From NCBI RefSeq assembly GCF_019059575.1, contig NW_024882309.1, forward strand, positions 270,096-334,095: a stretch of DNA of 64,000 nucleotides, in the 5' to 3' direction. The translations under genes and the position numbers were made by a program. Positions within the stretch are counted from its first letter, which is position 1, and every line of letters begins with the position of its first letter. This DNA is from Amphibalanus amphitrite (Eukaryota; Arthropoda; Thecostraca; Balanomorpha; Balanidae). The notes under the pieces are model-generated. The model was given only the letters and a program-made list of their open reading frames with translations, did no database searches and had not been told where the DNA came from. Shown here piece by piece: positions 1-64,000 of the stretch.

Positions 1-135
1 GGCAAGGCAAAATGACAGGGATCACGTGGCGTGGAGGACAGTACCTTGGACATTACTTACAGTACTAGTTCCAATAGATAGTGACTAGTCTTCATTTCCG
101 AAATTAGGTACTTGACTCTCGAAAGTCGGTTCCGA
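1..135. other. Unassigned flank
   Basis: I see no ORF, repeat end or RNA gene here. It lies just outside the left arm of the inverted repeat that begins near 136. Confidence 0.4.
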
Positions 136-220
136 CCATAGAGATCTTATATACATAGAGATGACACGTCTATGTTAAAGCACTTGATTTCGTGGCGATT
201 CAGTGGGTCTTTTTAAGCAA
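136..220 (+). repeat. Left arm of a 3.5-kb-spaced inverted repeat
   Basis: The segment from CCATAGAGATCTTATATAC to GTCTTTTTAAGCAA recurs in reverse complement at 3529-3601. The left arm carries about 12 extra bases (near CACGTCTATGTT), so the arms are 85 and 73 bp. The arms could be the ends of an old DNA transposon later filled with other elements, or two opposed copies of a short dispersed repeat. No TSD is visible outside them. Confidence 0.6.
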
Positions 221-410
221 GGTTTTCTGGGGTGCCATGGTCCGTGACTTGCATTTTGTAAGGATTCGGTCAAGGAGATTGTGTTCACATCCGCTTATTT
301 TTAAGTACAGTTTTTCTTTTTTGTCTAGCTGTGACGCTTTCGAGCGTTATTATTGAAATGAAATTAGGCATGTTTTAACCTTATGCTCGTATCAGGTACT
401 GCATGTATCA

Positions 411-1628
411 TTAACCCTCGCCGTCCGACGGGGGGGGGGGGGGCGGGTGCCGCCTCCCTATAGGGTTTTTCACGATAGCTCCGAACACGCGGGCGATAGA
501 GAGCTGAAACTTGGCATACCTGACCTTTGATCCAAGCCGCATCTTGTGACACCAACCGCATTTTCAGGTCAGGTCAGGTCACTGACCTGTGACGTCATAA
601 GTGAACCTCTGCACAGTCCTCAGATGTCGCAACTTCGCAACGCCGTCAGTGCCAGAGGAACTTTCACAGGGAGATGAAACTTACAGGATGTAGTATCATC
701 CAGAGGTCTCACAACTTGTACATATATCTCGGATTTTCCCTAAAAATCACATGAGGTCAGGTCGGCCACGTGACCTCACCATTAAGTATAAGTCAATGGG
801 GAAAAATGAAAACTGCTTTGTTAGCGCCGAGAACTATCTCAAACTGTCTCCAGCACATGGAATCGTGATGTCTTGCACGCCTTGCAAGGTCCGATGCTTC
901 ACTTTTGCATTGTTGACATTGCGTGGCGTCATTTATGGTCACTTGGGTCATTGATTAAAGAAAGCGCGGTTTTGGGGCTCATGATCACATATATAACCGC
1001 AATGAAAACCGTAAGACGGTTTGACAAAAGTCAGTTTGTCAGTTTGGCCAACATGTCTTATTTTCTTGGCCCTATTTTGAATATAATTATTAGCATGAGG
1101 CTTACGGTTTTCATTGCAGTTATATACTTGGGCCATTAGAGTTTTTCATCAATAACTCCCCATCAAATTGAGTTAGCGAGTCGGGAAAGCCACCAATAAA
1201 CTCAGGAAGACCTGCCGATTCGAGTAATATGTAGCATGACCTCTTTCAACCAGCTTCGTGATCTAGGGGAGCTGACCTGCCCTTGACCCGAGGTCAACAC
1301 CTCAAGTTGACCTCACCCGAACAAAAAGTATACCATTCGACGCGCCTGAGCGAGGCGAACACGATGATGCCAAAATCGCGGCTCTCCGACCGTTTTTTTT
1401 GCGAAGTTATGAAAAACTGAACCCTGGCCCTTGGTCACTTGACCTGACCTCATGAGACCTTAAAATCGGGTACCAGTCCCTGTGTCTTGTAACGGCGCAC
1501 ACGCTTGTTTTTTCCGCGACGCTCTAGCTTCATCAGGGGCGAAACGGCGAGGGAAATCGTACCAACGCCCCCCCCCCCCCCCCCGGCCGGCGCGTATGTA
1601 GAAAACCAATAGGTCCGGCGAGAGTTAA
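411..1628. mobile_element. TTAA-flanked piggyBac-like MITE, CCCTCGCCG subfamily
   Basis: The element starts TTAA-CCCTCGCCG and ends CGGCGAGAG-TTAA, so it has short terminal inverted repeats inside a TTAA duplication, as known for piggyBac-type elements. A G-run/C-run palindrome sits just inside the left end and a long C-run just inside the right end. The interior has scattered AGGTCA/TGACCT half-sites and no credible ORF. It shares interior phrases (GAGCTGAAACTTGGCATACC) with the copy at 44208-45562. Confidence 0.8.
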
Positions 1629-1699
1629 TGTATCATTGAATGGGAACATGCAACATATGTATATTTGAGCTTGCACCGTGCTCAGAAAGGTTCAGAACA

Positions 1700-2193
1700 G
1701 CCGTTTTCACGACGGTTGACCGAAAACGCCAAACTTGACCAAATCTTAAGGAACCTACCCTGAAAATTCCATGAACCTGACCCAAATGACCTTAGACCTG
1801 TAACCTTTTTTGGGGGGGACCATGTCAGGGGGGCGATGCATAAAACATGCATCGCACAACAATAGTAAATAGTAAAGTTGGTTCATGTGCTGACCCTCGG
1901 TGACCTGACCTGTGACCTGACATGGTATTATCAGTGACCTCTAATAGCAACATATATTCTAGGCAACGTACGCCCTATTTTTAACGTACGCGAAACATTT
2001 TATCTTTGACCTGACCTGTGACGTCATCGGTGACCCCGAGGTCAATGAGATTGGAGTTCCGTCGACAAATTTGACAGGGCTATCGAACATCGTTTGAATG
2101 TTACGGATCCGTCCAGTAGTTTCGGAGATACGGGAGGGGGGCAAAAAAATGCCCCCCCCCCCACCGCGCGGAAGGTGGCCGGGAGGTCCACCG
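1700..2193. mobile_element. Degenerate fragment of a TTAA-family element
   Basis: The phrase CCTGACCCAAATGACCTT near 1778 matches the interiors of the elements at 59203 and 62837. A G-run/C-run segment follows near 2137-2162. Intact termini are missing: the right limit ends in CGGGTTGA rather than CGGGTTAA. The start also carries the dispersed motif AGCCGTTTTCACGA, seen again near 45649 and inverted near 61974. Boundaries are approximate. Confidence 0.45.
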
Positions 2194-2245
2194 CCTGCCG
2201 GGTTGATGAGACCCTGAATGAGAGAGAATGTTTTTAGGCGAGCTT

Positions 2246-2695
2246 TTAAAGGAAACAGTCCACTTTCCTGAAATCAGTATTTTGCTTTTGATTTATGATT
2301 TTTTATGCTCAAAATAATCATGAAATAAAATAAAACCTTTTTGTAAAAACAATTATTTTCTTTATTTTAATATAGGGCGAACTATATTCTATGTAAAATA
2401 ATGTTTGACGCGGAAGCTTATTACGCATTGACCAATCATATTGCGTAGCTCAAACCTACGAATACTGCATTGGCTGTAAGCAGCACGCTGATTGGCTGAC
2501 GATGACGTGGCTGCATTCCTGTGCAAGGCACGCATTCCTCTACAAGGCACTCTTTTCGGAACGAGAAATGGAATTTCTTCGTCTAGGGTGATCGTTGAGC
2601 CGTAAAAGCTCCTGATTTGTGCTAGTCTCAGCTCAAGCTACGAAACTGCTATTCCAGCTCAAAACCCCATGTTAAAAGTGAACTATTTCCTTTAA
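2246..2695. mobile_element. 450-bp TTAA MITE with AAGGAAAYAGT termini
   Basis: The left end TTAAAGGAAACAGTCCACTT matches the reverse complement of the right end (AAGTGAACTATTTCCTTTAA) with two transitions. TTAA target duplications with AAGG-type ends fit Kolobok- or piggyBac-type MITEs. It is unrelated in sequence to the CCCKCGC family found elsewhere in the window. It has no ORF. Confidence 0.75.
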
Positions 2696-2879
2696 GGAAT
2701 TCAATAAAAACACAAAATGAAATCATGCTACAAATTTCATTGCTTACCTCAGGAATGAAATAAGCCAGGAAAGAACAGCAATATTTTTAACCAGTAAAAC
2801 GCCTTTTGGGGCGACCAACGGAGCGAGCGAGAGGGTGGGCCTTGGACAAGCAAATTTGCAAGGGACACCTCCAACTAAC

Positions 2880-3375
2880 TTGTGCACTGCACCCTACTAA
2901 CCGGTCCCTAGCGATGTGCCAAATTTGAGCGCAATCGGCCTAGCCGTTCTCGAGATCTGGATGCGGCACCCTGCACGTGCACACGTGCAAAATGGGTCGC
3001 AACTGACTTTTGCACGGCACCCTACTAACTGGTCCCTAACCATGTACCAAATTTCAGCACAATCGGTTCAGCCGTTCTCGAGATCTGGAATCGACCCCTG
3101 CACGTGCGCACGTGCAGCAGCACCCCAACTGTGGCACACGGATATGCATTGCCTAGTGGGTGCCTACCTACATACCAACTTTCAGCGCAATCGGCCAAGT
3201 AGTTACCAAGATATTGCAACAATTGCAAAACTGACACCTCTTCGTTTTGCACGTGGCACGTGCATAAGCGGTCATCAACATGCATCGAGAATAGTCCAAT
3301 ACTTGGTAGAAGGAATGAAGCTACCCTAGAAATATTATCGAATGTAAATCGGTCAAGTGGTTGCTGAGATATAAG
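2880..3375. repeat. Short tandem units carrying an AATCGGYYMAG phrase
   Basis: Two units about 129 bp apart share GCACCCTACTAACYGGTCCC followed by AATCGG-YYNAGCCGTTCTCGAGAT (near 2931 and 3060). Two more divergent copies of the AATCGG phrase lie near 3188 and 3346. The same phrase appears in every unit of the 41.0-44.0 kb array. The 137-codon frame across this stretch is most likely a by-product. Confidence 0.5.
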
Positions 3376-3528
3376 CCTCGCAAAAGCGTAACTACGGCCG
3401 GCCGGCCGCTCATACTCAGAAATTTCCGTTAATCTACGAAAGACTACGCTTGCTTCGCTCGCTACGTAATAATTTCTTCAGACTAACAATGCCTCAGCCA
3501 TATTGGCACGCTACTGGCTGAAAATAAG

Positions 3529-3601
3529 TTGCTTAAAAAGACCCACTGAATCGCCACGATTTTAAGTGCATGTCATCTCTATGTATATAAGATCTCTATG
3601 G
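3529..3601 (-). repeat. Right arm of the distant inverted repeat
   Basis: This is the reverse complement of 136-220. See that entry for the comparison. Confidence 0.6.
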
Positions 3602-3699
3602 TTCCGACGAGGTCATATTACAGATGCACCGCGGCACGGGAAACAATCCCTGGCTCGGCAATGGACATCACGGCATGAACAGGTTGAGGTAGGAAAACG

Positions 3700-3707
3700 G
3701 GTGTTTG
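3700..3707. repeat. 8-bp TSD (left) of hAT copy 1
   Basis: GGTGTTTG precedes the CAGGGGCGTAGG terminus and is repeated exactly at 5637-5644 after the other terminus. Confidence 0.9.
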
Positions 3708-5636
3708 CAGGGGCGTAGGCAGGGGGGGGCCACTGGGCCATGGCCCCCCCCCCCCCCTTGGGCGCCGAAGGCGCCCTTGCGATTGGAGGGCGCCGAAGGC
3801 GCCCTCCAATCGCGAATGCAATTGTGATAGAATCGAATCGAAAAACAATCGCGACTGGATACGTAAGCCTATATGATCGCTGCCTTCCTGCCCACTGATG
3901 CCCTCATTTGATCGGTGTACTCCTACCTATTGGTGCTCTCCTGTAAATAGGCGCCCTCTCACCCGAAGGCGCCCTCCTGTAGGTCGCCACCCTGCTACAC
4001 ATTGCTACCATTCTGCTGGTCGGCGCCCTCATAATTATTGGCGCCCTCCTATCTATTGCGCCCTCATGTGAAATTTTTATGGCCGCCCTCCTCCCTTTTG
4101 GCACCCTCTTGTTGAGTGCCGCCCTTCTAGCCATTGGCGCCCTCCTACCTATTGGTTTCCTAGTCCCTCCTGTTGAATGCTAATCGGGGCCCTTCTACCT
4201 ATTGGCGCCCTCGTGTTGATCGCCGCCCTCCTAACCACTGGCGCCCTCCTGTTGATCGCCGCCCTCCTATCCACTGGCACCTTCCTGTTAAATCGGCGCC
4301 CTCCTCACAGACGCCCTCCTGTTCAATGTCATCCTCGGGCAAAGGCGCCTTCCTCACCATTGCCACCCTCCTGTTAATCGTCACCCTTCCACTCATTGGC
4401 GACTTCCTGTTGATGACCGCCCTCCTACCCATTGGCGACCTCTTGTTGATCGCCACCTTCCTATCTATTGGTGCTCTCCTGTTCCTTGCCGCCCTCTCAC
4501 CCATGGTGGCACCCTCCTGTTGATTGTTGATCGGAGCCTTCTTACCTATTGGCGCCCCCCTTTTGATCGCCGCCCTTCTACCCATTGGCGTCCAAGTTTC
4601 GGTGATTGAAGGTGCTCAACACTGTATGCATCTGTGAGAAGGTCATGAGGGCTGGTCGAGGTAATTTGGATGAAAAGCCCGAGAAGACTAATCGATCTCA
4701 TGAGGAACAGCCCTGTTATGGTTCCTCTTTCTGTTGCTGCCGCCTTCTCGTTGTGCGCTTGTGTTTACGCACCTCGCGCTCCGGTATCAATCCGATATGG
4801 TGATCTGGTGTCGGTGAGTATGCCACCGCCAATAAACTTTTCTAAATTTCTACATCGTCACCCATGGGCAAAGCTTTCTATACAGCTTGTGTGGCATCGG
4901 CCCCACCAAACCTTAGGTATTTTTTACACCTTCAAATTTGGTAAAAGAGCGGGAAGAGCTTTGAACAGTGAGCACGCAAAAGATGTGCCTAAAAAGCGGA
5001 GGAAAAGGTTGTTTTCAAAAATTTCGCGCGCCTTCGGCGCAGCATTTCGCAAACTCTTCTTTACTAGGAACTTAGTACCTATGCCAATAACTTGCAACCT
5101 TTTTGTCACGTGTGAGATGAACCCGCGCCAGGAGGTTTCTTCAGACATGCGGTTAAAAAAGATCCGAAAAAGGTGCCACTACGTTACGAGCTTCCGTTTT
5201 TTTTCCTGGGGGAGAGAGGGAAGTGGGTGAGCGGGAGGGGCACACCTTTTGGTACATTGCTTTTACACGTGCTGTAAAAATGCAAACCATAGTCGCTAAA
5301 AGCAAGGTCATCAGGTCATGTCAAGTGCTCTAACTTAAAAAAAGTGCTCTAACTTAACTTAAATTGTCACTTAAGCTGAGCGGGTGACTTGACCTTTTTT
5401 GGCCTGGAGTAAAAACAAAATACACACGATGCCAAATCAATGCAGCATAACCTACCATACCAAGTCACGCAAAAAAAAAAACTGGTGGCGTGGTAAAAAA
5501 ACGCATCCACCCCCCCCCCCCCCCCCCCCCCACTGAGCGGATTTTTATCTCGCGACCGTATGGCGCCCTCCTGGGGTGAGGTGGCGCCCTCCAAACCCTT
5601 GGCCCCCCCCTTCGCGATTTTCTAAATACGCCGCTG
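3708..5636 (+). mobile_element. Non-autonomous hAT element, copy 1
   Basis: The ends are CAGGGGCGTAGGCAGG and, in reverse complement, CAGCGGCGTATTTAG, flanked by the perfect 8-bp duplication GGTGTTTG. Ends of the form CAGNGGCGTA with 8-bp TSDs are typical of the hAT superfamily. Inside are a strong hairpin (3784-3810 region), a GCGCCCTCC minisatellite (about 3900-4590) and a conserved middle block (about 4600-5390). That block is shared with the inverted copy at 30205-32684. The two copies do not keep a common reading frame through the block, so no transposase is encoded. Confidence 0.9.
3900..4590 (+). repeat. GCGCCCTCC minisatellite inside hAT copy 1
   Basis: Degenerate tandem units alternate between an ATTGGCGCCCTCCT type and a GTTGATCGCCGCCCTCCT type. 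The matching block in copy 2 lies at about 31515-32390 on the opposite strand. ORFs across it reflect repeat structure rather than a gene. Confidence 0.75.
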
Positions 5637-5644
5637 GGTGTTTG
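5637..5644. repeat. 8-bp TSD (right) of hAT copy 1
   Basis: GGTGTTTG, identical to 3700-3707. Confidence 0.9.
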
Positions 5645-6156
5645 AGCAACCCATGTTCATTGTGCCAGTCATCAGTCATGCCAGGGCACTAAAGAGTCAG
5701 TCATGCATGACACGCTCATGACTAACTTGCGAATTACGATTCCTGACCACTGGCGGTCGCAGCCGCTAGCAAAAGGGGGGGCCAAAGTCACACTCGCGGG
5801 ACATAACATTTATCCGTCACCGGGAGGGGGGGGGGTGATCGGCTATTTTTTTACGTCCACGAGGTGCCGCGCAGTTGGCATTACTTATGCTTCATCCATC
5901 TGATTCTTGCGTGAAATCTTTAAGCTCAATTTAAGGCAAACTCACCAGTTCCATTTCCCGTCCCACGGTGCTTCCACCGGTCGGCCCACTGCACCATGAC
6001 GACGGATCGGTGTAGCATAGGTATACTGGAAGGTCAGGCACGCGGATTCATGACCTTACCACTATAAAACAATTCGGAAAAGTACAGATACCTCTTGCTT
6101 TGAACAAGCATGTGAAACCCAGAGAGCATTTTCAGACTATGACATTTACCTACCCA
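5645..6156. other. Spacer with a hAT-like end fragment
   Basis: No gene is seen. CACTGGCGGTCGCAG near 5750, followed by G-runs, resembles the CAGTGGCGG-type ends found at 22725 and 58254 but has no partner end. Confidence 0.35.
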
Positions 6157-6165
6157 TATAGGTAA
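6157..6165. repeat. 9-bp TSD (left) of foldback element 1
   Basis: TATAGGTAA directly precedes the terminus ATGTCCGTGAAG and recurs at 21628-21636 after the opposite terminus. Confidence 0.85.
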
Positions 6166-6310
6166 ATGTCCGTGAAGTTAGCGTCAGCAACAGCAACGAA
6201 TACAGCGTCGGATTCAGAATCGCTTAAAAAACCGCCATCAGGTTAATTTGGGGACGGGGAACACGAATATGACATTTATTTTGCCCTAGCTCCCTTCCTT
6301 CATCCCTTAA

Positions 6311-8610
6311 TCGTCCCTTAAAGGACGGGGCGCGTCAAAAGTGCCCCAAGGCTTCGTCTGATCGCCAAAATAATGGTCGCAATCGATTCCTCGGGTCAAT
6401 ATCTAACCTCAGTCGAAGGTTCCAGACCTGTGCCTCCTATCCTTCATCCCTTAATCGTCCCTTAAAGGACGGGGCGCGTCAAAAGTGCCCCAAGGCTTCG
6501 TCTGATCGCCAAAATAATGGTCGCAATCGATTCCTCGGGTCAATATCTAACCTCAGTCGAAGATTCCAGACCTGTGCCTCCTATCCTTCATCCCTTAATC
6601 GTCCCTTAAAGGACGGGGCGCGTCAAAAGTGCCCCAAGGCTTCGTCTGATCGCCAAAATAATGGTCGCACTCGATTCCTCGGGTCAATATCTAACCTCAG
6701 TCGAAGGTTCCAGACCTGTGCCTCCTATCCTTCATCCCTTAATCGTCCCTTAAAGGACGGGGCGCGTCAAAAGTGCCCCAAGGCTTCGTCTGATCGCCAA
6801 AATAATGGTCGCAATCGATTCCTCGGGTCAATATCTAACCTCAGACGAAGGTTCCAGACCTGTGCCTCCTATCCTTCATCCCTTAATCGTCCCTTAAAGG
6901 ACGGGGCGCGTCAAAAGTGCCCCAAGGCTTCGTCTGATCGCCAAAATAATGGTCGCAATCGATTCCCCGGGTCAATATTTAACCTCACTCGAAGGTTCCA
7001 GACCTGTGCCTCCTATCCTTCATCCCTTAATCGTCCCTTAAAGGACGGGGCGCGTCAAAAGTGCCCCAAGGCTTCGTCTGATCGCCAAAATAATGGTCGC
7101 AATCGATTCCTCGGGTCAATATCTAGCCTCAGTCGAAGGTTCCAGACCTGTGCCTCCTATTCTTCATCCCTTAATCGTCCCTTAAAGGACGGGGCGCGCC
7201 AAAAGAGCCCCAAGGCTTCGTCTGATCGCCAAAATAATGGTCGCAATCGATTCCTCGGGTCAATATCTAACCTCAGTCGAAGGTTCCAGACCTGTGCCTC
7301 CTATCCTTCATCCCTTAATCGTCCCTTAAAGGACGGGGCGCGTCAAAAGTGCCCCAAGGCTTCGTCTGATCGCCAAAATAATGGTCGCAATCGATTCCTC
7401 GGGTCAATATCTAACCTCAGTCAAAGGTTCCAGACCTGTGCCTCCTATCCTTCATCCCTTAATCGTCCCTTAAAGGACGGGGCGCGTCAAAAGTGCCCCA
7501 AGGCTTCGTCTGATCGCCAAAATAATGGTCGCAATCGATTCCTCGGGTCAATATCTAACCTCAGTCGAAGGTTCCAGACCTGTGGCTCCTATCCTTCATC
7601 CCTTAATCGTCCCATAAAGGACGGGGCGCGTCAAAAGTGCCTCAAGGCTTCGTCTGATCGCCAAAATAACGGTCGCAATCGATTCCTCGGGTCAATATCT
7701 AACCTCAGTCGAAGGTTCCAGACCTGTGCCTCCTATCCTTCATCCCTTAATCGTCCCTTAAAGGACGGGGCGCGTCAAAAGTGCCCCAAGGCTTCGTCTG
7801 ATCGCCAAAATAATGGTTGAAATCGATTCCTCGGGTCAATATCTAACCTCAGTCGAAGGTTCCAGACCTGTGCCTCCTATCCTTCATCCCTTAATCGTCC
7901 CTTAAAGGACGGGGCGCATCAAAAGTGCCTCAAGGCTTCGTCTGATCGCCAAAATAATGCTCGCAATCAATTCCTCGGGTCAATATCTAACCTCAGTCGA
8001 AGGTTCCAGACCTGTGCCTCCTATCCTTCATCCCTTAATCGTTCCTTAAAGGACGGGTCGCGTCAAAAGTGCCCCAAGGCTTCGTCTGATCGCCAAAATA
8101 ATGCTCGCAATCAATTCCTCGGGTCAATATCTAACCTCAGTCGAAGGTTCCAGACCTGTGCCTCCTATCCTTCATCCCTTAATCGTTCCTTAAAGGACGG
8201 GTCGCGTCAAAAGTGCCCCAAGGCTTCGTCTGATCGCCAAAAATATGGTCGCAATCGATTCCTCGGGTCAATATCTAACCTCAGTCGAAGGTTCCAGACC
8301 TGTGTCTCCTATCCTTCATCCCTTAATCGTCCCTTAATAGACAGGGCGCGTCAAAAGTGCCCCAAGGCTTCGTCTGATCGCCAAAATAATGGTCGCAATC
8401 GATTCCTCGGGTCAATATCTAACCTCAGTCGAAGGTTCCAGACCTGTGCCTCCTACCCTTCATCCCTTAATCGTCCCTTAAAGGACGGGGCGCGTCAAAA
8501 GTGCCCCAAGGCTTCGTCTAATCGCCAAAATAATGGTCGCAATCGATTCCTCGGGTCAATATCTAACCTCAGTCGTAGGTTCCAGACCTGTGTCTCCTAT
8601 CCTTCATCCC
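6311..8610 (+). repeat. 144-bp satellite, left arm part 1
   Basis: There are about 16 head-to-tail units, each containing TCGTCCCTTAAAGGACGGGG and CAATCGATTCCTCGGGTCAA. The spacing is exactly 144 bp (unit starts 6311, 6455, 6599). Because 144 is a multiple of three, any open frame stays open across many units, producing long spurious ORFs. The array is interrupted by the TTAA element at 8611. Confidence 0.95.
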
Positions 8611-9798
8611 TTAACCCGCGCCCAGATGGGGTCTGCCGAGCAATGCGGTCTGATGGGGGGGGGGCCATTTTGGCCCCCCCCTCAGATCTCGAGAACCACG
8701 CAACATAGCGACAAGCGGTAAACGGTGTTGGATAGCCCCAACGGGGAACTACCTTGTGACCCAATTTCATTGACCTCGGTCAAACCGATGACGTCACAGG
8801 TCAGGTCAAAGGTCGAATTTTCACCGTTTACAGGCATTTCAAGAAATGCGTTGTAAAATCGAGTAAAATGCATTTCATTGAAAATCATCGATGGGGAAAT
8901 GATCTTCAAACACATATTTTGCTATTTGAGGTCACTGATACCAGGTCAGGTCACAGAGGTCAGGTCACTGGGGGGGGGGGGGGTCACAATATGAAAGTGT
9001 CGTGTGATACATGTTTTATGGTCCATTTTACATGACAAATGCGATTATGTGGGTCAGACAGACTTAAGGGCCAGCTTAGATCACGTTTTGGTCAAGGTCA
9101 GGTCAAGGTCAGGTCAAGGTCAGGTCAAATTAGGTCAAATTTCAAACATGATATTTTTGCATAAAATGGGTATTGATTCGATGCCGCTCGTCACGGGGAG
9201 TTCAATGGTGGTCTCCGTTTTGCGCTACGAGGTCTAGAATTGCTAAAAATTGAGTTCAAAAATTTGACGTCATCAATTTTTAACAGTTTTTTCGCTATAA
9301 CTTGGCCAAAAAAGAGGTATCGATCTAAAATTTGGTGTGTATATCGAAGAGCGCAGGGACTATCACATATATTCCGTTTTTTTTCGAAATTCGAAAAAAA
9401 ATTGGAATTTTTTTGAGTTTTTCTAAAAAAAATCAATTTTTTTGATTTTTGGGGGTCACAATCCCAAAATTTCGAAAATCCGAGATGGCAGTTTTGTAGC
9501 GCCGTCTTTTCTTTACACAACCACATAAAGAACTTTAAAATTGCTTGTTAACTGTAGAATTGGTGAGCGTTTCAAGATGTCATGTTTTTTGCTCATTTTT
9601 ACTCGAACATGACCTAAGTTTGACCTCAATAACTCCTGACCTGAGGTGACCTGTGACTTGAAATTTTGTGTGAAGGTGTCAAATTGATGCCCGGTAAGGT
9701 ACCCAAAATTTGGCGGTGCTGCGCGCTGCCGTTTTCGCGCTATTTAAGAAAAACCACAGGGGGGGCCAAAATGGCCCCCCCATCAGGGCGCGGGTTAA
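8611..9798 (+). mobile_element. TTAA-flanked piggyBac-like MITE nested in the satellite
   Basis: The left end is TTAA-CCCGCGCCCAGATGGGG and the right end, in reverse complement, TTAA-CCCGCGCCCTGATGGGG. Removing the element and one TTAA restores CATCCC-TTAA-TCGTCCC, the intact satellite sequence. Subterminal palindromes of the form G-run/CCATTTTGG/C-run occur at both ends. The left end carries a second copy of the core (TCTGATGGGG near 8649). AGGTCA/TCAAGGTCA clusters lie at 9089-9145. It has no credible ORF. Confidence 0.92.
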
Positions 9799-11157
9799 TC
9801 GTCCCTTAAAGGACAGGGCGCGTCAAAAGTGCCCCAAGGCTTCGTCTGATCGCCAAAATAATGGTCGCAATCGATTCCTCGGGTCAATATCTAACCTCAG
9901 TCGAAGGTTCCAGACCTGTGCCTCCTATCCTTCATCCCTTAATCGTCCCTTAAAGGACGGGGCGCGTCAAAAGTGCCCCAAGGCTTCGTCTGATCGCCAA
10001 AATAATGGTCGCAATCGATTCCTCGGGTCAATATCTAACCTCAGTCGTAGGTTCCAGACCTGTGCCTCCTATCCTTCATCCCTTAATCGTCCCTTAAAGG
10101 ACGGGGCGCGTCAAAAGTGCCCCAAGGCTTCGTCTGATCGCCAAAATAATGGTCGCAATCGATTCCTCGGGTCAATATCTAACCTCAGTCGAAGGTTCCA
10201 GACCTGTGCCTCCTATCCTTCATCCCTTAATCGTCCCTTAAAGGACGGGGCGCGTCAAAAGTGCCTCAAGGCTTCGTCTGATCGCCAAAATAATGGTCGC
10301 AATCGATTCCTCGGGTCAATATCTAACCTCAGTCGAAGGTTCCAGACCTGTGCCTCCTATCCTTCATCCCTTAATCGTCCCTTAAAGGACGGGGCGCGTC
10401 AAAAGTGCCCCAAGGCTTCGTCTGATCGCCAAAATAATGGTCGCAATCGATTCCTCGGGTCAATATCTAACCACAGTCGAAGGTTCCAGACCTGTGCCTC
10501 CTATCCTTCATCCCTTAATCGTCCCTTAAAGGACGGGGCGCGTCAAAAGTGCCTCAAGGCTTCGTCTGATCGCCAAAATAACGGTCGCAATCGATTCCTC
10601 GGGTCAATATCTAACCTCAGTCGAAGGTTCCAGACCTGTGCCTCCTATCCTTCATCCCTTAATCGTCCCTTAAAGGACGGGGCGCGTCAAAAGTGCCCCA
10701 AGGCTTCGTCTGATCGCCAAAATAATGGTTGCAATCGATTCCTCGGGTCAATATCTAACCTCAGTCGAAGGTTCCAGACCTGTGCCTCCTATCCTTCATC
10801 CCTTAATCGTCCCTTAAAGGACGGGGCGCGTCAAAAGTGCCCCAAGGCTTCGTCTGATCGCCAAAATAATGGTCGCAATCGATTCCTCGGGTCAATATCT
10901 AACCTCAGTCGAAGGTTCCAGACCTGTGCCTCCTATCCTTCATCCCTTAATCGTCCTTTAAAGGACGGGGCGCGTCAAAAAAGTGCCCCAAGGGTTCGTC
11001 TGATCGCCAAAATAATGGTCGCAATCGATTCCTCGGGTCAATATCTAACCTCAGTCGAAGGTTCCAGACCTGTGCCTCCTATCATTCATCCCTTAATCGT
11101 CCCTTAAAGGACGGGGCGCGTCAAAAGTGCCCCAAGGCTTCGTCTGATCGCCAAAAT
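9799..11157 (+). repeat. 144-bp satellite, left arm part 2
   Basis: About 9.5 further units continue in the same orientation after the nested element. The 465-codon frame across 9710-11107 is an open repeat frame with a 48-residue period and starts inside the MITE. It is not annotated as a gene. The orientation flips at about 11158. Confidence 0.95.
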
Positions 11158-11166
11158 CAGACGTCC

Positions 11167-14100
11167 GCGACCAATATTTGGCGATCAGACGAAGTCTTGG
11201 GGCACTTTTGACGCGCACCGTCCTTTAAAGGACGATTAAGGGATGAAGGATAGGAGGCACAGGTCTGGAACCTTCGACTGAGGTTAGATATTGACCCGAG
11301 GAATCGATTGCGACAATTATTTTGGCGATCAGACGAAGCCTTGGGGCACTTTTGACTCGCCCCGTCCTTTAAGGGAGGATTAAGGGATGAAGGATAGGAG
11401 GCACAGGTCTGGAACCTTCGACTGAGGTTAGATATTGACCCGAGGAATCGATTGCGACCATTATTTTGGCGATCAGACGAAGCCTTGGGGCACTTTTGAC
11501 GCGCCCCGTCCATTAAGGGACGTTTAAGGGATGAAGGATAGGAGGCACGGGTCTGGAACCTTCGACTGAGGTTAGACATTGACCCGAGGAATCGATTGCG
11601 ACCATTATTTTGGCGATCAGACGAAGCCTTGGGGCACTTTTGACGCGCCCCGTCCTTTAAGGGACGATTAAGGGATGAAGGATAGGAGGCACAGGTCTGG
11701 AACCTTCGACTGAGGTTAGATATTGACCCGAGGAATCGATTGCGACCATTATTTTGGCGATCAGACGAAGCCTTGGGGCACTTTTGGCGCGCCCCGTCCT
11801 TTAAGGGACGATTAAGGGATGAAGGATAGGAGGCACAGGTCTGGAACCTTCGACTGAGGTTAGATATTGACCCGAGGAATCGATTGCGACCATTATTTTG
11901 GCGATCAGACGAAGCCTTGGGGCACTTTTGACGCGCCCCGTCCTTTAAGGGACGATTAAGGGATGAAGGATAGGAGGCACAGGTCTGGAACCTTCGACTG
12001 AGGTTAGATATTGACCCGAGGAATCGATTGCGACCATTATTTTGGCGATCAGACGAAGCCTTGGGGCACTTTTGGCGCGCCCCGTCCTTTAAGGGACGAT
12101 TAAGGGATGAAGGATAGGAGGCACAGGTCTGGAACCTTCGACTGAAGTTAGATATTGACCCGAGGAATCGATTGCGACCATTATTTTGGCGATCAGACGA
12201 AGCCTTGGGGCACTTTTGACGCGCCCCGTCCTTTAAGGGACGATTAAGGGATGAAGGATAGGAGGCACAGGTCTGGAACCTTCGACTGAGGTTAGATATT
12301 GACCCGAGGAATCGATTGCGACCATTATTGTGCCGATCAGACGAAGCCTTGGGGCACTTTTGACGCGCCCCGTCCTTTAAGGGACGATTAAGGGATGAAG
12401 GTTAGGAGGCACTGGTCTGGAACCTTCGACTGAGGTTAGATATTGACCCTAGGAATAGATTGCTACCATTATTTTGGCGATCAGACGAAGCCTTGGGGCA
12501 CTTTTGACGCGCCCCGTCCTTTAAGGGACAATTAAGGGATGAAGGATAGGAGGCACAGGTCTGGAACCTTCGACTGAGGTTAGATATTGACCCGAGGAAT
12601 CGATTGCGACCATTATTTTGGCGATCAGACGAAGCCTTGGGGCACTTTTGACTCGCCCCGTCCTTTAAGGGAGGATTAAGGGATGAAGGATAGGAGGCAC
12701 AGGTCTGGAACCTTCGACTGAGGTTAGATATTGACCCGAGGAATCGATTGCGACCATTATTTTGGCGATCAGACGAAGCCTTGGGGCACTTTTGACGCGC
12801 CCCGTCCATTAAGGGACGTTTAAGGGATGAAGGATAGGAGGCACGGGTCTGGAACCTTCGACTGAGGTTAGACATTGACCCGAGGAATCGATTGCGACCA
12901 TTATTTTGGCGATCAGACGAAGCCTTGGGGCACTTTTGACGCGCCCCGTCCTTTAAGGGACGATTAAGGGATGAAGGATAGGAGGCACAGGTCTGGAACC
13001 TTCGACTGAGGTTAGATATTGACCCGAGGAATCGATTGCGACCATTATTTTGGCGATCAGACGAAGCCTTGGGGCACTTTTGGCGCGCCCCGTCCTTTAA
13101 GGGACGATTAAGGGATGAAGGATAGGAGGCACAGGTCTGGAACCTTCGACTGAGGTTAGATATTGACCCGAGGAATCGATTGCGACCATTATTTTGGCGA
13201 TCAGACGAAGCCTTGGGGCACTTTTGACGCGCCCCGTCCTTTAAGGGACGATTAAGGGATGAAGGATAGGAGGCACAGGTCTGGAACCTTCGACTGAGGT
13301 TAGATATTGACCCGAGGAATCGATTGCGACCATTATTTTGGCGATCAGACGAAGCCTTGGGGCACTTTTGGCGCGCCCCGTCCTTTAAGGGACGATTAAG
13401 GGATGAAGGATAGGAGGCACAGGTCTGGAACCTTCGACTGAGGTTAGATATTGACCCGAGGAATCGATTGCGACCATTATTTTGGCGATCAGACGAAGCC
13501 TTGGGGCACTTTTGACGCGCCCCGTCCTTTAAGGGACGATTAAGGGATGAAGGATAGGAGGCACAGGTCTGGAACCTTCGACTGAGGTTAGATATTGACC
13601 CGAGGAATCGATTGCGACCATTATTGTGCCGATCAGACGAAGCCTTGGGGCACTTTTGACGCGCCCCGTCCTTTAAGGGACGATTAAGGGATGAAGGTTA
13701 GGAGGCACTGGTCTGGAACCTTCGACTGAGGTTAGATATTGACCCTAGGAATAGATTGCTACCATTATTTTGGCGATCAGACGAAGCCTTGGGGCACTTT
13801 TGACGCGCCCCGTCCTTTAAGGGACAATTAAGGGATGAAGGATAGGAGGCACAGGTCTGGAACCTTCGACTGAGGTTAGATATTGACCCGAGGAATCGAT
13901 TGCGACCATTATTTTGGCGATCAGACGAAGCCTTGGGGCACTTTTGACTCGCCCCGTCCTTTAAGGGAGGATTAAGGGATGAAGGATAGGAGGCACAGGT
14001 CTGGAACCTTCGACTGAGGTTAGATATTGACCCGAGGAATCGATTGCGACCATTATTTTGGCGATCAGACGAAGCCTTGGGGCACTTTTGACGCGCCCCG

Positions 14101-17100
14101 TCCATTAAGGGACGTTTAAGGGATGAAGGATAGGAGGCACGGGTCTGGAACCTTCGACTGAGGTTAGACATTGACCCGAGGAATCGATTGCGACCATTAT
14201 TTTGGCGATCAGACGAAGCCTTGGGGCACTTTTGACGCGCCCCGTCCTTTAAGGGACGATTAAGGGATGAAGGATAGGAGGCACAGGTCTGGAACCTTCG
14301 ACTGAGGTTAGATATTGACCCGAGGAATCGATTGCGACCATTATTTTGGCGATCAGACGAAGCCTTGGGGCACTTTTGGCGCGCCCCGTCCTTTAAGGGA
14401 CGATTAAGGGATGAAGGATAGGAGGCACAGGTCTGGAACCTTCGACTGAGGTTAGATATTGACCCGAGGAATCGATTGCGACCATTATTTTGGCGATCAG
14501 ACGAAGCCTTGGGGCACTTTTGACGCGCCCCGTCCTTTAAGGGACGATTAAGGGATGAAGGATAGGAGGCACAGGTCTGGAACCTTCGACTGAGGTTAGA
14601 TATTGACCCGAGGAATCGATTGCGACCATTATTTTGGCGATCAGACGAAGCCTTGGGGCACTTTTGGCGCGCCCCGTCCTTTAAGGGACGATTAAGGGAT
14701 GAAGGATAGGAGGCACAGGTCTGGAACCTTCGACTGAGGTTAGATATTGACCCGAGGAATCGATTGCGACCATTATTTTGGCGATCAGACGAAGCCTTGG
14801 GGCACTTTTGACGCGCCCCGTCCTTTAAGGGACGATTAAGGGATGAAGGATAGGAGGCACAGGTCTGGAACCTTCGACTGAGGTTAGATATTGACCCGAG
14901 GAATCGATTGCGACCATTATTGTGCGATCAGACGAAGCCTTGGGGCACTTTTGACGCGCCCCGTCCTTTAAGGGACGATTAAGGGATGAAGGTTAGGAGG
15001 CACTGGTCTGGAACCTTCGACTGAGGTTAGATATTGACCCTAGGAATAGATTGCTACCATTATTTTGGCGATCAGACGAAGCCTTGGGGCACTTTTGACG
15101 CGCCCCGTCCTTTAAGGGACAATTAAGGGATGAAGGATAGGAGGCACAGGTCTGGAACCTTCGACTGAGGTTAGATATTGACCCGAGGAATCGATTGCGA
15201 CCATTATTTTGGCAATCAGACGAAGCCTTGGGGCACTTTTGACGCGCCCCGTCCTTTAAGGGACGATTAAGGGATGAAGGATAGGAGGCACAGGTCTGGA
15301 ACCTTCGACTGAGGTTAGATATTGACCCGAGGAATCGATTGCGACCATTATTTTGGCGATCAGACGAAGCCTTGGGGCACTTTTGACGCGCCCCGTCCTT
15401 TAAGGGACGATTAAGGGATGAAGGATAGGAGGCACAGGTCTGGAATCTTCGACTGAGGTTAGATATTGACCCGAGAAATCGATTGCGACCATTATTTTGG
15501 CGATCAGACGAAGCCTTGGGGCACTTTTGACGCGCCCCGTCCTTTAAGGGACGATTAAGGGATGAAGGATAGGAGGCACAGGTCTGGAACCTTCGACTGA
15601 GGTTAGATATTGACCCTAGGAATCGATTGCTACCATTATTTTGGCGATCAGACGAAGCCTTGGGGCACTTTTAACGCGCCCCGTCCTTTAAGGGACGATT
15701 AAGGGATGAAGGATAGGAGGCAGAGGTCTGGAACCTTCGACTGAGGTTAGATATTGACCCGAGGAATCGATTGCGACCATTATTTTGGCGATCAGACGAA
15801 GCCTTGGGGCACTTTTGACGCGCCCCGTCCTTTAAGGGACGATTAAGGGATGAAGGATAGGAGGCACAGGTCTGGAACCTTCGACTGAGGTTAGATATTG
15901 ACCCGAGGAATCGATTGCGACCATTATTTTGGCGATCAGACGAAGCCTTGGGGCACTTTTGACGCGCCCCGTCCTTTAAGGGACGATTAAGGGATGAAGG
16001 ATAGGAGGCACAGGTCTGGAAGCTTCGACCGAGGTTAGATATTGACCCGAGGAATCGATTGCGACCATTATTTTGGCGATCAGACGAAGCCTTGGGGCAC
16101 TTTTGACGCGCCCCGTCCTTTAAGGGACGATTAAGGGATGAAGGATAGGAGGCACAGGTCTGGAACCTTCGACTGAGGTTAGATATTGACCCGAGGAATC
16201 GATTGCGACCATTATTTTGGCGATCAGACGAAGCCTTGGGGCACTTTTGACGCGCCCTGTCCTTTAAGGGACGATTAAGGGATGAAGGATAGGAGGCACA
16301 GGTCTGGAACCTTCGACTGAGGTTAGATATTGACCCGAGGAATCGATTGCGACCATTATTTTGGCGATCAGACGAAGCCTTGGGGCACTTTTGACGCGCC
16401 CCGTCCTTTAAGGGACGATTAAGGGATTAAGGATAGGAGGCACAGGTCTGGAACCTTCGACTGAGGTTAGATATTGACCCGAGGAATCGATTGCTACCAT
16501 TATTTTGGCGATCAGACGAAGCCTTGGGGCACTTTTGACGCGCCCCGTCCTTTAAGGGACGATTAAGGGATGAAGGATAGGAGGCACAGGTCTGGAATCT
16601 TCGACTGAGGTTAGATATTGACCCGCGGAATCGATTGCGACCATTATTTTGGCAATCAGACGAAGCCTTGGGGCACTTTTGACGCGCCCCGTCCTTTAAG
16701 GGACGATTAAAGGATGAAGGATAGGAGGCACAGGTCTGGAACCTTCGACTGAGCCTAGATATTGACCCGAGGAATCGATTGCGACCATTATTTTGGCGAT
16801 CAGACGAAGCCTTGGGGCACTTTTGACGCGCCCCGTCCTTTAAGGGACGATTAAGGGATGAAGGATAGGAGGCACAGGTCTGGAACCTTCGACTGAGGTT
16901 AGATATTGACCCGAGGAATCGATCGCGACCATTATTTTGGCGATCAGACGAAACCTTGGGGCCTTTTTGACGCGCCCCGTCCTTTAAGGGACGATTAAGG
17001 GATGAAGGTTAGGAGGCACAGGTCTGGAACCTTCGACTGAGGTTAGATGTTGACCCGAGGAATCGATTGCGACCATTATTTTGGCGATCAGACGAAGCCT

Positions 17101-19863
17101 TGGGGCACTTTTGACGCGCCCCGTCCTTTAAGGGACGATTAAGGGATGAAGGATAGGAGGCACAGGTCTGGAACCTTCGACTGAGGTTAGATATTGACCC
17201 GAGGAATCGATTGCGACCATTATTTTGGCGATCAGACGAAGCCTTGGGGCACTTTTGGCGCGCCCCGTCCTTTAAGGGACGATTAAGGGATGAAGGATAG
17301 GAGGCACAGGTCTGGAACCTTCGACTGAGGTTAGATATTGACCCGAGGAATCGATTGCGACCATTATTTTGGCGATCAGACGAAGCCTTGGGGCACTTTT
17401 GACGCGCCCCGTCCTTTAAGGGACGATTAAGGGATGAAAGATAGGAGGCACAGGTCTGGAACCTTCGACTGAGGTTAGATATTGACCCGAGGAATCGATT
17501 GCGACCATTATTGTGCCGATCAGACGAAGCCTTGGGGCACTTTTGACGCGCCCCGTCCTTTAAGGGACGATTAAGGGATGAAGGTTAGGAGGCACAGGTC
17601 TGGAACCTTCGACTGAGGTTAGATATTGACCCTAGGAATAGATTGCTACCATTATTTTGGCGATCAGACGAAGCCTTGGGGCACTTTTGACGCGCCCCGT
17701 CCTTTAAGGGACAATTAAGGGATGAAGGATAGGAGGCACAGGTCTGGAACCTTCGACTGAGGTTAGATATTGACCCGAGGAATCGATTGCGACCATTATT
17801 TTGGCAATCAGACGAAGCCTTGGGGCACTTTTGACGCGCCCCGTCCTTTAAGGGACGATTAAGGGATGAAGGATAGGAGGCACAGGTCTGGAACCTTCGA
17901 CTGAGGTTAGATATTGACCCGAGGAATCGATTGCGACCATTATTTTGGCGATCAGACGAAGCCTTGGGGCACTTTTGACGCGCCCCGTCCTTTAAGGGAC
18001 GATTAAGGGATGAAGGATAGGAGGCACAGGTCTGGAATCTTCGACTGAGGTTAGATATTGACCCGAGGAATCGATTGCGACCATTATTTTGGCGATCAGA
18101 CGAAGCCTTGGGGCACTTTTGACGCGCCCCGTCCTTTAAGGGACGATTAAGGGATGAAGGATAGGAGGCACAGGTCTGGAACCTTCGACTGAGGTTAGAT
18201 ATTGACCCTAGGAATCGATTGCTACCATTATTTTGGCGATCAGACGAAGCCTTGGGGCACTTTTAACGCGCCCCGTCCTTTAAGGGACGATTAAGGGATG
18301 AAGGATAGGAGGCACAGGTCTGGAACCTTTGACTGAGGTTAGATATTGACCCGAGGAATCGATTGCGACCATTATTTTGGCGATCAGACGAAGCCTTGGG
18401 GCACTTTTGACGCGCCCCGTCCTTTAAGGGACTATTAAGGGATGAAGGATAGGAGGCACAGGTCTGGAACCTTCGACTGAGGTTAGATATTGACCCGAGG
18501 AATCGATTGCGACCATTATTTTGGCGATCAGACGAAGCCTTGGGGCACTTTTGACGCGCCCCGTCCTTTAAGGGACGATTAAGGGATGAAGGATAGGAGG
18601 CACAGGTCTGGAATCTTCGACCGGGGTTAGATATTGACCCGAGGAATCGATTGCGACCATTATTTTGGCGATCAGACGAAGCCTTGGGGCACTTTTGACG
18701 CGCCCCGTCCTTTAAGGGACGATTAAGGGATGAAGGATAGGAGGCACAGGTCTGGAACCTTCGACTGAGGTTAGATATTGACCCGAGGAATCGATTGCGA
18801 CCATTATTTTGGCGATCAGACGAAGCCTTGGGGCACTTTTGACGCGCCCCGTCCTTTAAGGGACGATTAAGGGATGAAGGATAGGAGGCACAGGTCTGGA
18901 ACCTTCGACTGAGGTTAGATATTGACCCGAGGAATCGATTGCGACCATTATTTTGGCGATCAGACGAAGCCTTGGGGCACTTTTGACGCGCCCCGTCCTT
19001 TAAGGGACGATTAAGGGATTAAGGATAGGAGGCACAGGTCTGGAACCTTCGACTGAGGTTAGATATTGACCCGAGGAATCGATTGCTACCATTATTTTGG
19101 CGATCAGACGAAGCCTTGGGGCACTTTTGACGCGCCCCGTCCTTTAAGGGACGATTAAGGGATGAAGGATAGGAGGCACAGGTCTGGAATCTTCGACTGA
19201 GGTTAGATATTGACCCGCGGAATCGATTGCGACCATTATTTTGGCAATCAGACGAAGCCTTGGGGCACTTTTGACGCGCCCCGTCCTTTAAGGGACGATT
19301 AAGGGATGAAGGATAGGAGGCACAGGTCTGGAACCTTCGACTGAGGTTAGATATTGACCCGAGGAATCGATTGCGACCATTATTTTGGCGATCAGACGAA
19401 GCCTTGGGGCACTTTTGACGCGCCCCGTCCTTTAAGGGACGATTAAGGGATGAAGGATAGGAGGCACAGGTCTGGAACCTTCGACTGAGGTTAGATATTG
19501 ACCCGAGGAATCGATCGCGACCATTATTTTGGCGATCAGACGAAGCCTTGGGGCACTTTTGACGCGCCCCGTCCTTTAAGGGACGATTAAGGGATGAAGG
19601 TTAGGAGGCACAGGTCTGGAACCTTCGACTGAGGTTAGATGTTGACCCGAGGAATCGATTGCGACCATTATTTTGGCGATCAGACGAAGCCTTGGGGCAT
19701 TTTTGACGCGCCCCGTCCTTTAAGGGACGATTAAGGGATGAAGGATAGGAGGCACAGGTCTGGAATCTTCGACTGAGGTTAGATATTGACCCGCGGAATC
19801 GATTGCGACCATTATTTTGGCAATCAGACGAAGCCTTGGGGCACTTTTGACGCGCCCCGTCCT
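11167..19863 (-). repeat. 144-bp satellite, right arm, with higher-order repeats
   Basis: About 60 units run in the reverse orientation. Variant markers recur at multiples of 144 bp. CCCTAGGAATAGATTGC starts near 12445+, 13741+ and 15036+ (9 units, 1296 bp, one with a 1-bp deletion) and again 2592 bp (18 units) further at 17628+. GAATCGATCGCGACC near 16920 and 19512 is also 2592 bp apart. Such higher-order repeats indicate block amplification by unequal exchange. Confidence 0.95.
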
Positions 19864-21043
19864 TTAACCCGCGCGGCGCTGGGGTCTCCAGCCGAACGCG
19901 CGGGGCTGGGGGGGGGTAAATTTTACCCCCCCTGTTATCTCCCGAACTAATGGTCCGATTTGGAAAATTCAAACGCCAATCGAAAGCTCTTATCACGAAC
20001 TACTAAAAACATGTACTTAATTTAAAGTTTGAGGTCAAGGTCAAGGTCAGGTCAAGGGTACAAATTGCTAGTTTCTACAGTATCGGCCTTGCACCGTAGT
20101 TGCCGAAGAATGGAGTCATGGACTGAGACTGATCGCCCAAAACGTGTTCTTAGGCTACCAAGACAATATTCGTTGCATACAATATCATTCAGAGGTCAAG
20201 GTCAAGGTCAGGTCAGGTCAGGTCAGGTCACCAAAAAACAAAATATAGAAAAGGGCATGTGCGACACATGTTTTATGGGTCATTTTACTCATAGAATTCA
20301 ATAGGCACACTCAATAAGTGATATGGACCACCTCTGGATGAATTTCAGGTCGAGGTCAGGTCAAGGTCAGGTCAAGTGAGGTCAAATTTTGAAGTTGGTT
20401 GTTAAGGCCTAAAAAGGTGTCTATCTGATGCAGTTTTTCACGGCAAATCGAATGGTGCTATTTTTGTTTCCGTACGAGGTCTAGAACTTCAAAAAAAGTC
20501 ATTTTTCAAAAAATTTGTGTGTCGTGACGTCATAAAATTTTGAATAACTCCCACATTTTTGAACCGATTCTTCTAAAATTTGGTATGTATGTGCACATAG
20601 ACAACTTCTCTGACATATATTCCGGTTTTTTCGATAGACTCAAAATTTTGGATTTTATAATGATTTTCCCAAAAAAGTCAGTTTTTTGAAAAACTTTAGG
20701 CCAAAATCCAAAATTTTCAAAAAACCGAGATAGCCATTTAATAGACAAAGTAAAATTACGTATAAACTTTTTTGTTACGTCTTGATTCCTTTAAAAATGA
20801 AGATGTTAGCGGCGTTTGAACTTTTGCCGTTTTTGAGGCGAAAATGGCGAACATGACGTCACTAAAACGTCAATTTCTCAAAAATTTTCCGACGGATTTC
20901 GCTGAAATTTTCAGGGAACGTGTCAAATTGATGTAAGAAAAGGTACTGAAAGTTTGGCGGCGCTGCGCGCCGCCGTTTCTGAGATATCGCAAAAATTCGC
21001 GAGGGGGGGTAAAATTTACCCCCCCCAGCCCCGCGCGGGTTAA
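19864..21043 (+). mobile_element. TTAA-flanked piggyBac-like MITE nested in the satellite
   Basis: The ends are TTAA-CCCGCGCGGCGCTGGGG and, in reverse complement, TTAA-CCCGCGCGGGGCTGGGG. Excision with one TTAA restores CGTCCT-TTAA-GGGACGA of the satellite. Both ends carry a G-run/TAAATTTTA/C-run palindrome. A second copy of the core (GCGCGGGGCTGGGG near 19899) follows the left TIR. Dense AGGTCA clusters lie at 20029-20055, 20191-20232 and 20346-20385. ORFs inside are unconvincing. Confidence 0.92.
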
Positions 21044-21490
21044 GGGACGATTAAAGGATGAAGGATAGGAGGCACAGGTCTGGAACCTTCGACTGAGCCT
21101 AGATATTGACCCGAGGAATCGATTGCGACCATTATTTTGGCGATCAGACGAAGCCTTGGGGCACTTTTGACGCGCCCCGTCCTTTAAGGGACGATTAAGG
21201 GATGAAGGATAGGAGGCACAGGTCTGGAACCTTCGACTGAGGTTAGATATTGACCCGAGGAATCGATCGCGACCATTATTTTGGCGATCAGACGAAGCCT
21301 TGGGGCACTTTTGACGCGCCCCGTCCTTTAAGGGACGATTAAGGGATGAAGGTTAGGAGGCACAGGTCTGGAACCTTCGACTGAGGTTAGATGTTGACCC
21401 GAGGAATCGATTGCGACCATTATTTTGGCGATCAGACGAAGCCTTGGGGCATTTTTGACGCGCCCCGTCCTTTAAGGGACGATTAAGGGA
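21044..21490 (-). repeat. 144-bp satellite, right arm end
   Basis: About three units follow the nested element. They pass into the unique arm end (21491-21627), which mirrors 6166-6310 in reverse complement. Confidence 0.92.
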
Positions 21491-21627
21491 TGAAGGAAGG
21501 GAGTTAGGGCAAAATAAATGTCATATTCGTGTTCCCCGTCCCCAAATTGACCTGATGGCGGTTTTTGAAGCGATTCTGAATCCGTTGCTGTATTCGTTGC
21601 TGTTGCTGACGCTAACTTCACGGACAT

Positions 21628-21636
21628 TATAGGTAA
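21628..21636. repeat. 9-bp TSD (right) of foldback element 1
   Basis: TATAGGTAA, identical to 6157-6165. Confidence 0.85.
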
Positions 21637-22725
21637 CATACCTAGTTGTGTGGCGGCGGGAGAGAGTAGGTACACACACCGACCTCTGGAGACCCCCCAC
21701 AGGTTCCGAACTTTCAAAATTGGCATCTGAGGGCCGCGCGCGACTCCTGCGGGGCTTCGCAACGGCTCTATTGGGGCTCACTCAACCTGCCTAGTCTTAC
21801 TGCTAAAAAGACTGGCCCTGAGCCCTAAGGACTTCATCAGTCTCTGCCAGCCCCAGGACCCACACCGGCTCATGGGGTCCCGACGTCGAAATATGAGGGA
21901 ATCTGCGCCGGACCATCAGGACGTAAAGTAATCTCGATCAGGACCAACGTAAGGCTGTGCCGGAGACTGCGTGAGCCCTGTGATCTTCAGAAACCCACCC
22001 ATGTATGTTTTCACATAGAGGCCAGTTTAGGGTCCTCAGAGACCAGTACAGGGCCTGCAAACTACAAAGGCCAGTAGTTTGAGACAATCAGTGACCGAGT
22101 TGGGCTCTCAGAGGCTAATGTGGGTCATTACAGGCCAACATGGGCCCTCAGAGGTCAGCGTGGGGCCCTAAAAGACCGGCATGAGCCGTCGTTGGACCCC
22201 AGAGGCCAGCAGAGGGCCCTCAAAGGCCAAGATGGGCCCTCCTCAGAGGCCAATGCAGGCCCTTAAAGGCCGGCGTCGGGTCTTCAGCAGCCAGTGCGGG
22301 GCCCTCATTGGCACCTAAAGGTTCGTCTTGGGACACCACAGACAGAAATAAGGCCACCAGAGACCGGTGTGAGATCCTCAGACGCCGGTTGGGACCCCTG
22401 AGGCCGGTTAGGGGCCCTCATAGGCCAGATGTGGGGTCTCAGAGGTTGATGTAGGCTCTTAGCGGCCAACGTGGGCGCTTGACCGCCACTGAAGTTCCCT
22501 CAGAGGTCAGTGTAGGACGCTCAAAGACCGGTGTGGGAGCTATATTAATAGCTGGGCGTGGGTTTTTTGAGCCTCGTGATGATCGAATAATTGCCAGGGC
22601 CCCATACACCTATATGGGGGCCCATTGGTTGTTTGAGGGGGGGGGGCAAATTATATGATGGCCCCCTTTATTGACCTTTGGGGGGCATGGCCCTGATGCC
22701 CCCCCCCCCCCCGCGACCGCCACTG
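21637..22725. repeat. Degenerate GGCCCTCAGAGGCCAG minisatellite and hAT-like end
   Basis: From about 22010 to 22540 the phrase GGGCCCTCAGAGGCCAGTG recurs in degenerate form at irregular 25-45 bp spacing. The block closes with a G/C-run stretch and CGCGACCGCCACTG at 22725, in reverse complement CAGTGGCGGTCGCGGGG. That resembles a hAT terminus. The other terminus was not found, so element identity is uncertain. Confidence 0.5.
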
Positions 22726-23298
22726 TGTACACATTACACACATGCCTCTGAGATTACATACTAGCTCATGCAAACTCTATGCAGGCCCCGGAGTTCCCAC
22801 GCTAATCCTTAAGAAACCAAGCCGGCATACGGCGTCACCACCGGGCTTCTGAGGTACACAGCACCAACCCATGAGGTCTTACTTTAGTGTCTTAGAGCCA
22901 ATCTCCTTTAGCAGGGCCCACCCACCACTGCCGAAGAGGGTCTCATGCCAGCCATTGTTGGGCCTACGAGAGCCTCAAGTAAACCCACGCTGATATTCCA
23001 TATAAGATCCGGCCATACTCGTGAACCAGTGCCAGCGACGCTGACCGCCAAATTGACAGAATGCGAAACTGAGCCCACCCATGAGTGAAATTTACGTCCT
23101 TTGATGGCGCAAGAAAGAAAATGAAACATACGAAAAGCTTTTCTAGGACTTTTGTTCGATCTGAAAGGTGGGGCCAAAAGATAGTATGGCCCCACCTTTC
23201 AGCACCAAAGGGGGGGCCATGGCCCCCGTGCCCCCCCCCCCCCCCTGGGACCGCCAGTGTTCCTGACTCATATGTCACTAGAAGCGCACGCTAAACTG
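22726..23298. other. Spacer with a second hAT-like end
   Basis: No convincing gene is seen. A palindromic segment GGTGGGGCCAAAAG...GGCCCCACC (about 23167-23199) and long C-runs are followed by GGGACCGCCAGTG near 23259. That is another CASTGGCGGTC-type end without a visible partner. Confidence 0.4.
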
Positions 23299-23307
23299 CC
23301 TTATGCC
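23299..23307. repeat. 9-bp TSD (left) of foldback element 2
   Basis: CCTTATGCC precedes ATGTCCGTCAAG and recurs exactly at 27572-27580. Confidence 0.9.
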
Positions 23308-23334
23308 ATGTCCGTCAAGACAGCCCATATTCAG

Positions 23335-26112
23335 CCCAGATTCGGGACACCTCCGATCAAGCTGAAACTCGCACACAATGTAGGCCATGACATGCCCAAT
23401 CCACAGTCCGAGTCATTTGGCGGCACTCCCAGCCGTTTGACCTACAGAGGTCAGCAAAGGTCACGTGGCCCAAATTTGCACAGCAGATTGTGGCCCACCC
23501 AGTAGAGCTAGAGCGCTAAAAATGGCACCAATCGACTCGCCAGCATCTAATCTTACTTTCCCAAAACTCATTTGACCTCTCAAGGTCATGCGATGACCTA
23601 GGGTCATTTGTGGGCTATGTCGAAAATACACTTGCACAGCAGTTTTCGAGTAGAGGAATTGACCGAATTCCAAATCAAAGCACATCATCGGGTAGCCCAT
23701 AGGCCGTAATAACTTTCCTTAAAAATCGCTTCTCGATGTGTGACCCCGTTTGGCCTCAGCATGTCAAAAGGTACAAATAAACGACACTCGATACGTCGCA
23801 GCCCGGATTCAGCCCAGATTCGGGACATCTCCGATCAAGGTGAAACTCGCACACGATGTAGGTCCTGACATGCCCAATCCACATTCCGAGTCATTCGGCG
23901 GCACTCCCAGCCGTTTGACCTACAGATGTCAGCAAAGGTCACGTGGCCCAAATTTGCACAGCAGATTGTGGCCCACCCAGTAGAGCTAGAGCGCTTAAAA
24001 TGGCACCAATCGACTCGTCAGCATCTAATCTTACTTTCCCAACACTCATTTGACCTCTCAACGTCATGCGATGACCTAAGGTCATTTGTGGGCTATGTCG
24101 AAAATACACTTGCAGAGCAGTATTCGAGTAGAGGGATTGACCGAATTCCAAATCAAAGCACATCATCGGGTAGCCCATGGCCCGTAGAAACTTTCCTTAA
24201 AAACCGCTTCTCGATATGTGACCCCTTTTGACCTCGGCAGGTCAAAAGGTACAAATAAACGACACTCCATACGTCGCAGCCCGGATTCAGCCCAGATTCG
24301 GGACATCTCCGGGCAAGGTGAAACTCGCACACGATGTAGGTCCTGACATGCCCAATCCACATTCCGAGTCATTCGGCGGCACTCCCAGCCGTTTGACCTA
24401 CAGAGGTCAGCAAAGGTCACGTGGCCCAAATTTGCACAGCAGATTGTGGCCCACCCAGTAGAGCTAGAGCGCTTAAAATGGCACCAATCGACTCGTCAGC
24501 ATCTAATCTTACTTTCCCAACACTCATTTGACCTCTCAACGTCATGCGATGACCTAAGGTCATTTGTGGGCTATGTCGAAAATACACTTGCACAGCAGTT
24601 TTCGAGTAGAGGAATTGACCGAATTCCAAATAAAAGCACATCATCAAGTAGCCCATAGGCCGTAGTAACTTTCCTTAAAAACCGCTTCTCGATATGTGAC
24701 CCCGTTTGACCTCGGCAGGTCAAAATGTACAAATAAACGACACTCCATACGTCGCAGCCCGGATTCAGCCCAGATTCGGGACATCTCGTATCAAGCTGAA
24801 ACTCGCACACGATGTAGGTACTGACATGCCCAATCCACAGTCCGAGTCATTCGGCGGCACTCCCAGCCGTTTGACCTACAGAGGTCAGCAAAGGTCACGT
24901 GGCCCAAATTTGCACAGCAGATTGTGACCCACCCAGAAGAGCTAGAGCGCTAAAAATGGCACCAATCGACTCTCCAGCATCTAATCTTACTTTCCCAAAA
25001 CTCATTTGACCTCTCAAGGTCATGCGATGACCTAGGGTCATTTGTGGGCTATGTCGAAAATACACTTGCACAGCAGTTTTCGAGTAGAGGAATTGACCGA
25101 ATTCCAAATTAAAGCACATCATCGGGTAGCCCATAGCCCGTAGTAACTTTCCTTAAAAATCCCTTCTCGATGTGTGACCCCGTTTGACCTCGGCAGGTCA
25201 AAAGGTACAAATAAACGACACTCCATACCTACGTCGCAGCCCGGATTCAGCCCAGATTCGGGACATCTCCGATCAAGCTGAAACTCGCACACAATGTAGG
25301 TCCTGACATGCCCAATCCACAGTCCGAGTCATTTGGCGGCACTCCCAGCCGTTTGACCTACAGAGGTCAGCAAAGGTCACGTGGCCCAAATTTGCACAGC
25401 AGATTGTGGCCCACCCAGTAGAGCTAGAGCGCTAAAAATGGCACCACTCGACTCGCCAGCATCTAATCTTACTTTCCCAAAACTCATTTGACCTCTCAAG
25501 GTCATGCGATGACCTAGGGTCATTTGTGGGCTATGTCGAAAATACACTTGCACAGCAGTTTTCGAGTATAGGAATTGACCGAATTCCAAATCAAAGCACA
25601 TCATCGGGTAGCCCATAGGCCGTAGTAACTTTTCTTAAAAATCGCTTCTCGATGTGTGACCCCGTTTGACCTCGGCAGGTCAAAAGGTACAAATGAACGA
25701 CACTCGATACGTCGCAGCCCGGATTCAGCCCAGATTCGGGACATCTCCGATCAAGGTGAAACTCGCACACGATGTAGGTCCTGACATGCCCAATCCACAT
25801 TCCGAGTCATTCGGTGGCACTCCCAGCCGTTTGACCTACAGAGGTCAGCAAAGGTCACGTGGCCCAAATTTGCACAGCAGATTGTGGCCCACCCAGTAGA
25901 GCTAGAGCGCTTAAAATGGCACCAATCGACTCGTCAGCATCTAATCTTACTTTCCCAACACTCATTTGACCTCTCATCTTCATGCGATGACCTAAGGTCA
26001 TTTGTGGGCTATGTCGAAAATACACTTGCACAGCAGTTTTCGAGTAGAGGAATTGACCGAATTCCAAATCAAAGCACATCATCGGGTAGCCCATAGGCCG
26101 AAGTAACTTTCC
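23335..26112 (+). repeat. 478-bp tandem array
   Basis: The phrase CGGGACATCTCCGATCAAG starts near 23343, 23821, 24299, 24777, 25259 and 25737. Steps are 478 bp, apart from one of 482 bp caused by a duplicated CTAC. Each unit holds three TGACCT-N4-AGGTCA everted half-site pairs (for example 23438-23453). Repeated 77-79 codon frames on both strands are by-products of the array. Confidence 0.95.
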
Positions 26113-27146
26113 TTAACCCGCGCACCGACGGGGGGGGGCGGATATCCGCCCCCCCCCCCCTGAGGTTTTTCGCGAATAGCGGGAAAACCGCGGCGCGAAA
26201 TTTAGTACGACTATTCCCTCATCAATTTTACACATGGTGTGCAAGTTTGAACCTCCTAACTTTAAAGGTCAGGTCACCAGGTCACTTTGAATGACCCAAC
26301 CACTTCAAAGTGACTTGGGTCACTTTGAATGACCCAAGTCACTTTTTTGCAACTTTGTCACCGTGCCAGAGCTACAGTAGATGTCGGAGGCCTTTGAAAG
26401 TCGCAGGGTGTTATAAGGTCATTAGTAGCTACAATTTGTATATCTCGGAATTTCGATATCGGTGACCTAAGGTCAGGTCAATTTCGCGACCTCCCCATTA
26501 TAAGTCAATGGGGGAAAAATCAACTCCCTATTTTTACCACTAAAACGGGTCGGAATGGCCCCATATACCATACATGACTTCATATACGATCAACCTTCAC
26601 TACCTTGAGGTCTGTTTTGCTGTTGGGCAGCTGTGAGGTCATGTGACGTCATCAAAGGTCACCAAAGGTTTTTGGCCAATAACTCCGTACAGGAACAAGA
26701 TACAGCCGCGTGGATGGTCTCATTGTGTTCCGCTCGTCAAGACGCATCGAATGATATACATGATGACCTCGAGGTCACGTGACCTGAGGTCAACCTTTGA
26801 CCTTGACCTTTCGAGGTCAACATATATATCATTCGATGCGGATTGACGAGAGAATCACGATGATGCCCTTAGTTTGCTCCTATCTTGACTAATTCGCACG
26901 TTATTCGAGAAAAACTCTCCATATCTAGCGCCGCCATTTTGAATTTTTCGACCCCTGTGACGTCATCTTTGACCTGACCTGAAAATGACCTTTGTAAAAA
27001 TTGTAGATCTTGACCGTGCGTATCCGATGCCGTTTACCGCTTGTCGCTATCTTGCTTCGTTCTCGAGATCTCAGGGGGGGGGGCGGTCATCCGCCCCCTC
27101 CCGTCGGTGCGAAGTTGGCGCAGACCCCCGTCGGTGCGCGGGTTAA
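26113..27146 (-). mobile_element. TTAA-flanked piggyBac-like MITE nested in the 478-bp array
   Basis: The TIRs are perfectly matched over 18 bp: CCCGCGCACCGACGGGGG at the left and its reverse complement at the right. Excision with one TTAA restores CTTTCC-TTAA-AAACCGC, the intact unit sequence. A second core copy (CCCGTCGGTGC near 27101-27111) lies inside the right end. The left subterminal palindrome is G-run/CGGATATCCG/C-run. AGGTCA sites are frequent and an internal inverted pair containing CATTCGATGCG lies at 26739-26850. Confidence 0.93.
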
Positions 27147-27571
27147 AAACCGCTTCTCGATATGGGACCCCGTTTGACCTCGGCAGGTCAAAATGTACAA
27201 ATAAACGACACTCCATACGTCGCAGCACGGATTCAAATGACAAATGACAAATGACCTTAGGTCATCGCATGACCTTGAGGGGTCAAATGGGTAATGGGAA
27301 AGTAAGATAAGATGCTGGCGAGTCGATTGGTGCCATTTTAGCGCTCTAGCTCTACTGGGTGGCCCACAATCTGCTGTGCAAATTTGGGCCACGTGACTTT
27401 TGCTGACCTCTGTAGGTCAAACGGCTGGGAGTGCCGCCGAATGACTTGTACTGTGGATTGGGCATGTCATGGCCTACATTGTGTGCGAGTTTCAGCTTGA
27501 TCGGAGGTGTCCCGAATCTGGGCTGAATCCGGGCTGAATCTGGGCTGAATATGGTCTGTCTTGACGGACAT
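27147..27571 (-). repeat. Inverted arm of foldback element 2
   Basis: A short piece in the forward orientation (27147-27235) resumes the interrupted unit. From about 27250 the 478-bp sequence runs in reverse complement, down to a tripled GGGCTGAAT(C/A) stretch and the terminus CTTGACGGACAT. Confidence 0.85.
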
Positions 27572-27580
27572 CCTTATGCC
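27572..27580. repeat. 9-bp TSD (right) of foldback element 2
   Basis: CCTTATGCC, identical to 23299-23307. Confidence 0.9.
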
Positions 27581-27993
27581 TACCTAGTCCTAACTGCCCA
27601 AGTTACTACCTATCTAAACATCTAACCTGACCTGCTGCTGCTGCTGGAGACTGCACTGCATCCTGCACTCAACAGCGCAGTCTTTGCATATTTTTTTATG
27701 CAAAAGACATTAGACTAGTCGTCTGCATAAGAAGGCATTAAGGAATGAGCTTAAATCAATGAACGATGGAAAATAATCATTCAGGTGCCATACTGTTGAC
27801 TGGTTTATCCTCAATAATGAGAAATTGACAATCCATGGCCATCTCTTCCTTGCTACAAATAGTCAAAACTAGTGAGTTGGTATGCCTCCCACATTTTTGT
27901 TTTGGAGTGGCTCTAAAATGTCTGAGCCTTGCCACGCAGCCACACACACTTTCCGTGAAATCCACCGGCTCAACTGGCGGTGCCGCTGTGAGT
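27581..27993 (-). other. Region downstream of the RING gene, probable 3' UTR
   Basis: No ORF of note is present and base composition falls sharply relative to the gene. I see no canonical AATAAA on the minus strand. A CATAAA variant lies near 27690. A short (CTG)n run lies near 27632. Confidence 0.35.
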
Positions 27994-29556
27994 TTACGGC
28001 TCGGCGGCCAGTCCACGCTCACGGAGCACCGTCTGCCGCGCAGCGCGCTTCTCCTGGCTCATGGAGTTGACGGCGCGCTCGACCATCTGGTCCAGCGTGA
28101 CGGAGGCGGTCCGGGTGACGATGGGCGCGCGGCACATGGGACAGACGGCTCCGCCGGCGGCCCGCTGCTGCACCGAGTCCACACAGTCGCGGCAGAACGT
28201 GTGGCTGCAGCCGAGCGTGGTGGCGCGCACCAGCAGCTCCAGGCAGACGCTGCAGACCAGCGCCCGCTCCAGCTCCTGCTCGCGCTGCTCCTGCTGCTCC
28301 CGCTGCAGGAGGCGCTCCTGCTCCAGGGCGGCGGCCAGCCGCTCCTGCTCCTGTCGGCTCCGCTCGTAGTCCACCTCCAGGGCGGAGAGCTTGGCGTTGA
28401 GGCCGCCCACCACGCCCTCCAGCTGGTCGCTGCCCTCGGCCGTAACCAGCAGGCTGCGCTCCAGACTGTCGCGCTCGGCGAGCAGAGTGCCGTGGCGCGC
28501 GGCCAGCTCTCTCTCCCGCTCCTCGGCCACCAGCGTCACGTGCTCGGCCTCGGCCTGCAGGGCGAGGCGGGCGCGCCGAGTGTCGACCAGCTCCCGCTCC
28601 GCCTCCAGGCCGAGCCGCGCCACCGTCTGCAGCGTCTGCTCGAGCCGCTCTCGCTCCTCCAGCAGCTGGCCGGTCTGCTCCGCCTGCGCCTCCAGCAGCT
28701 GGCCGGTCTGCTCCGCCCGCTCCTCCAGCAGCCGGTCAGCTCCGGCGGCCCGCTCCGCGGCCACGGTCGGCGGCTCGGCCGGCGCTGAGGCGCGCAGCTC
28801 CTCCCTGATTTCCCGCAGCGCGCTGGACGCGCCCACGTTGAAGAAGCGCAGGACGCGGTGGTTGTGCGCGCTGCTGAGGCGGTGCTCCAGCCTGCAGCGT
28901 GAACCGTACAGGCAGTCGCCGCGCGCATAGTGAAAGCAGCAGTGCAGGGCGAGGCAATCGCTGGAGAGGCACCCGGCGCGGCTGTTGTGGCGGCGGCAGA
29001 CGGTTGGCCGCAGGGGTCTCTCGTCAGCCTCCCGCCGCAGTCTGCCCAGCACCGCAGAGGTGTTGAAGTAGTCGATGCCGCTCCGCTGCAGCACGCGCGC
29101 GTTATGCGGGCTGCTCAGACTGTGACTCCTGCGGCAGCGGCCTCCGGGACAGCGGTTCGTCACCATAAGGTAGCAGAGGTGCAGCGTGGGGCAGTCCTCC
29201 TTCAGACACCCGCTGCCGTTGTAGTGAAGGCAGACGGGCGGCAGTCCGCCGGCCGCTGTCGCTGGGCCGCTGCCGGCCCCCGCCGAGGTGTACTGGCGGC
29301 GCAGCTCGGTGAGCAGCTGTAGCGGCTGCCGGCGGCCGGCCGGGACGCCGAGCTGGCGCAGCAGCGCCGCCGTCCGCTCCGTCTCCAGGGTGTGCGGCAG
29401 CCGGCAGCGCGCCCCGAACCGACACTGGCTGGTCACGAAGTAGAAGCAGACGTGGAGCGCCTGGCAGTCGGGCCGCCGGCAGCCGGCCGGCGCGTTGAAG
29501 TGCCGGCAGATGCTGGGCGTCGGCGTTACCGAGAGGCTGCCGCCGGCTCCCGCCAT
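27994..29556 (-). CDS. Six-CCCH zinc-finger, coiled-coil, RING protein (putative E3 ligase)
   Basis: This 520-residue frame starts at the ATG ending at 29556. A longer frame runs to 29688 but takes its first codons from a transposable element. Three CCCH pairs are visible: C17/C26/C31/H35 with C37/C45/C51/H55; C109/C117/C122/H126 with C128/C136/C141/H145; and C187/C196/C201/H205 with C207/C215/C221/H225. Each pair is followed by an HNxRVL-like or related helix, as in the RNA-binding N-terminus of ZAP/PARP12. Residues 270-430 are a Glu/Arg/Gln-rich coiled coil. A C3HC4 RING follows (C435, C438, C450, H452, C455, C458, C472, C475), the fold of many ubiquitin E3 ligases. Inferred role: RNA-guided ubiquitination, possibly in innate immunity. 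Very GC-rich codon use and a single exon stand out. A pyrimidine-rich stretch ending in CAG at 29582 (minus strand) may be a splice acceptor just upstream. The fold assignments are firm; the substrate and the antiviral role are inference. Confidence 0.88.
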   Translation of the reverse strand: MAGAGGSLSVTPTPSICRHFNAPAGCRRPDCQALHVCFYFVTSQCRFGARCRLPHTLETERTAALLRQLGVPAGRRQPLQLLTELRRQYTSAGAGSGPATAAGGLPPVCLHYNGSGCLKEDCPTLHLCYLMVTNRCPGGRCRRSHSLSSPHNARVLQRSGIDYFNTSAVLGRLRREADERPLRPTVCRRHNSRAGCLSSDCLALHCCFHYARGDCLYGSRCRLEHRLSSAHNHRVLRFFNVGASSALREIREELRASAPAEPPTVAAERAAGADRLLEERAEQTGQLLEAQAEQTGQLLEERERLEQTLQTVARLGLEAERELVDTRRARLALQAEAEHVTLVAEERERELAARHGTLLAERDSLERSLLVTAEGSDQLEGVVGGLNAKLSALEVDYERSRQEQERLAAALEQERLLQREQQEQREQELERALVCSVCLELLVRATTLGCSHTFCRDCVDSVQQRAAGGAVCPMCRAPIVTRTASVTLDQMVERAVNSMSQEKRAARQTVLRERGLAAEP

Positions 29557-29647
29557 TACTGACGGGAGAGTGACGGGAGAGCTGGAACAGACGAACACAC
29601 GGCGACGCGTCGTTACGGGCCGAAACACCTGCACCTCAGCAATAGGA
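29557..29647 (-). promoter_or_regulatory. Short leader with possible 3' splice site
   Basis: Only 91 bp separate the RING start codon from the TTAA element. On the minus strand TTCGTCTGTTCCAG ends at 29582, a plausible acceptor. The ATG exon may therefore be preceded by an intron containing the transposable element and a GC-rich first exon further upstream. Confidence 0.35.
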
Positions 29648-30196
29648 TTAACCTTCGCCCCAGTGGGGGGGGGGGCATATGTTACCACCCTGTCGCGTTT
29701 TTTGCGTGTAAATAAAAAACCGCGGCGCGTAGCGCCGCGCCGCTTGGGGTAGCTTTTGGTACATCAATTTTGGACAATGTGTGAAATTTTTGACCCCAGG
29801 TCATGCCAGGTCAGGTCACCAGGTCAAGTTAACTGACCAAGCCCAAAAAAAAGTTTGCAATCATGTCCAGCCTGCAGTGTTTGTCGGAAAGGTTTTAAAC
29901 TTGGTGGATTGCATGATGTTATGGGCGCCTACAATTTGTATATCTCGGGTTTTTTATATCCGTGACCTAAGGTCAGGTCAGTGGCGTGACCTTTCCATTA
30001 CAAGTCAATGGATAGAAAATGAAAATGCCTGTAGATCCGTGTGTACGCATAGGAACAGTCCAAATATTTCAGAATCACAATGATTTGGACCACCCGTGAT
30101 GACCAAGGTGTCATTTTTGCTGATAGCCTCTAGAAAGGTCATCCGAGGTCATTTGAGGCTACAAACAGATTTTTGCCAATAACTCGAGATTGGGAA

Positions 30197-30204
30197 GAGA
30201 TAGA
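30197..30204. repeat. 8-bp TSD (left) of hAT copy 2
   Basis: GAGATAGA, repeated exactly at 32685-32692. Confidence 0.9.
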
Positions 30205-32684
30205 CAGCGACGTATTTAGAAAATCGCGAAGGGGGGGGGCAAGGGTTTGGAGGGCGCCACCTCACCCAAGGAGGGCGCCATACGTTCGCGAGATAAAAAT
30301 CCTTAACGATCGCTCAGCGGAGGGGGGAGGGGGGGTGGGAGGCCTTTTTTTACTGCGCCACCAGTTTTTTTTGCGTACCTTGGTATAGGTTATGCTGCAT
30401 TGATTTTCCATCGTGTGTATTTTGTTTTTACTCCAGGTCACAAAAGGTCAAGTCACCCGCTCAGCTTAAGTGACTATGCTTAAAACATTTTTTTAAAGTT
30501 AGGTCACTCGACATGGGCTGATGACCTTGCTTTTAGCGACTATGGTTTACATTTTATAAAGCACGTGTACCTAAGAGTAATGTACCAAAAGGTGTGCCCC
30601 TCCCGCTCACCCAGTTCCCTCCCCCAACAGGAAAAAACGGAAGCTCGTAGCGTAGTGGTATATGGGATTTTTCTACCGCATGTCTGAAGAAATGTCTTGG
30701 CGCGGGTTATTCTGACACGTGACGAAAAGGTTGGAAGTGATTGGCTATAAGTTCCTACTAAAGAAGTGTTGTTGTGCGCGCCGAAGGCGCGCGAAATTTT
30801 TGAAAACAACCTTTTCCTCCGCCTTTTAGGCACATATTTTACGTGCTCACTGTTCATAGCTCTTCTCGCTCTTTTACCAAATTTGAAGGTGTAAAAATAC
30901 CTAAGGTTTGGTGGGGCCGGTGCCACACAAACTGTATAGGAAGCTTCGCCCATGGGTGACGATGTAGAAAAGTTTATTGGCGGTGGCATACACACCAGAC
31001 CACCATATCGGATTGATACCGGAGCGCGAGGTGCGTAAACACAAACGCACAACGAGAAGGCGGCAGCAACAGAAAGATAGGTGAACCATAACAGGACTGT
31101 TCCTCATGAGATTGATTAGCCTCCTCGGGCTTCTCATCCAAATTACCTCGACCAGCCCTCATGGCCTTCTCACAGATGCATATTACAGTGTTGAATACCT
31201 AAATAACCAGCTTCAATCACCGAAACTGATGCCTGCTGTTGCAGCCGAACCTGTTGACAATACTTAATCGTGATCCATATAAAATAGATGTCATGATGCA
31301 TGTAAAGTAAGATCAATCCGTTAAGACCAAAGACGTGTTTTGTGCATGGTAGAGCGTAGACAGTTTTGGTATGCTTCATTCATTATGCTGAATGCACGTT
31401 CATTTGTGGCATTTTTCACAGGCCACAAATGAACAAAGTAGATAAATCAGGAAAGACATCAATATGTGCAAGAGAACTGCTAAGTTGGGAAACATGCCAA
31501 AGGAGTAGATAAATTATAGGAGGGCAGCGATCAACGGAGGTCGCCAATAGGTAGAAGGGCTGCCTGCGATCGACAGGAGGTCGCTAATAGGTAGGAGAGC
31601 CCCGATCAACATCCCGAGTTTCGACAGGAGGGCACCGATAGTTAGGAGGGTGGCAAGCAGCAGGAGGGCGCCAATGGGTAGAAGGGCGGCGATCAACAGG
31701 AGGGCGCCAATAGGTAGGAGGGCCCCGATCAACAATCAACAGGAGGGTGCCATGCAGGTGAGAGGGCGGCAAGGAACAGGAGAGCACCAATAGATAGGAA
31801 GGTGGCGATCAACAAGAGGTCGCCAATGAGTGGAAGGGTGACGATCAAGTTCAACAGGAGGGTGGCAATGGTGAGGAGGGTGCCTTTGCCCAAGAGGATG
31901 ACATTAAACAGGAGGGGACCTGTGGGGAGGGCGCCAATTTAGCAGGAAAGTGCCAGTGGGTAGGAGGGCGGCGATCAACAGGAGGGCGTCAGTGGTTAGG
32001 AGGGCGGCGATCAACACGAGGGCGCCAATAGGTAGAAGGGCCCCGATGAACATTCAACAGGAGGGACTAGGGAACCAATAGGTAAGAGGGCGCCATGCAA
32101 TGGCTAGAAGGGTGGCACTCAACAAGAGGGTGCCAAAAGGGAGGAGGGCGGCCATCAAAATTTCACGAGGGCACAATTGGTGGGAGAGCGCCAATAATTA
32201 TGAGGGTGCCGACCAGCAGAAGGGCACCATTGTGTAGGGCAAGGTGGCGACCTACAGGAGGGCGCCTTCGGGTGAGAGGGCGCCTGTTTACCAGAGAGCG
32301 CCAATAGGTAGGAGTACAACGATCAAATGAGGGCGCCAGTGGGTAGGAGGGCAGCGATCAACAGGCTTACATAGGCGACTACCGCTACGCTTAGAAAGCT
32401 TTAGCCTACAAATGCGGTTGGAGGGCGCCCAAGGGAGCCCTCCAATCGTATTTGGAGTGCGTATTTGGAATGGCGCCCTCCGAGGGCGCCCTCCAACCGT
32501 ATTTTCCCTGCAAACACATTCGCGATTGGGCGCCCTCCAGTCGCGATTGTTTTTCGATTCGATTCTATTACAATTGCATTTGCGATTGGAGGGCGCCTTC
32601 GGCGCCCTCCAATCGCAAAGGGCGCCTTCGGCGCCCAAGGGGGGGGGGCCATGGCCCAGTGGCCCCCCCCTGCCTACGCCCCTG
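30205..32684 (-). mobile_element. Non-autonomous hAT element, copy 2 (inverted)
   Basis: It begins CAGCGACGTATTTAGAAAA and ends CCTACGCCCCTG, the mirror of copy 1 (3708-5636), with 8-bp duplication GAGATAGA. It carries the same GCGCCCTCC minisatellite, here longer (about 31515-32390), and the same middle block (about 30470-31170). Its position inside the TTAA element makes it the younger insertion of the two. No intact transposase frame was seen. Confidence 0.92.
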
Positions 32685-32692
32685 GAGATAGA
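32685..32692. repeat. 8-bp TSD (right) of hAT copy 2
   Basis: GAGATAGA, identical to 30197-30204. Confidence 0.9.
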
Positions 32693-33325
32693 ACGCTGGG
32701 GATGGTCTCATTGTGTTTGTCTTGCCGAGACGCATCGACTGATTTGCAACATGACCTTTTCCGGTCAGGTCATGACTTTGACCTGAGGTCAAATTTTCAA
32801 GTTGACCTTTCAAGGTCAAATTATAGTTCATTCGACGCGTCTCGGCGAGAGAAACACGATTCTGGCAATAGAAATGTCGTGGCTTTTTGTAGTCGAAAGT
32901 TATTGTCGAAAAACGCTTTTCGTAAAAACAGCTATTTTTGGAGTTTTTGCCCTCTCGAGGCTAAACCGTTGACCTGAGGTCAATTTTGATAATGACCTTA
33001 TCAAAAGAAGAGTTCAAAAGCTATCAATTGCTGTTCTATGCGTTTTTCTAGCTACCATAGTTCCTGAGATAACGTCATGTTTTCTCAAAAATATAATGAC
33101 AATTGGCAAATTTTGACCTTTGATGACCTCTGGTGACCCCAATATTGCTCTAAGATGAAAAATGACCGATATACTTTCAAACGTACGCATTAAGAGCTAT
33201 CGACTGCTTTTTACCGCGTCTTTCTATCCCTCTTAGTTTTTGAGTTAGAGGTGGGTGGTAACATATGCCCCCCCCCCCCCCACTAGGGCGAAGTTGGCTG
33301 AGACCGCCACTGGGGCGCGGGTTAA

Positions 33326-35639
33326 GGAATGTGGTAATGGACGGATTTAGGCACACCGTCCATGGAGCCATAATTGACGTGTTTAAGACGTAATTCCCCT
33401 TGTAGTGGTGAATTTCAGCGGACTTGGCGGAACAAGGTCATTGTTTTCTTCTGCTAGTTCAAAGGAAGCAATTATGAATTTATGAATGCCTACATAATTA
33501 TAAAGAAAAAATGTTGGATGGCTGTACTCTCGTATTTCTGCTCCACTGCAAATTGACCCGGGTTCGACCGTCATGCTGTGGGACAATGGCGGCTGGAGCA
33601 GTACCGACGGCGCGTCGTTCTCGGGTGTCGTCTGGTCTGGACGCGCACTGCTTAGTGCTCAGAGTTCGGTCCACCCCGCCCCCCTCCCCGGCGGCGCCGG
33701 CTGCCGTGTCAGCAGCGCGGGGTCGTGTGACACGGACCGGCGACCGGCCCGGGGCGCCGGCAATGCACACTGCACGGTGCACCGCTCACGGCGCAATTTA
33801 CTAGCCTTGGACACAGCCGGCCCAAACAGACCAATCAATGCCAGCTCTGCGCCGTCATAGGCGCCATGGCAGCCGGCGAGCTTTTTTTACAGGACAGTCA
33901 CACATTTTGTCGCTCAGTGACAGGCTCAGTGGTGCAGTTTGGGAAAAAATGCATGACGTCGTCCCTGCACGTAGGTATTCTGCCATTATAGATGAACTCT
34001 GTTTTGACTTTTGACTGATTTTTATTATTTGGTGGCTGATTGGTCTATAGGTGAATGTTGATAAGGTTATCAGGAGGTAAGGGACGTACTTCGGGTTTTC
34101 GGTACATATGTATTGCTGTGATCTAGCCGCAACCGTCCTTTTATCTCTAGATCTCTTGTGTCAAGAACATTTTATTCTTGTGGTTTGTTACCGGCACCTA
34201 AACATGCTACTCGTGAGACCGATCAATTTAGCACTGAGCAGTGCACCTGTTTTGCTGAATACGAAATAGGTATCCCACAACCGAACGAAAGCTCAACTGA
34301 AAAAAAAACAAGACAAAACCACAAATATCCCCTAATCAACTATCAAGCAATAACCCTGCGCGGGGAACTATCGACAAAGACCAAAACCAGCCCACAATTA
34401 TCCCGGAATAAGATAATGTCGCCCTGCAGTCCCGTGCGCTCCGTTACCTCAGGATGCGGTGCCGATGCGGTCGGAGGTGTCGGCCGGCACAGTGGACTGT
34501 ATCACCGAGCCCGCCTGTCTGCTGCCTGACCCCTGTGCCGGCGGTCCGGGCTGGCCCCGCCCCGCCGGCCGCGCCGCCCGGCCACCTAATCGGCCGGCTG
34601 TGACGCCACCGGGCGGCGTCATCCGTTCACTGTGCAGTGCGAACTGAGCATGGCGCGATCACGGCATATTGAGCGGCCCGCAGTGCCATCAATCAGGCAT
34701 ACCTGCAGGCCAGTAACGGAGGAACGGGAACAAAGAACACTCAAAACAGAAGTAAACAGAAGGCAGTGAAGCGGGAGAGAACAGGGGACAGTACAAACCA
34801 GTAGGAATCTGGGGACAGTATGTATGTACCTAACAACCGATAACAGTAGATGCTGTGTGCCATTGCCGCTCTATCCCTATTATCGATGCATGTTCCATTA
34901 GTGTCGGTAGGTAACCCTTTATAGTGTCGGTATGCAAATGCATGCCCTGACGGTGTTTGTCCGCGTTATTTGCCCCCCAGTACCGTAGCATCAAACATCA
35001 GTGCTTGTCCCGTGGTGCTTGTGTGTCTCCTGATGCCGTGTTATTGACCCCGTGGTATCGTTGCGCCCCCCCCCCCCCTCCGCTGTAGGTCGTCTCGCCG
35101 CCCTCCCCTCGGCAGCACCAGAACCGTATCACCTCTCCGGTAAAAACACTCCGTCAATCGATCGTGGCTGCCGCTCCGTCAGGTGGGGGGGGGGGGGGGT
35201 AAATACCACGACCCTGTTCCCGACCTACGGCTCCGACCACCGGGCACCGACCCGGGCATTAGGACCAATCCCGGGTCGAAGTAACTCGATTACCTTCCGC
35301 GTTATTCCATCGTCATTACAGGAACGGCTGGTCCCCAGTGACCACTGTCCACCAGCATCTACTACCGCCCAACTTGTAACGATTCTACCTTGCTGTAGAA
35401 TCGTTACCAAAAGGGGGAATAGACTCGATAGCTGGCCCTCCACCCAAAGGCTTTGCTTGATATATTTTGGAAATCGTGGAAAGCGCAATGCAGGAAGAAA
35501 CAAATAAAGAAACAAATCCTTGTTTTTTTTAAGCAACACCTTTCCCAGCTTTCCCTGGCGGCTCGGTGAAAGAAATATTGCCGTCGGGTCGGCTGCGGTC
35601 GGCATGCAGCCAGGCACAGTGAAGTCCCGCAGTGCTTGG
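33326..35639. other. Non-coding stretch with two CpG-rich blocks
   Basis: Blocks 33590-33800 and 34430-34640 are GC- and CpG-rich and could be a promoter or first-exon area of a neighbouring gene, perhaps the minus-strand RING gene. Overlapping frames of 60-120 codons occur on both strands, as expected of GC-rich DNA. Homopolymeric C and G runs lie near 35067 and 35183. Nothing else was recognised. Confidence 0.35.
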
Positions 35640-36490
35640 GCGCTGGAACCGGCGGATGGAGCAGTGGGGGCGGGAACCGGAGGACGGAGGGCCCGGGCGG
35701 GACCAGTGGGGGCGGGGTTCGGCGGACGGAGGGACCAGGGGGCGGGACCGACGGCGGGACCGGTGGGGGCGGGGTCCGGAGGATGGAGGGACCAGTGGGG
35801 GCGGGGTCCGGCGGATGGAGGACGGAGGGACCAGTGGGGGCGGGGGCCTGAGGATGGAGGGACCAGTGGGGGCGGGGCCTGAGGACGGCGGGACCGGTGG
35901 GGGCGGGGTCCGGCGGATGGAGGACGGAGGGACCAGTGGGGGCGGGGGCCTGAGGATGGAGGGACCAGTGGGGGCGGGGCCTGAGGACGGCGGGACCGGT
36001 GGGGGCGGGGTCCGGCGGATGGAGGACGGAGGGACCAGTGGGGGCGGGGGCCTGAGGATGGAGGGACCAGTGGGGGCGGGGGCCTGAGGACGGCGGGACC
36101 GGTGGGGGCGGGGGCCTGAGGACGGCGGGACCGGTGGGGGCGGGGTCCGGCGGATGGAGGACGGAGGGACCAGTGGGCCTGGGCGGGGTCCGGAGGATGG
36201 AGGGACCGGTGGGGGCGGGGGCCTGAGGACGGCGGGACCGGTGGGGGCGGGGTCCGGCGGATGGAGGACGGAGGGACCAGTGGGCCTGGGCGGGGTCCGG
36301 AGGATGGAGGGACCAGTGGGGGCGGGGGCCTGAGGACGGCGGGACCGGTGGGGGCGGGGGCCTGAGGACGGCGGGACCGGTGGGGGCGGGGTCCGGCGGA
36401 TGGAGGACGGAGGGACCAGTGGGCCTGGGCGGGGTCCGGCGGATGGAGGGACCAGTGGGCCTGGGCGGGGTCCGGCGGACGGAGGGACGT
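35640..36490 (+). repeat. 34-bp G-rich minisatellite with 102-bp higher-order unit
   Basis: Units such as GGACCAGTGGGGGCGGGG alternate with GTCCGGCGGATGG and GCCTGAGGACGGC variants. A three-unit block repeats at 102 bp (GACGGAGGGACCAG near 35821, 35923, 36025). Because 102 is divisible by three, long frames stay open on both strands; these are not annotated. The plus strand is rich in runs able to form G-quadruplexes. Confidence 0.9.
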
Positions 36491-36699
36491 CGCCCCGTCC
36501 TCAGCTCCGCCGCCGGCGGGGACGCGGCTCTGTGTGCGTCTGGTGCGTGGCGCAAGGCCAGGGCAGGGCGGCTGCCGTCGGGTGGTGGTCTCCGATCGGT
36601 GCGATCACGCAGGGCCGGCGCCGGCGGCGGTCAGCCAGACCGGCGCGCGGGAAGGGGTGGCGCGCGCGGCCCGCTCAGTTGGCGGGCGCGCCGCGGCGG

Positions 36700-36875
36700 C
36701 GATCGGTGCAGTGCAGTGGCGCGCGGTATATTTCTGGCGCGAGCGTCGTTAGTGGAGTCGGGGACGTTGGTCGGGTGTGACGCCCGCTCGAGAGCTCCCG
36801 GGGACGGTGCGCGAGAGGAGAGAGGAAGGCGCACCGAGGAACGGAGGAGGAACCGCGCCGCGGCCGCACGTGATA
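36700..36875 (+). promoter_or_regulatory. Candidate CpG-island promoter and non-coding first exon
   Basis: A TATATTT box near 36727 sits in very CpG-rich DNA about 25 bp before TCGTTAGT, a plausible initiator. A GC-rich leader follows and ends at a strong 5' splice-site match, GTGAGT at 36876-36881. No coding frame is implied. Promoter calls from sequence alone are weak. Confidence 0.3.
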
Positions 36876-37092
36876 GTGAGTGGCGCACGGAGATGGGCGT
36901 CTGATGCAGCAAACGGCGCGAGGCTATCAAAACATGTGTTCAGCTCTTATCAGCTATCATACGCTACGATATCAGGAATGCCAGCTTGACCGTTGACGTG
37001 CTTAAATTGTGCAATATTTTGTCAATTAGATTGGACTTTTTGGGTTCAACTTCAGGCGCATTTCGCACGGTACACAGCCCTTGGCATTGACA

Positions 37093-37098
37093 AATAAA
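37093..37098 (+). terminator. Possible polyadenylation signal
   Basis: AATAAA is followed about 20-30 bp later by a GT-rich stretch (CTGTTGTGGTCGTTTG). No transcript can be assigned to it. Confidence 0.25.
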
Positions 37099-37342
37099 GT
37101 CATCAGTCGACTACTGTTGTGGTCGTTTGAGCCGTTTGACTTCACGGTTAATGGTTAGGTATGGCGTACCCTGCACTCTCCACGTTTTTGTGTTGATCAG
37201 GTGCTGCTTCCATTCCATTGTGTGTCACTGCTTGGCCATTGTTTGTTCATGTGCTGCTTCCCCTTCAGTCCTAACATCCTTTTTGATCGAAGTGATTTCT
37301 GCACTACTGGCTGCTTGACTGAGTTAAGGGAGTCTGCTATGC

Positions 37343-37366
37343 TCTCTTTTGTGTTTGTAGGTAAGT
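37343..37366 (+). promoter_or_regulatory. Candidate recursive splice site
   Basis: CTCTTTTGTGTTTGTAG is joined directly to GTAAGT at 37360/37361. An acceptor abutting a donor matches the ratchet-point arrangement known from long arthropod introns. It lies downstream of the candidate first exon at 36700-36875. Function is inferred. Confidence 0.35.
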
Positions 37367-37494
37367 TGCGTACTACCATTTGGGGAATTTATGATCCAGC
37401 CTATCAACAGGGCTGGGATGCCTTGCTATACGCGTTATTGTGCATCTGTTTTACATGTTATGGCTTGCGCTTACTGTTGGCATGTTGACCTAAC

Positions 37495-37805
37495 CCGGAG
37501 GGGTATGCCTATAGTAAAGGCGCTGGCTTACCTCGGAGGGGTGTAATCAATTATCAAGGTGCTGGCCTATAGCTCGGAGCGGTAAAGTAAAGGCGCTGAT
37601 CGCTAGCTTAGCTCGGAGGGGTGACAGAAAGGTACTGGCCGCCGGCTTGGCTTGAATGGATGTATAGGTCGCTGGCTTAACTTGAAGGGGTGTAATGAAA
37701 CCGCTGGTTTACCTAGAAAGGGTGTAATGAAACCGCTGGTTTATCTCGATAGGTGAACTAAAGGTGCTACTGCTGGTTTGACTCCTAGAGATGTAATACA
37801 GGCAC
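37495..37805 (+). repeat. Degenerate CTCGGAGGGGTGTAAT minisatellite
   Basis: Phrases like TCGGAGGGGTGTAAT ... GCTGGCTTA recur at roughly 40-60 bp spacing with much drift. No ORF is seen. Confidence 0.6.
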
Positions 37806-38023
37806 CGCCTCGCTTCTTATCCATCAGCTCGATATGAGCCGAGGTAGGTGCTCAGACTGACGATTTTCGTAAGGTCCTGCCGTTCATGTCGTACCAGTTA
37901 TATGGGACAATACAGTCTCTGGTACAGAACTGATCGGTGTGCCGAGCAGTTCATTACAAGAGTAAGTGTTGTGAACTGCGAAGTGCTTTTGCGAGGAACA
38001 TAGCGAGCATAAATATGTGGAGA

Positions 38024-38160
38024 ATCATTGACCTTTTCCTTGAACATAAAATCAAAGCCAAAAGTTATAATTACGATGAGGTTTCGGCTATAAGCCCTCG
38101 ATTTGACGAAGTATTGCTTTTGGCTTTGATTTTGTTTATTCGAGGAAAAGTTCAATGACT
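38024..38160. repeat. Imperfect hairpin, about 43-bp arms
   Basis: CATTGACCTTTTCCTTGAAC...AAAATCAAAGCCAAAAG near 38024-38066 is mirrored by CTTTTGGCTTTGATTTT...GAGGAAAAGTTCAATG near 38115-38158, leaving a loop of about 50 bp. It could be a tiny MITE or a hairpin precursor. It lies in no recognised gene. Confidence 0.6.
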
Positions 38161-39369
38161 CTTCACATTATTTGATGCAAGAGTTAGCAGCCCTGAATGG
38201 GGGTAATTGTGGCGCTGGCTCAGCTCGATGGCTTTTGCGCAGTGCTGCACCATATTTACATTACAGAGCTGTTATGCTGGTATGCTGTGCTGCGGCTGAT
38301 GTACCCGGCAGTCGAAATAGAGGCCCTGTCAGTGGGAACGGCGCGGACAGGGGCACCTTTAGATGGACAACACTCCCAGCCTGCAGTTGCACAGACGGGC
38401 TGGAGCTGAGGCCGTGACCCCCCAGAGTCATCTCCGAGCACCCACAAACACCGGCCGATGTTCAGCATCGGTATGTCGACCTGGACATTATGTACTGTCG
38501 AACGGCCATTGGAGCGTCCCAGTCGCCGGCCGGCCGCCCGCCGCGCTCCCATGGGCATAAATCTGACAACGGCTCGATAAAACCAGTCGGCAGATATTCC
38601 ACAATAGAAGAGCGATAGGCTGCGAGCTACGAAACAGAGTAAACGGAACAGTGACTGTGTGTAAAGATGGCTGACTGGGCGGGGGAGTCGTGTGCTGACC
38701 GGTCACAGGGGAGGGGCCAGACAGAGGGGTAGTGGGGGGGGGGGGAGCTCCCACAAAGGCGGCGGCTTAGCCGCCGCGGTCCGCCCTGCTGATCCGCTCT
38801 GCGAAAATGGACAGCGACTGGCGTCACACGGACCCCGATCGATACATTGAACTTGCATGCAGCTCGTATAGAGCTTCCTGTGGGCTTTCGTTGCCCCGGG
38901 CATGGGAAGAGCGCAGTTGGAATGCGCATTAAATTGACGTGCTGGCATGGTGTGTCAGCTGATTCTCCAGCTGATAAACCAGTTTTAGTGCCTGGGCTGT
39001 GATTGGCACTGTGAGTGATGTGTCTCTATTTTTCCCTGCCGGCATTGCCTGGTACACAGTGTAGATAGGCAAGTTGCACATTTCAATCATGTATTAATGT
39101 ATTGAATGCTGGGCACACATCTGAAACAGAGACACACAGGTATATCAGCGTTATGCCCGTCTATCTCCCCCCAAGTCTTTGGGAGCCTGACGGACAAAGA
39201 CTCACAATCTACAAACTAGTAACAATATGCACTGCTGACGGTACTGACAACTCGCTCGTAGCTACCGAACGAAGGTGACGGGAATCGAAAGGCGAAGCCG
39301 CGAAGAGCAACACGAGAGCGGACGCGGATACGGTTGATGCGCGTCGCTGAGATAGTACAGACAGGCGGA
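38161..39369. other. Non-coding stretch including a possible LTR region
   Basis: Overlapping short frames are unconvincing. On the minus strand, just beyond the Gypsy remnant, CTTGGGGGGAGATAG near 39165-39180 looks like a polypurine tract. Part of 38940-39165 may therefore be a decayed LTR. No second LTR was found. Confidence 0.35.
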
Positions 39370-40170
39370 TCACTGCATAAAGTCAGGGTCACGGTATTTC
39401 GCGGGTTTGGGTGCTCGTCGCCGGCCGCTGCGACGCGGAGCTTGAGGCTCCGGGGACGATACAGGCGCAGGTGGGATATCAAGCATCGGTGGTTGCTGTG
39501 AGGGCGGGCTGTCGGACACCTCCCGCATCGGCGGTCGAGCGCGCTGCTGGTTTTGCGGGGACGCGGGGGAACGCGATGGGGTGCGAGGTGTGCGCACTGG
39601 GGCCGGAGACGGAGACTGCGTCGGTGATGAAGGTGTCGGCTCCATCTGAGGGGCGGCCGTCGGCCGCACGGGTGACTCCACCCGCGGAACCAGTGTCGGC
39701 GACGAGGGCGTCGTTGCCGTCCTGGGGGCATCAGGCAGCCGCGCAGGGGGTAGCTGATTTCGTAGGCTGTCAAGTAGATCATCGAGACGAGCGCCGCGGC
39801 TGGGGATGACGGGGCTGTATCTCCGGAGAAACTGGCGGTTTCGCAGAGTGACCCGACCGCTCCCGTCGACACGCACGACGTACTGGTTGTGTTGACCGAC
39901 CTCGATGATGCGCCCTGTTTTATCCCACTTTTTGGGATATCGTCCAGTCTGGTTTTGCAAGCGAACTGTGTCGCCGACCTTGAGAGGAGGGAGCCGTTTG
40001 GTGTGTTCAGACCAGCGCTCGTGTGAGCGCATGTGCCGATTCCTCAGGGCCTCTTCGCGGGCGAGTATAAGAGTCTCTCTCCAGGTAGGATGAGGAAGGT
40101 ACTGGCCTGGGTGGATGGCATGGTGTGTCGTTTCGGGAACTAGCGAATGAAGTTTAGTACCGCCGTTCAC
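39370..40170 (-). pseudogene. Ty3/Gypsy retrotransposon integrase C-terminal remnant
   Basis: The 266-residue frame contains LPPLKVGDTVRLQNQTG followed by PKKWDKTG and QYVVRVDGSGRVTLRNRQFL. That is the SH3-like integrase tail typical of K02A2.6-type Gypsy polyproteins in invertebrates. It is followed by a long Pro/Ser-rich tail (about residues 125-250) and a basic RRSGRRRAPKPAKY end. Protease, reverse transcriptase, RNase H and the integrase catalytic core are absent upstream (beyond 40170), so this is the 3' stub of an element. The fragment frame is still open, which suggests fairly recent truncation. A polypurine-like tract lies downstream. Confidence 0.85.
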
Positions 40171-41036
40171 CGGTGGATGGCGCTAGCTTGTAGTTTCGGC
40201 GAAAACTCCGTCTGAGATGTTTGAAGGCTTCCCTTAATCCCTTGTTCAAACATGGACCCCGTCAGCCCCGGCAGAGGTATTTGTCCAGTGTACACCGCAC
40301 GCACCGCACCTGAGGACGGGTCAGCTGAGGGAGGGGAGTCACTATTGTGGCCTGTGGAATGCCGCGCCGGTCGGGGGACGCCGGGTCGGGAGGAGTGGGG
40401 GAGGGGGGAGGCAGCGCCGTTCTTGCGGTGACGGGCTGGCTTGTCGCCTGGCTACGCTCAGTCGGCGAGGCGCTGCGCATGACCCGCGCAGCTGTGAGTC
40501 CATGGACAATTTGCCCGTTCGTAAGCACGAGCGGCTAGAATACTGCCGGTGCAGATTTTCAGCATAGGCACGATGATACGGTACGGGAAAACGATGCATC
40601 GTTCACATTGACATTTGAACTTGTAGCGGTTGCCAATAGACGTATGGATAGAAATAATGGGATGGGGGAACATTAAACCGTTGAATTGGGTGACGTTCAT
40701 TTCTCACAGCTCTACCTCTACCTACTCACTAAAACGTGCGCTATAGTCGGATAGGTATAGCTGTCATCATCGTACCTATTTATTCAGCGTCGCTTGTGCG
40801 ACGCGACAACAAACAAAACACCAATAACACGCGAGTAGCCTAAGTAGGCGGCGAGCTGCCCTGCAGTTACTCTGGAGGACAACTTGCAAACTGTCCAGTG
40901 TCCACTTTCCGTGTCCACGATGCCATCCGGCATGGGTGCGACACGCACACGGTCCGATTCCATAGGACTACCAGCTGCGAGCTCCATCACTGCACACAAG
41001 CTGTTATGATACATATTACATAGTACTAGAGGGACA
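40171..41036. other. Non-coding stretch
   Basis: Overlapping frames at 40262-40600 are proline-rich and match nothing I recognise. They do not continue the Gypsy polyprotein. No repeats are obvious. Confidence 0.3.
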
Positions 41037-44000
41037 GCATTACGCGCAGCGTAATAAATCAATTTTCATTAAAATCGGCCCAGTAGCGGCCGAGTTATTG
41101 CAAGAATAAATTTGTTGACTCCTCTTGGCCGGCGGTGCCCTGCGCCGGTATTCATTGCCAAACGTCAGTGACCTTCCGGCTCTGATTTCGGTCAGTTTTG
41201 CAAGCGAAGAAACTGAGCCTTCGAGCAGACGGCACGTGCCGTCTGCTCGAAGCCGGCCGCGGCCAAAATCCCGCAGAGATGCGCCCGCCACGTGCAAACC
41301 GCCGAGCGCACCCCCACCAAAATTTAATACGACAAATGGTTGCACGCGCCCGACTTGCAAGAATAAATTTGGTGAATCCTTGTGGCGGGCGGTGCCCTGC
41401 GCCGGTATTCGTTGCCAAAGGTCAATAACCTGCCGTCTCTGATTTCGCTCAGTTTTGCAAGCGAAGAAACTGAGCCTAAGGCACGTGCCGTCTGCCCGAC
41501 GCCGGCCGCGGCCAAAATGCCCTAAAGATGCGCCCGCTACGTGCAAACCGCCGAGCGCACCCCCACCAAAATTTAATACGACAAATGGTTGCACGCGCTC
41601 GACTCGGCCCGAAAATTTCAACCCCGCAGCCCTTACCGTCGCCTCGCAATAGCCCGCCAAAGGGAACTGACGCGTTTCATACATGCATACATACATACAT
41701 ACATTTTGATTTTTATAAGAGTAACTAGGTGTCCTGCATTACGCGCAGCGTAATAAATCAATTTTCATTCAAATTGGCCCAGTAGCGGCCGAGTTATTGT
41801 CAGAATAAATTTGGCGACTTCCCTAGGCCGGCGGTGCCCTGTGCCGGTATTCATTGCCAAAGGTCAGTGACCTCCCGGCTCTGTTTCCGCTCAGTTTTGC
41901 AAGCGAAGAAACTGAGACTAAGGCGCGTGCTCTCTGATCGGCGCCGGCCGCGGCCCAAATTCACGCAAAGATGGACCCGCCACGTGCAAACCGCCCAACG
42001 CACCCCCTCGAAAATTTAATACGACAAATGGTTGCACGCGCCCGACTCGGCGCGAAAATTTCAACCCCGCAACCCCCACCATCGCCTCGCAACAGCCCGC
42101 CAAAGGGGAACTGACGCGTTTCATGCATACATACATACATACAGACATTTTGATTTTTATAAGAGTAACTAGGTGTCCTGCATTACGCGCAGCGTAATAA
42201 ATCAATTTTCATTCAAATTGGCCCAGTAGCGGCCGAGTTATTGTCAGAATAAATTTGGCGACTTTCCTAGGCCGGCGGTGCCCTGTGCCGGTATTCATTG
42301 CCAAAGGTCAGTGACCTCCCGGCTCTGTTTCCGCTCAGTTTTGCAAGCGAAGAAACTGAGACTAAGGCGCGTGCTCTCCGATCGGCGCCGGCCGCGTCCC
42401 AAAATCACGCAAAGATGGACCCGCCACGTGCAAACCGCCCAGCGCACCCCCTCGAAAATTTAATACGACAAATGGTTGCACGCGCCCGACTCGGCGCGAA
42501 AATTTCAACCCCGCAACCCCCACCATCGCCTCGCAACAGCCCGCCAAAGGGAACTGACGCGTTTCATACATACATACATACATACATACATACAGACATT
42601 TTGATTTTTATAAGAGTGAACTAGGTGAAGGTGTCCAGCATTACGCGCAGCGTAATAAACCAAGTTTCATTGCAATCGGCCCAGTAGCGGCCGAGTTATT
42701 GCAGGAATAAATTTGGCGACTTCCCTAGGCCGGCGGTGCCCTGTGCCGGTATTCATTGCCAAAGGTCAGTGACCTCCCGGCTCTGTTTCCGCTCAGTTTT
42801 GCAAGCGAAGAAACTGAGACTAAGGCGAGTGCTCTCTGCTCGGCGCCGGCCGCGGCCCAAAATCACGCAAAGATGGACCCGCCACGTGCAAACCGCCGAA
42901 CCCACCCCACCAAAATTTTATACGACAATTGGTTGCACGCGTCCGACTCGGCGCCACCAAAGTTTCAACCCCGCAGCCCGCACCGTCCCGAAGCAACAGC
43001 CCGCCAAAGGGAACTGACGCGTTACATACATACGTACAGACATTTTGATTTTTATAAGAGTAACTAGAGGGACAGCATTACGCGCAGCGTAATGAATCAA
43101 TTTTCATTGCAATCGGCTCAGTAGCGGCTGAGTTATTGCCAGAATAAATTTGGCGTCTCCTCCTGGCCGGCGGTACTCTGTTCCGGTATTCATTGCAAAA
43201 GGTCAATGACCTGCCGGCTCTGATTTCGCTCAGCTTTGCAAGCGAAGAAACTGAGCCTAAGGCGCGTGCCATCTGATCGGCTCCGGCCGCGGCCCAAAAT
43301 GCGGCAAAGATGCACCCGCCACGTGTAAACCGTCGAACCCACCCCCACCAAAATTTAATACGACAAATGGTTGCACGTGCCCGACTCGGCGCCAAAATTT
43401 CACCCCCGCAACACGCACCGTTCCGGACAACAGCCCACCAAAGGGAACTGACGCGTTACATACATGCATACATACATACATACATACATACATACGTACA
43501 ACTACAGACGTTTTGATTTTTATATAGGCAAACTAGGTATCCAGGATTACGCGCAGCGTAATAAATCAATTTTCATTCAAATCGGCCCAGATAGGTATCG
43601 GGCGAGTTATGGCCAGAATAGATTTGGCGTCTCCTCCTGGCCGGCGGTGCTCTGTTCCGGTGTTCATTGCAAAAGGTCAATGACCTGCCGGCTCTGAGTT
43701 CGCTCAGTTTGGCAAGCGAAGAAACTGAGCCTGTAGCGCGTGCCATCTGATCGGCTCCGGCCGCGGCCCAAAATGCGACAAAGATGCGCCCGCCACGTGT
43801 AAACCGTCGCGCGCACCCCCTCGAAAATTTAATACGACAAATGGTTGCACGCGTCCGACTCGGCGCCAAAGTTTCAACCCCGCAGTCCTCACCGTCACCT
43901 CGCAACAGCCCGCCAAAGGGAACTGACGCATTACATACATACATACATATGTACATACATACATACATACGTACAGACGTTTTGATTTTGATATAGGCAA
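41037..44000 (+). repeat. About 445-bp tandem array with CATA microsatellites
   Basis: GCATTACGCGCAGCGTAAT starts near 41037, 41737, 42180, 42639 and 43076; a diverged copy is at about 43543 (GGATTACGCGCAG). Steps are 437-467 bp, except the first of 700 bp, which contains a partial internal duplication of about 260 bp. Each unit ends with a (CATA)n tract and TTTTGATTTTTATA, and contains AATCGGCCCAGTAGCGGCCGAGTTATTG-like text. Minus-strand frames of up to 218 codons reuse the same text and shift frame between units. I therefore treat the block as non-coding. Confidence 0.9.
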
Positions 44001-44207
44001 ATAATCGTGGAACAAGAATAAACCCTGCATCTCACTGGGGCTCACCGCTAATTGCACCAGGGAAATGGGCTCTGCTGACGTCGGTGATCACTGCTCATTG
44101 CAGACCTGTGCGCGGAAGTCTAGCCTCTTTATGCTTCGTGAATCGCCGATCCTGAAGCAGTCAGAAGTCTAGAATGGTTGGCGGCTCGAAGGAGCTCGAA
44201 ACCTGTA

Positions 44208-45562
44208 TTAACCCTCGCCCGCGTAGGGGGGTACCCCCTCCCCTCGGTTTTTCGCGAATGACTCGCGTAAAAAGCGGACGATCGCGACGAAACTTTCAGT
44301 ACCCTCGAGTTAATTAATTTTACACCTACCCTGATTTTTTTTTATCTAATCAAAATACTAAACGTGCCTGCCTCCGTTAATAATATGGTACCGCAGAAAA
44401 TGGGACAATACATGCATTTGTTCGATGCAAACGAAGCTCATAACTAGGTGACAACCAAAGTGAGTCTTATATACCTACCCGTAGGTAATGCAAGACATAA
44501 TGTTTGCAGGGGTCTTGCAACTGCCGGAATGCCGCAATGCAACAACCCAGTGCTTCATTTATTATTTTGTTCAGTCAAAAGATAAGGTAACAAAATACTA
44601 AACAGCGCATGGTAAAGTATATAGTTAAGCGGTGACACACCGTTTTTCCTCAAACCCCGCCAGTCGAGCTAGCTCCCATGCTTTTTTTCTCGATAGCTCA
44701 AAACACTTCGGATATATGTAGAGAGCTGAAACTTGGCATACCTGACCTTGGATTCAAGCCAGGTCTTGTGACACCAGCCGCATTTTCAGGACAGGTAAAT
44801 TCACTGACCTGGCTATGACACCTTAGGTCACATGAGGTCAGATCGGTCACGTGATCTCACCGCTACGGGGAAATATGGAAACTGTTACTTTGGCGCCGGG
44901 CATGATCTAAAACTAGCTCGAGCACGCGAAATCGTGATTTCATCCACTCATTGCAAGGTCCGATGCTTCATTTTCATTGCTGACCTTGCGTGACGTTACT
45001 TATGACGTAACTAGGGGCATAAGAGTTTTTTATCAAATAACTCCCGAACAAATTGGGCTAGCGGGTCGGTAGAGCCACCATTTGACTCGACAAGACCTGA
45101 TGAACCGGATAATATGCTAAATGACCACTTTCGACCAACTTCGTGACCTTTGCGGCTCTGAACTCTGAAGTGACCTTGACCAGAGGTTAACACATCAAGA
45201 ACAAAAGTACAAAAGTAAAAAAAAAACTTAGCGGAATAAAAGTATATTATTCGACGCGCCTGAGCTGGAAAAAACACGACGATGCCAAACTCGCGGCTCT
45301 GCGACCATTTTTGGCCGAGGTTAGTTACCAAAAATTGAGCCCGTTCCTGCTGCCACTTAACCTGACCTCAGAGGTTACCAGTTGACCAGAGCCCTTCAAT
45401 CGGGTACCAATCGCTGCCTCTCGTAATGGCGCACATGCTCATTTTTTTCAGTGAGGCTTTAGCTTCATTAGGCGCGAAACGGCGAGGGGCTCGTAAAAGT
45501 CGTACCCCTTTTCCCTTCCGTCCGGGCGTATGTAGAAAACCAATAGGTCCGTCGAGGGTTAA
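44208..45562 (+). mobile_element. TTAA-flanked piggyBac-like MITE, CCCTCGCCC subfamily
   Basis: The left end is TTAA-CCCTCGCCC and the right end GTCGAGGG-TTAA. A GGGGGGTACCCCCT palindrome is next to the left end. The interior matches the copy at 411-1628 (GAGCTGAAACTTGGCATACC near 44720). The outer 3' flank also resembles the flank of that copy (AGCCGTTTTCACGA, then AAACTTGACCAA). Confidence 0.78.
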
Positions 45563-46100
45563 GGGAGCGTTTTGTACGGTTTTTCAATACATGCATACAA
45601 GCAACGTTATTCTGGTTTTGGCCGTTTTCAAAAATGGGAAATGCGTGTAATAGCCGTTTTCACGATGGGCTACCTGGCGAACTCATCAAACTTGACCAAC
45701 TCTGCACCGAAGAAATCTCTTCAAATAGTTTATTCAGCATTAAAACCTCTGATCATTTGAAGAAAAAAAAAACAGGCATATTAGCAACTGTGTAACCCAA
45801 ACTGATAACTGTTAAGAAATATAATGAACCAAATTGAATCTCAACACGCGGCTTAATGCGCTGCGTGTTGGAAGCAGAAAATATGTCCTGCATTCCAATG
45901 GGAAGTGCGGAGACACGTTTTGCACGCTTAAGCGCTGTGTTCCGCCATTTAGTGAAAAGCGCACGTGAACCATCAATACCTTTAACACTAGTCAGCCAAA
46001 AATATCAGCTTACTCTTGATTTTACTGTTTGACGTTCTGTTCAATCCTACCCCTCATCTTGTGACTTATTCATTTGTGCGCTTGAAGTGATCCGCCATCG
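45563..46100. other. Spacer
   Basis: No gene is seen. It contains a second instance of the AGCCGTTTTCACGA motif near 45649 and an imperfect palindrome around GCGGCTTAATGCGCTGCG near 45850. Confidence 0.35.
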
Positions 46101-47285
46101 TTCACCCGCGCCGGGCCGGTGCTCCGCGACTTCCACGCCGGGCCGGGGGGAGGGGGTGTCTGAACACCCCCCCCCCCCCCCGTCTAACTCAGCTCCTGGG
46201 CCACGTAGCGACACGCGGTAAGCGGCATTCGAAAGAGCGTCAAAAATAAGGACGAAAACACTTCAGTCATTTTTTTAATCAGGTCAAAGGTCAGGTCGCC
46301 AGAGGCCCAGAGCCCAGAGGTCAACAAAGGTCAAATGTAGTCCATTTTAACAATTTTGGAAACTGCCAACGGCTAACTCGGGAACCAATAGAGCTACAGC
46401 GCCGCGGGAAAGCGCATTCGATAGCCCTTTCACAGACCGTTCTGGGTAATGTTCTCAGATTTGACCTCAGGTCAACGGTTTAACCTCCAGAGGGCAAAAA
46501 CTGTAAAAATAGCAGTTTTCACGAAAATGGTTTTTCGCCAATAGCAATTGACTCGAGAGAGCCGCAGCATCGTGTTTCTCTCGTCGAGACGCGTTGAATT
46601 TACTATTTGTTGACCTTGAAAGGTTATTTTGAAAATTTGACCTCAGGTCAAGGTCATGACCTGACCGGAAAGGGTCATGTTGCATATCAGCCGATCCGTA
46701 TCGTCGAGCTGAATACATCTGACGTGTTTTTATCGCTCTAGCACGTCTTTATCAAAAGTTATAGCCAAAAAACTGCTGGTGACTGTTTATGACCGGAGAT
46801 GACCTCAGGGGCACACAGAGGGGTCACAACTAAGTGCATTTTTCCGATTCAGTGTGTCATGTTTACCTATGAACCGATGTTTGTGAGGGTTTTGAACATC
46901 ATTCGTCCAAAAGAGGCACATTTCAATTTTCTCCCATTGACTTATAATGGAGAGGTCGCAAAATTGACCTGACCTTAGGTCACAGATATCGAAATTCCGA
47001 GATAAACATTCTGTACATACTTTTACTCTTATCAATCGCTGAAAGTTTCAAGGCGATCGTTCAGTCGCTGTAGCTATGACGAGGATTGAAACTTTTTCTG
47101 AGGTGAGGTCACTTGACCTGACCTGGTGACCGATCCTGAGAGCCCTGGGTCTGAAATTTTCACAACATGTGTGGAAAAGATGAATGAACAGATGTGCCAA
47201 AAACGAGCTCCGCCCTTTTTGAGATATCTGCGAAAAACCGCAGGGGGTGTTCAAACACCTCGCCCCCCGGCCCGGCGCGGGTTAA
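46101..47285 (+). mobile_element. TTAA-family MITE with TTCA left flank
   Basis: The TIRs match perfectly over 15 bp (CCCGCGCCGGGCCGG). The right flank is TTAA but the left is TTCA. A second core copy (CGCCGGGCCGG near 46136) follows the left TIR. The subterminal palindromes are G-run/TGTCTGAACA/C-run at the left and GGTGTTCAAACACC at the right. It shares CACGTAGCGACACGCGGTAA with the element at 56647. It has multiple AGGTCA sites and no credible ORF. Confidence 0.85.
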
Positions 47286-47861
47286 ATAAACAGACGTAAT
47301 CTTGTAACGCTCGCTCAATTTCATTACAACACGCTCGTGTCAATAATGTACAGGCTCTCCGAAATTCGATGATTTCGAATCCCCAGTGAACTCACCGCAA
47401 AGTATGCATTAATTACATATGACGGCTTTATGTCCTATTAGGATGTGCATTTTTTGGCGGACCCCCATTCCGAAAACGTAGCTGAACCCCCGTCCCCCGC
47501 ATACAAAGGCATTTAGGAATTGCATAGTTGGCTCCCACCGCCCCATCGTGCACTATCAGTTCAGCTATGTCATTTTGCGAGGATCAGTTTCATAATAACA
47601 TCTTGGTTCGCTTGTCGTTTCTGGGAATGGGGGGACCGGACCGCCCACCGTCATCAGGAGCCAATCATGGCGGGTACCTCTGTGACGTCATCTCCTCCGG
47701 GGTAGCCTCTGGGCCGATGACACGGGAACTATTACTACCTTTCCATTTCAAGGTGGACGCTGAGAGGTAAATGAAGTTGTAAATTAACGTGTTTCTAGTG
47801 GTAAACGAATGGATATGAGCTAAGGACAGCAAACGGCTCATCCGATATCTTTCAACCGTCC
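47286..47861. other. Spacer upstream of the transposase-like locus
   Basis: A frame at 47528-47770 ends at a GAG-GTAAAT donor-like site but has no recognisable content. Confidence 0.3.
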
Positions 47862-49520
47862 ATGGAAGTGCGCAAGTTCTACGGAGCATCCAGTCAACGT
47901 AAGTACCAGTGGAAAGTGCATCTGCTAACTATTTGAAGTAATTGGTGAATTTTGCTATTGACATGAATTTTAATCATCGAAGGAGGCATAATTCGTGAAG
48001 ATAATTAATTATTAATTGACAGTAATATGTACATCCCTCGTCTCATGCGCATGTTCGGAGTTTTTTTCGACAAAACATATTGATTGCCTTGGACAAAACC
48101 AAAATTATCTCAAAGGCTATGACCTACCGGTCACTCGGAAATCATAATACCAAGGCGCGTACAGCGCCACACCATGGACTGGACCCATCATTGCATATAT
48201 TTTCCACCAGATTGACAACAATACACTTAAGTTTATATTTGCTCCCAAAACAAACTTGCTTATTGTTGCCACACTTGACGTGCCATTTGTTTAGTGACGG
48301 ACCCAATCGAAAGAGTGGAACATCGCTCGTCTCTGATATTACATATTTTCGATTGGCTGATAACATAGCCCTCGAGATATACTCAGTTTTGTCGAATAAA
48401 AACACCCACCACGCAGTAGGACGAGGGCTGTTAGTAGGTATGTCGTGCACCTTATGTCTTTACTGTTTATTGCAAAAGTGTGACTTCTCGCTAACTCTTT
48501 TGAATAACGATTTATCCTATTGTTTTGTTTAACTACAATAATTCTAAAATTTCATTTTTGGACACATGAATTGCATGTTCACAAACTATGCGCTGGACAA
48601 TTCAAAATACCAACATTTTCAATAGCATTTTCAAACACATGGTGGTTCTCGCATCGATGGGTAAAATACACGACTGGGTGCGGAATTCGTTAACACATTT
48701 GCCAAATACTTATGTACTCTTGCTTCATACATGACATTGCCCTTGAATCGCAAGAAGAAAATGCTAATGAACATGTTTCTGAACTCTATGAATGCACGCT
48801 TGGTTCCATCAAGAAACTAATCAACGAATAATTTTACAGTAATGCTACTGAAAATCATGTAGTGTAATGTAAATCATGTATTTCAGCGTGCATCAAGGCA
48901 TGAAAATAAATATGCAATTGCATGTATAACAGCGAATTGTATTACATCTGAATATTGGCTTATTGCGTGTTAACGATTTATGTCCGTCAGTGGGCTATAA
49001 ATACCTTGGTCAAAAGCTATTGATCCACCAACGTCAAGCTGCATTTACGGATTTACACGGTTGATATTTTGACTTATAACTATCATCTAATGACCGTCAT
49101 TGTTTCATTTCGCCAGGGTTCGTGCCTCAGGCAATAGCTGCGGGCACCGATGTCTGCAATCACCACTGCCGCGACTTCCATCGCCGGCAACTTCAGCAGA
49201 TTATTCGAGAGAAGTTAAGAAGTTTCAAAGAGGAGCAATTCAATGTTCAGTTCGAGGTGGTCTTCTTCCATGCTTCCTGCATCGATGGCCTCATGCGGCG
49301 CATGAAAAAGGAAAAGTACGGCTGGCACAAATCTGACGAGGAACGTCTCGTTCCCTATCTTGGTACAGGCTGGTTCGAGCAGCACATAAACCAGAAAGAT
49401 TACAATCGTGTTGCCCATGGCACATTCCAGGTGAAACCCCGTGTGTGGGGACAGCTAATGAAACTGCGAGTCAGGTTCACCAGAGAGAAATGTGTTCGTG
49501 GAGCATCTGAGACAGGTTGA
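47862..49520 (+). CDS. Possible two-exon hypothetical gene
   Basis: A short exon (ATG at 47862 to 47898, 12 codons plus one base) ends at a strong donor GTAAGT. A second exon can start at 49117 after TTTCATTTCGCCAG. Joining them keeps the frame (C plus GG gives Arg) and continues for about 134 codons to a TGA at 49518-49520. The product, about 146 residues, has no domain I recognise; it contains a basic amphipathic stretch (IIREKLRSFKEEQF). Alternatively it is the 5' part of the transposase-like gene that follows. An AG-GTTGAA near 49515 could act as a weak donor, and an acceptor-like TGTAG at about 49746 would be in phase. The intron (1.2 kb) holds nothing recognised. Confidence 0.35.
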
Positions 49521-49714
49521 ACGGGGAGTTTTCGTTGGAGTTGTGTGAGGCGATTTTAGGTAAATGGTTGGTCAAAAATTGTTATGTTGGCGCAGTAGTT
49601 TTCTGGATGTTTTGCGTTGAATTAAGTGTTTGTGCATGTCGTGTGATTTGCATATATGTACATACCCGTGACATTGTAACTGGCCATTGTTAGGTATACA
49701 TATTAGAAGCCACC

Positions 49715-51403
49715 ATGCATTTCAATATATCATTTCATGATGTAGTCTCAAAAAACTGTGATGAACTAGTTAGCATGATAGAAAAACAGCATAATGTAAA
49801 ACTGAAGCCGACAAAGACGGAGATCGAATCACTTTCTGCTTATCGGCGAAAACGTTTGTGGTCGTGGAAAAAGTGCGGTGGCTGGAAACGTTCTCAAATG
49901 GTGGAAAATACCCCTGATTTCTCGTGGAGTGTGAGTAACGTAGTACACTTTTGGAACAACGTGCTGATCGAAAACCGCCATTTGCAGAAACGTGTTGCAA
50001 AATTGAAAACTGAGAAGCGCGTGCTTCAGAACCGACTGAACGCCACTAAAGTCAGGTCAGAGTCTGTTGGCAAAAGAGGAGAGAGAAAGCGTCTAAAAAA
50101 GGCTAGCTTGACCAAGCCAAGCAATTCTGAATCCCCAACAAAAGTTTTACGTCATGTCGTCAAATCTGGCGTATCATTTCATCAGTACGGCAATTTACGT
50201 TGTCATGGTATGCCCGGGCGCACAAAATTGATCAAACGAGACAAAGAATTACGGGCTGACGCCGAACGTCAAGGGCATCTTCACGATCGAAGTGCAAACT
50301 CCTCCCAGATACCTTTGCTCACAGCATGCAAGCGTATACTGGGTGGAACCCGTGGAGCCGGAGAGAACGCTCCCGGAAAACTTTGGTTCAAGATAAGTGG
50401 AGATGGCACTCAATGCCGGAAAGTTGGCTTTGTTAACCTGACTGTTGAGCTTATCCGTCCCCTTCCAGCCAAACGCTCAGCCACTGTTTTAGCCTGCGTC
50501 AAGGGAGCTGAGGACGCCGAGACCCCAGACCTGGTGGCTGCCCTGAGGCAGATTGATGCTGAGATGCAGGCTATTAAGGACATCAACGGTGTACCCGTTC
50601 AGTTTTATCTCGGCGCCGACCTGAAATTTATATGGATGGTGTTGGGCCTGGCAGGCGGTTTGAGCGACTTTCCCTGTCCATACTGTACCGTTCATCGAAC
50701 CAAAAAACATCTGGAAAGAGGAGAGGAGCGCTCGATTGACACCATGGCTGCTCTGGGCAGTCAGAGCAAAATGTCCAGGAAAAAGGCATCCTACCGCCAA
50801 GGCATGAAGGGACCGCCCTTGCTGACGCAGATCCCTATCCGTCGCGTTATTGCTGATGAGATGCACTTGATTCTGAGAGTTTTCGATCGCTTGTTTTTGA
50901 AAATTAAGGTTCAGCTTGCCAAAGAAGGGCGTTTGGCAGATCTTGAAACCAAGATGGAAGTCATTCTGAAGCGCAAGGTCAAAATTACAGAAAATATGCT
51001 TGTTTCCACGAGACTAAACCTGAAGGACCGCGAACTGCTCTTGGACCAGCTTAACATGGGACTGCCAGTTGAGGAATGTGGGAGGCAGTTCATGCGACTT
51101 ATCCGCTCTGTTCGTGAAATGTGTCGCACAGGCGAGGCCGACAGAGCAACGCTGCAGCGTTTGTGTGACGATTGGCGGGTCCATTTTTTGTCTGTGTGTC
51201 AGGATAGCGATTTTACTCCGTATATGCATATTATGTGTTTTCACCTACCCGACCTCGTGTGTGACACTGATGCATTTTTTCATCATTTCAATCAGCAGCT
51301 GGTGGAAAAAGCGAACATGCAGCTACGGAAAGATGCTGAAAGATACAAATATTCACCACATAGTTTGATGCTGCAGAGTGTTAAACGTCATATGCTGTCC
51401 TAG
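49715..51403 (+). CDS. Transposase-like protein, DDE-type candidate
   Basis: This is a 562-residue frame with an excellent start context (GCCACCATGC). The N-terminal 130 residues are basic with a short coiled coil (about 80-110). Residues 220-550 have the layout of an RNase H-like transposase. A strand with KISGDGTQ (D230) is followed by VQFYLGADLKFI (D302), then a CPYC pair (C321/C324), then IADEMHLILRVFD (381-391). The last segment, FNQQLVEKANMQLRKDA, offers E531 as a third acidic residue. The arrangement, including the CxxC just after the second Asp, recalls RAG1/Transib-type enzymes and an uncharacterised metazoan family. I cannot name the superfamily with certainty. No terminal inverted repeats were found around it, so it may be a host gene derived from a transposon or a decayed element. 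Confidence 0.7.
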   Translation: MHFNISFHDVVSKNCDELVSMIEKQHNVKLKPTKTEIESLSAYRRKRLWSWKKCGGWKRSQMVENTPDFSWSVSNVVHFWNNVLIENRHLQKRVAKLKTEKRVLQNRLNATKVRSESVGKRGERKRLKKASLTKPSNSESPTKVLRHVVKSGVSFHQYGNLRCHGMPGRTKLIKRDKELRADAERQGHLHDRSANSSQIPLLTACKRILGGTRGAGENAPGKLWFKISGDGTQCRKVGFVNLTVELIRPLPAKRSATVLACVKGAEDAETPDLVAALRQIDAEMQAIKDINGVPVQFYLGADLKFIWMVLGLAGGLSDFPCPYCTVHRTKKHLERGEERSIDTMAALGSQSKMSRKKASYRQGMKGPPLLTQIPIRRVIADEMHLILRVFDRLFLKIKVQLAKEGRLADLETKMEVILKRKVKITENMLVSTRLNLKDRELLLDQLNMGLPVEECGRQFMRLIRSVREMCRTGEADRATLQRLCDDWRVHFLSVCQDSDFTPYMHIMCFHLPDLVCDTDAFFHHFNQQLVEKANMQLRKDAERYKYSPHSLMLQSVKRHMLS

Positions 51404-51404
51404 G

Positions 51405-51640
51405 AATGTTAGGAGGCAGTTCATGCGACTTATCCGCTCTGTTCGTGAAATGTGTCGCACAGGCGAGGCCGACAGAGCAACGCTGCAGCGTTTGTGTGAC
51501 GATTGGCGGGTCCATTTTTTGTATGTGTGTCAGGATAGCGATTTTACCCCGTACATGCATGTTATGTGTCTTTACCTACCCGACCTCATGTGTGACAATG
51601 TTAAACGTCCTGTGCAGTCCTAGGAATGTTAGGAGGCCAA
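51405..51640 (+). pseudogene. Partial tandem duplication of the transposase-like 3' end
   Basis: This repeats the coding stretch 51076-51260 (RQFMRLIRSVREMC onward) at high identity. It then jumps to a second copy of GTTAAACGTC...GTCCTAGGAATGTTAGGAGG. The segment encoding residues 518-554, with the candidate third catalytic acid, is missing, so the duplicate could not form an active enzyme. Confidence 0.75.
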
Positions 51641-52423
51641 TACACGAAAGAGGTTGCAATATGTGTTTCCGTTCCATGATTATTCCAACGTGCTTAATTT
51701 TATCATAGTGGCCATCCTCTAGCTATGCCAGGAGTCAAAGAGGCTATTCCTGGCACTGAGTCAATAAAACATGGCGATGAAGTGGGTACAAGAGTCACCG
51801 ATCACTGTTCGTTCCAATCAGTGATGAACGTCCCCACAACCAAACGTCAGTCGACGTTTCGACAAATGCTACTAACTGCAAGAGTTGCAGACCAAATACT
51901 GGAGATGTCAATCGGTAGCAATCTTTTCAGATGCCAAAGGATCAATCTGGTAATAACTTGGTACATTTTGTATTTCGAACCTACGAGTATGCATATTGCT
52001 TGCTTAATTGTTTTTACAATGCTACGCCAAGGGCATGTAAACCTTAGTTGTTGCACTAAGAAAATAAAATTCGGAGAAAGGCACGTTGACGGTTTTTAGA
52101 AGCCAGTTTAGAAGACAGTTTCTTACAGATCTATCGCTTAGAACAGTCAACATTTTTTAAACCCTGGTACAGTTTCTAGGAAAATTTTCTTTTGACGTAA
52201 CTACCTTTTCTCACTTGTTTCATAAAAAAATGCTAAGTCGTTAACAGTATAACTAAAATACCCACCAATTGTATCCACTTATTCAGAATCCCACTGATGT
52301 CCAGCTCCTCGTCAAAGAGGTTCAGTGGGATCCAGTGGGATCATCAGTTTAAGAAACTGGTGCACCAGCTGAGTAACAATCGTGCCGTGGTTTTTTTTTT
52401 ACGCCATGCGCAACAAGTCATGC
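51641..52423. other. Downstream region with poly(A)-like signals
   Basis: AATAAA occurs at 51763-51768 and 52063-52068 and could serve the transposase-like gene. A 124-codon frame at 51725-52099 is unrecognised. An acceptor-like TTATTCAG ends near 52288, followed by a short frame. Confidence 0.3.
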
Positions 52424-53160
52424 TTAATCCTCTCCCGTATTGGTGTTTTACCAGCCGCGAACGTATATGGTCCGTTGGACCCTTGCCGTTTGTCCCTTGA
52501 TCGAGCTAGAGCTTCGCGGATGAAACGGGCGTGCTGCCCGTGACGAGAGGAAGCCGATGATACCTAGTTTTAAGGTCCCAGGCCATTGGCTGACCTTCCA
52601 GGTCAGGTCAATGACCCAAAGGTCGGGAATATCATACCTTGTTAGAACTTCGTAAAGTGAGGTTGTGATAGGTTTTTTCCGGGATGCTTACCACGATGTC
52701 ATGTTAATTTTGGATCACATATCATGCCCCCATGCCATTAGATCAGGTAGGGTCAGGTCGGGTCAGGTCAGGCTACCAACCAGTGGACAAGTCCTGTCGG
52801 GTATTGATAGTAGGTATCAACCACCACTGACAGCTTCGTAACATGTTACAAAAGCACCATAACTTCTAAGTAAATGTTCAGATGGGTTATGAATTCGATA
52901 TTAGCTTCAAAAACTTCCCTAAAAACATGTAGCAGGACAAGTCCTGTCGGGTATTGATAGTAGGTATCAACCACCACTGACAGCTTCGTAACATGTTACA
53001 AAAGTACCATAACTTCTAAGTAAATGTTCAGATGGGTGATGAATTCGATATTAGCCTCAAAAACTTCCCTAAAAACATGTAGCACTCGCAAAAGTGAACC
53101 AAGGTCATCAAAGGTCAATGACTTTGATCTGACATTCACTTGACCTTGATGCCCACTATA
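52424..53160 (-). mobile_element. Inverted, diverged 3' half of a TTAA-family element
   Basis: It starts TTAA-TCCTCTCCCG. In reverse complement it follows the right half of the element at 59203-60087 (GAGAGGAAGCCGATGATACC, then the GTAACATGTTAC palindrome). A 150-bp segment is tandemly duplicated (52785-52934 and 52935-53084). The other half is missing. Confidence 0.7.
52785..53084. repeat. 150-bp tandem duplication
   Basis: Two nearly identical copies begin GGACAAGTCCTGTCGGGTAT at 52785 and 52935. Each contains a GTAACATGTTAC palindrome. Confidence 0.9.
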
Positions 53161-53769
53161 ATGCATGGAACCAACATTTCACATGTCTGAGCCTTTACAA
53201 CTTCAAACAGAGTGGAAACACGCAGATAATGCTAACCGATATATGTACAGTCACCAGCACTTGCTACTAATCACCTCGTTTTTGCTCAGTAGTTTGAAGA
53301 CCGATCAATTCTCAGTCGAGCAAGATACGTCAAACGATCGGTTTGGTCCTCCGATTTTCGAATATCTAATTTGTTTTTGTATGTTCGAAGCATTTTGGGA
53401 TGAGGAGCCAAAAAACGTCTTTTCTGCCCTAAAGTTGCCCCAAGAAGTCGTAGAAACTAGTCCCGCCTCTGACCCACAGACCACTAGTGCCATCTCTTGT
53501 CAGCCGAACAAACCGCAGAAGTAAATAATGTCACGTGACCTTTGCACACGCTACAATTACTACGCAGTTGTAGTGGGGGAAGCGGGGCGGAGGCGTGGAG
53601 AGGGACGCGATCGGTCCGGTCGGCTGGGGTCAGGTCGCCGAAGTCGGAGGTCATCCGCCGGAGGGTGTTTGGGCGGTTGAGCCGTGTGGGCTGGGGCTTG
53701 CGGAGTGGGGAGCGTCTGGACCTGTCTGGAAACAAGTTCTACAACGCTGTGGCAGTCGAGAATATTGTG
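53161..53769. other. Stretch without recognised gene
   Basis: A 119-codon frame (53165-53524) has no recognisable domain. It contains TACAGTCACCAGCACTTGCT, found inverted near 61336-61357, so it is more likely part of a dispersed repeat. 53560-53740 is GC-rich. Confidence 0.3.
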
Positions 53770-54317
53770 AGGAAAGCGAGGGAGAGAGAGAGAGAGAGGG
53801 AGAGAGAGAGTGGAAGAGAAAGAGGGAGATAGAGGGAGAGAGGGAGAGAGAGGGAGAGGGAAAGAGAGGGAGAGGGAGAGAGGGAGAGAGAGGGAGATGG
53901 AGAGAGGGAAAGAGAGAAAGAGAGAGAGGAGAGAGAGTGGAAGAGAAAGAGAGAGTGAGAGAGAGGGAGAGTGAGAGAGAGGGAGAGGGAGAGAGAGGGA
54001 GAGGGAGAGAGTGGGAGAGAGAGGGAGAGAGAGGAAGAGCGAGAGAAAGAGAGAGAGAGAGGAGAAAGAGAGTGGAAGAGAAAGAGGGAGATAGAGGGAG
54101 AGAGGGAGATGGAGAGAGAGGGAGAGAGAGGGGAGAGAGAGAGGGAGAGAGAGGGAGAGAGAGGGAGAGAGGGAGAGAGAGAGGGAGAGAGAGAGAAAGA
54201 GAGAGAGGAGAGAGAGTGGAAGAAAAAGAGGGAGAGAGAGGGAGAGGGAGAAGGAGAGAGAGGGAAAGGGAGAGATGGGAGAGAGGGAGAGAGAGGGGAG
54301 AGAGAGGGAGAGATAGG

Positions 54318-54388
<71 letters not shown>

Positions 54389-54440
54389 AAGACTGGAGGG
54401 AAGGGATAAGGACGGGAGGAGAGAAAAGAGAGACAGAAAA
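53770..54440 (+). repeat. Long (GA)n polypurine tract
   Basis: About 670 bp of almost pure purine with GAGAGAGGGAGA-type units, ending in an uninterrupted (GA)n stretch near 54320-54385. Long frames on both strands (Arg/Glu- or Ser/Leu-only) are artefacts. The tract could adopt triplex DNA. Confidence 0.95.
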
Positions 54441-54645
54441 GGAAAACCAGGAAGGGTAAAATGAGAGAGAGGGTAATGGGTAAATCAGTGAGAGGGAGCG
54501 AGAGAGAAAACATTTAGTTGTGTCAGCTTGTTTCGTATGTAAAATGTAAATTTGCTTCCCATCATTTCAGCTTCGGATTGGAAATTAAATCTTAGCGTCC
54601 TTATGATAAACCCACGCTGACGGGATGGGGGACGTTTTTATGGTC

Positions 54646-56452
54646 GGGGCATTCCACGTCAAATCAAACACCGAAATCCGTCATCCCCTTCGATTTTTCT
54701 GAAAATTTGTAGGCAGACTGGGCATGGTTCAAAACTGAGTTACGTATAATATTTTCGAAATTTGATAAAGTATCGCTGAGATATAGGTCATCGAATATAG
54801 CCAAAAATTCCACACATCAATTTTTTAAATGTCTATAACTCTGGTTCCTTTTCTGGTATCAAAATGATATTAACAGGGTCTTGTAGGCAATTGATAAGGC
54901 TTTGATTTTTAATTATAAAATTAAATTGAAGTGACCTTGAAATGCATTTGACCTTGAATTAAAACAGAAAAATTTAAATAGCAAAAAACACGTCACCTTC
55001 GATTCGGGTAATTTTTACATATTATGTCCGTCACAATGTTCCTAACCATCTGTGAAAAAAATTGGAGTGGGCCATTCATAACTCTCGCGGCAAACGCCGT
55101 TTTCATGCATCAACATCACGCAACCGCGCGTGACCTTGAAAGACAGAGTCAAGACATGCTTGCTTGTGTACACTTTCTGAAATGAATGATTGCTGATTAG
55201 TGATATCCCAAGCTCTGCGAGAATGGAAATACATAGTCATCGTAGTCAAGCATTCAAGTTCCATAGTAAAAGTGTCTCAGACAAACGGTATTTTGCGGTG
55301 AATTTTGAGCCGTGTGGAAATGCATCATGAAGCCAAAAATTCAACGAAAACATTATCACGCAACGTTATCTTCACGTCTTTTTATCTTCACTATACGAAA
55401 GAATATACATTTTTGAGTATGTATGGGGAATTTCTAGTTAATCCAATAACAAATATGGCAGTTAGAGACCTGCTAAGAGTAACATGTCGCCGGCTGAGGC
55501 GGGATCGGCCGACCCGGGAAACGCAGCAATCACAATTTTGTGTTTACACGTTCATATTTCAATTGTTTACCAACCGATTTTCAAAATTCTTACACCATAA
55601 GATTGCCTGTACATTTCTTAGTCTTCTCACAAAATTTGACGCGAATCGAACGAAATCAGCGGTAAGGAGCGCGATGTAAAGACGGAACCGTTCCGTTCCG
55701 TCCCGGCACAGTCTACAATTCAGGCGGCGGCTAGCGGTCGGCGCCGGCTGCCGAGTCGCCGCGTCGCCGCGGCGACAGGATGTTCACTTTACACCGCTAT
55801 TACTAGACCAGTTGTGAACCGATTTTCTTCTTGCTTGCACGATGAGATGTGCAATTCAATTTTGGACAGGTAGCTATAATTAATTTCGCATTAATACTAT
55901 GAGATATTGGCGAAAAACAGGAGGGGTGGGCCGTGGGGCGAAATTCGCTCTTCCCCTCCACTGCGCGTGCTAACATACGTTTGCATATGTGCCATTTTCT
56001 TCAAAACTTATGAATGGCCCACTCTAATTTTTTCACAGGTTGTTAAGAATATGGTAGGCAATAAAATATATGAAAATTAGCCAATTCGAAGGTGACTTGT
56101 TTTTTGCTATTTCAATTTTTGTGCTTAAGAACAGAGTTAAGCAAATTTCAAGGTCATATATTTAAGTAGGTGCAATTCTAAACAAATGCTTAAGAAATTA
56201 CCTAAACAGTAAGGTTTATTTCATTCAAATCAAACAAGTACAACCAAAGTTATGGTCGTTCAAAAATATAAAGATGCAACATTTTGTAAAAATTCGATGC
56301 CCTATATTTAGAAGACCTGTGGTCAGAATGTGCAAAAAACATCAATGTAATGTTGGGGGCGACACAGGAACTCGCTCACAAATTTATAATGAAATCGCTG
56401 ATGGTAAGGTGCAAAACAGCCGATTTTTGTTCGATTTGACGTGGAATGCCCC
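54646..56452. mobile_element. 1.8-kb TIR element with GGGGCATTCC ends
   Basis: The left terminus GGGGCATTCCACGTCAAATC is exactly mirrored at the right and the match extends a few more bases with one mismatch. GGTC flanks both sides (54642-54645, 56453-56456), a possible 4-bp TSD. Further inside, CACGTCACCTTCGATTCG and GAGTGGGCCATTCAT-type stretches (about 54990-55085) are mirrored at about 55995-56110, so the arms are long and imperfect. The centre is GC-rich near 55720-55790 with a 124-codon unrecognised frame. The superfamily is not determined. Confidence 0.75.
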
Positions 56453-56646
56453 GGTCGTCGTTGGCAGCTCGGCACCAATGGGGATGATGTTGAGGGATTC
56501 GCAAATATTTCATAAAAGAGATGATATTTTTTTGCATCACCTATTAAACATTTTTTTTACGTCTGCTATGAAAATGTTAGGCCCAGTTCCTTCAAGATCA
56601 GGTCCACGACTCCACAGCTTACAACAGGAGCTAGCTAACATCACAA

Positions 56647-57657
56647 TTCACCCGCGCCGTGTTGGTGGCATGAACTTTCCGTCGAGTGCTGAGGGGGGGG
56701 GGGGGGGGGGAGGCGTTTCACGCCCCTCCGTCTAACTCGGCTCCTGGGCCACGTAGCGACACGCGGTAAACGGCAATCGAAAAAGCGTCAAAAATAAGAA
56801 GGAAAACACTCGGTCATTTTAAGGTCAGGGCAAAGGTCAGGTCACCAGAGCTCATCAAAGGCCAAATTTTGTCGATTTCAACGATTTTAAACATCCGACG
56901 GCTAACTCTGGAACCAATAGAGCTACAGCGCCGTGTAAAAGCGCATTCGATAGTTCTTTTAACGCTCTTTCGCCAACATGCCCTCAAATTTGACCTCAGA
57001 TCAACGGTTTAGCCCCCAGAGGGCACCGCTCTGATTGACCTCAAATTTGACCACAGATCAACGGTTTAGCCCCCGTGTTTTCACCGCTCTAGCACGTCTC
57101 TGTCAAATCAAAAGTTATAGTAAAAAAAACTGCTGAAGACCTTTCATGACCTGAGATGACCTCAGGGGCACACAAAGGGGGCACAGGTGCAATTTTCCGA
57201 TTCAGAGTGTCATGTTTACATATGAACCGATGTTTGAGAGGGTGTAGAACGACATTCGGCCAAAAGAGGCTCATTTCAATTTCCTCCCATTGACTTACCT
57301 ATATGGAGCAGCCGCAAAATTGACCTGACCTTAGGTCACAACTCATAGATATAAAAAAATCCGAGATATCTATTTTATACATACTGTTACCCTAAGCAAG
57401 TACTGAAAGTTTCAAAGTGATCGCTCAGTCGGTGTAGCTACAGCGAGCTTTCTAACTTTTTCTGAGGTAAGGTCACTTGACGTTACATGGTGACCTGACC
57501 TTGAATGACCGGGATCAGAAATTTTCATAGCATGTGCGAAAAAGATGTCGGAACGGGTGTATCTAAAACAGCGGCGCTACACGTCGCCATTTTTGAGATA
57601 TTCGCGAAAAACCTAGGGGGCGTAAAAACGCCCCCCCCCCCCAGGACGGCGCGGATC
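56647..57657 (+). mobile_element. TTAA-family MITE, diverged, with TTCA left flank
   Basis: The left end is TTCA-CCCGCGCCGT and the right end GACGGCGCGG-ATCAA, so flanks and TIRs have drifted. Palindromic G-run/GGCGTTTCACGCC and GGGGGCGTAAAAACGCCCCC lie near the ends. The interior is close to 46101-47285 (CACGTAGCGACACGCGGTAAACGGC). Confidence 0.7.
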
Positions 57658-57659
57658 AA

Positions 57660-57985
57660 ACGGCCCCTGAGACCTCGGGGTGGTGCCCCTGAGACCTTGG
57701 GATGGTGCCCCTGAGACTTCGAGATGGTGCCCCTTCGGACCCGGGGAGAGTGCTCCTTCAGACCTCGGACTTCGGAAAAGTGCCACTGGAAACTTGGAAT
57801 GGTGCCCCCGGAGACCTCGGGATGGTGCCCCCAGACCTCGCGATGGTGCCGCCGGAGACCTTGGGATGGTGCCCCGGACCCTCGAGATGGTGCCCTCTCC
57901 GACCTTGGGATGGTGCCTGCGGAGAACTCGGGATAGTGCCCCCTGAGAACTCGAGATGGTGCCCCCGCGGACCTCGGGATGGAAA
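57660..57985 (+). repeat. GACCTCGGGATGGTGCCCC minisatellite
   Basis: Units of 22 bp at the start, drifting to about 25-37 bp, repeat GAGACCTTGGGATGGTGCCCC. They give short frames in all phases that are not genes. A few related units (GGATGGTGCCCCC near 58109) continue towards 58140. Confidence 0.85.
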
Positions 57986-58179
57986 TAGATGGACAATATT
58001 AAACTAAAAACTAAAAAAACTCAACTAAACTTTAAAAAACCGAGGCGAGGGACAGAAATGGGCCTCCGGGAGACCCCGAAAACGGTACCCTATTCCGATA
58101 GACCTTCTGGATGGTGCCCCCTTAGGAGACCTCTGGGTTAAAGCTCCCGTCGGTGACCTCCGTGATGAATAAAAAAAAC

Positions 58180-58254
58180 TCCGTGATGGGCCCCCGGGAG
58201 GCCCAAGGGGGGGGGGGGAGAATGGCCCCATGCCCTCCTTCTAGATCCGCCACT
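58180..58254 (-). mobile_element. Terminal fragment of a hAT-like element
   Basis: In reverse complement it begins CAGTGGCGGATCTAGAAGG, then a G-rich stretch and a GGGGCC palindrome, a common hAT-type end. The partner end was not identified. The minisatellite at 57660 may be its interior. Confidence 0.5.
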
Positions 58255-58467
58255 GAAATGATCTGACCCAAGATCTTACCTAAAAACGACCAAAAGCCTT
58301 CCTTCATTGTCCGAAAACCGCTGACAGTTGATAGCTCAATGACACTAGAGCCGTGCATAAGGAGGCGTGAAAACACTCTCCTCATCTCGATCTATTACGA
58401 GAGGACCATGTCATGGCGTGAGAAAGGTGTTCTCAAAATAGATGACACTGTATGAATGAGTAAATAA

Positions 58468-60522
58468 TTCACGCCCCGTTGGGCTATTGGCGGACCCTAT
58501 CACCTGACGGGATGGTGCAGCCGTTTCGTCCTCCACCTGAGATCTCGGAAAGTTACCGACCGATTTTGAAAATTCGAAGAACGTTCGATAGCCCCACCAG
58601 GGGCTATCGAACCTTGTTACCAGGTTTCGTTGACCTAGGTGCAACCCATGACGTCACAAGTCAGGTCAAAGGTTGCATTTTCTCACCGATTTAGTCTAAG
58701 GAATGCGTTACAGTCAGTTAACACATCAAATAAAAGGCATGTTATCGAAAAATATCGATGGAGCGTGGTTGCGCAATACATATGTTGCCTAAAGAGGTCA
58801 CTGATGCCAGGTCAGGTCAAAGAGGTCAGGTCACTAAGGGTCACAATATGAACCTAACTATGCTAATTGCTAGGGTCGCGTGATGCATGTTTTATGGTCA
58901 ATTTTACATTTAAAATTCAATGGTGTGGGCTAGACGGCCATAAGGCCGGTTTAGATTACGTTCTGGTGGAGGTCAGGTCAAGGTCAGGTCAAAAAAGGTT
59001 AAATTTCAGAGTTGATATTTTGCATAAAGGGGGTATCTATTCGATGCAGCTCATCACGGGAAATCCAATGGTGGTCTTTGGCTTGCTCTGTGTGTTCTGT
59101 GACGGCTAAAAATTGAGTTTGAAAATTTTACGTAATACATTTTGAGTAGTGTTTTTTTTGCCATAACTTTGTTATGGCAAAAAAAAAATTGAGCTGTCGA
59201 GTTTAACCCTCGCCGGCACAGGGGGTTGATGCACCCCCCCCCCCTAAGGTTTTTTGCAAATAACTCGCGTAAAAAGCGGCCGATCGCGACGAAACTTTTA
59301 GTACCCTCGCATTGATCAATTTTACACCTATCCTGAAAATTTCATGACCCTGACCCAAATGACCTTGGACCTGTGACCTCTTTTCCGAGACCATGTTTGG
59401 CCGGAATCGCGATTCGGCGTATGTCGGCTCGCATTAGCCGCGCTTTTGCAAGCTTTTCGTGGTTTCAAATGTTCAAACATGTGATTTGATGTTGCTCCCA
59501 TACATTAGGGTGGGTGTCAAGGTCACCTGAAGGTCAGGTCAGGTCATTGACCTTTGGTGACCTCCGGTGACCTCGGTTCACTTTTTCGAGTTTACATGTT
59601 TTTAGGCTAGTTTTTGGAGTTGAATTCGAATTTAGCAACCATTTGAACATTTATGAAGTAGTTTTGGTGCCTTCGTAACATGTTACGAAGCTGTCAGAGG
59701 CGGTTGACACGTATACGAATACCCGTCACAACCCTTCCGGTTGACCTGACCTGACCTGACCCGACCTGGTCTAAATGCTTAAAGACATCATCTCTGATCA
59801 AAACTAACACGATATTCGTGATCAGCCCCGGAAAACCACATAGCAGCCACACTTTACGACTTTTTAACAGGTCCCGATTTTCCCGGTTTTCGGGTCATTG
59901 ACCTGATGGAAGGTCACCGATGACCTAGGACCTTAAAATTGGGTATCATCGGCTTCCTCTCGTGACGGGCAACACGCTCGTTTTTTCCGCGAAGCTCTAG
60001 CTCGATCAGGGGCCAAACGCGAGGGGGTCGTATCCCCCCCCTTGTGCCGTCGAAGGACGCAAAATGGCCTGTGCCGGCGAGGGTTAAGTTTGGCATATCT
60101 AGAACAGTTCTATAAATTATTCCAGCTTTAATTTTGAATGTTGTTGTTATTTTCGGGCTGTTATACTTCTTAGTTTTGATGGTCGAAATCAATTTTTGTT
60201 TAGAAATTGAGTTGGCAGTTTTGTAGCGCTGTTTATTACATCTTTTTTATGTTGAATACCTATCTTTTGTTATCTTCAAAACTGTAAGCGTGACAGCTCT
60301 TCCTGCTAAACCTTTTATTGGGTCGAAAATGACAGAACATGACGTCACTCTGACGTTTGTGACTAACCTTTCATAAGAGCTCTGGAAAAATTTGGTCACA
60401 AGGTGTAAATGATGCCGGAGGGGTCTTGAAAGTTCGGTGGCGACCTACGCTATTCTTTAGGAGATATCGGCTGAAAAGGAGAGGGGGCTGTTTCGCGCCC
60501 CCTCCCCCCAACGGGGCTCGAG
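58468..60522 (+). mobile_element. Old TTAA-family element hosting a younger one
   Basis: The left end is TTCA-CGCCCCGTTGGG and the right, in reverse complement, CCTCGAGCCCCGTTGGGG. The GCCCCGTTGGG core is shared by both ends. The interior resembles 8611-9798 (GCGATGCATGTTTTATGGTC, AGGTCAAGGTCAGG near 58980). It is interrupted by the intact element at 59203-60087. Confidence 0.65.
59203..60087 (+). mobile_element. TTAA-flanked piggyBac-like MITE, CCCTCGCCGGCACAGG subfamily
   Basis: TIRs of 16 bp (CCCTCGCCGGCACAGG) match perfectly and TTAA flanks both ends. The right subterminal region is GGGGGTCGTATCCCCCC. The interior has the perfect palindrome CTTCGTAACATGTTACGAAG (59671-59690) and repeated TGACCT/AGGTCA sites. 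It is nested in the older element at 58468. The copy at 62837 shares the same TIR and most of the interior. Confidence 0.93.
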
Positions 60523-61439
60523 GCTTTCAGTTGTTGCTCTCACATAACTTGGTTATATTACAACGTAGTGGAATTGCAAGCTTGGCAATATAAGCTTCCT
60601 GCCAGCGCCGGACCCGAGTTTAAACATGCAGGCTGAATTTTAACATTTGACTTTTAAATTTTTACCGTTGAGCTTTTTAGAAGTTGTAGGTATGAACTGT
60701 TCAGCTCCTTTTTTGGTCCATCACAGGGGGCTTGTATGTCATTTTTCAATCAAAAAAAAAATTTAAAAATTTTTATTGGGTCTGGTTATCTCGCCAACTT
60801 TTTAACTGAATTGTTTAGTAGCTTTTGATTGGGCACTGCCCACGTTGTCTGTCAAACTTTTCGTGTCAACGAGAAGAGGCTGCTGACATCGTTTGTCGCG
60901 GTTAGATAATACCAATCCACGTCTCAGTGTGGCTGCTCGATCGCACTTTCCCTGGCCCACCTCTCCCACCAGGCTGGGCTTTGCCCGGCACAGCCGTCGC
61001 CTCAGTGCCTCGGGCGGTGACCCGTTCAAAGGGGCTCACAATTCGTATGGTGCCGTGGCTCTCAAACCAACACAGAACAGTGAAACGCACAGGCTTACCT
61101 TCCATATAAGGCGAGCGGCTGATTCTGGCGCCGGGGCTTCATTCATGCTAAAGCGCCAAATCACAGCGCCGCATTTCAGTTAGTGTCGGGCGCAAAAGCT
61201 ACTATGCTCCGCCCCTCCATCACGTGACCCTGCCCTCACGTGGCCTCAGTCACGTGGTGTTTCCACTTCTTGGCGCATGGCGGCGCTAGTCTCGCAAGGG
61301 CGGTGGTAGCTTGCTCCCCCGCCGTGGGGTGATGGGTAGCAAGTGCTGGTGACTGTACGTCGAATCGCGATTCCCGCCCAGCATGGTCTCGAGAAATTCA
61401 CTACGTTTCCATGACAAGTCTAAACCTGAAACACTAAAC
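60523..61439. other. Stretch without recognised gene
   Basis: Frames at 60802-61183 on both strands have no recognisable content. Three CACGTG-containing E-box-like sites lie between 61220 and 61260 (TCACGTGAC, TCACGTGG, TCACGTGG). 61336-61357 is the inverse of a motif near 53245. Confidence 0.3.
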
Positions 61440-61594
61440 AGACTCTTTCCGCAGTCAGGAAATCGCATGCGAGAGCCTATTGGGAGCACGCTCGCATCAA
61501 TCGCACGCTTCTCCGCATGCGATTGATGCGGGCAGAATTTTAATGCATTTGAATAGGCTCTCGCACGCGATTTCTTGAATGCGGAAAGAGTCTG
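61440..61594. mobile_element. 155-bp palindromic MITE
   Basis: The left arm CAGACTCTTTCCGCAGTC...CGAGAGCCTATT is mirrored by AATAGGCTCTCGCACG...GCGGAAAGAGTCTG over about 43 bp. An inner hairpin GCATCAATCGCA/TGCGATTGATGC sits in the loop. It is entirely non-coding, with no clear TSD. Confidence 0.8.
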
Positions 61595-62836
61595 TCTCAG
61601 CCTTAAATCGATTTAGCGAAATTTCACGTGCGTTTTTCTCGGATGCTATTCACCTTATGCAAAAAATGAGCATATATATGGTTTTAGCTGGCATCTAATC
61701 CTATATTTACGTTTAACCCGCGCCCCGGCCCCCCCCCCCCATTTGGTACACATTTGGTCAGATATGGTACAGATTTGGTCAAATTATAGGTTCAGTGTGT
61801 TTCTTCGTAGCTATAGCTAGTGGCTAATTACTTATATGCCTTCTTTGTCACACTATCAGACATTATCATCGACTAAAACACTTAAATGAATTCATAATTT
61901 AAATATATTGTTGTAAAAGAGATTTGGTACAGATTTGGTCAAATTAAGTGTATTCGCCAGATGCCCGTCGTGAAAACGGCTAATATAAAATTTTTAGTGA
62001 CTCTGGCTCCGACTCCGAAATGGCAGTCAGGGCTCAAAACCACTAAGCTTTCTCCAACCCACCATTCAGATCGCAAATTCCAAGATCGATGGAGGTCCTG
62101 TATCGATAAAAACACGCATCGATCTAACGCGTAAAGGCTCCAGACCGTACACGTGGAGGGAAGAATGTCATGGGACCGTACCGTTATGTTTACCTGGCAG
62201 CCCGGCGTTTCAAGCTAACAGTCAGGCTACCTTAGTGTTCGCGCAATCATCTAGCGGACTGGCATTGTTGACAACACGTACGAAACGTCAGAAAGGTTTA
62301 AAGGCTGTGTGATTACCGTCACTTATTTCCCTTCTCAGTAACAGAAAACGCGGGAGGGCTGCGAGAGGGTTAAAGCGTCCAACCCTTCCGGCCACGTGTG
62401 AATGTCCGTGCCCCCACTATCGCTTCCAGAAACTGACGCGCGCGGCCGCTATTGTGCGCCCGTCAAACCCAGCCCGCCCTTTGACAGCGGGCGGGTCATC
62501 AGCGGTCCGCCCGCGTCCCTTCCTGTGACGTCACTACGGTCCTGGAACGCAAGCGAAGCGTAGCCCAGCGGTGCATTGTTGTCATTGTTGTGGGTACATA
62601 GGCATTAAAAACAATTAGTTCTGCTAGCATCATGTCTCTCTCGTCCAATGGTGTAATGGTGTGTAATTGACCTCCAAAGATGAACATGTTTTAAGGTCGA
62701 GCTCAACCTGACCGGTAAAACTCATGTTGCATCCCAATCGATTGCCTATTGTAAAACTGGACGCATTGCAGCTGTTTTACTGCTCTTCCATGTCTCCATC
62801 ACATGGCAATTGTCCAAAAGTGCTTTTTTCGACTGC
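61595..62836. other. Stretch with repeat fragments
   Basis: TTAA-CCCGCGCCCCGG at 61713 is a lone TTAA-family end followed by a C-run, with no matching right end (GAGAGGG-TTAA at 62373 is a weak candidate). GATTTGGTACAGATTTGGTCAAATTA occurs at about 61766 (partial) and 61921. An inverted AGCCGTTTTCACGA motif lies near 61974. 62395-62560 is GC-rich. No gene was recognised. Confidence 0.35.
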
Positions 62837-63645
62837 TTAACCCTCGCCGGCACAGGTGGGGGGGGGGGGGGGGAGGGTATGCAACCATCCCGGAGGTTTT
62901 TCGCGAATAACTCGCGTAAAAAGCGGCCGATCGCGACGGAACTTACAGTCCCTCGCATATGTCAATTTAACACCTACCCCGAAAATTTCATGACCTTGAC
63001 CCAAATCACCTTTGACCTGTGACCTACTTTCCGAGACCATGTTTGGCCGGAATCGCGATTCGGCGTATGTCGGCTCGCATTAGCCGCGCGTTTGCGCTTT
63101 TTGTGGTTTCAAACGCTCAAACATGTGATTTGATGTTGCTCCCATGCATTTGGGTGGATGTCAAGGTCACCTGAAGGTCAGGTCAGGTAATTGACCTTTG
63201 GTGACCTCGATCCACTTTTTCGAGTTTTACTGTATCTAGGCTAGTTTTGGAGCTGAATTCGAATTTAGCAACCATTCGAACATTTACGAAGTAGTGTTGG
63301 TGCCTTCGTAACATGTTACAAAGCTGTCAGAGGTGGTTGACACGTATTACGAATACCCGTCACGACCCTACTGGTTGACCTGACTGACATGACCCGACCC
63401 GACCTGGTCTAAATGCTCAATGACATCATCTGTGATCAAAACTAACACGATATTCGTGATCGACACCCCGGGAAACCCCATAGCAGCCACACTTAACGAC
63501 TTTCTAACCGGTCCCGATTTTCCGACTTCTGGGTCATTGACCTGACCTAGAAGGTCAATTGATGACCTAGGACCTTAAAATTGGGTATCATCGGCTTCCT
63601 CTCGTGACGGGAAACAAGCTAATTTTTTTCCGCAAAGCTCTAGCT
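62837..63645 (+). mobile_element. Truncated TTAA-family MITE, second copy of the GGCACAGG subfamily
   Basis: It opens TTAA-CCCTCGCCGGCACAGG and follows 59203-60087 closely. Similarity stops after AAGCTCTAGCTC near 63645, before the expected right TIR. The break is followed by CAGAGGAGTGCAAG, which might be the end of another insertion that runs out of the window. Confidence 0.8.
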
Positions 63646-64000
63646 CTCAGAGGAGTGCAAGATAGAAATATCCCTGCACTGTAGACCCATTGCCTAAAAC
63701 CTCTACTTGAAAGGTTTAGGTCTTTCAAAAGTGCTACTTCAACAAAAACAGCCTTCGCGTGACACGTGCCACCATGGGTGGAGCTTTTCCGGGAAAGTTT
63801 GTGGGGCGAAAAGGCATCAAACCTACACTGTCCGACTGTCAAGTTGAATAAAATGAACACTGAATCAATTCCTGTCGTGGCAAATGTAACATTTTGCATA
63901 ACACAGACATTCCAAAGCTCCTCAATGATGATTTGAAAAGCAACAAAGTCCTGAAATCAGCTTAAGTTGGGCTGCCCACCAACTGTACAGGAAGCTCCGC
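63646..64000. other. Unassigned right edge
   Basis: No gene was recognised. The last 25 bases (AACTGTACAGGAAGCTCC) resemble the middle block of the hAT copies (AACTGTATAGGAAGCTTC near 30928), so a third hAT relative may begin here or just beyond. Confidence 0.3.

Follow-up and report, generated by a model that had tools for sequence, protein, structure and literature searches.

How satellite DNAs originate and become scattered is an old question, and the locus described here bears on it, with a transposon that appears both to generate satellite DNA and to disperse it. The window, a stretch of 64,000 nucleotides of an Amphibalanus amphitrite contig (NW_024882309.1), contains two elements that, according to the initial annotation, have the same termini and inverted arms built of unrelated tandem repeats. 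One can ask whether such a terminus is a portable end that captures satellites, or whether each satellite evolved within the element that carries it.

Structure of the two window elements

The termini and the perfect 9-bp target site duplications (TSDs) ascribed to both elements proved exact to the base. The sequence ATGTCCGTSAAG is found on the plus strand of the window at positions 6166 and 23308 only, and its reverse complement at 21616-21627 and 27560-27571 only. Element 1 (W1) is flanked by exact copies of TATAGGTAA at 6157-6165 and 21628-21636, and element 2 (W2) by CCTTATGCC at 23299-23307 and 27572-27580; neither duplication occurs elsewhere on the plus strand of the window. A single further copy of TATAGGTAA lies on the minus strand, at 57295.

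Element 1 begins with a class A terminal domain (6166-6290, plus strand) that starts with ATGTCCGTGAAGTTAGCG. It is followed by a left arm of forward 144-bp repeats (6290-11157, plus), a centre where repeat orientation flips (11158-11166), a right arm of reversed repeats (11167-21497, minus) and the right class A terminal domain (21498-21627, minus). Both arms are broken by nested elements that are flanked by TTAA and end in CCCGCGC...GCGCGGG, one in the left array (8615-9794) and one in the right arm (19868-21039). Element 2 is bounded by class B termini, ATGTCCGTCAAG at 23308-23319 on the plus strand and its counterpart at 27560-27571 on the minus strand. Its left arm of forward 478-bp repeats (23321-27235, plus) contains about 5.8 copies up to 26116 and resumes at 27143, beyond a TTAA-flanked nested element (26117-27142), while the right arm (27247-27559, minus) holds less than one inverted copy. 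Thus, the non-repeat interiors of both elements are later TTAA-flanked insertions, and once these are set aside each element consists of terminus and inverted array.

TRF periods of 144 and 478 bear out the repeats ascribed to elements 1 and 2, and the inversion stands as well, with the arms of element 1 matching over 2,325 nt at 97-98%. What does not stand is the picture of two full arms in element 2, which is very lopsided: the inverted match of its right arm spans only 291 nt, at 95%.

A dispersed family with variable arms and centres

The ends belong to a family of hundreds of copies: a search of the 807.6-Mb genome returned 387 class A, 186 class B and 135 class C ends, and reversed controls gave none. 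Among the first 100 genomic ends listed, 31 of 33 adjacent pairs less than 40 kb apart were plus then minus, and the S letter agreed within all 31. Since such pairs averaged 8.3 in 2,000 strand shuffles and never exceeded 18, the pairing is not due to chance. For class A, 97 of 103 adjacent pairs were inverted (293 of the 387 ends listed).

We read 33 elements, 31 from the genome and the two in the window. Perfect 9-bp TSDs flank 28 of the 33, and two more have one mismatch; the target sequences are varied and have no evident consensus. A single plus-to-minus switch of full units was observed in 30 of 33, the remaining three having too few full units, and in 29 of 33 an alignment between the outermost 120 bp of the left and right ends scored 0.95 or higher (W2, L019, L020 and L022 scored lower). 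In most copies read the body is made of inverted satellite arrays alone. The proposed genome-wide check of inverted ends and TSDs, as far as it was run, thus agrees with the initial annotation: this is a dispersed foldback family with common ends, 9-bp duplications of varied targets and different tandem repeats. Long inverted tandem-repeat arms with 9-bp TSDs are the structure of Foldback elements, and 9 bp also lies within the 8-11-bp range given for Mutator-like elements, or MULEs (PMC6446971).

Arms and centres are far less constant than ends. There are 26 distinct centre junctions among 31 comparable elements, as phases read mechanically from BLAST edges. In some cases unlinked copies have the same centre yet unequal arms: the centre of element 1 is also that of L012 and L047+48, with arms of 5.0/10.5 kb in element 1 (including two nested inserts), 2.9/3.5 kb in L012 and 4.4/8.7 kb in L047+48. 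Further sets are L013/L014 and L030/L035+36. In 300-bp windows, shared centres are 92-99.7% identical, compared with 54% and 62% for two pairs that served as controls. Arm lengths thus differ between copies with a common centre, by whole units where these can be counted. Blocks of units vary too. Among composite copies shorter than 3 kb, 19 of 24 fall within a 13-bp band modulo 144, and in element 1 the units of the right arm show raised identity to those 9 and 18 units away.

Collapse or false inversion of satellite arrays during assembly might be suspected, since a single insertion is present twice, as L017 and L018, in inverted duplicate on one contig; false or haplotypic duplications therefore exist. 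However, neither perfect 9-bp TSDs in varied flanks (26 of the 31 genomic elements, or 25 of 30 if L017 and L018 are counted once) nor centres shared between different loci are expected from mis-assembly, which makes an artefact a very remote explanation of the family.

Not every copy is a simple insertion, since L013, L014 and L016 have no TSD and their flanks are inverted. An exact partner within 40 kb is missing for 22 of 100 listed ends in class A, 22 of 100 in class C and 70 of 100 in class B. A second terminus explains the class B shortfall only in part: two different termini, ATGTCCGTCAAG and GATGTTGATCAAG, pair in one element with a perfect TSD. The one single class A end that was traced inward belongs to a truncated element with other DNA inside. 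In C111, two elements are joined with zero bases between them and no outer TSD. A 47-bp copy consists of ends only, plus a 9-bp duplication, so ends can persist once all repeats are lost. Palindromic composite copies bear AAACAAGTAAGTATT flanks.

Origin of the satellites and search for a transposase

The initial annotation saw in the terminus a portable end able to capture and spread different satellites. On such a reading, one terminal sequence would have taken up unrelated satellites that already existed, time and again, and would now be spreading them. Classes A and B do have 11 of 12 terminal bases and the TSD length of 9 bp in common, although past the 12-bp end no similarity between them could be detected, and the two termini joined in one class B element likewise fit an exchangeable end. 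However, no mixing was seen in 33 elements, each class keeping its own unit and its own terminus beyond base 12. The termini of classes A and C can be aligned, their units are 144 and 143 bp long, and homology extends across the terminus and, weakly, the unit; by these alignments, A and C look like diverged relatives of one ancestor, and divergence suffices to account for both. A 144-bp satellite probe gave 6,033 matches genome-wide, versus about 6,100 predicted if the satellite were confined to elements. The class A satellite seems to be so confined, the count leaving little room for arrays outside, and no donor array is seen for it. With no sign of life outside elements, the 144-bp repeat looks made there rather than captured. 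Only class B is unrelated, and it is the one class whose satellite may have been captured or replaced. We therefore regard a capturing end as an unlikely account of the family and favor satellites that evolve inside the elements.

An origin of the repeat unit in the terminal domain, which has been proposed for Tetris, was also considered and is not supported, same-class tests giving p = 0.29 and 0.12. Cross-class comparisons of unit and terminal domain were weak (p = 0.023 and 0.032), and a motif shared by the units of A and B did not reach significance (p = 0.47).

Profile searches of the genome retrieved 111 matches to the MULE domain PF10551 and seven to PF20700, the latter at four loci. 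None of the PF10551 matches is enclosed by a listed class A, B or C end pair (the lists cover 100 of 186 ends for class B and 100 of 135 for class C), and none of the PF20700 loci by a listed class A pair in a scripted comparison. Neither profile matched within 30 kb of class A ends (293 listed of 387), and one PF10551 match lies 6.1 kb outside a class B element. The best PF20700 locus lies at C6:1028444-1033632. Across it and the adjoining DNA, about 10 kb on the upstream side and 6 kb on the downstream side, no 14-base A or B terminus word occurs at 0-1 mismatch; there is one at two mismatches and several at three. The region contains no array of any class, and two candidate inverted repeats, inspected by eye, have no 9-bp TSD. 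Thus, the Mutator-like gene with these termini that had been envisaged was not found among the listed ends with these two profiles. L002/L059, where a single class A end adjoins about 5 kb of non-repeat DNA, contains no long frame when all six frames are read stop to stop. Its interior holds only an apparent further insertion.

Membership of the P superfamily, as a foldback like Galileo, or of a Merlin-type group appears distinctly improbable beside the Mutator/Rehavkus group. Galileo has long, internally repetitive terminal inverted repeats (TIRs), but its TSDs are 7 bp and those found here 9 bp. Merlin elements have 8-9-bp TSDs and internal tandem repeats, but their termini start with 5'-GG (PMC8101967), whereas the present termini begin with ATG.

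A new family of non-autonomous foldback DNA transposons, moved by a Mutator/Rehavkus-type transposase, is the most likely identity of these elements. Very probably, they are served in trans, and their satellites evolve inside them. The transposase, most likely of the Mutator/Rehavkus group, would recognize the ends and insert with a 9-bp stagger. Slippage, repair or unequal exchange inside an array would change arm length, multi-unit block duplications included. Breaks or aborted gap repair would remove sequence spanning the middle and leave a new centre, as is suggested by the great variety of centre junctions, which show short overlap or filler. Since only the ends would be held constant, each lineage's satellite would evolve inside the element and spread with it. 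Classes A and C would be old sister lineages, and B either much older or a lineage whose body was replaced.

More tentatively, end and palindromic layout may be all that is conserved, the satellite between them being continually remade as centres are deleted and reset and arms re-expanded. Over long times, as in class B, an unrelated repeat may take the place of the whole body while the transposase stays the same. The family would then work as a satellite factory: new satellites would arise in it and stay restricted to a mobile unit, and these would include palindromic composites that carry foreign flanks along as they spread. For one satellite, the 144-bp repeat, a transposon appears to be essentially the sole location. 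The family has inserted the same satellites many separate times, and its ends, TSDs and centres serve as landmarks, so that gain and loss of units and resetting of centres can be measured copy by copy.

Comparison with known foldback elements

Likened by description, the closest known systems are Rehavkus, Tetris, FB/NOF and Tm1. FB/NOF of Drosophila has inverted tandem-repeat arms and 9-bp TSDs, as does the present family, and a Mutator-type transposase in NOF; FB arm repeats are much shorter than the units found here, and the termini differ. As a kind, such elements are not undescribed: satellite arrays also occupy the inverted termini of Rehavkus, with a 9-bp TSD, and of Tetris, with TSDs of 8-10 bp. 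Searches of open-access papers listed none whose title or opening of the abstract describes the present family. The two terminal 12-mers occur in four open-access papers, none of them on transposons judging by title.

Tm1 of root-knot nematodes has composite TIRs with a variable number of tandem repeats and mostly 9-bp TSDs, as here, and includes several non-autonomous groups and a Phantom-type MULE transposase; it differs in its 13-15-bp repeats, asymmetric 7-bp end motifs and size, the named elements being 1,080 and 2,593 bp (PMC3169594). Plant MULEs with several tandem terminal units still transpose, but carry a few tandem TIRs instead of long satellites (PMC3310237).

Tetris of Drosophila virilis is a foldback in which an outer terminal domain precedes tandem repeats of about 220 bp. 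It has 8-10-bp TSDs and lacks coding capacity, its array grows within the element, and no transposase was found (PMC4079207). The present family, set beside it by description, is likewise a foldback in which no coding part is seen and a terminal domain is followed by tandem repeats. Tetris has an internal and a middle domain and one satellite, also present on contigs without the terminal domain (PMC4079207), whereas our elements have no middle domain and the class A satellite is apparently confined to them.

Rehavkus elements, related to MULEs, have arthropod and annelid hosts and a transposase with a PHD finger; the 9.5-kb Rehavkus-1_TC of Tribolium has a 9-bp TSD and the 164-bp satellite TCsat23 arrayed in its inverted termini, mostly as 5 or 8 consecutive monomers (PMC6446971, PMC10218199). 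Satellite arrays in inverted termini, a 9-bp TSD and an arthropod host are features of the present family as well. Compared by description rather than by terminus sequence, it differs in that the elements show no coding part, arms can be dozens of units long, and one end is common to three satellite classes.

A genome-wide family of foldback elements

The two window elements lie exactly where the initial annotation had placed them (element 1, 6166-21627, 15,462 bp; element 2, 23308-27571, 4,264 bp), with the termini, the 9-bp duplications and the arm repeats, of periods 144 and 478 bp, that it had described. As it had also stated, the two arm repeats are unrelated: clear mutual matches are confined to the non-repeat inserts of the elements, and matches beyond these inserts are short (E >= 0.055). 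Right next to element 2 lies a frame of 589 aa with zinc fingers of the CCCH and RING types (27994-29763, minus strand). A separate tandem array at 41098-43975, which has TACA/CATA runs and repeat periods of 249 and 444 bp, lacks the ATGTCCGTSAAG end.

The terminal 12 bases of the window elements were searched for in the whole genome (807,550,619 bp, 2,644 contigs). Since this 12-mer occurs 426 + 428 times and its reversed control reaches 300 + 280, it is by itself unspecific. Among its first 100 listed places, 33 adjacent pairs were less than 40 kb apart, and 31 of them were ordered + then -, where 2,000 strand shuffles gave 8.3 on average and 18 at most; the S letter was identical within the pair in 31/31 cases. 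All 31 pairs were fetched, one without its central 13 kb, and together with the window elements they make up a set of 33. As far as it was run, the genome-wide search for inverted end pairs with 9-bp target site duplications (TSDs) that the initial annotation had suggested recovered a family, with perfect TSDs at 28/33 elements. Locus L043+44 has one mismatch, as does L031+32 once its left boundary is moved 148 bp upstream to the true end; L013, L014 and L016 carry inverted flanks in place of a TSD, which measure 76 bp in L016 and no less than 99-100 bp in L013 and L014. Loci L017 and L018 are a single insertion found twice in an inverted duplicate, so that 27/32 independent TSDs are perfect. 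The flanks of this pair (C16:1592843-1597618 and C16:1931221-1935996) are duplicated too, inverted and ca. 334 kb apart, which reflects either a haplotype join or a true duplication.

Sorted by terminus and unit, the elements fall into classes A (n = 20, 144 bp), B (n = 5, 478 bp) and C (n = 8, 143-bp based). When the end words were extended so as to be specific to one class, the genome was found to contain 387 (A), 186 (B) and 135 (C) of them, with zero in reversed controls. An exact partner was missing for 70/100 listed B ends vs 22/100 for both A and C, in part because class B has a second terminus: the element at C2:182387-183610 has ATGTCCGTCAAG at one end, GATGTTGATCAAG at the other and a perfect 9-bp TSD, and 39 ends of this second kind are present in the genome. 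We conclude that the foldback family is real and large, and apparently of recent origin.

Class relations, anatomy and the class A satellite

Class A units form subtypes A1 and A2, which are ca. 83% alike and have a common terminus. The termini of A and C can be aligned (score 42, where 300 shuffles reached 23 at most), and the units of these two classes less clearly (31 vs 28 in shuffles), while no similarity of class B to A or C was detected beyond the 12-bp end.

In a comparison with class libraries, any unmatched stretches were shorter than 80 bp in 24/33 elements; five of these 24 had supplied the libraries, and L035+36 was judged on its sequenced parts. Unmatched stretches with TTAA flanks and CCC...GGG ends, which we take to resemble piggyBac-type MITEs, were found in element 1 (two), element 2, L015, L024 and L037+38 (one of two). 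Those in the window, at 8615-9794, 19868-21039 and 26117-27142, are nested within the satellite arrays and end in CCCGCGC...GCGCGGG. Stretches without such flanks are present in L020, L023, L037+38 (the second), L041+42 and L043+44 (two).

Full units run + then - with a single switch in 30/33 elements; in element 2, L022 and L025, full units are too scarce to reveal one. Unit identity is ca. 0.96 inside arms and 0.947-0.961 across the two arms of one element. When units of different elements are compared, identity amounts to 0.945-0.957 in A2, B and C; in A1 it is 0.884 in a set including divergent short elements or 0.944 in seven elements under stricter extraction.

A 19-base A-unit word was counted 634 times across the 20 A elements read (31.7 per element), predicting ca. 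6,100 copies genome-wide (387/2 elements x 31.7), a rough estimate whose mean comes from exact-ended pairs with one duplicated locus counted twice. The observed number is 2,941 + 3,092 = 6,033, with 0 for the reversed control, and 100/100 listed places, on contigs C2 and C4, lie inward of listed A ends. The class A satellite, for which this estimate was made, is therefore apparently confined to the elements.

Centres, composites and unusual copies

The phase of the switch was compared in 31 elements (L022 and L025 left out), with edges set mechanically from BLAST, and 26 distinct centre junctions were found. Element 1 shares its centre with L012 and L047+48, L013 with L014, and L030 with L035+36 (in opposite orientation), each group keeping the centre with arms of different length; the duplicates L017 and L018 also agree. 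Scores in 300-bp windows were 92-97%, 99.7% and 98.7% for the three groups, and 62% and 54% for control pairs. Eight junctions have 1-3 bp of overlap and 20 have 2-32 bp of filler, the remaining three falling outside these ranges (0, 49, and 15 bp overlap); this pattern fits breaks that delete the old middle. Within arms, identity is raised at lags of 9 and 18 units (element 1, right) and 14 units (L045+46, left).

At 61 ends AAACAAGTAAGTATT directly adjoins ATGTCCGTGAAG, forming 26 inverted pairs on 25 contigs (for example, C7:481454-482535 and C9:1727974); the 61 ends amount to ca. 30 dispersed copies. Most of these composites differ by whole 144-bp units, since 19/24 of those below 3 kb share a 13-bp band modulo 144. 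Both copies read (L013 and L014) are class A, so that a class A body forms the centre of a larger palindrome with inverted AAACAAGTAAGTATT flanks, itself dispersed.

A 47-bp copy at C261:64953-64999 consists of two termini only, i.e., two 22-bp arms, with CCATTTGGG on each side as a 9-bp duplication and six additional bases at the left. At C111:789381-803532, two class A elements abut with zero bases between them and without an outer TSD.

Transposase search and known foldback types

The genome contains at least 111 PF10551 matches (150/204 candidates scored) and seven PF20700 matches at four loci. No match of either domain was found less than 30 kb from a listed A end (293 of 387), and a scripted comparison of PF10551 with 100/186 B and 100/135 C ends returned a sole near match, 6.1 kb outside a B element. 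With no transposase match tied to listed ends, we infer the superfamily from TSD length and architecture alone. One PF20700 Mutator-like gene, at C6:1028444-1033632, is in two pieces ca. 2.6 kb apart, with a long frame directly downstream. In the window, a 569-aa open frame at 49694-51403, with no Pfam match over cut-off and one weak match to DUF2046, is possibly a transposase, as judged by eye.

What is striking is a body reduced to ends and an inverted satellite, apparently confined, in which the turnover of arms and centres can be read. The literature covered deals with Rehavkus transposons (PMC6446971, PMC10218199), Tetris (PMC4079207), Tm1 (PMC3169594), Merlin (PMC8101967), MULEs with tandem TIRs (PMC3310237) and arthropod MULEs (PMC13359780); the main text of the last contains no words starting with foldback, tandem repeat or satellite. 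The initial annotation had proposed an undescribed family; its kind is an already known foldback type, and the present family is a variant of that kind.
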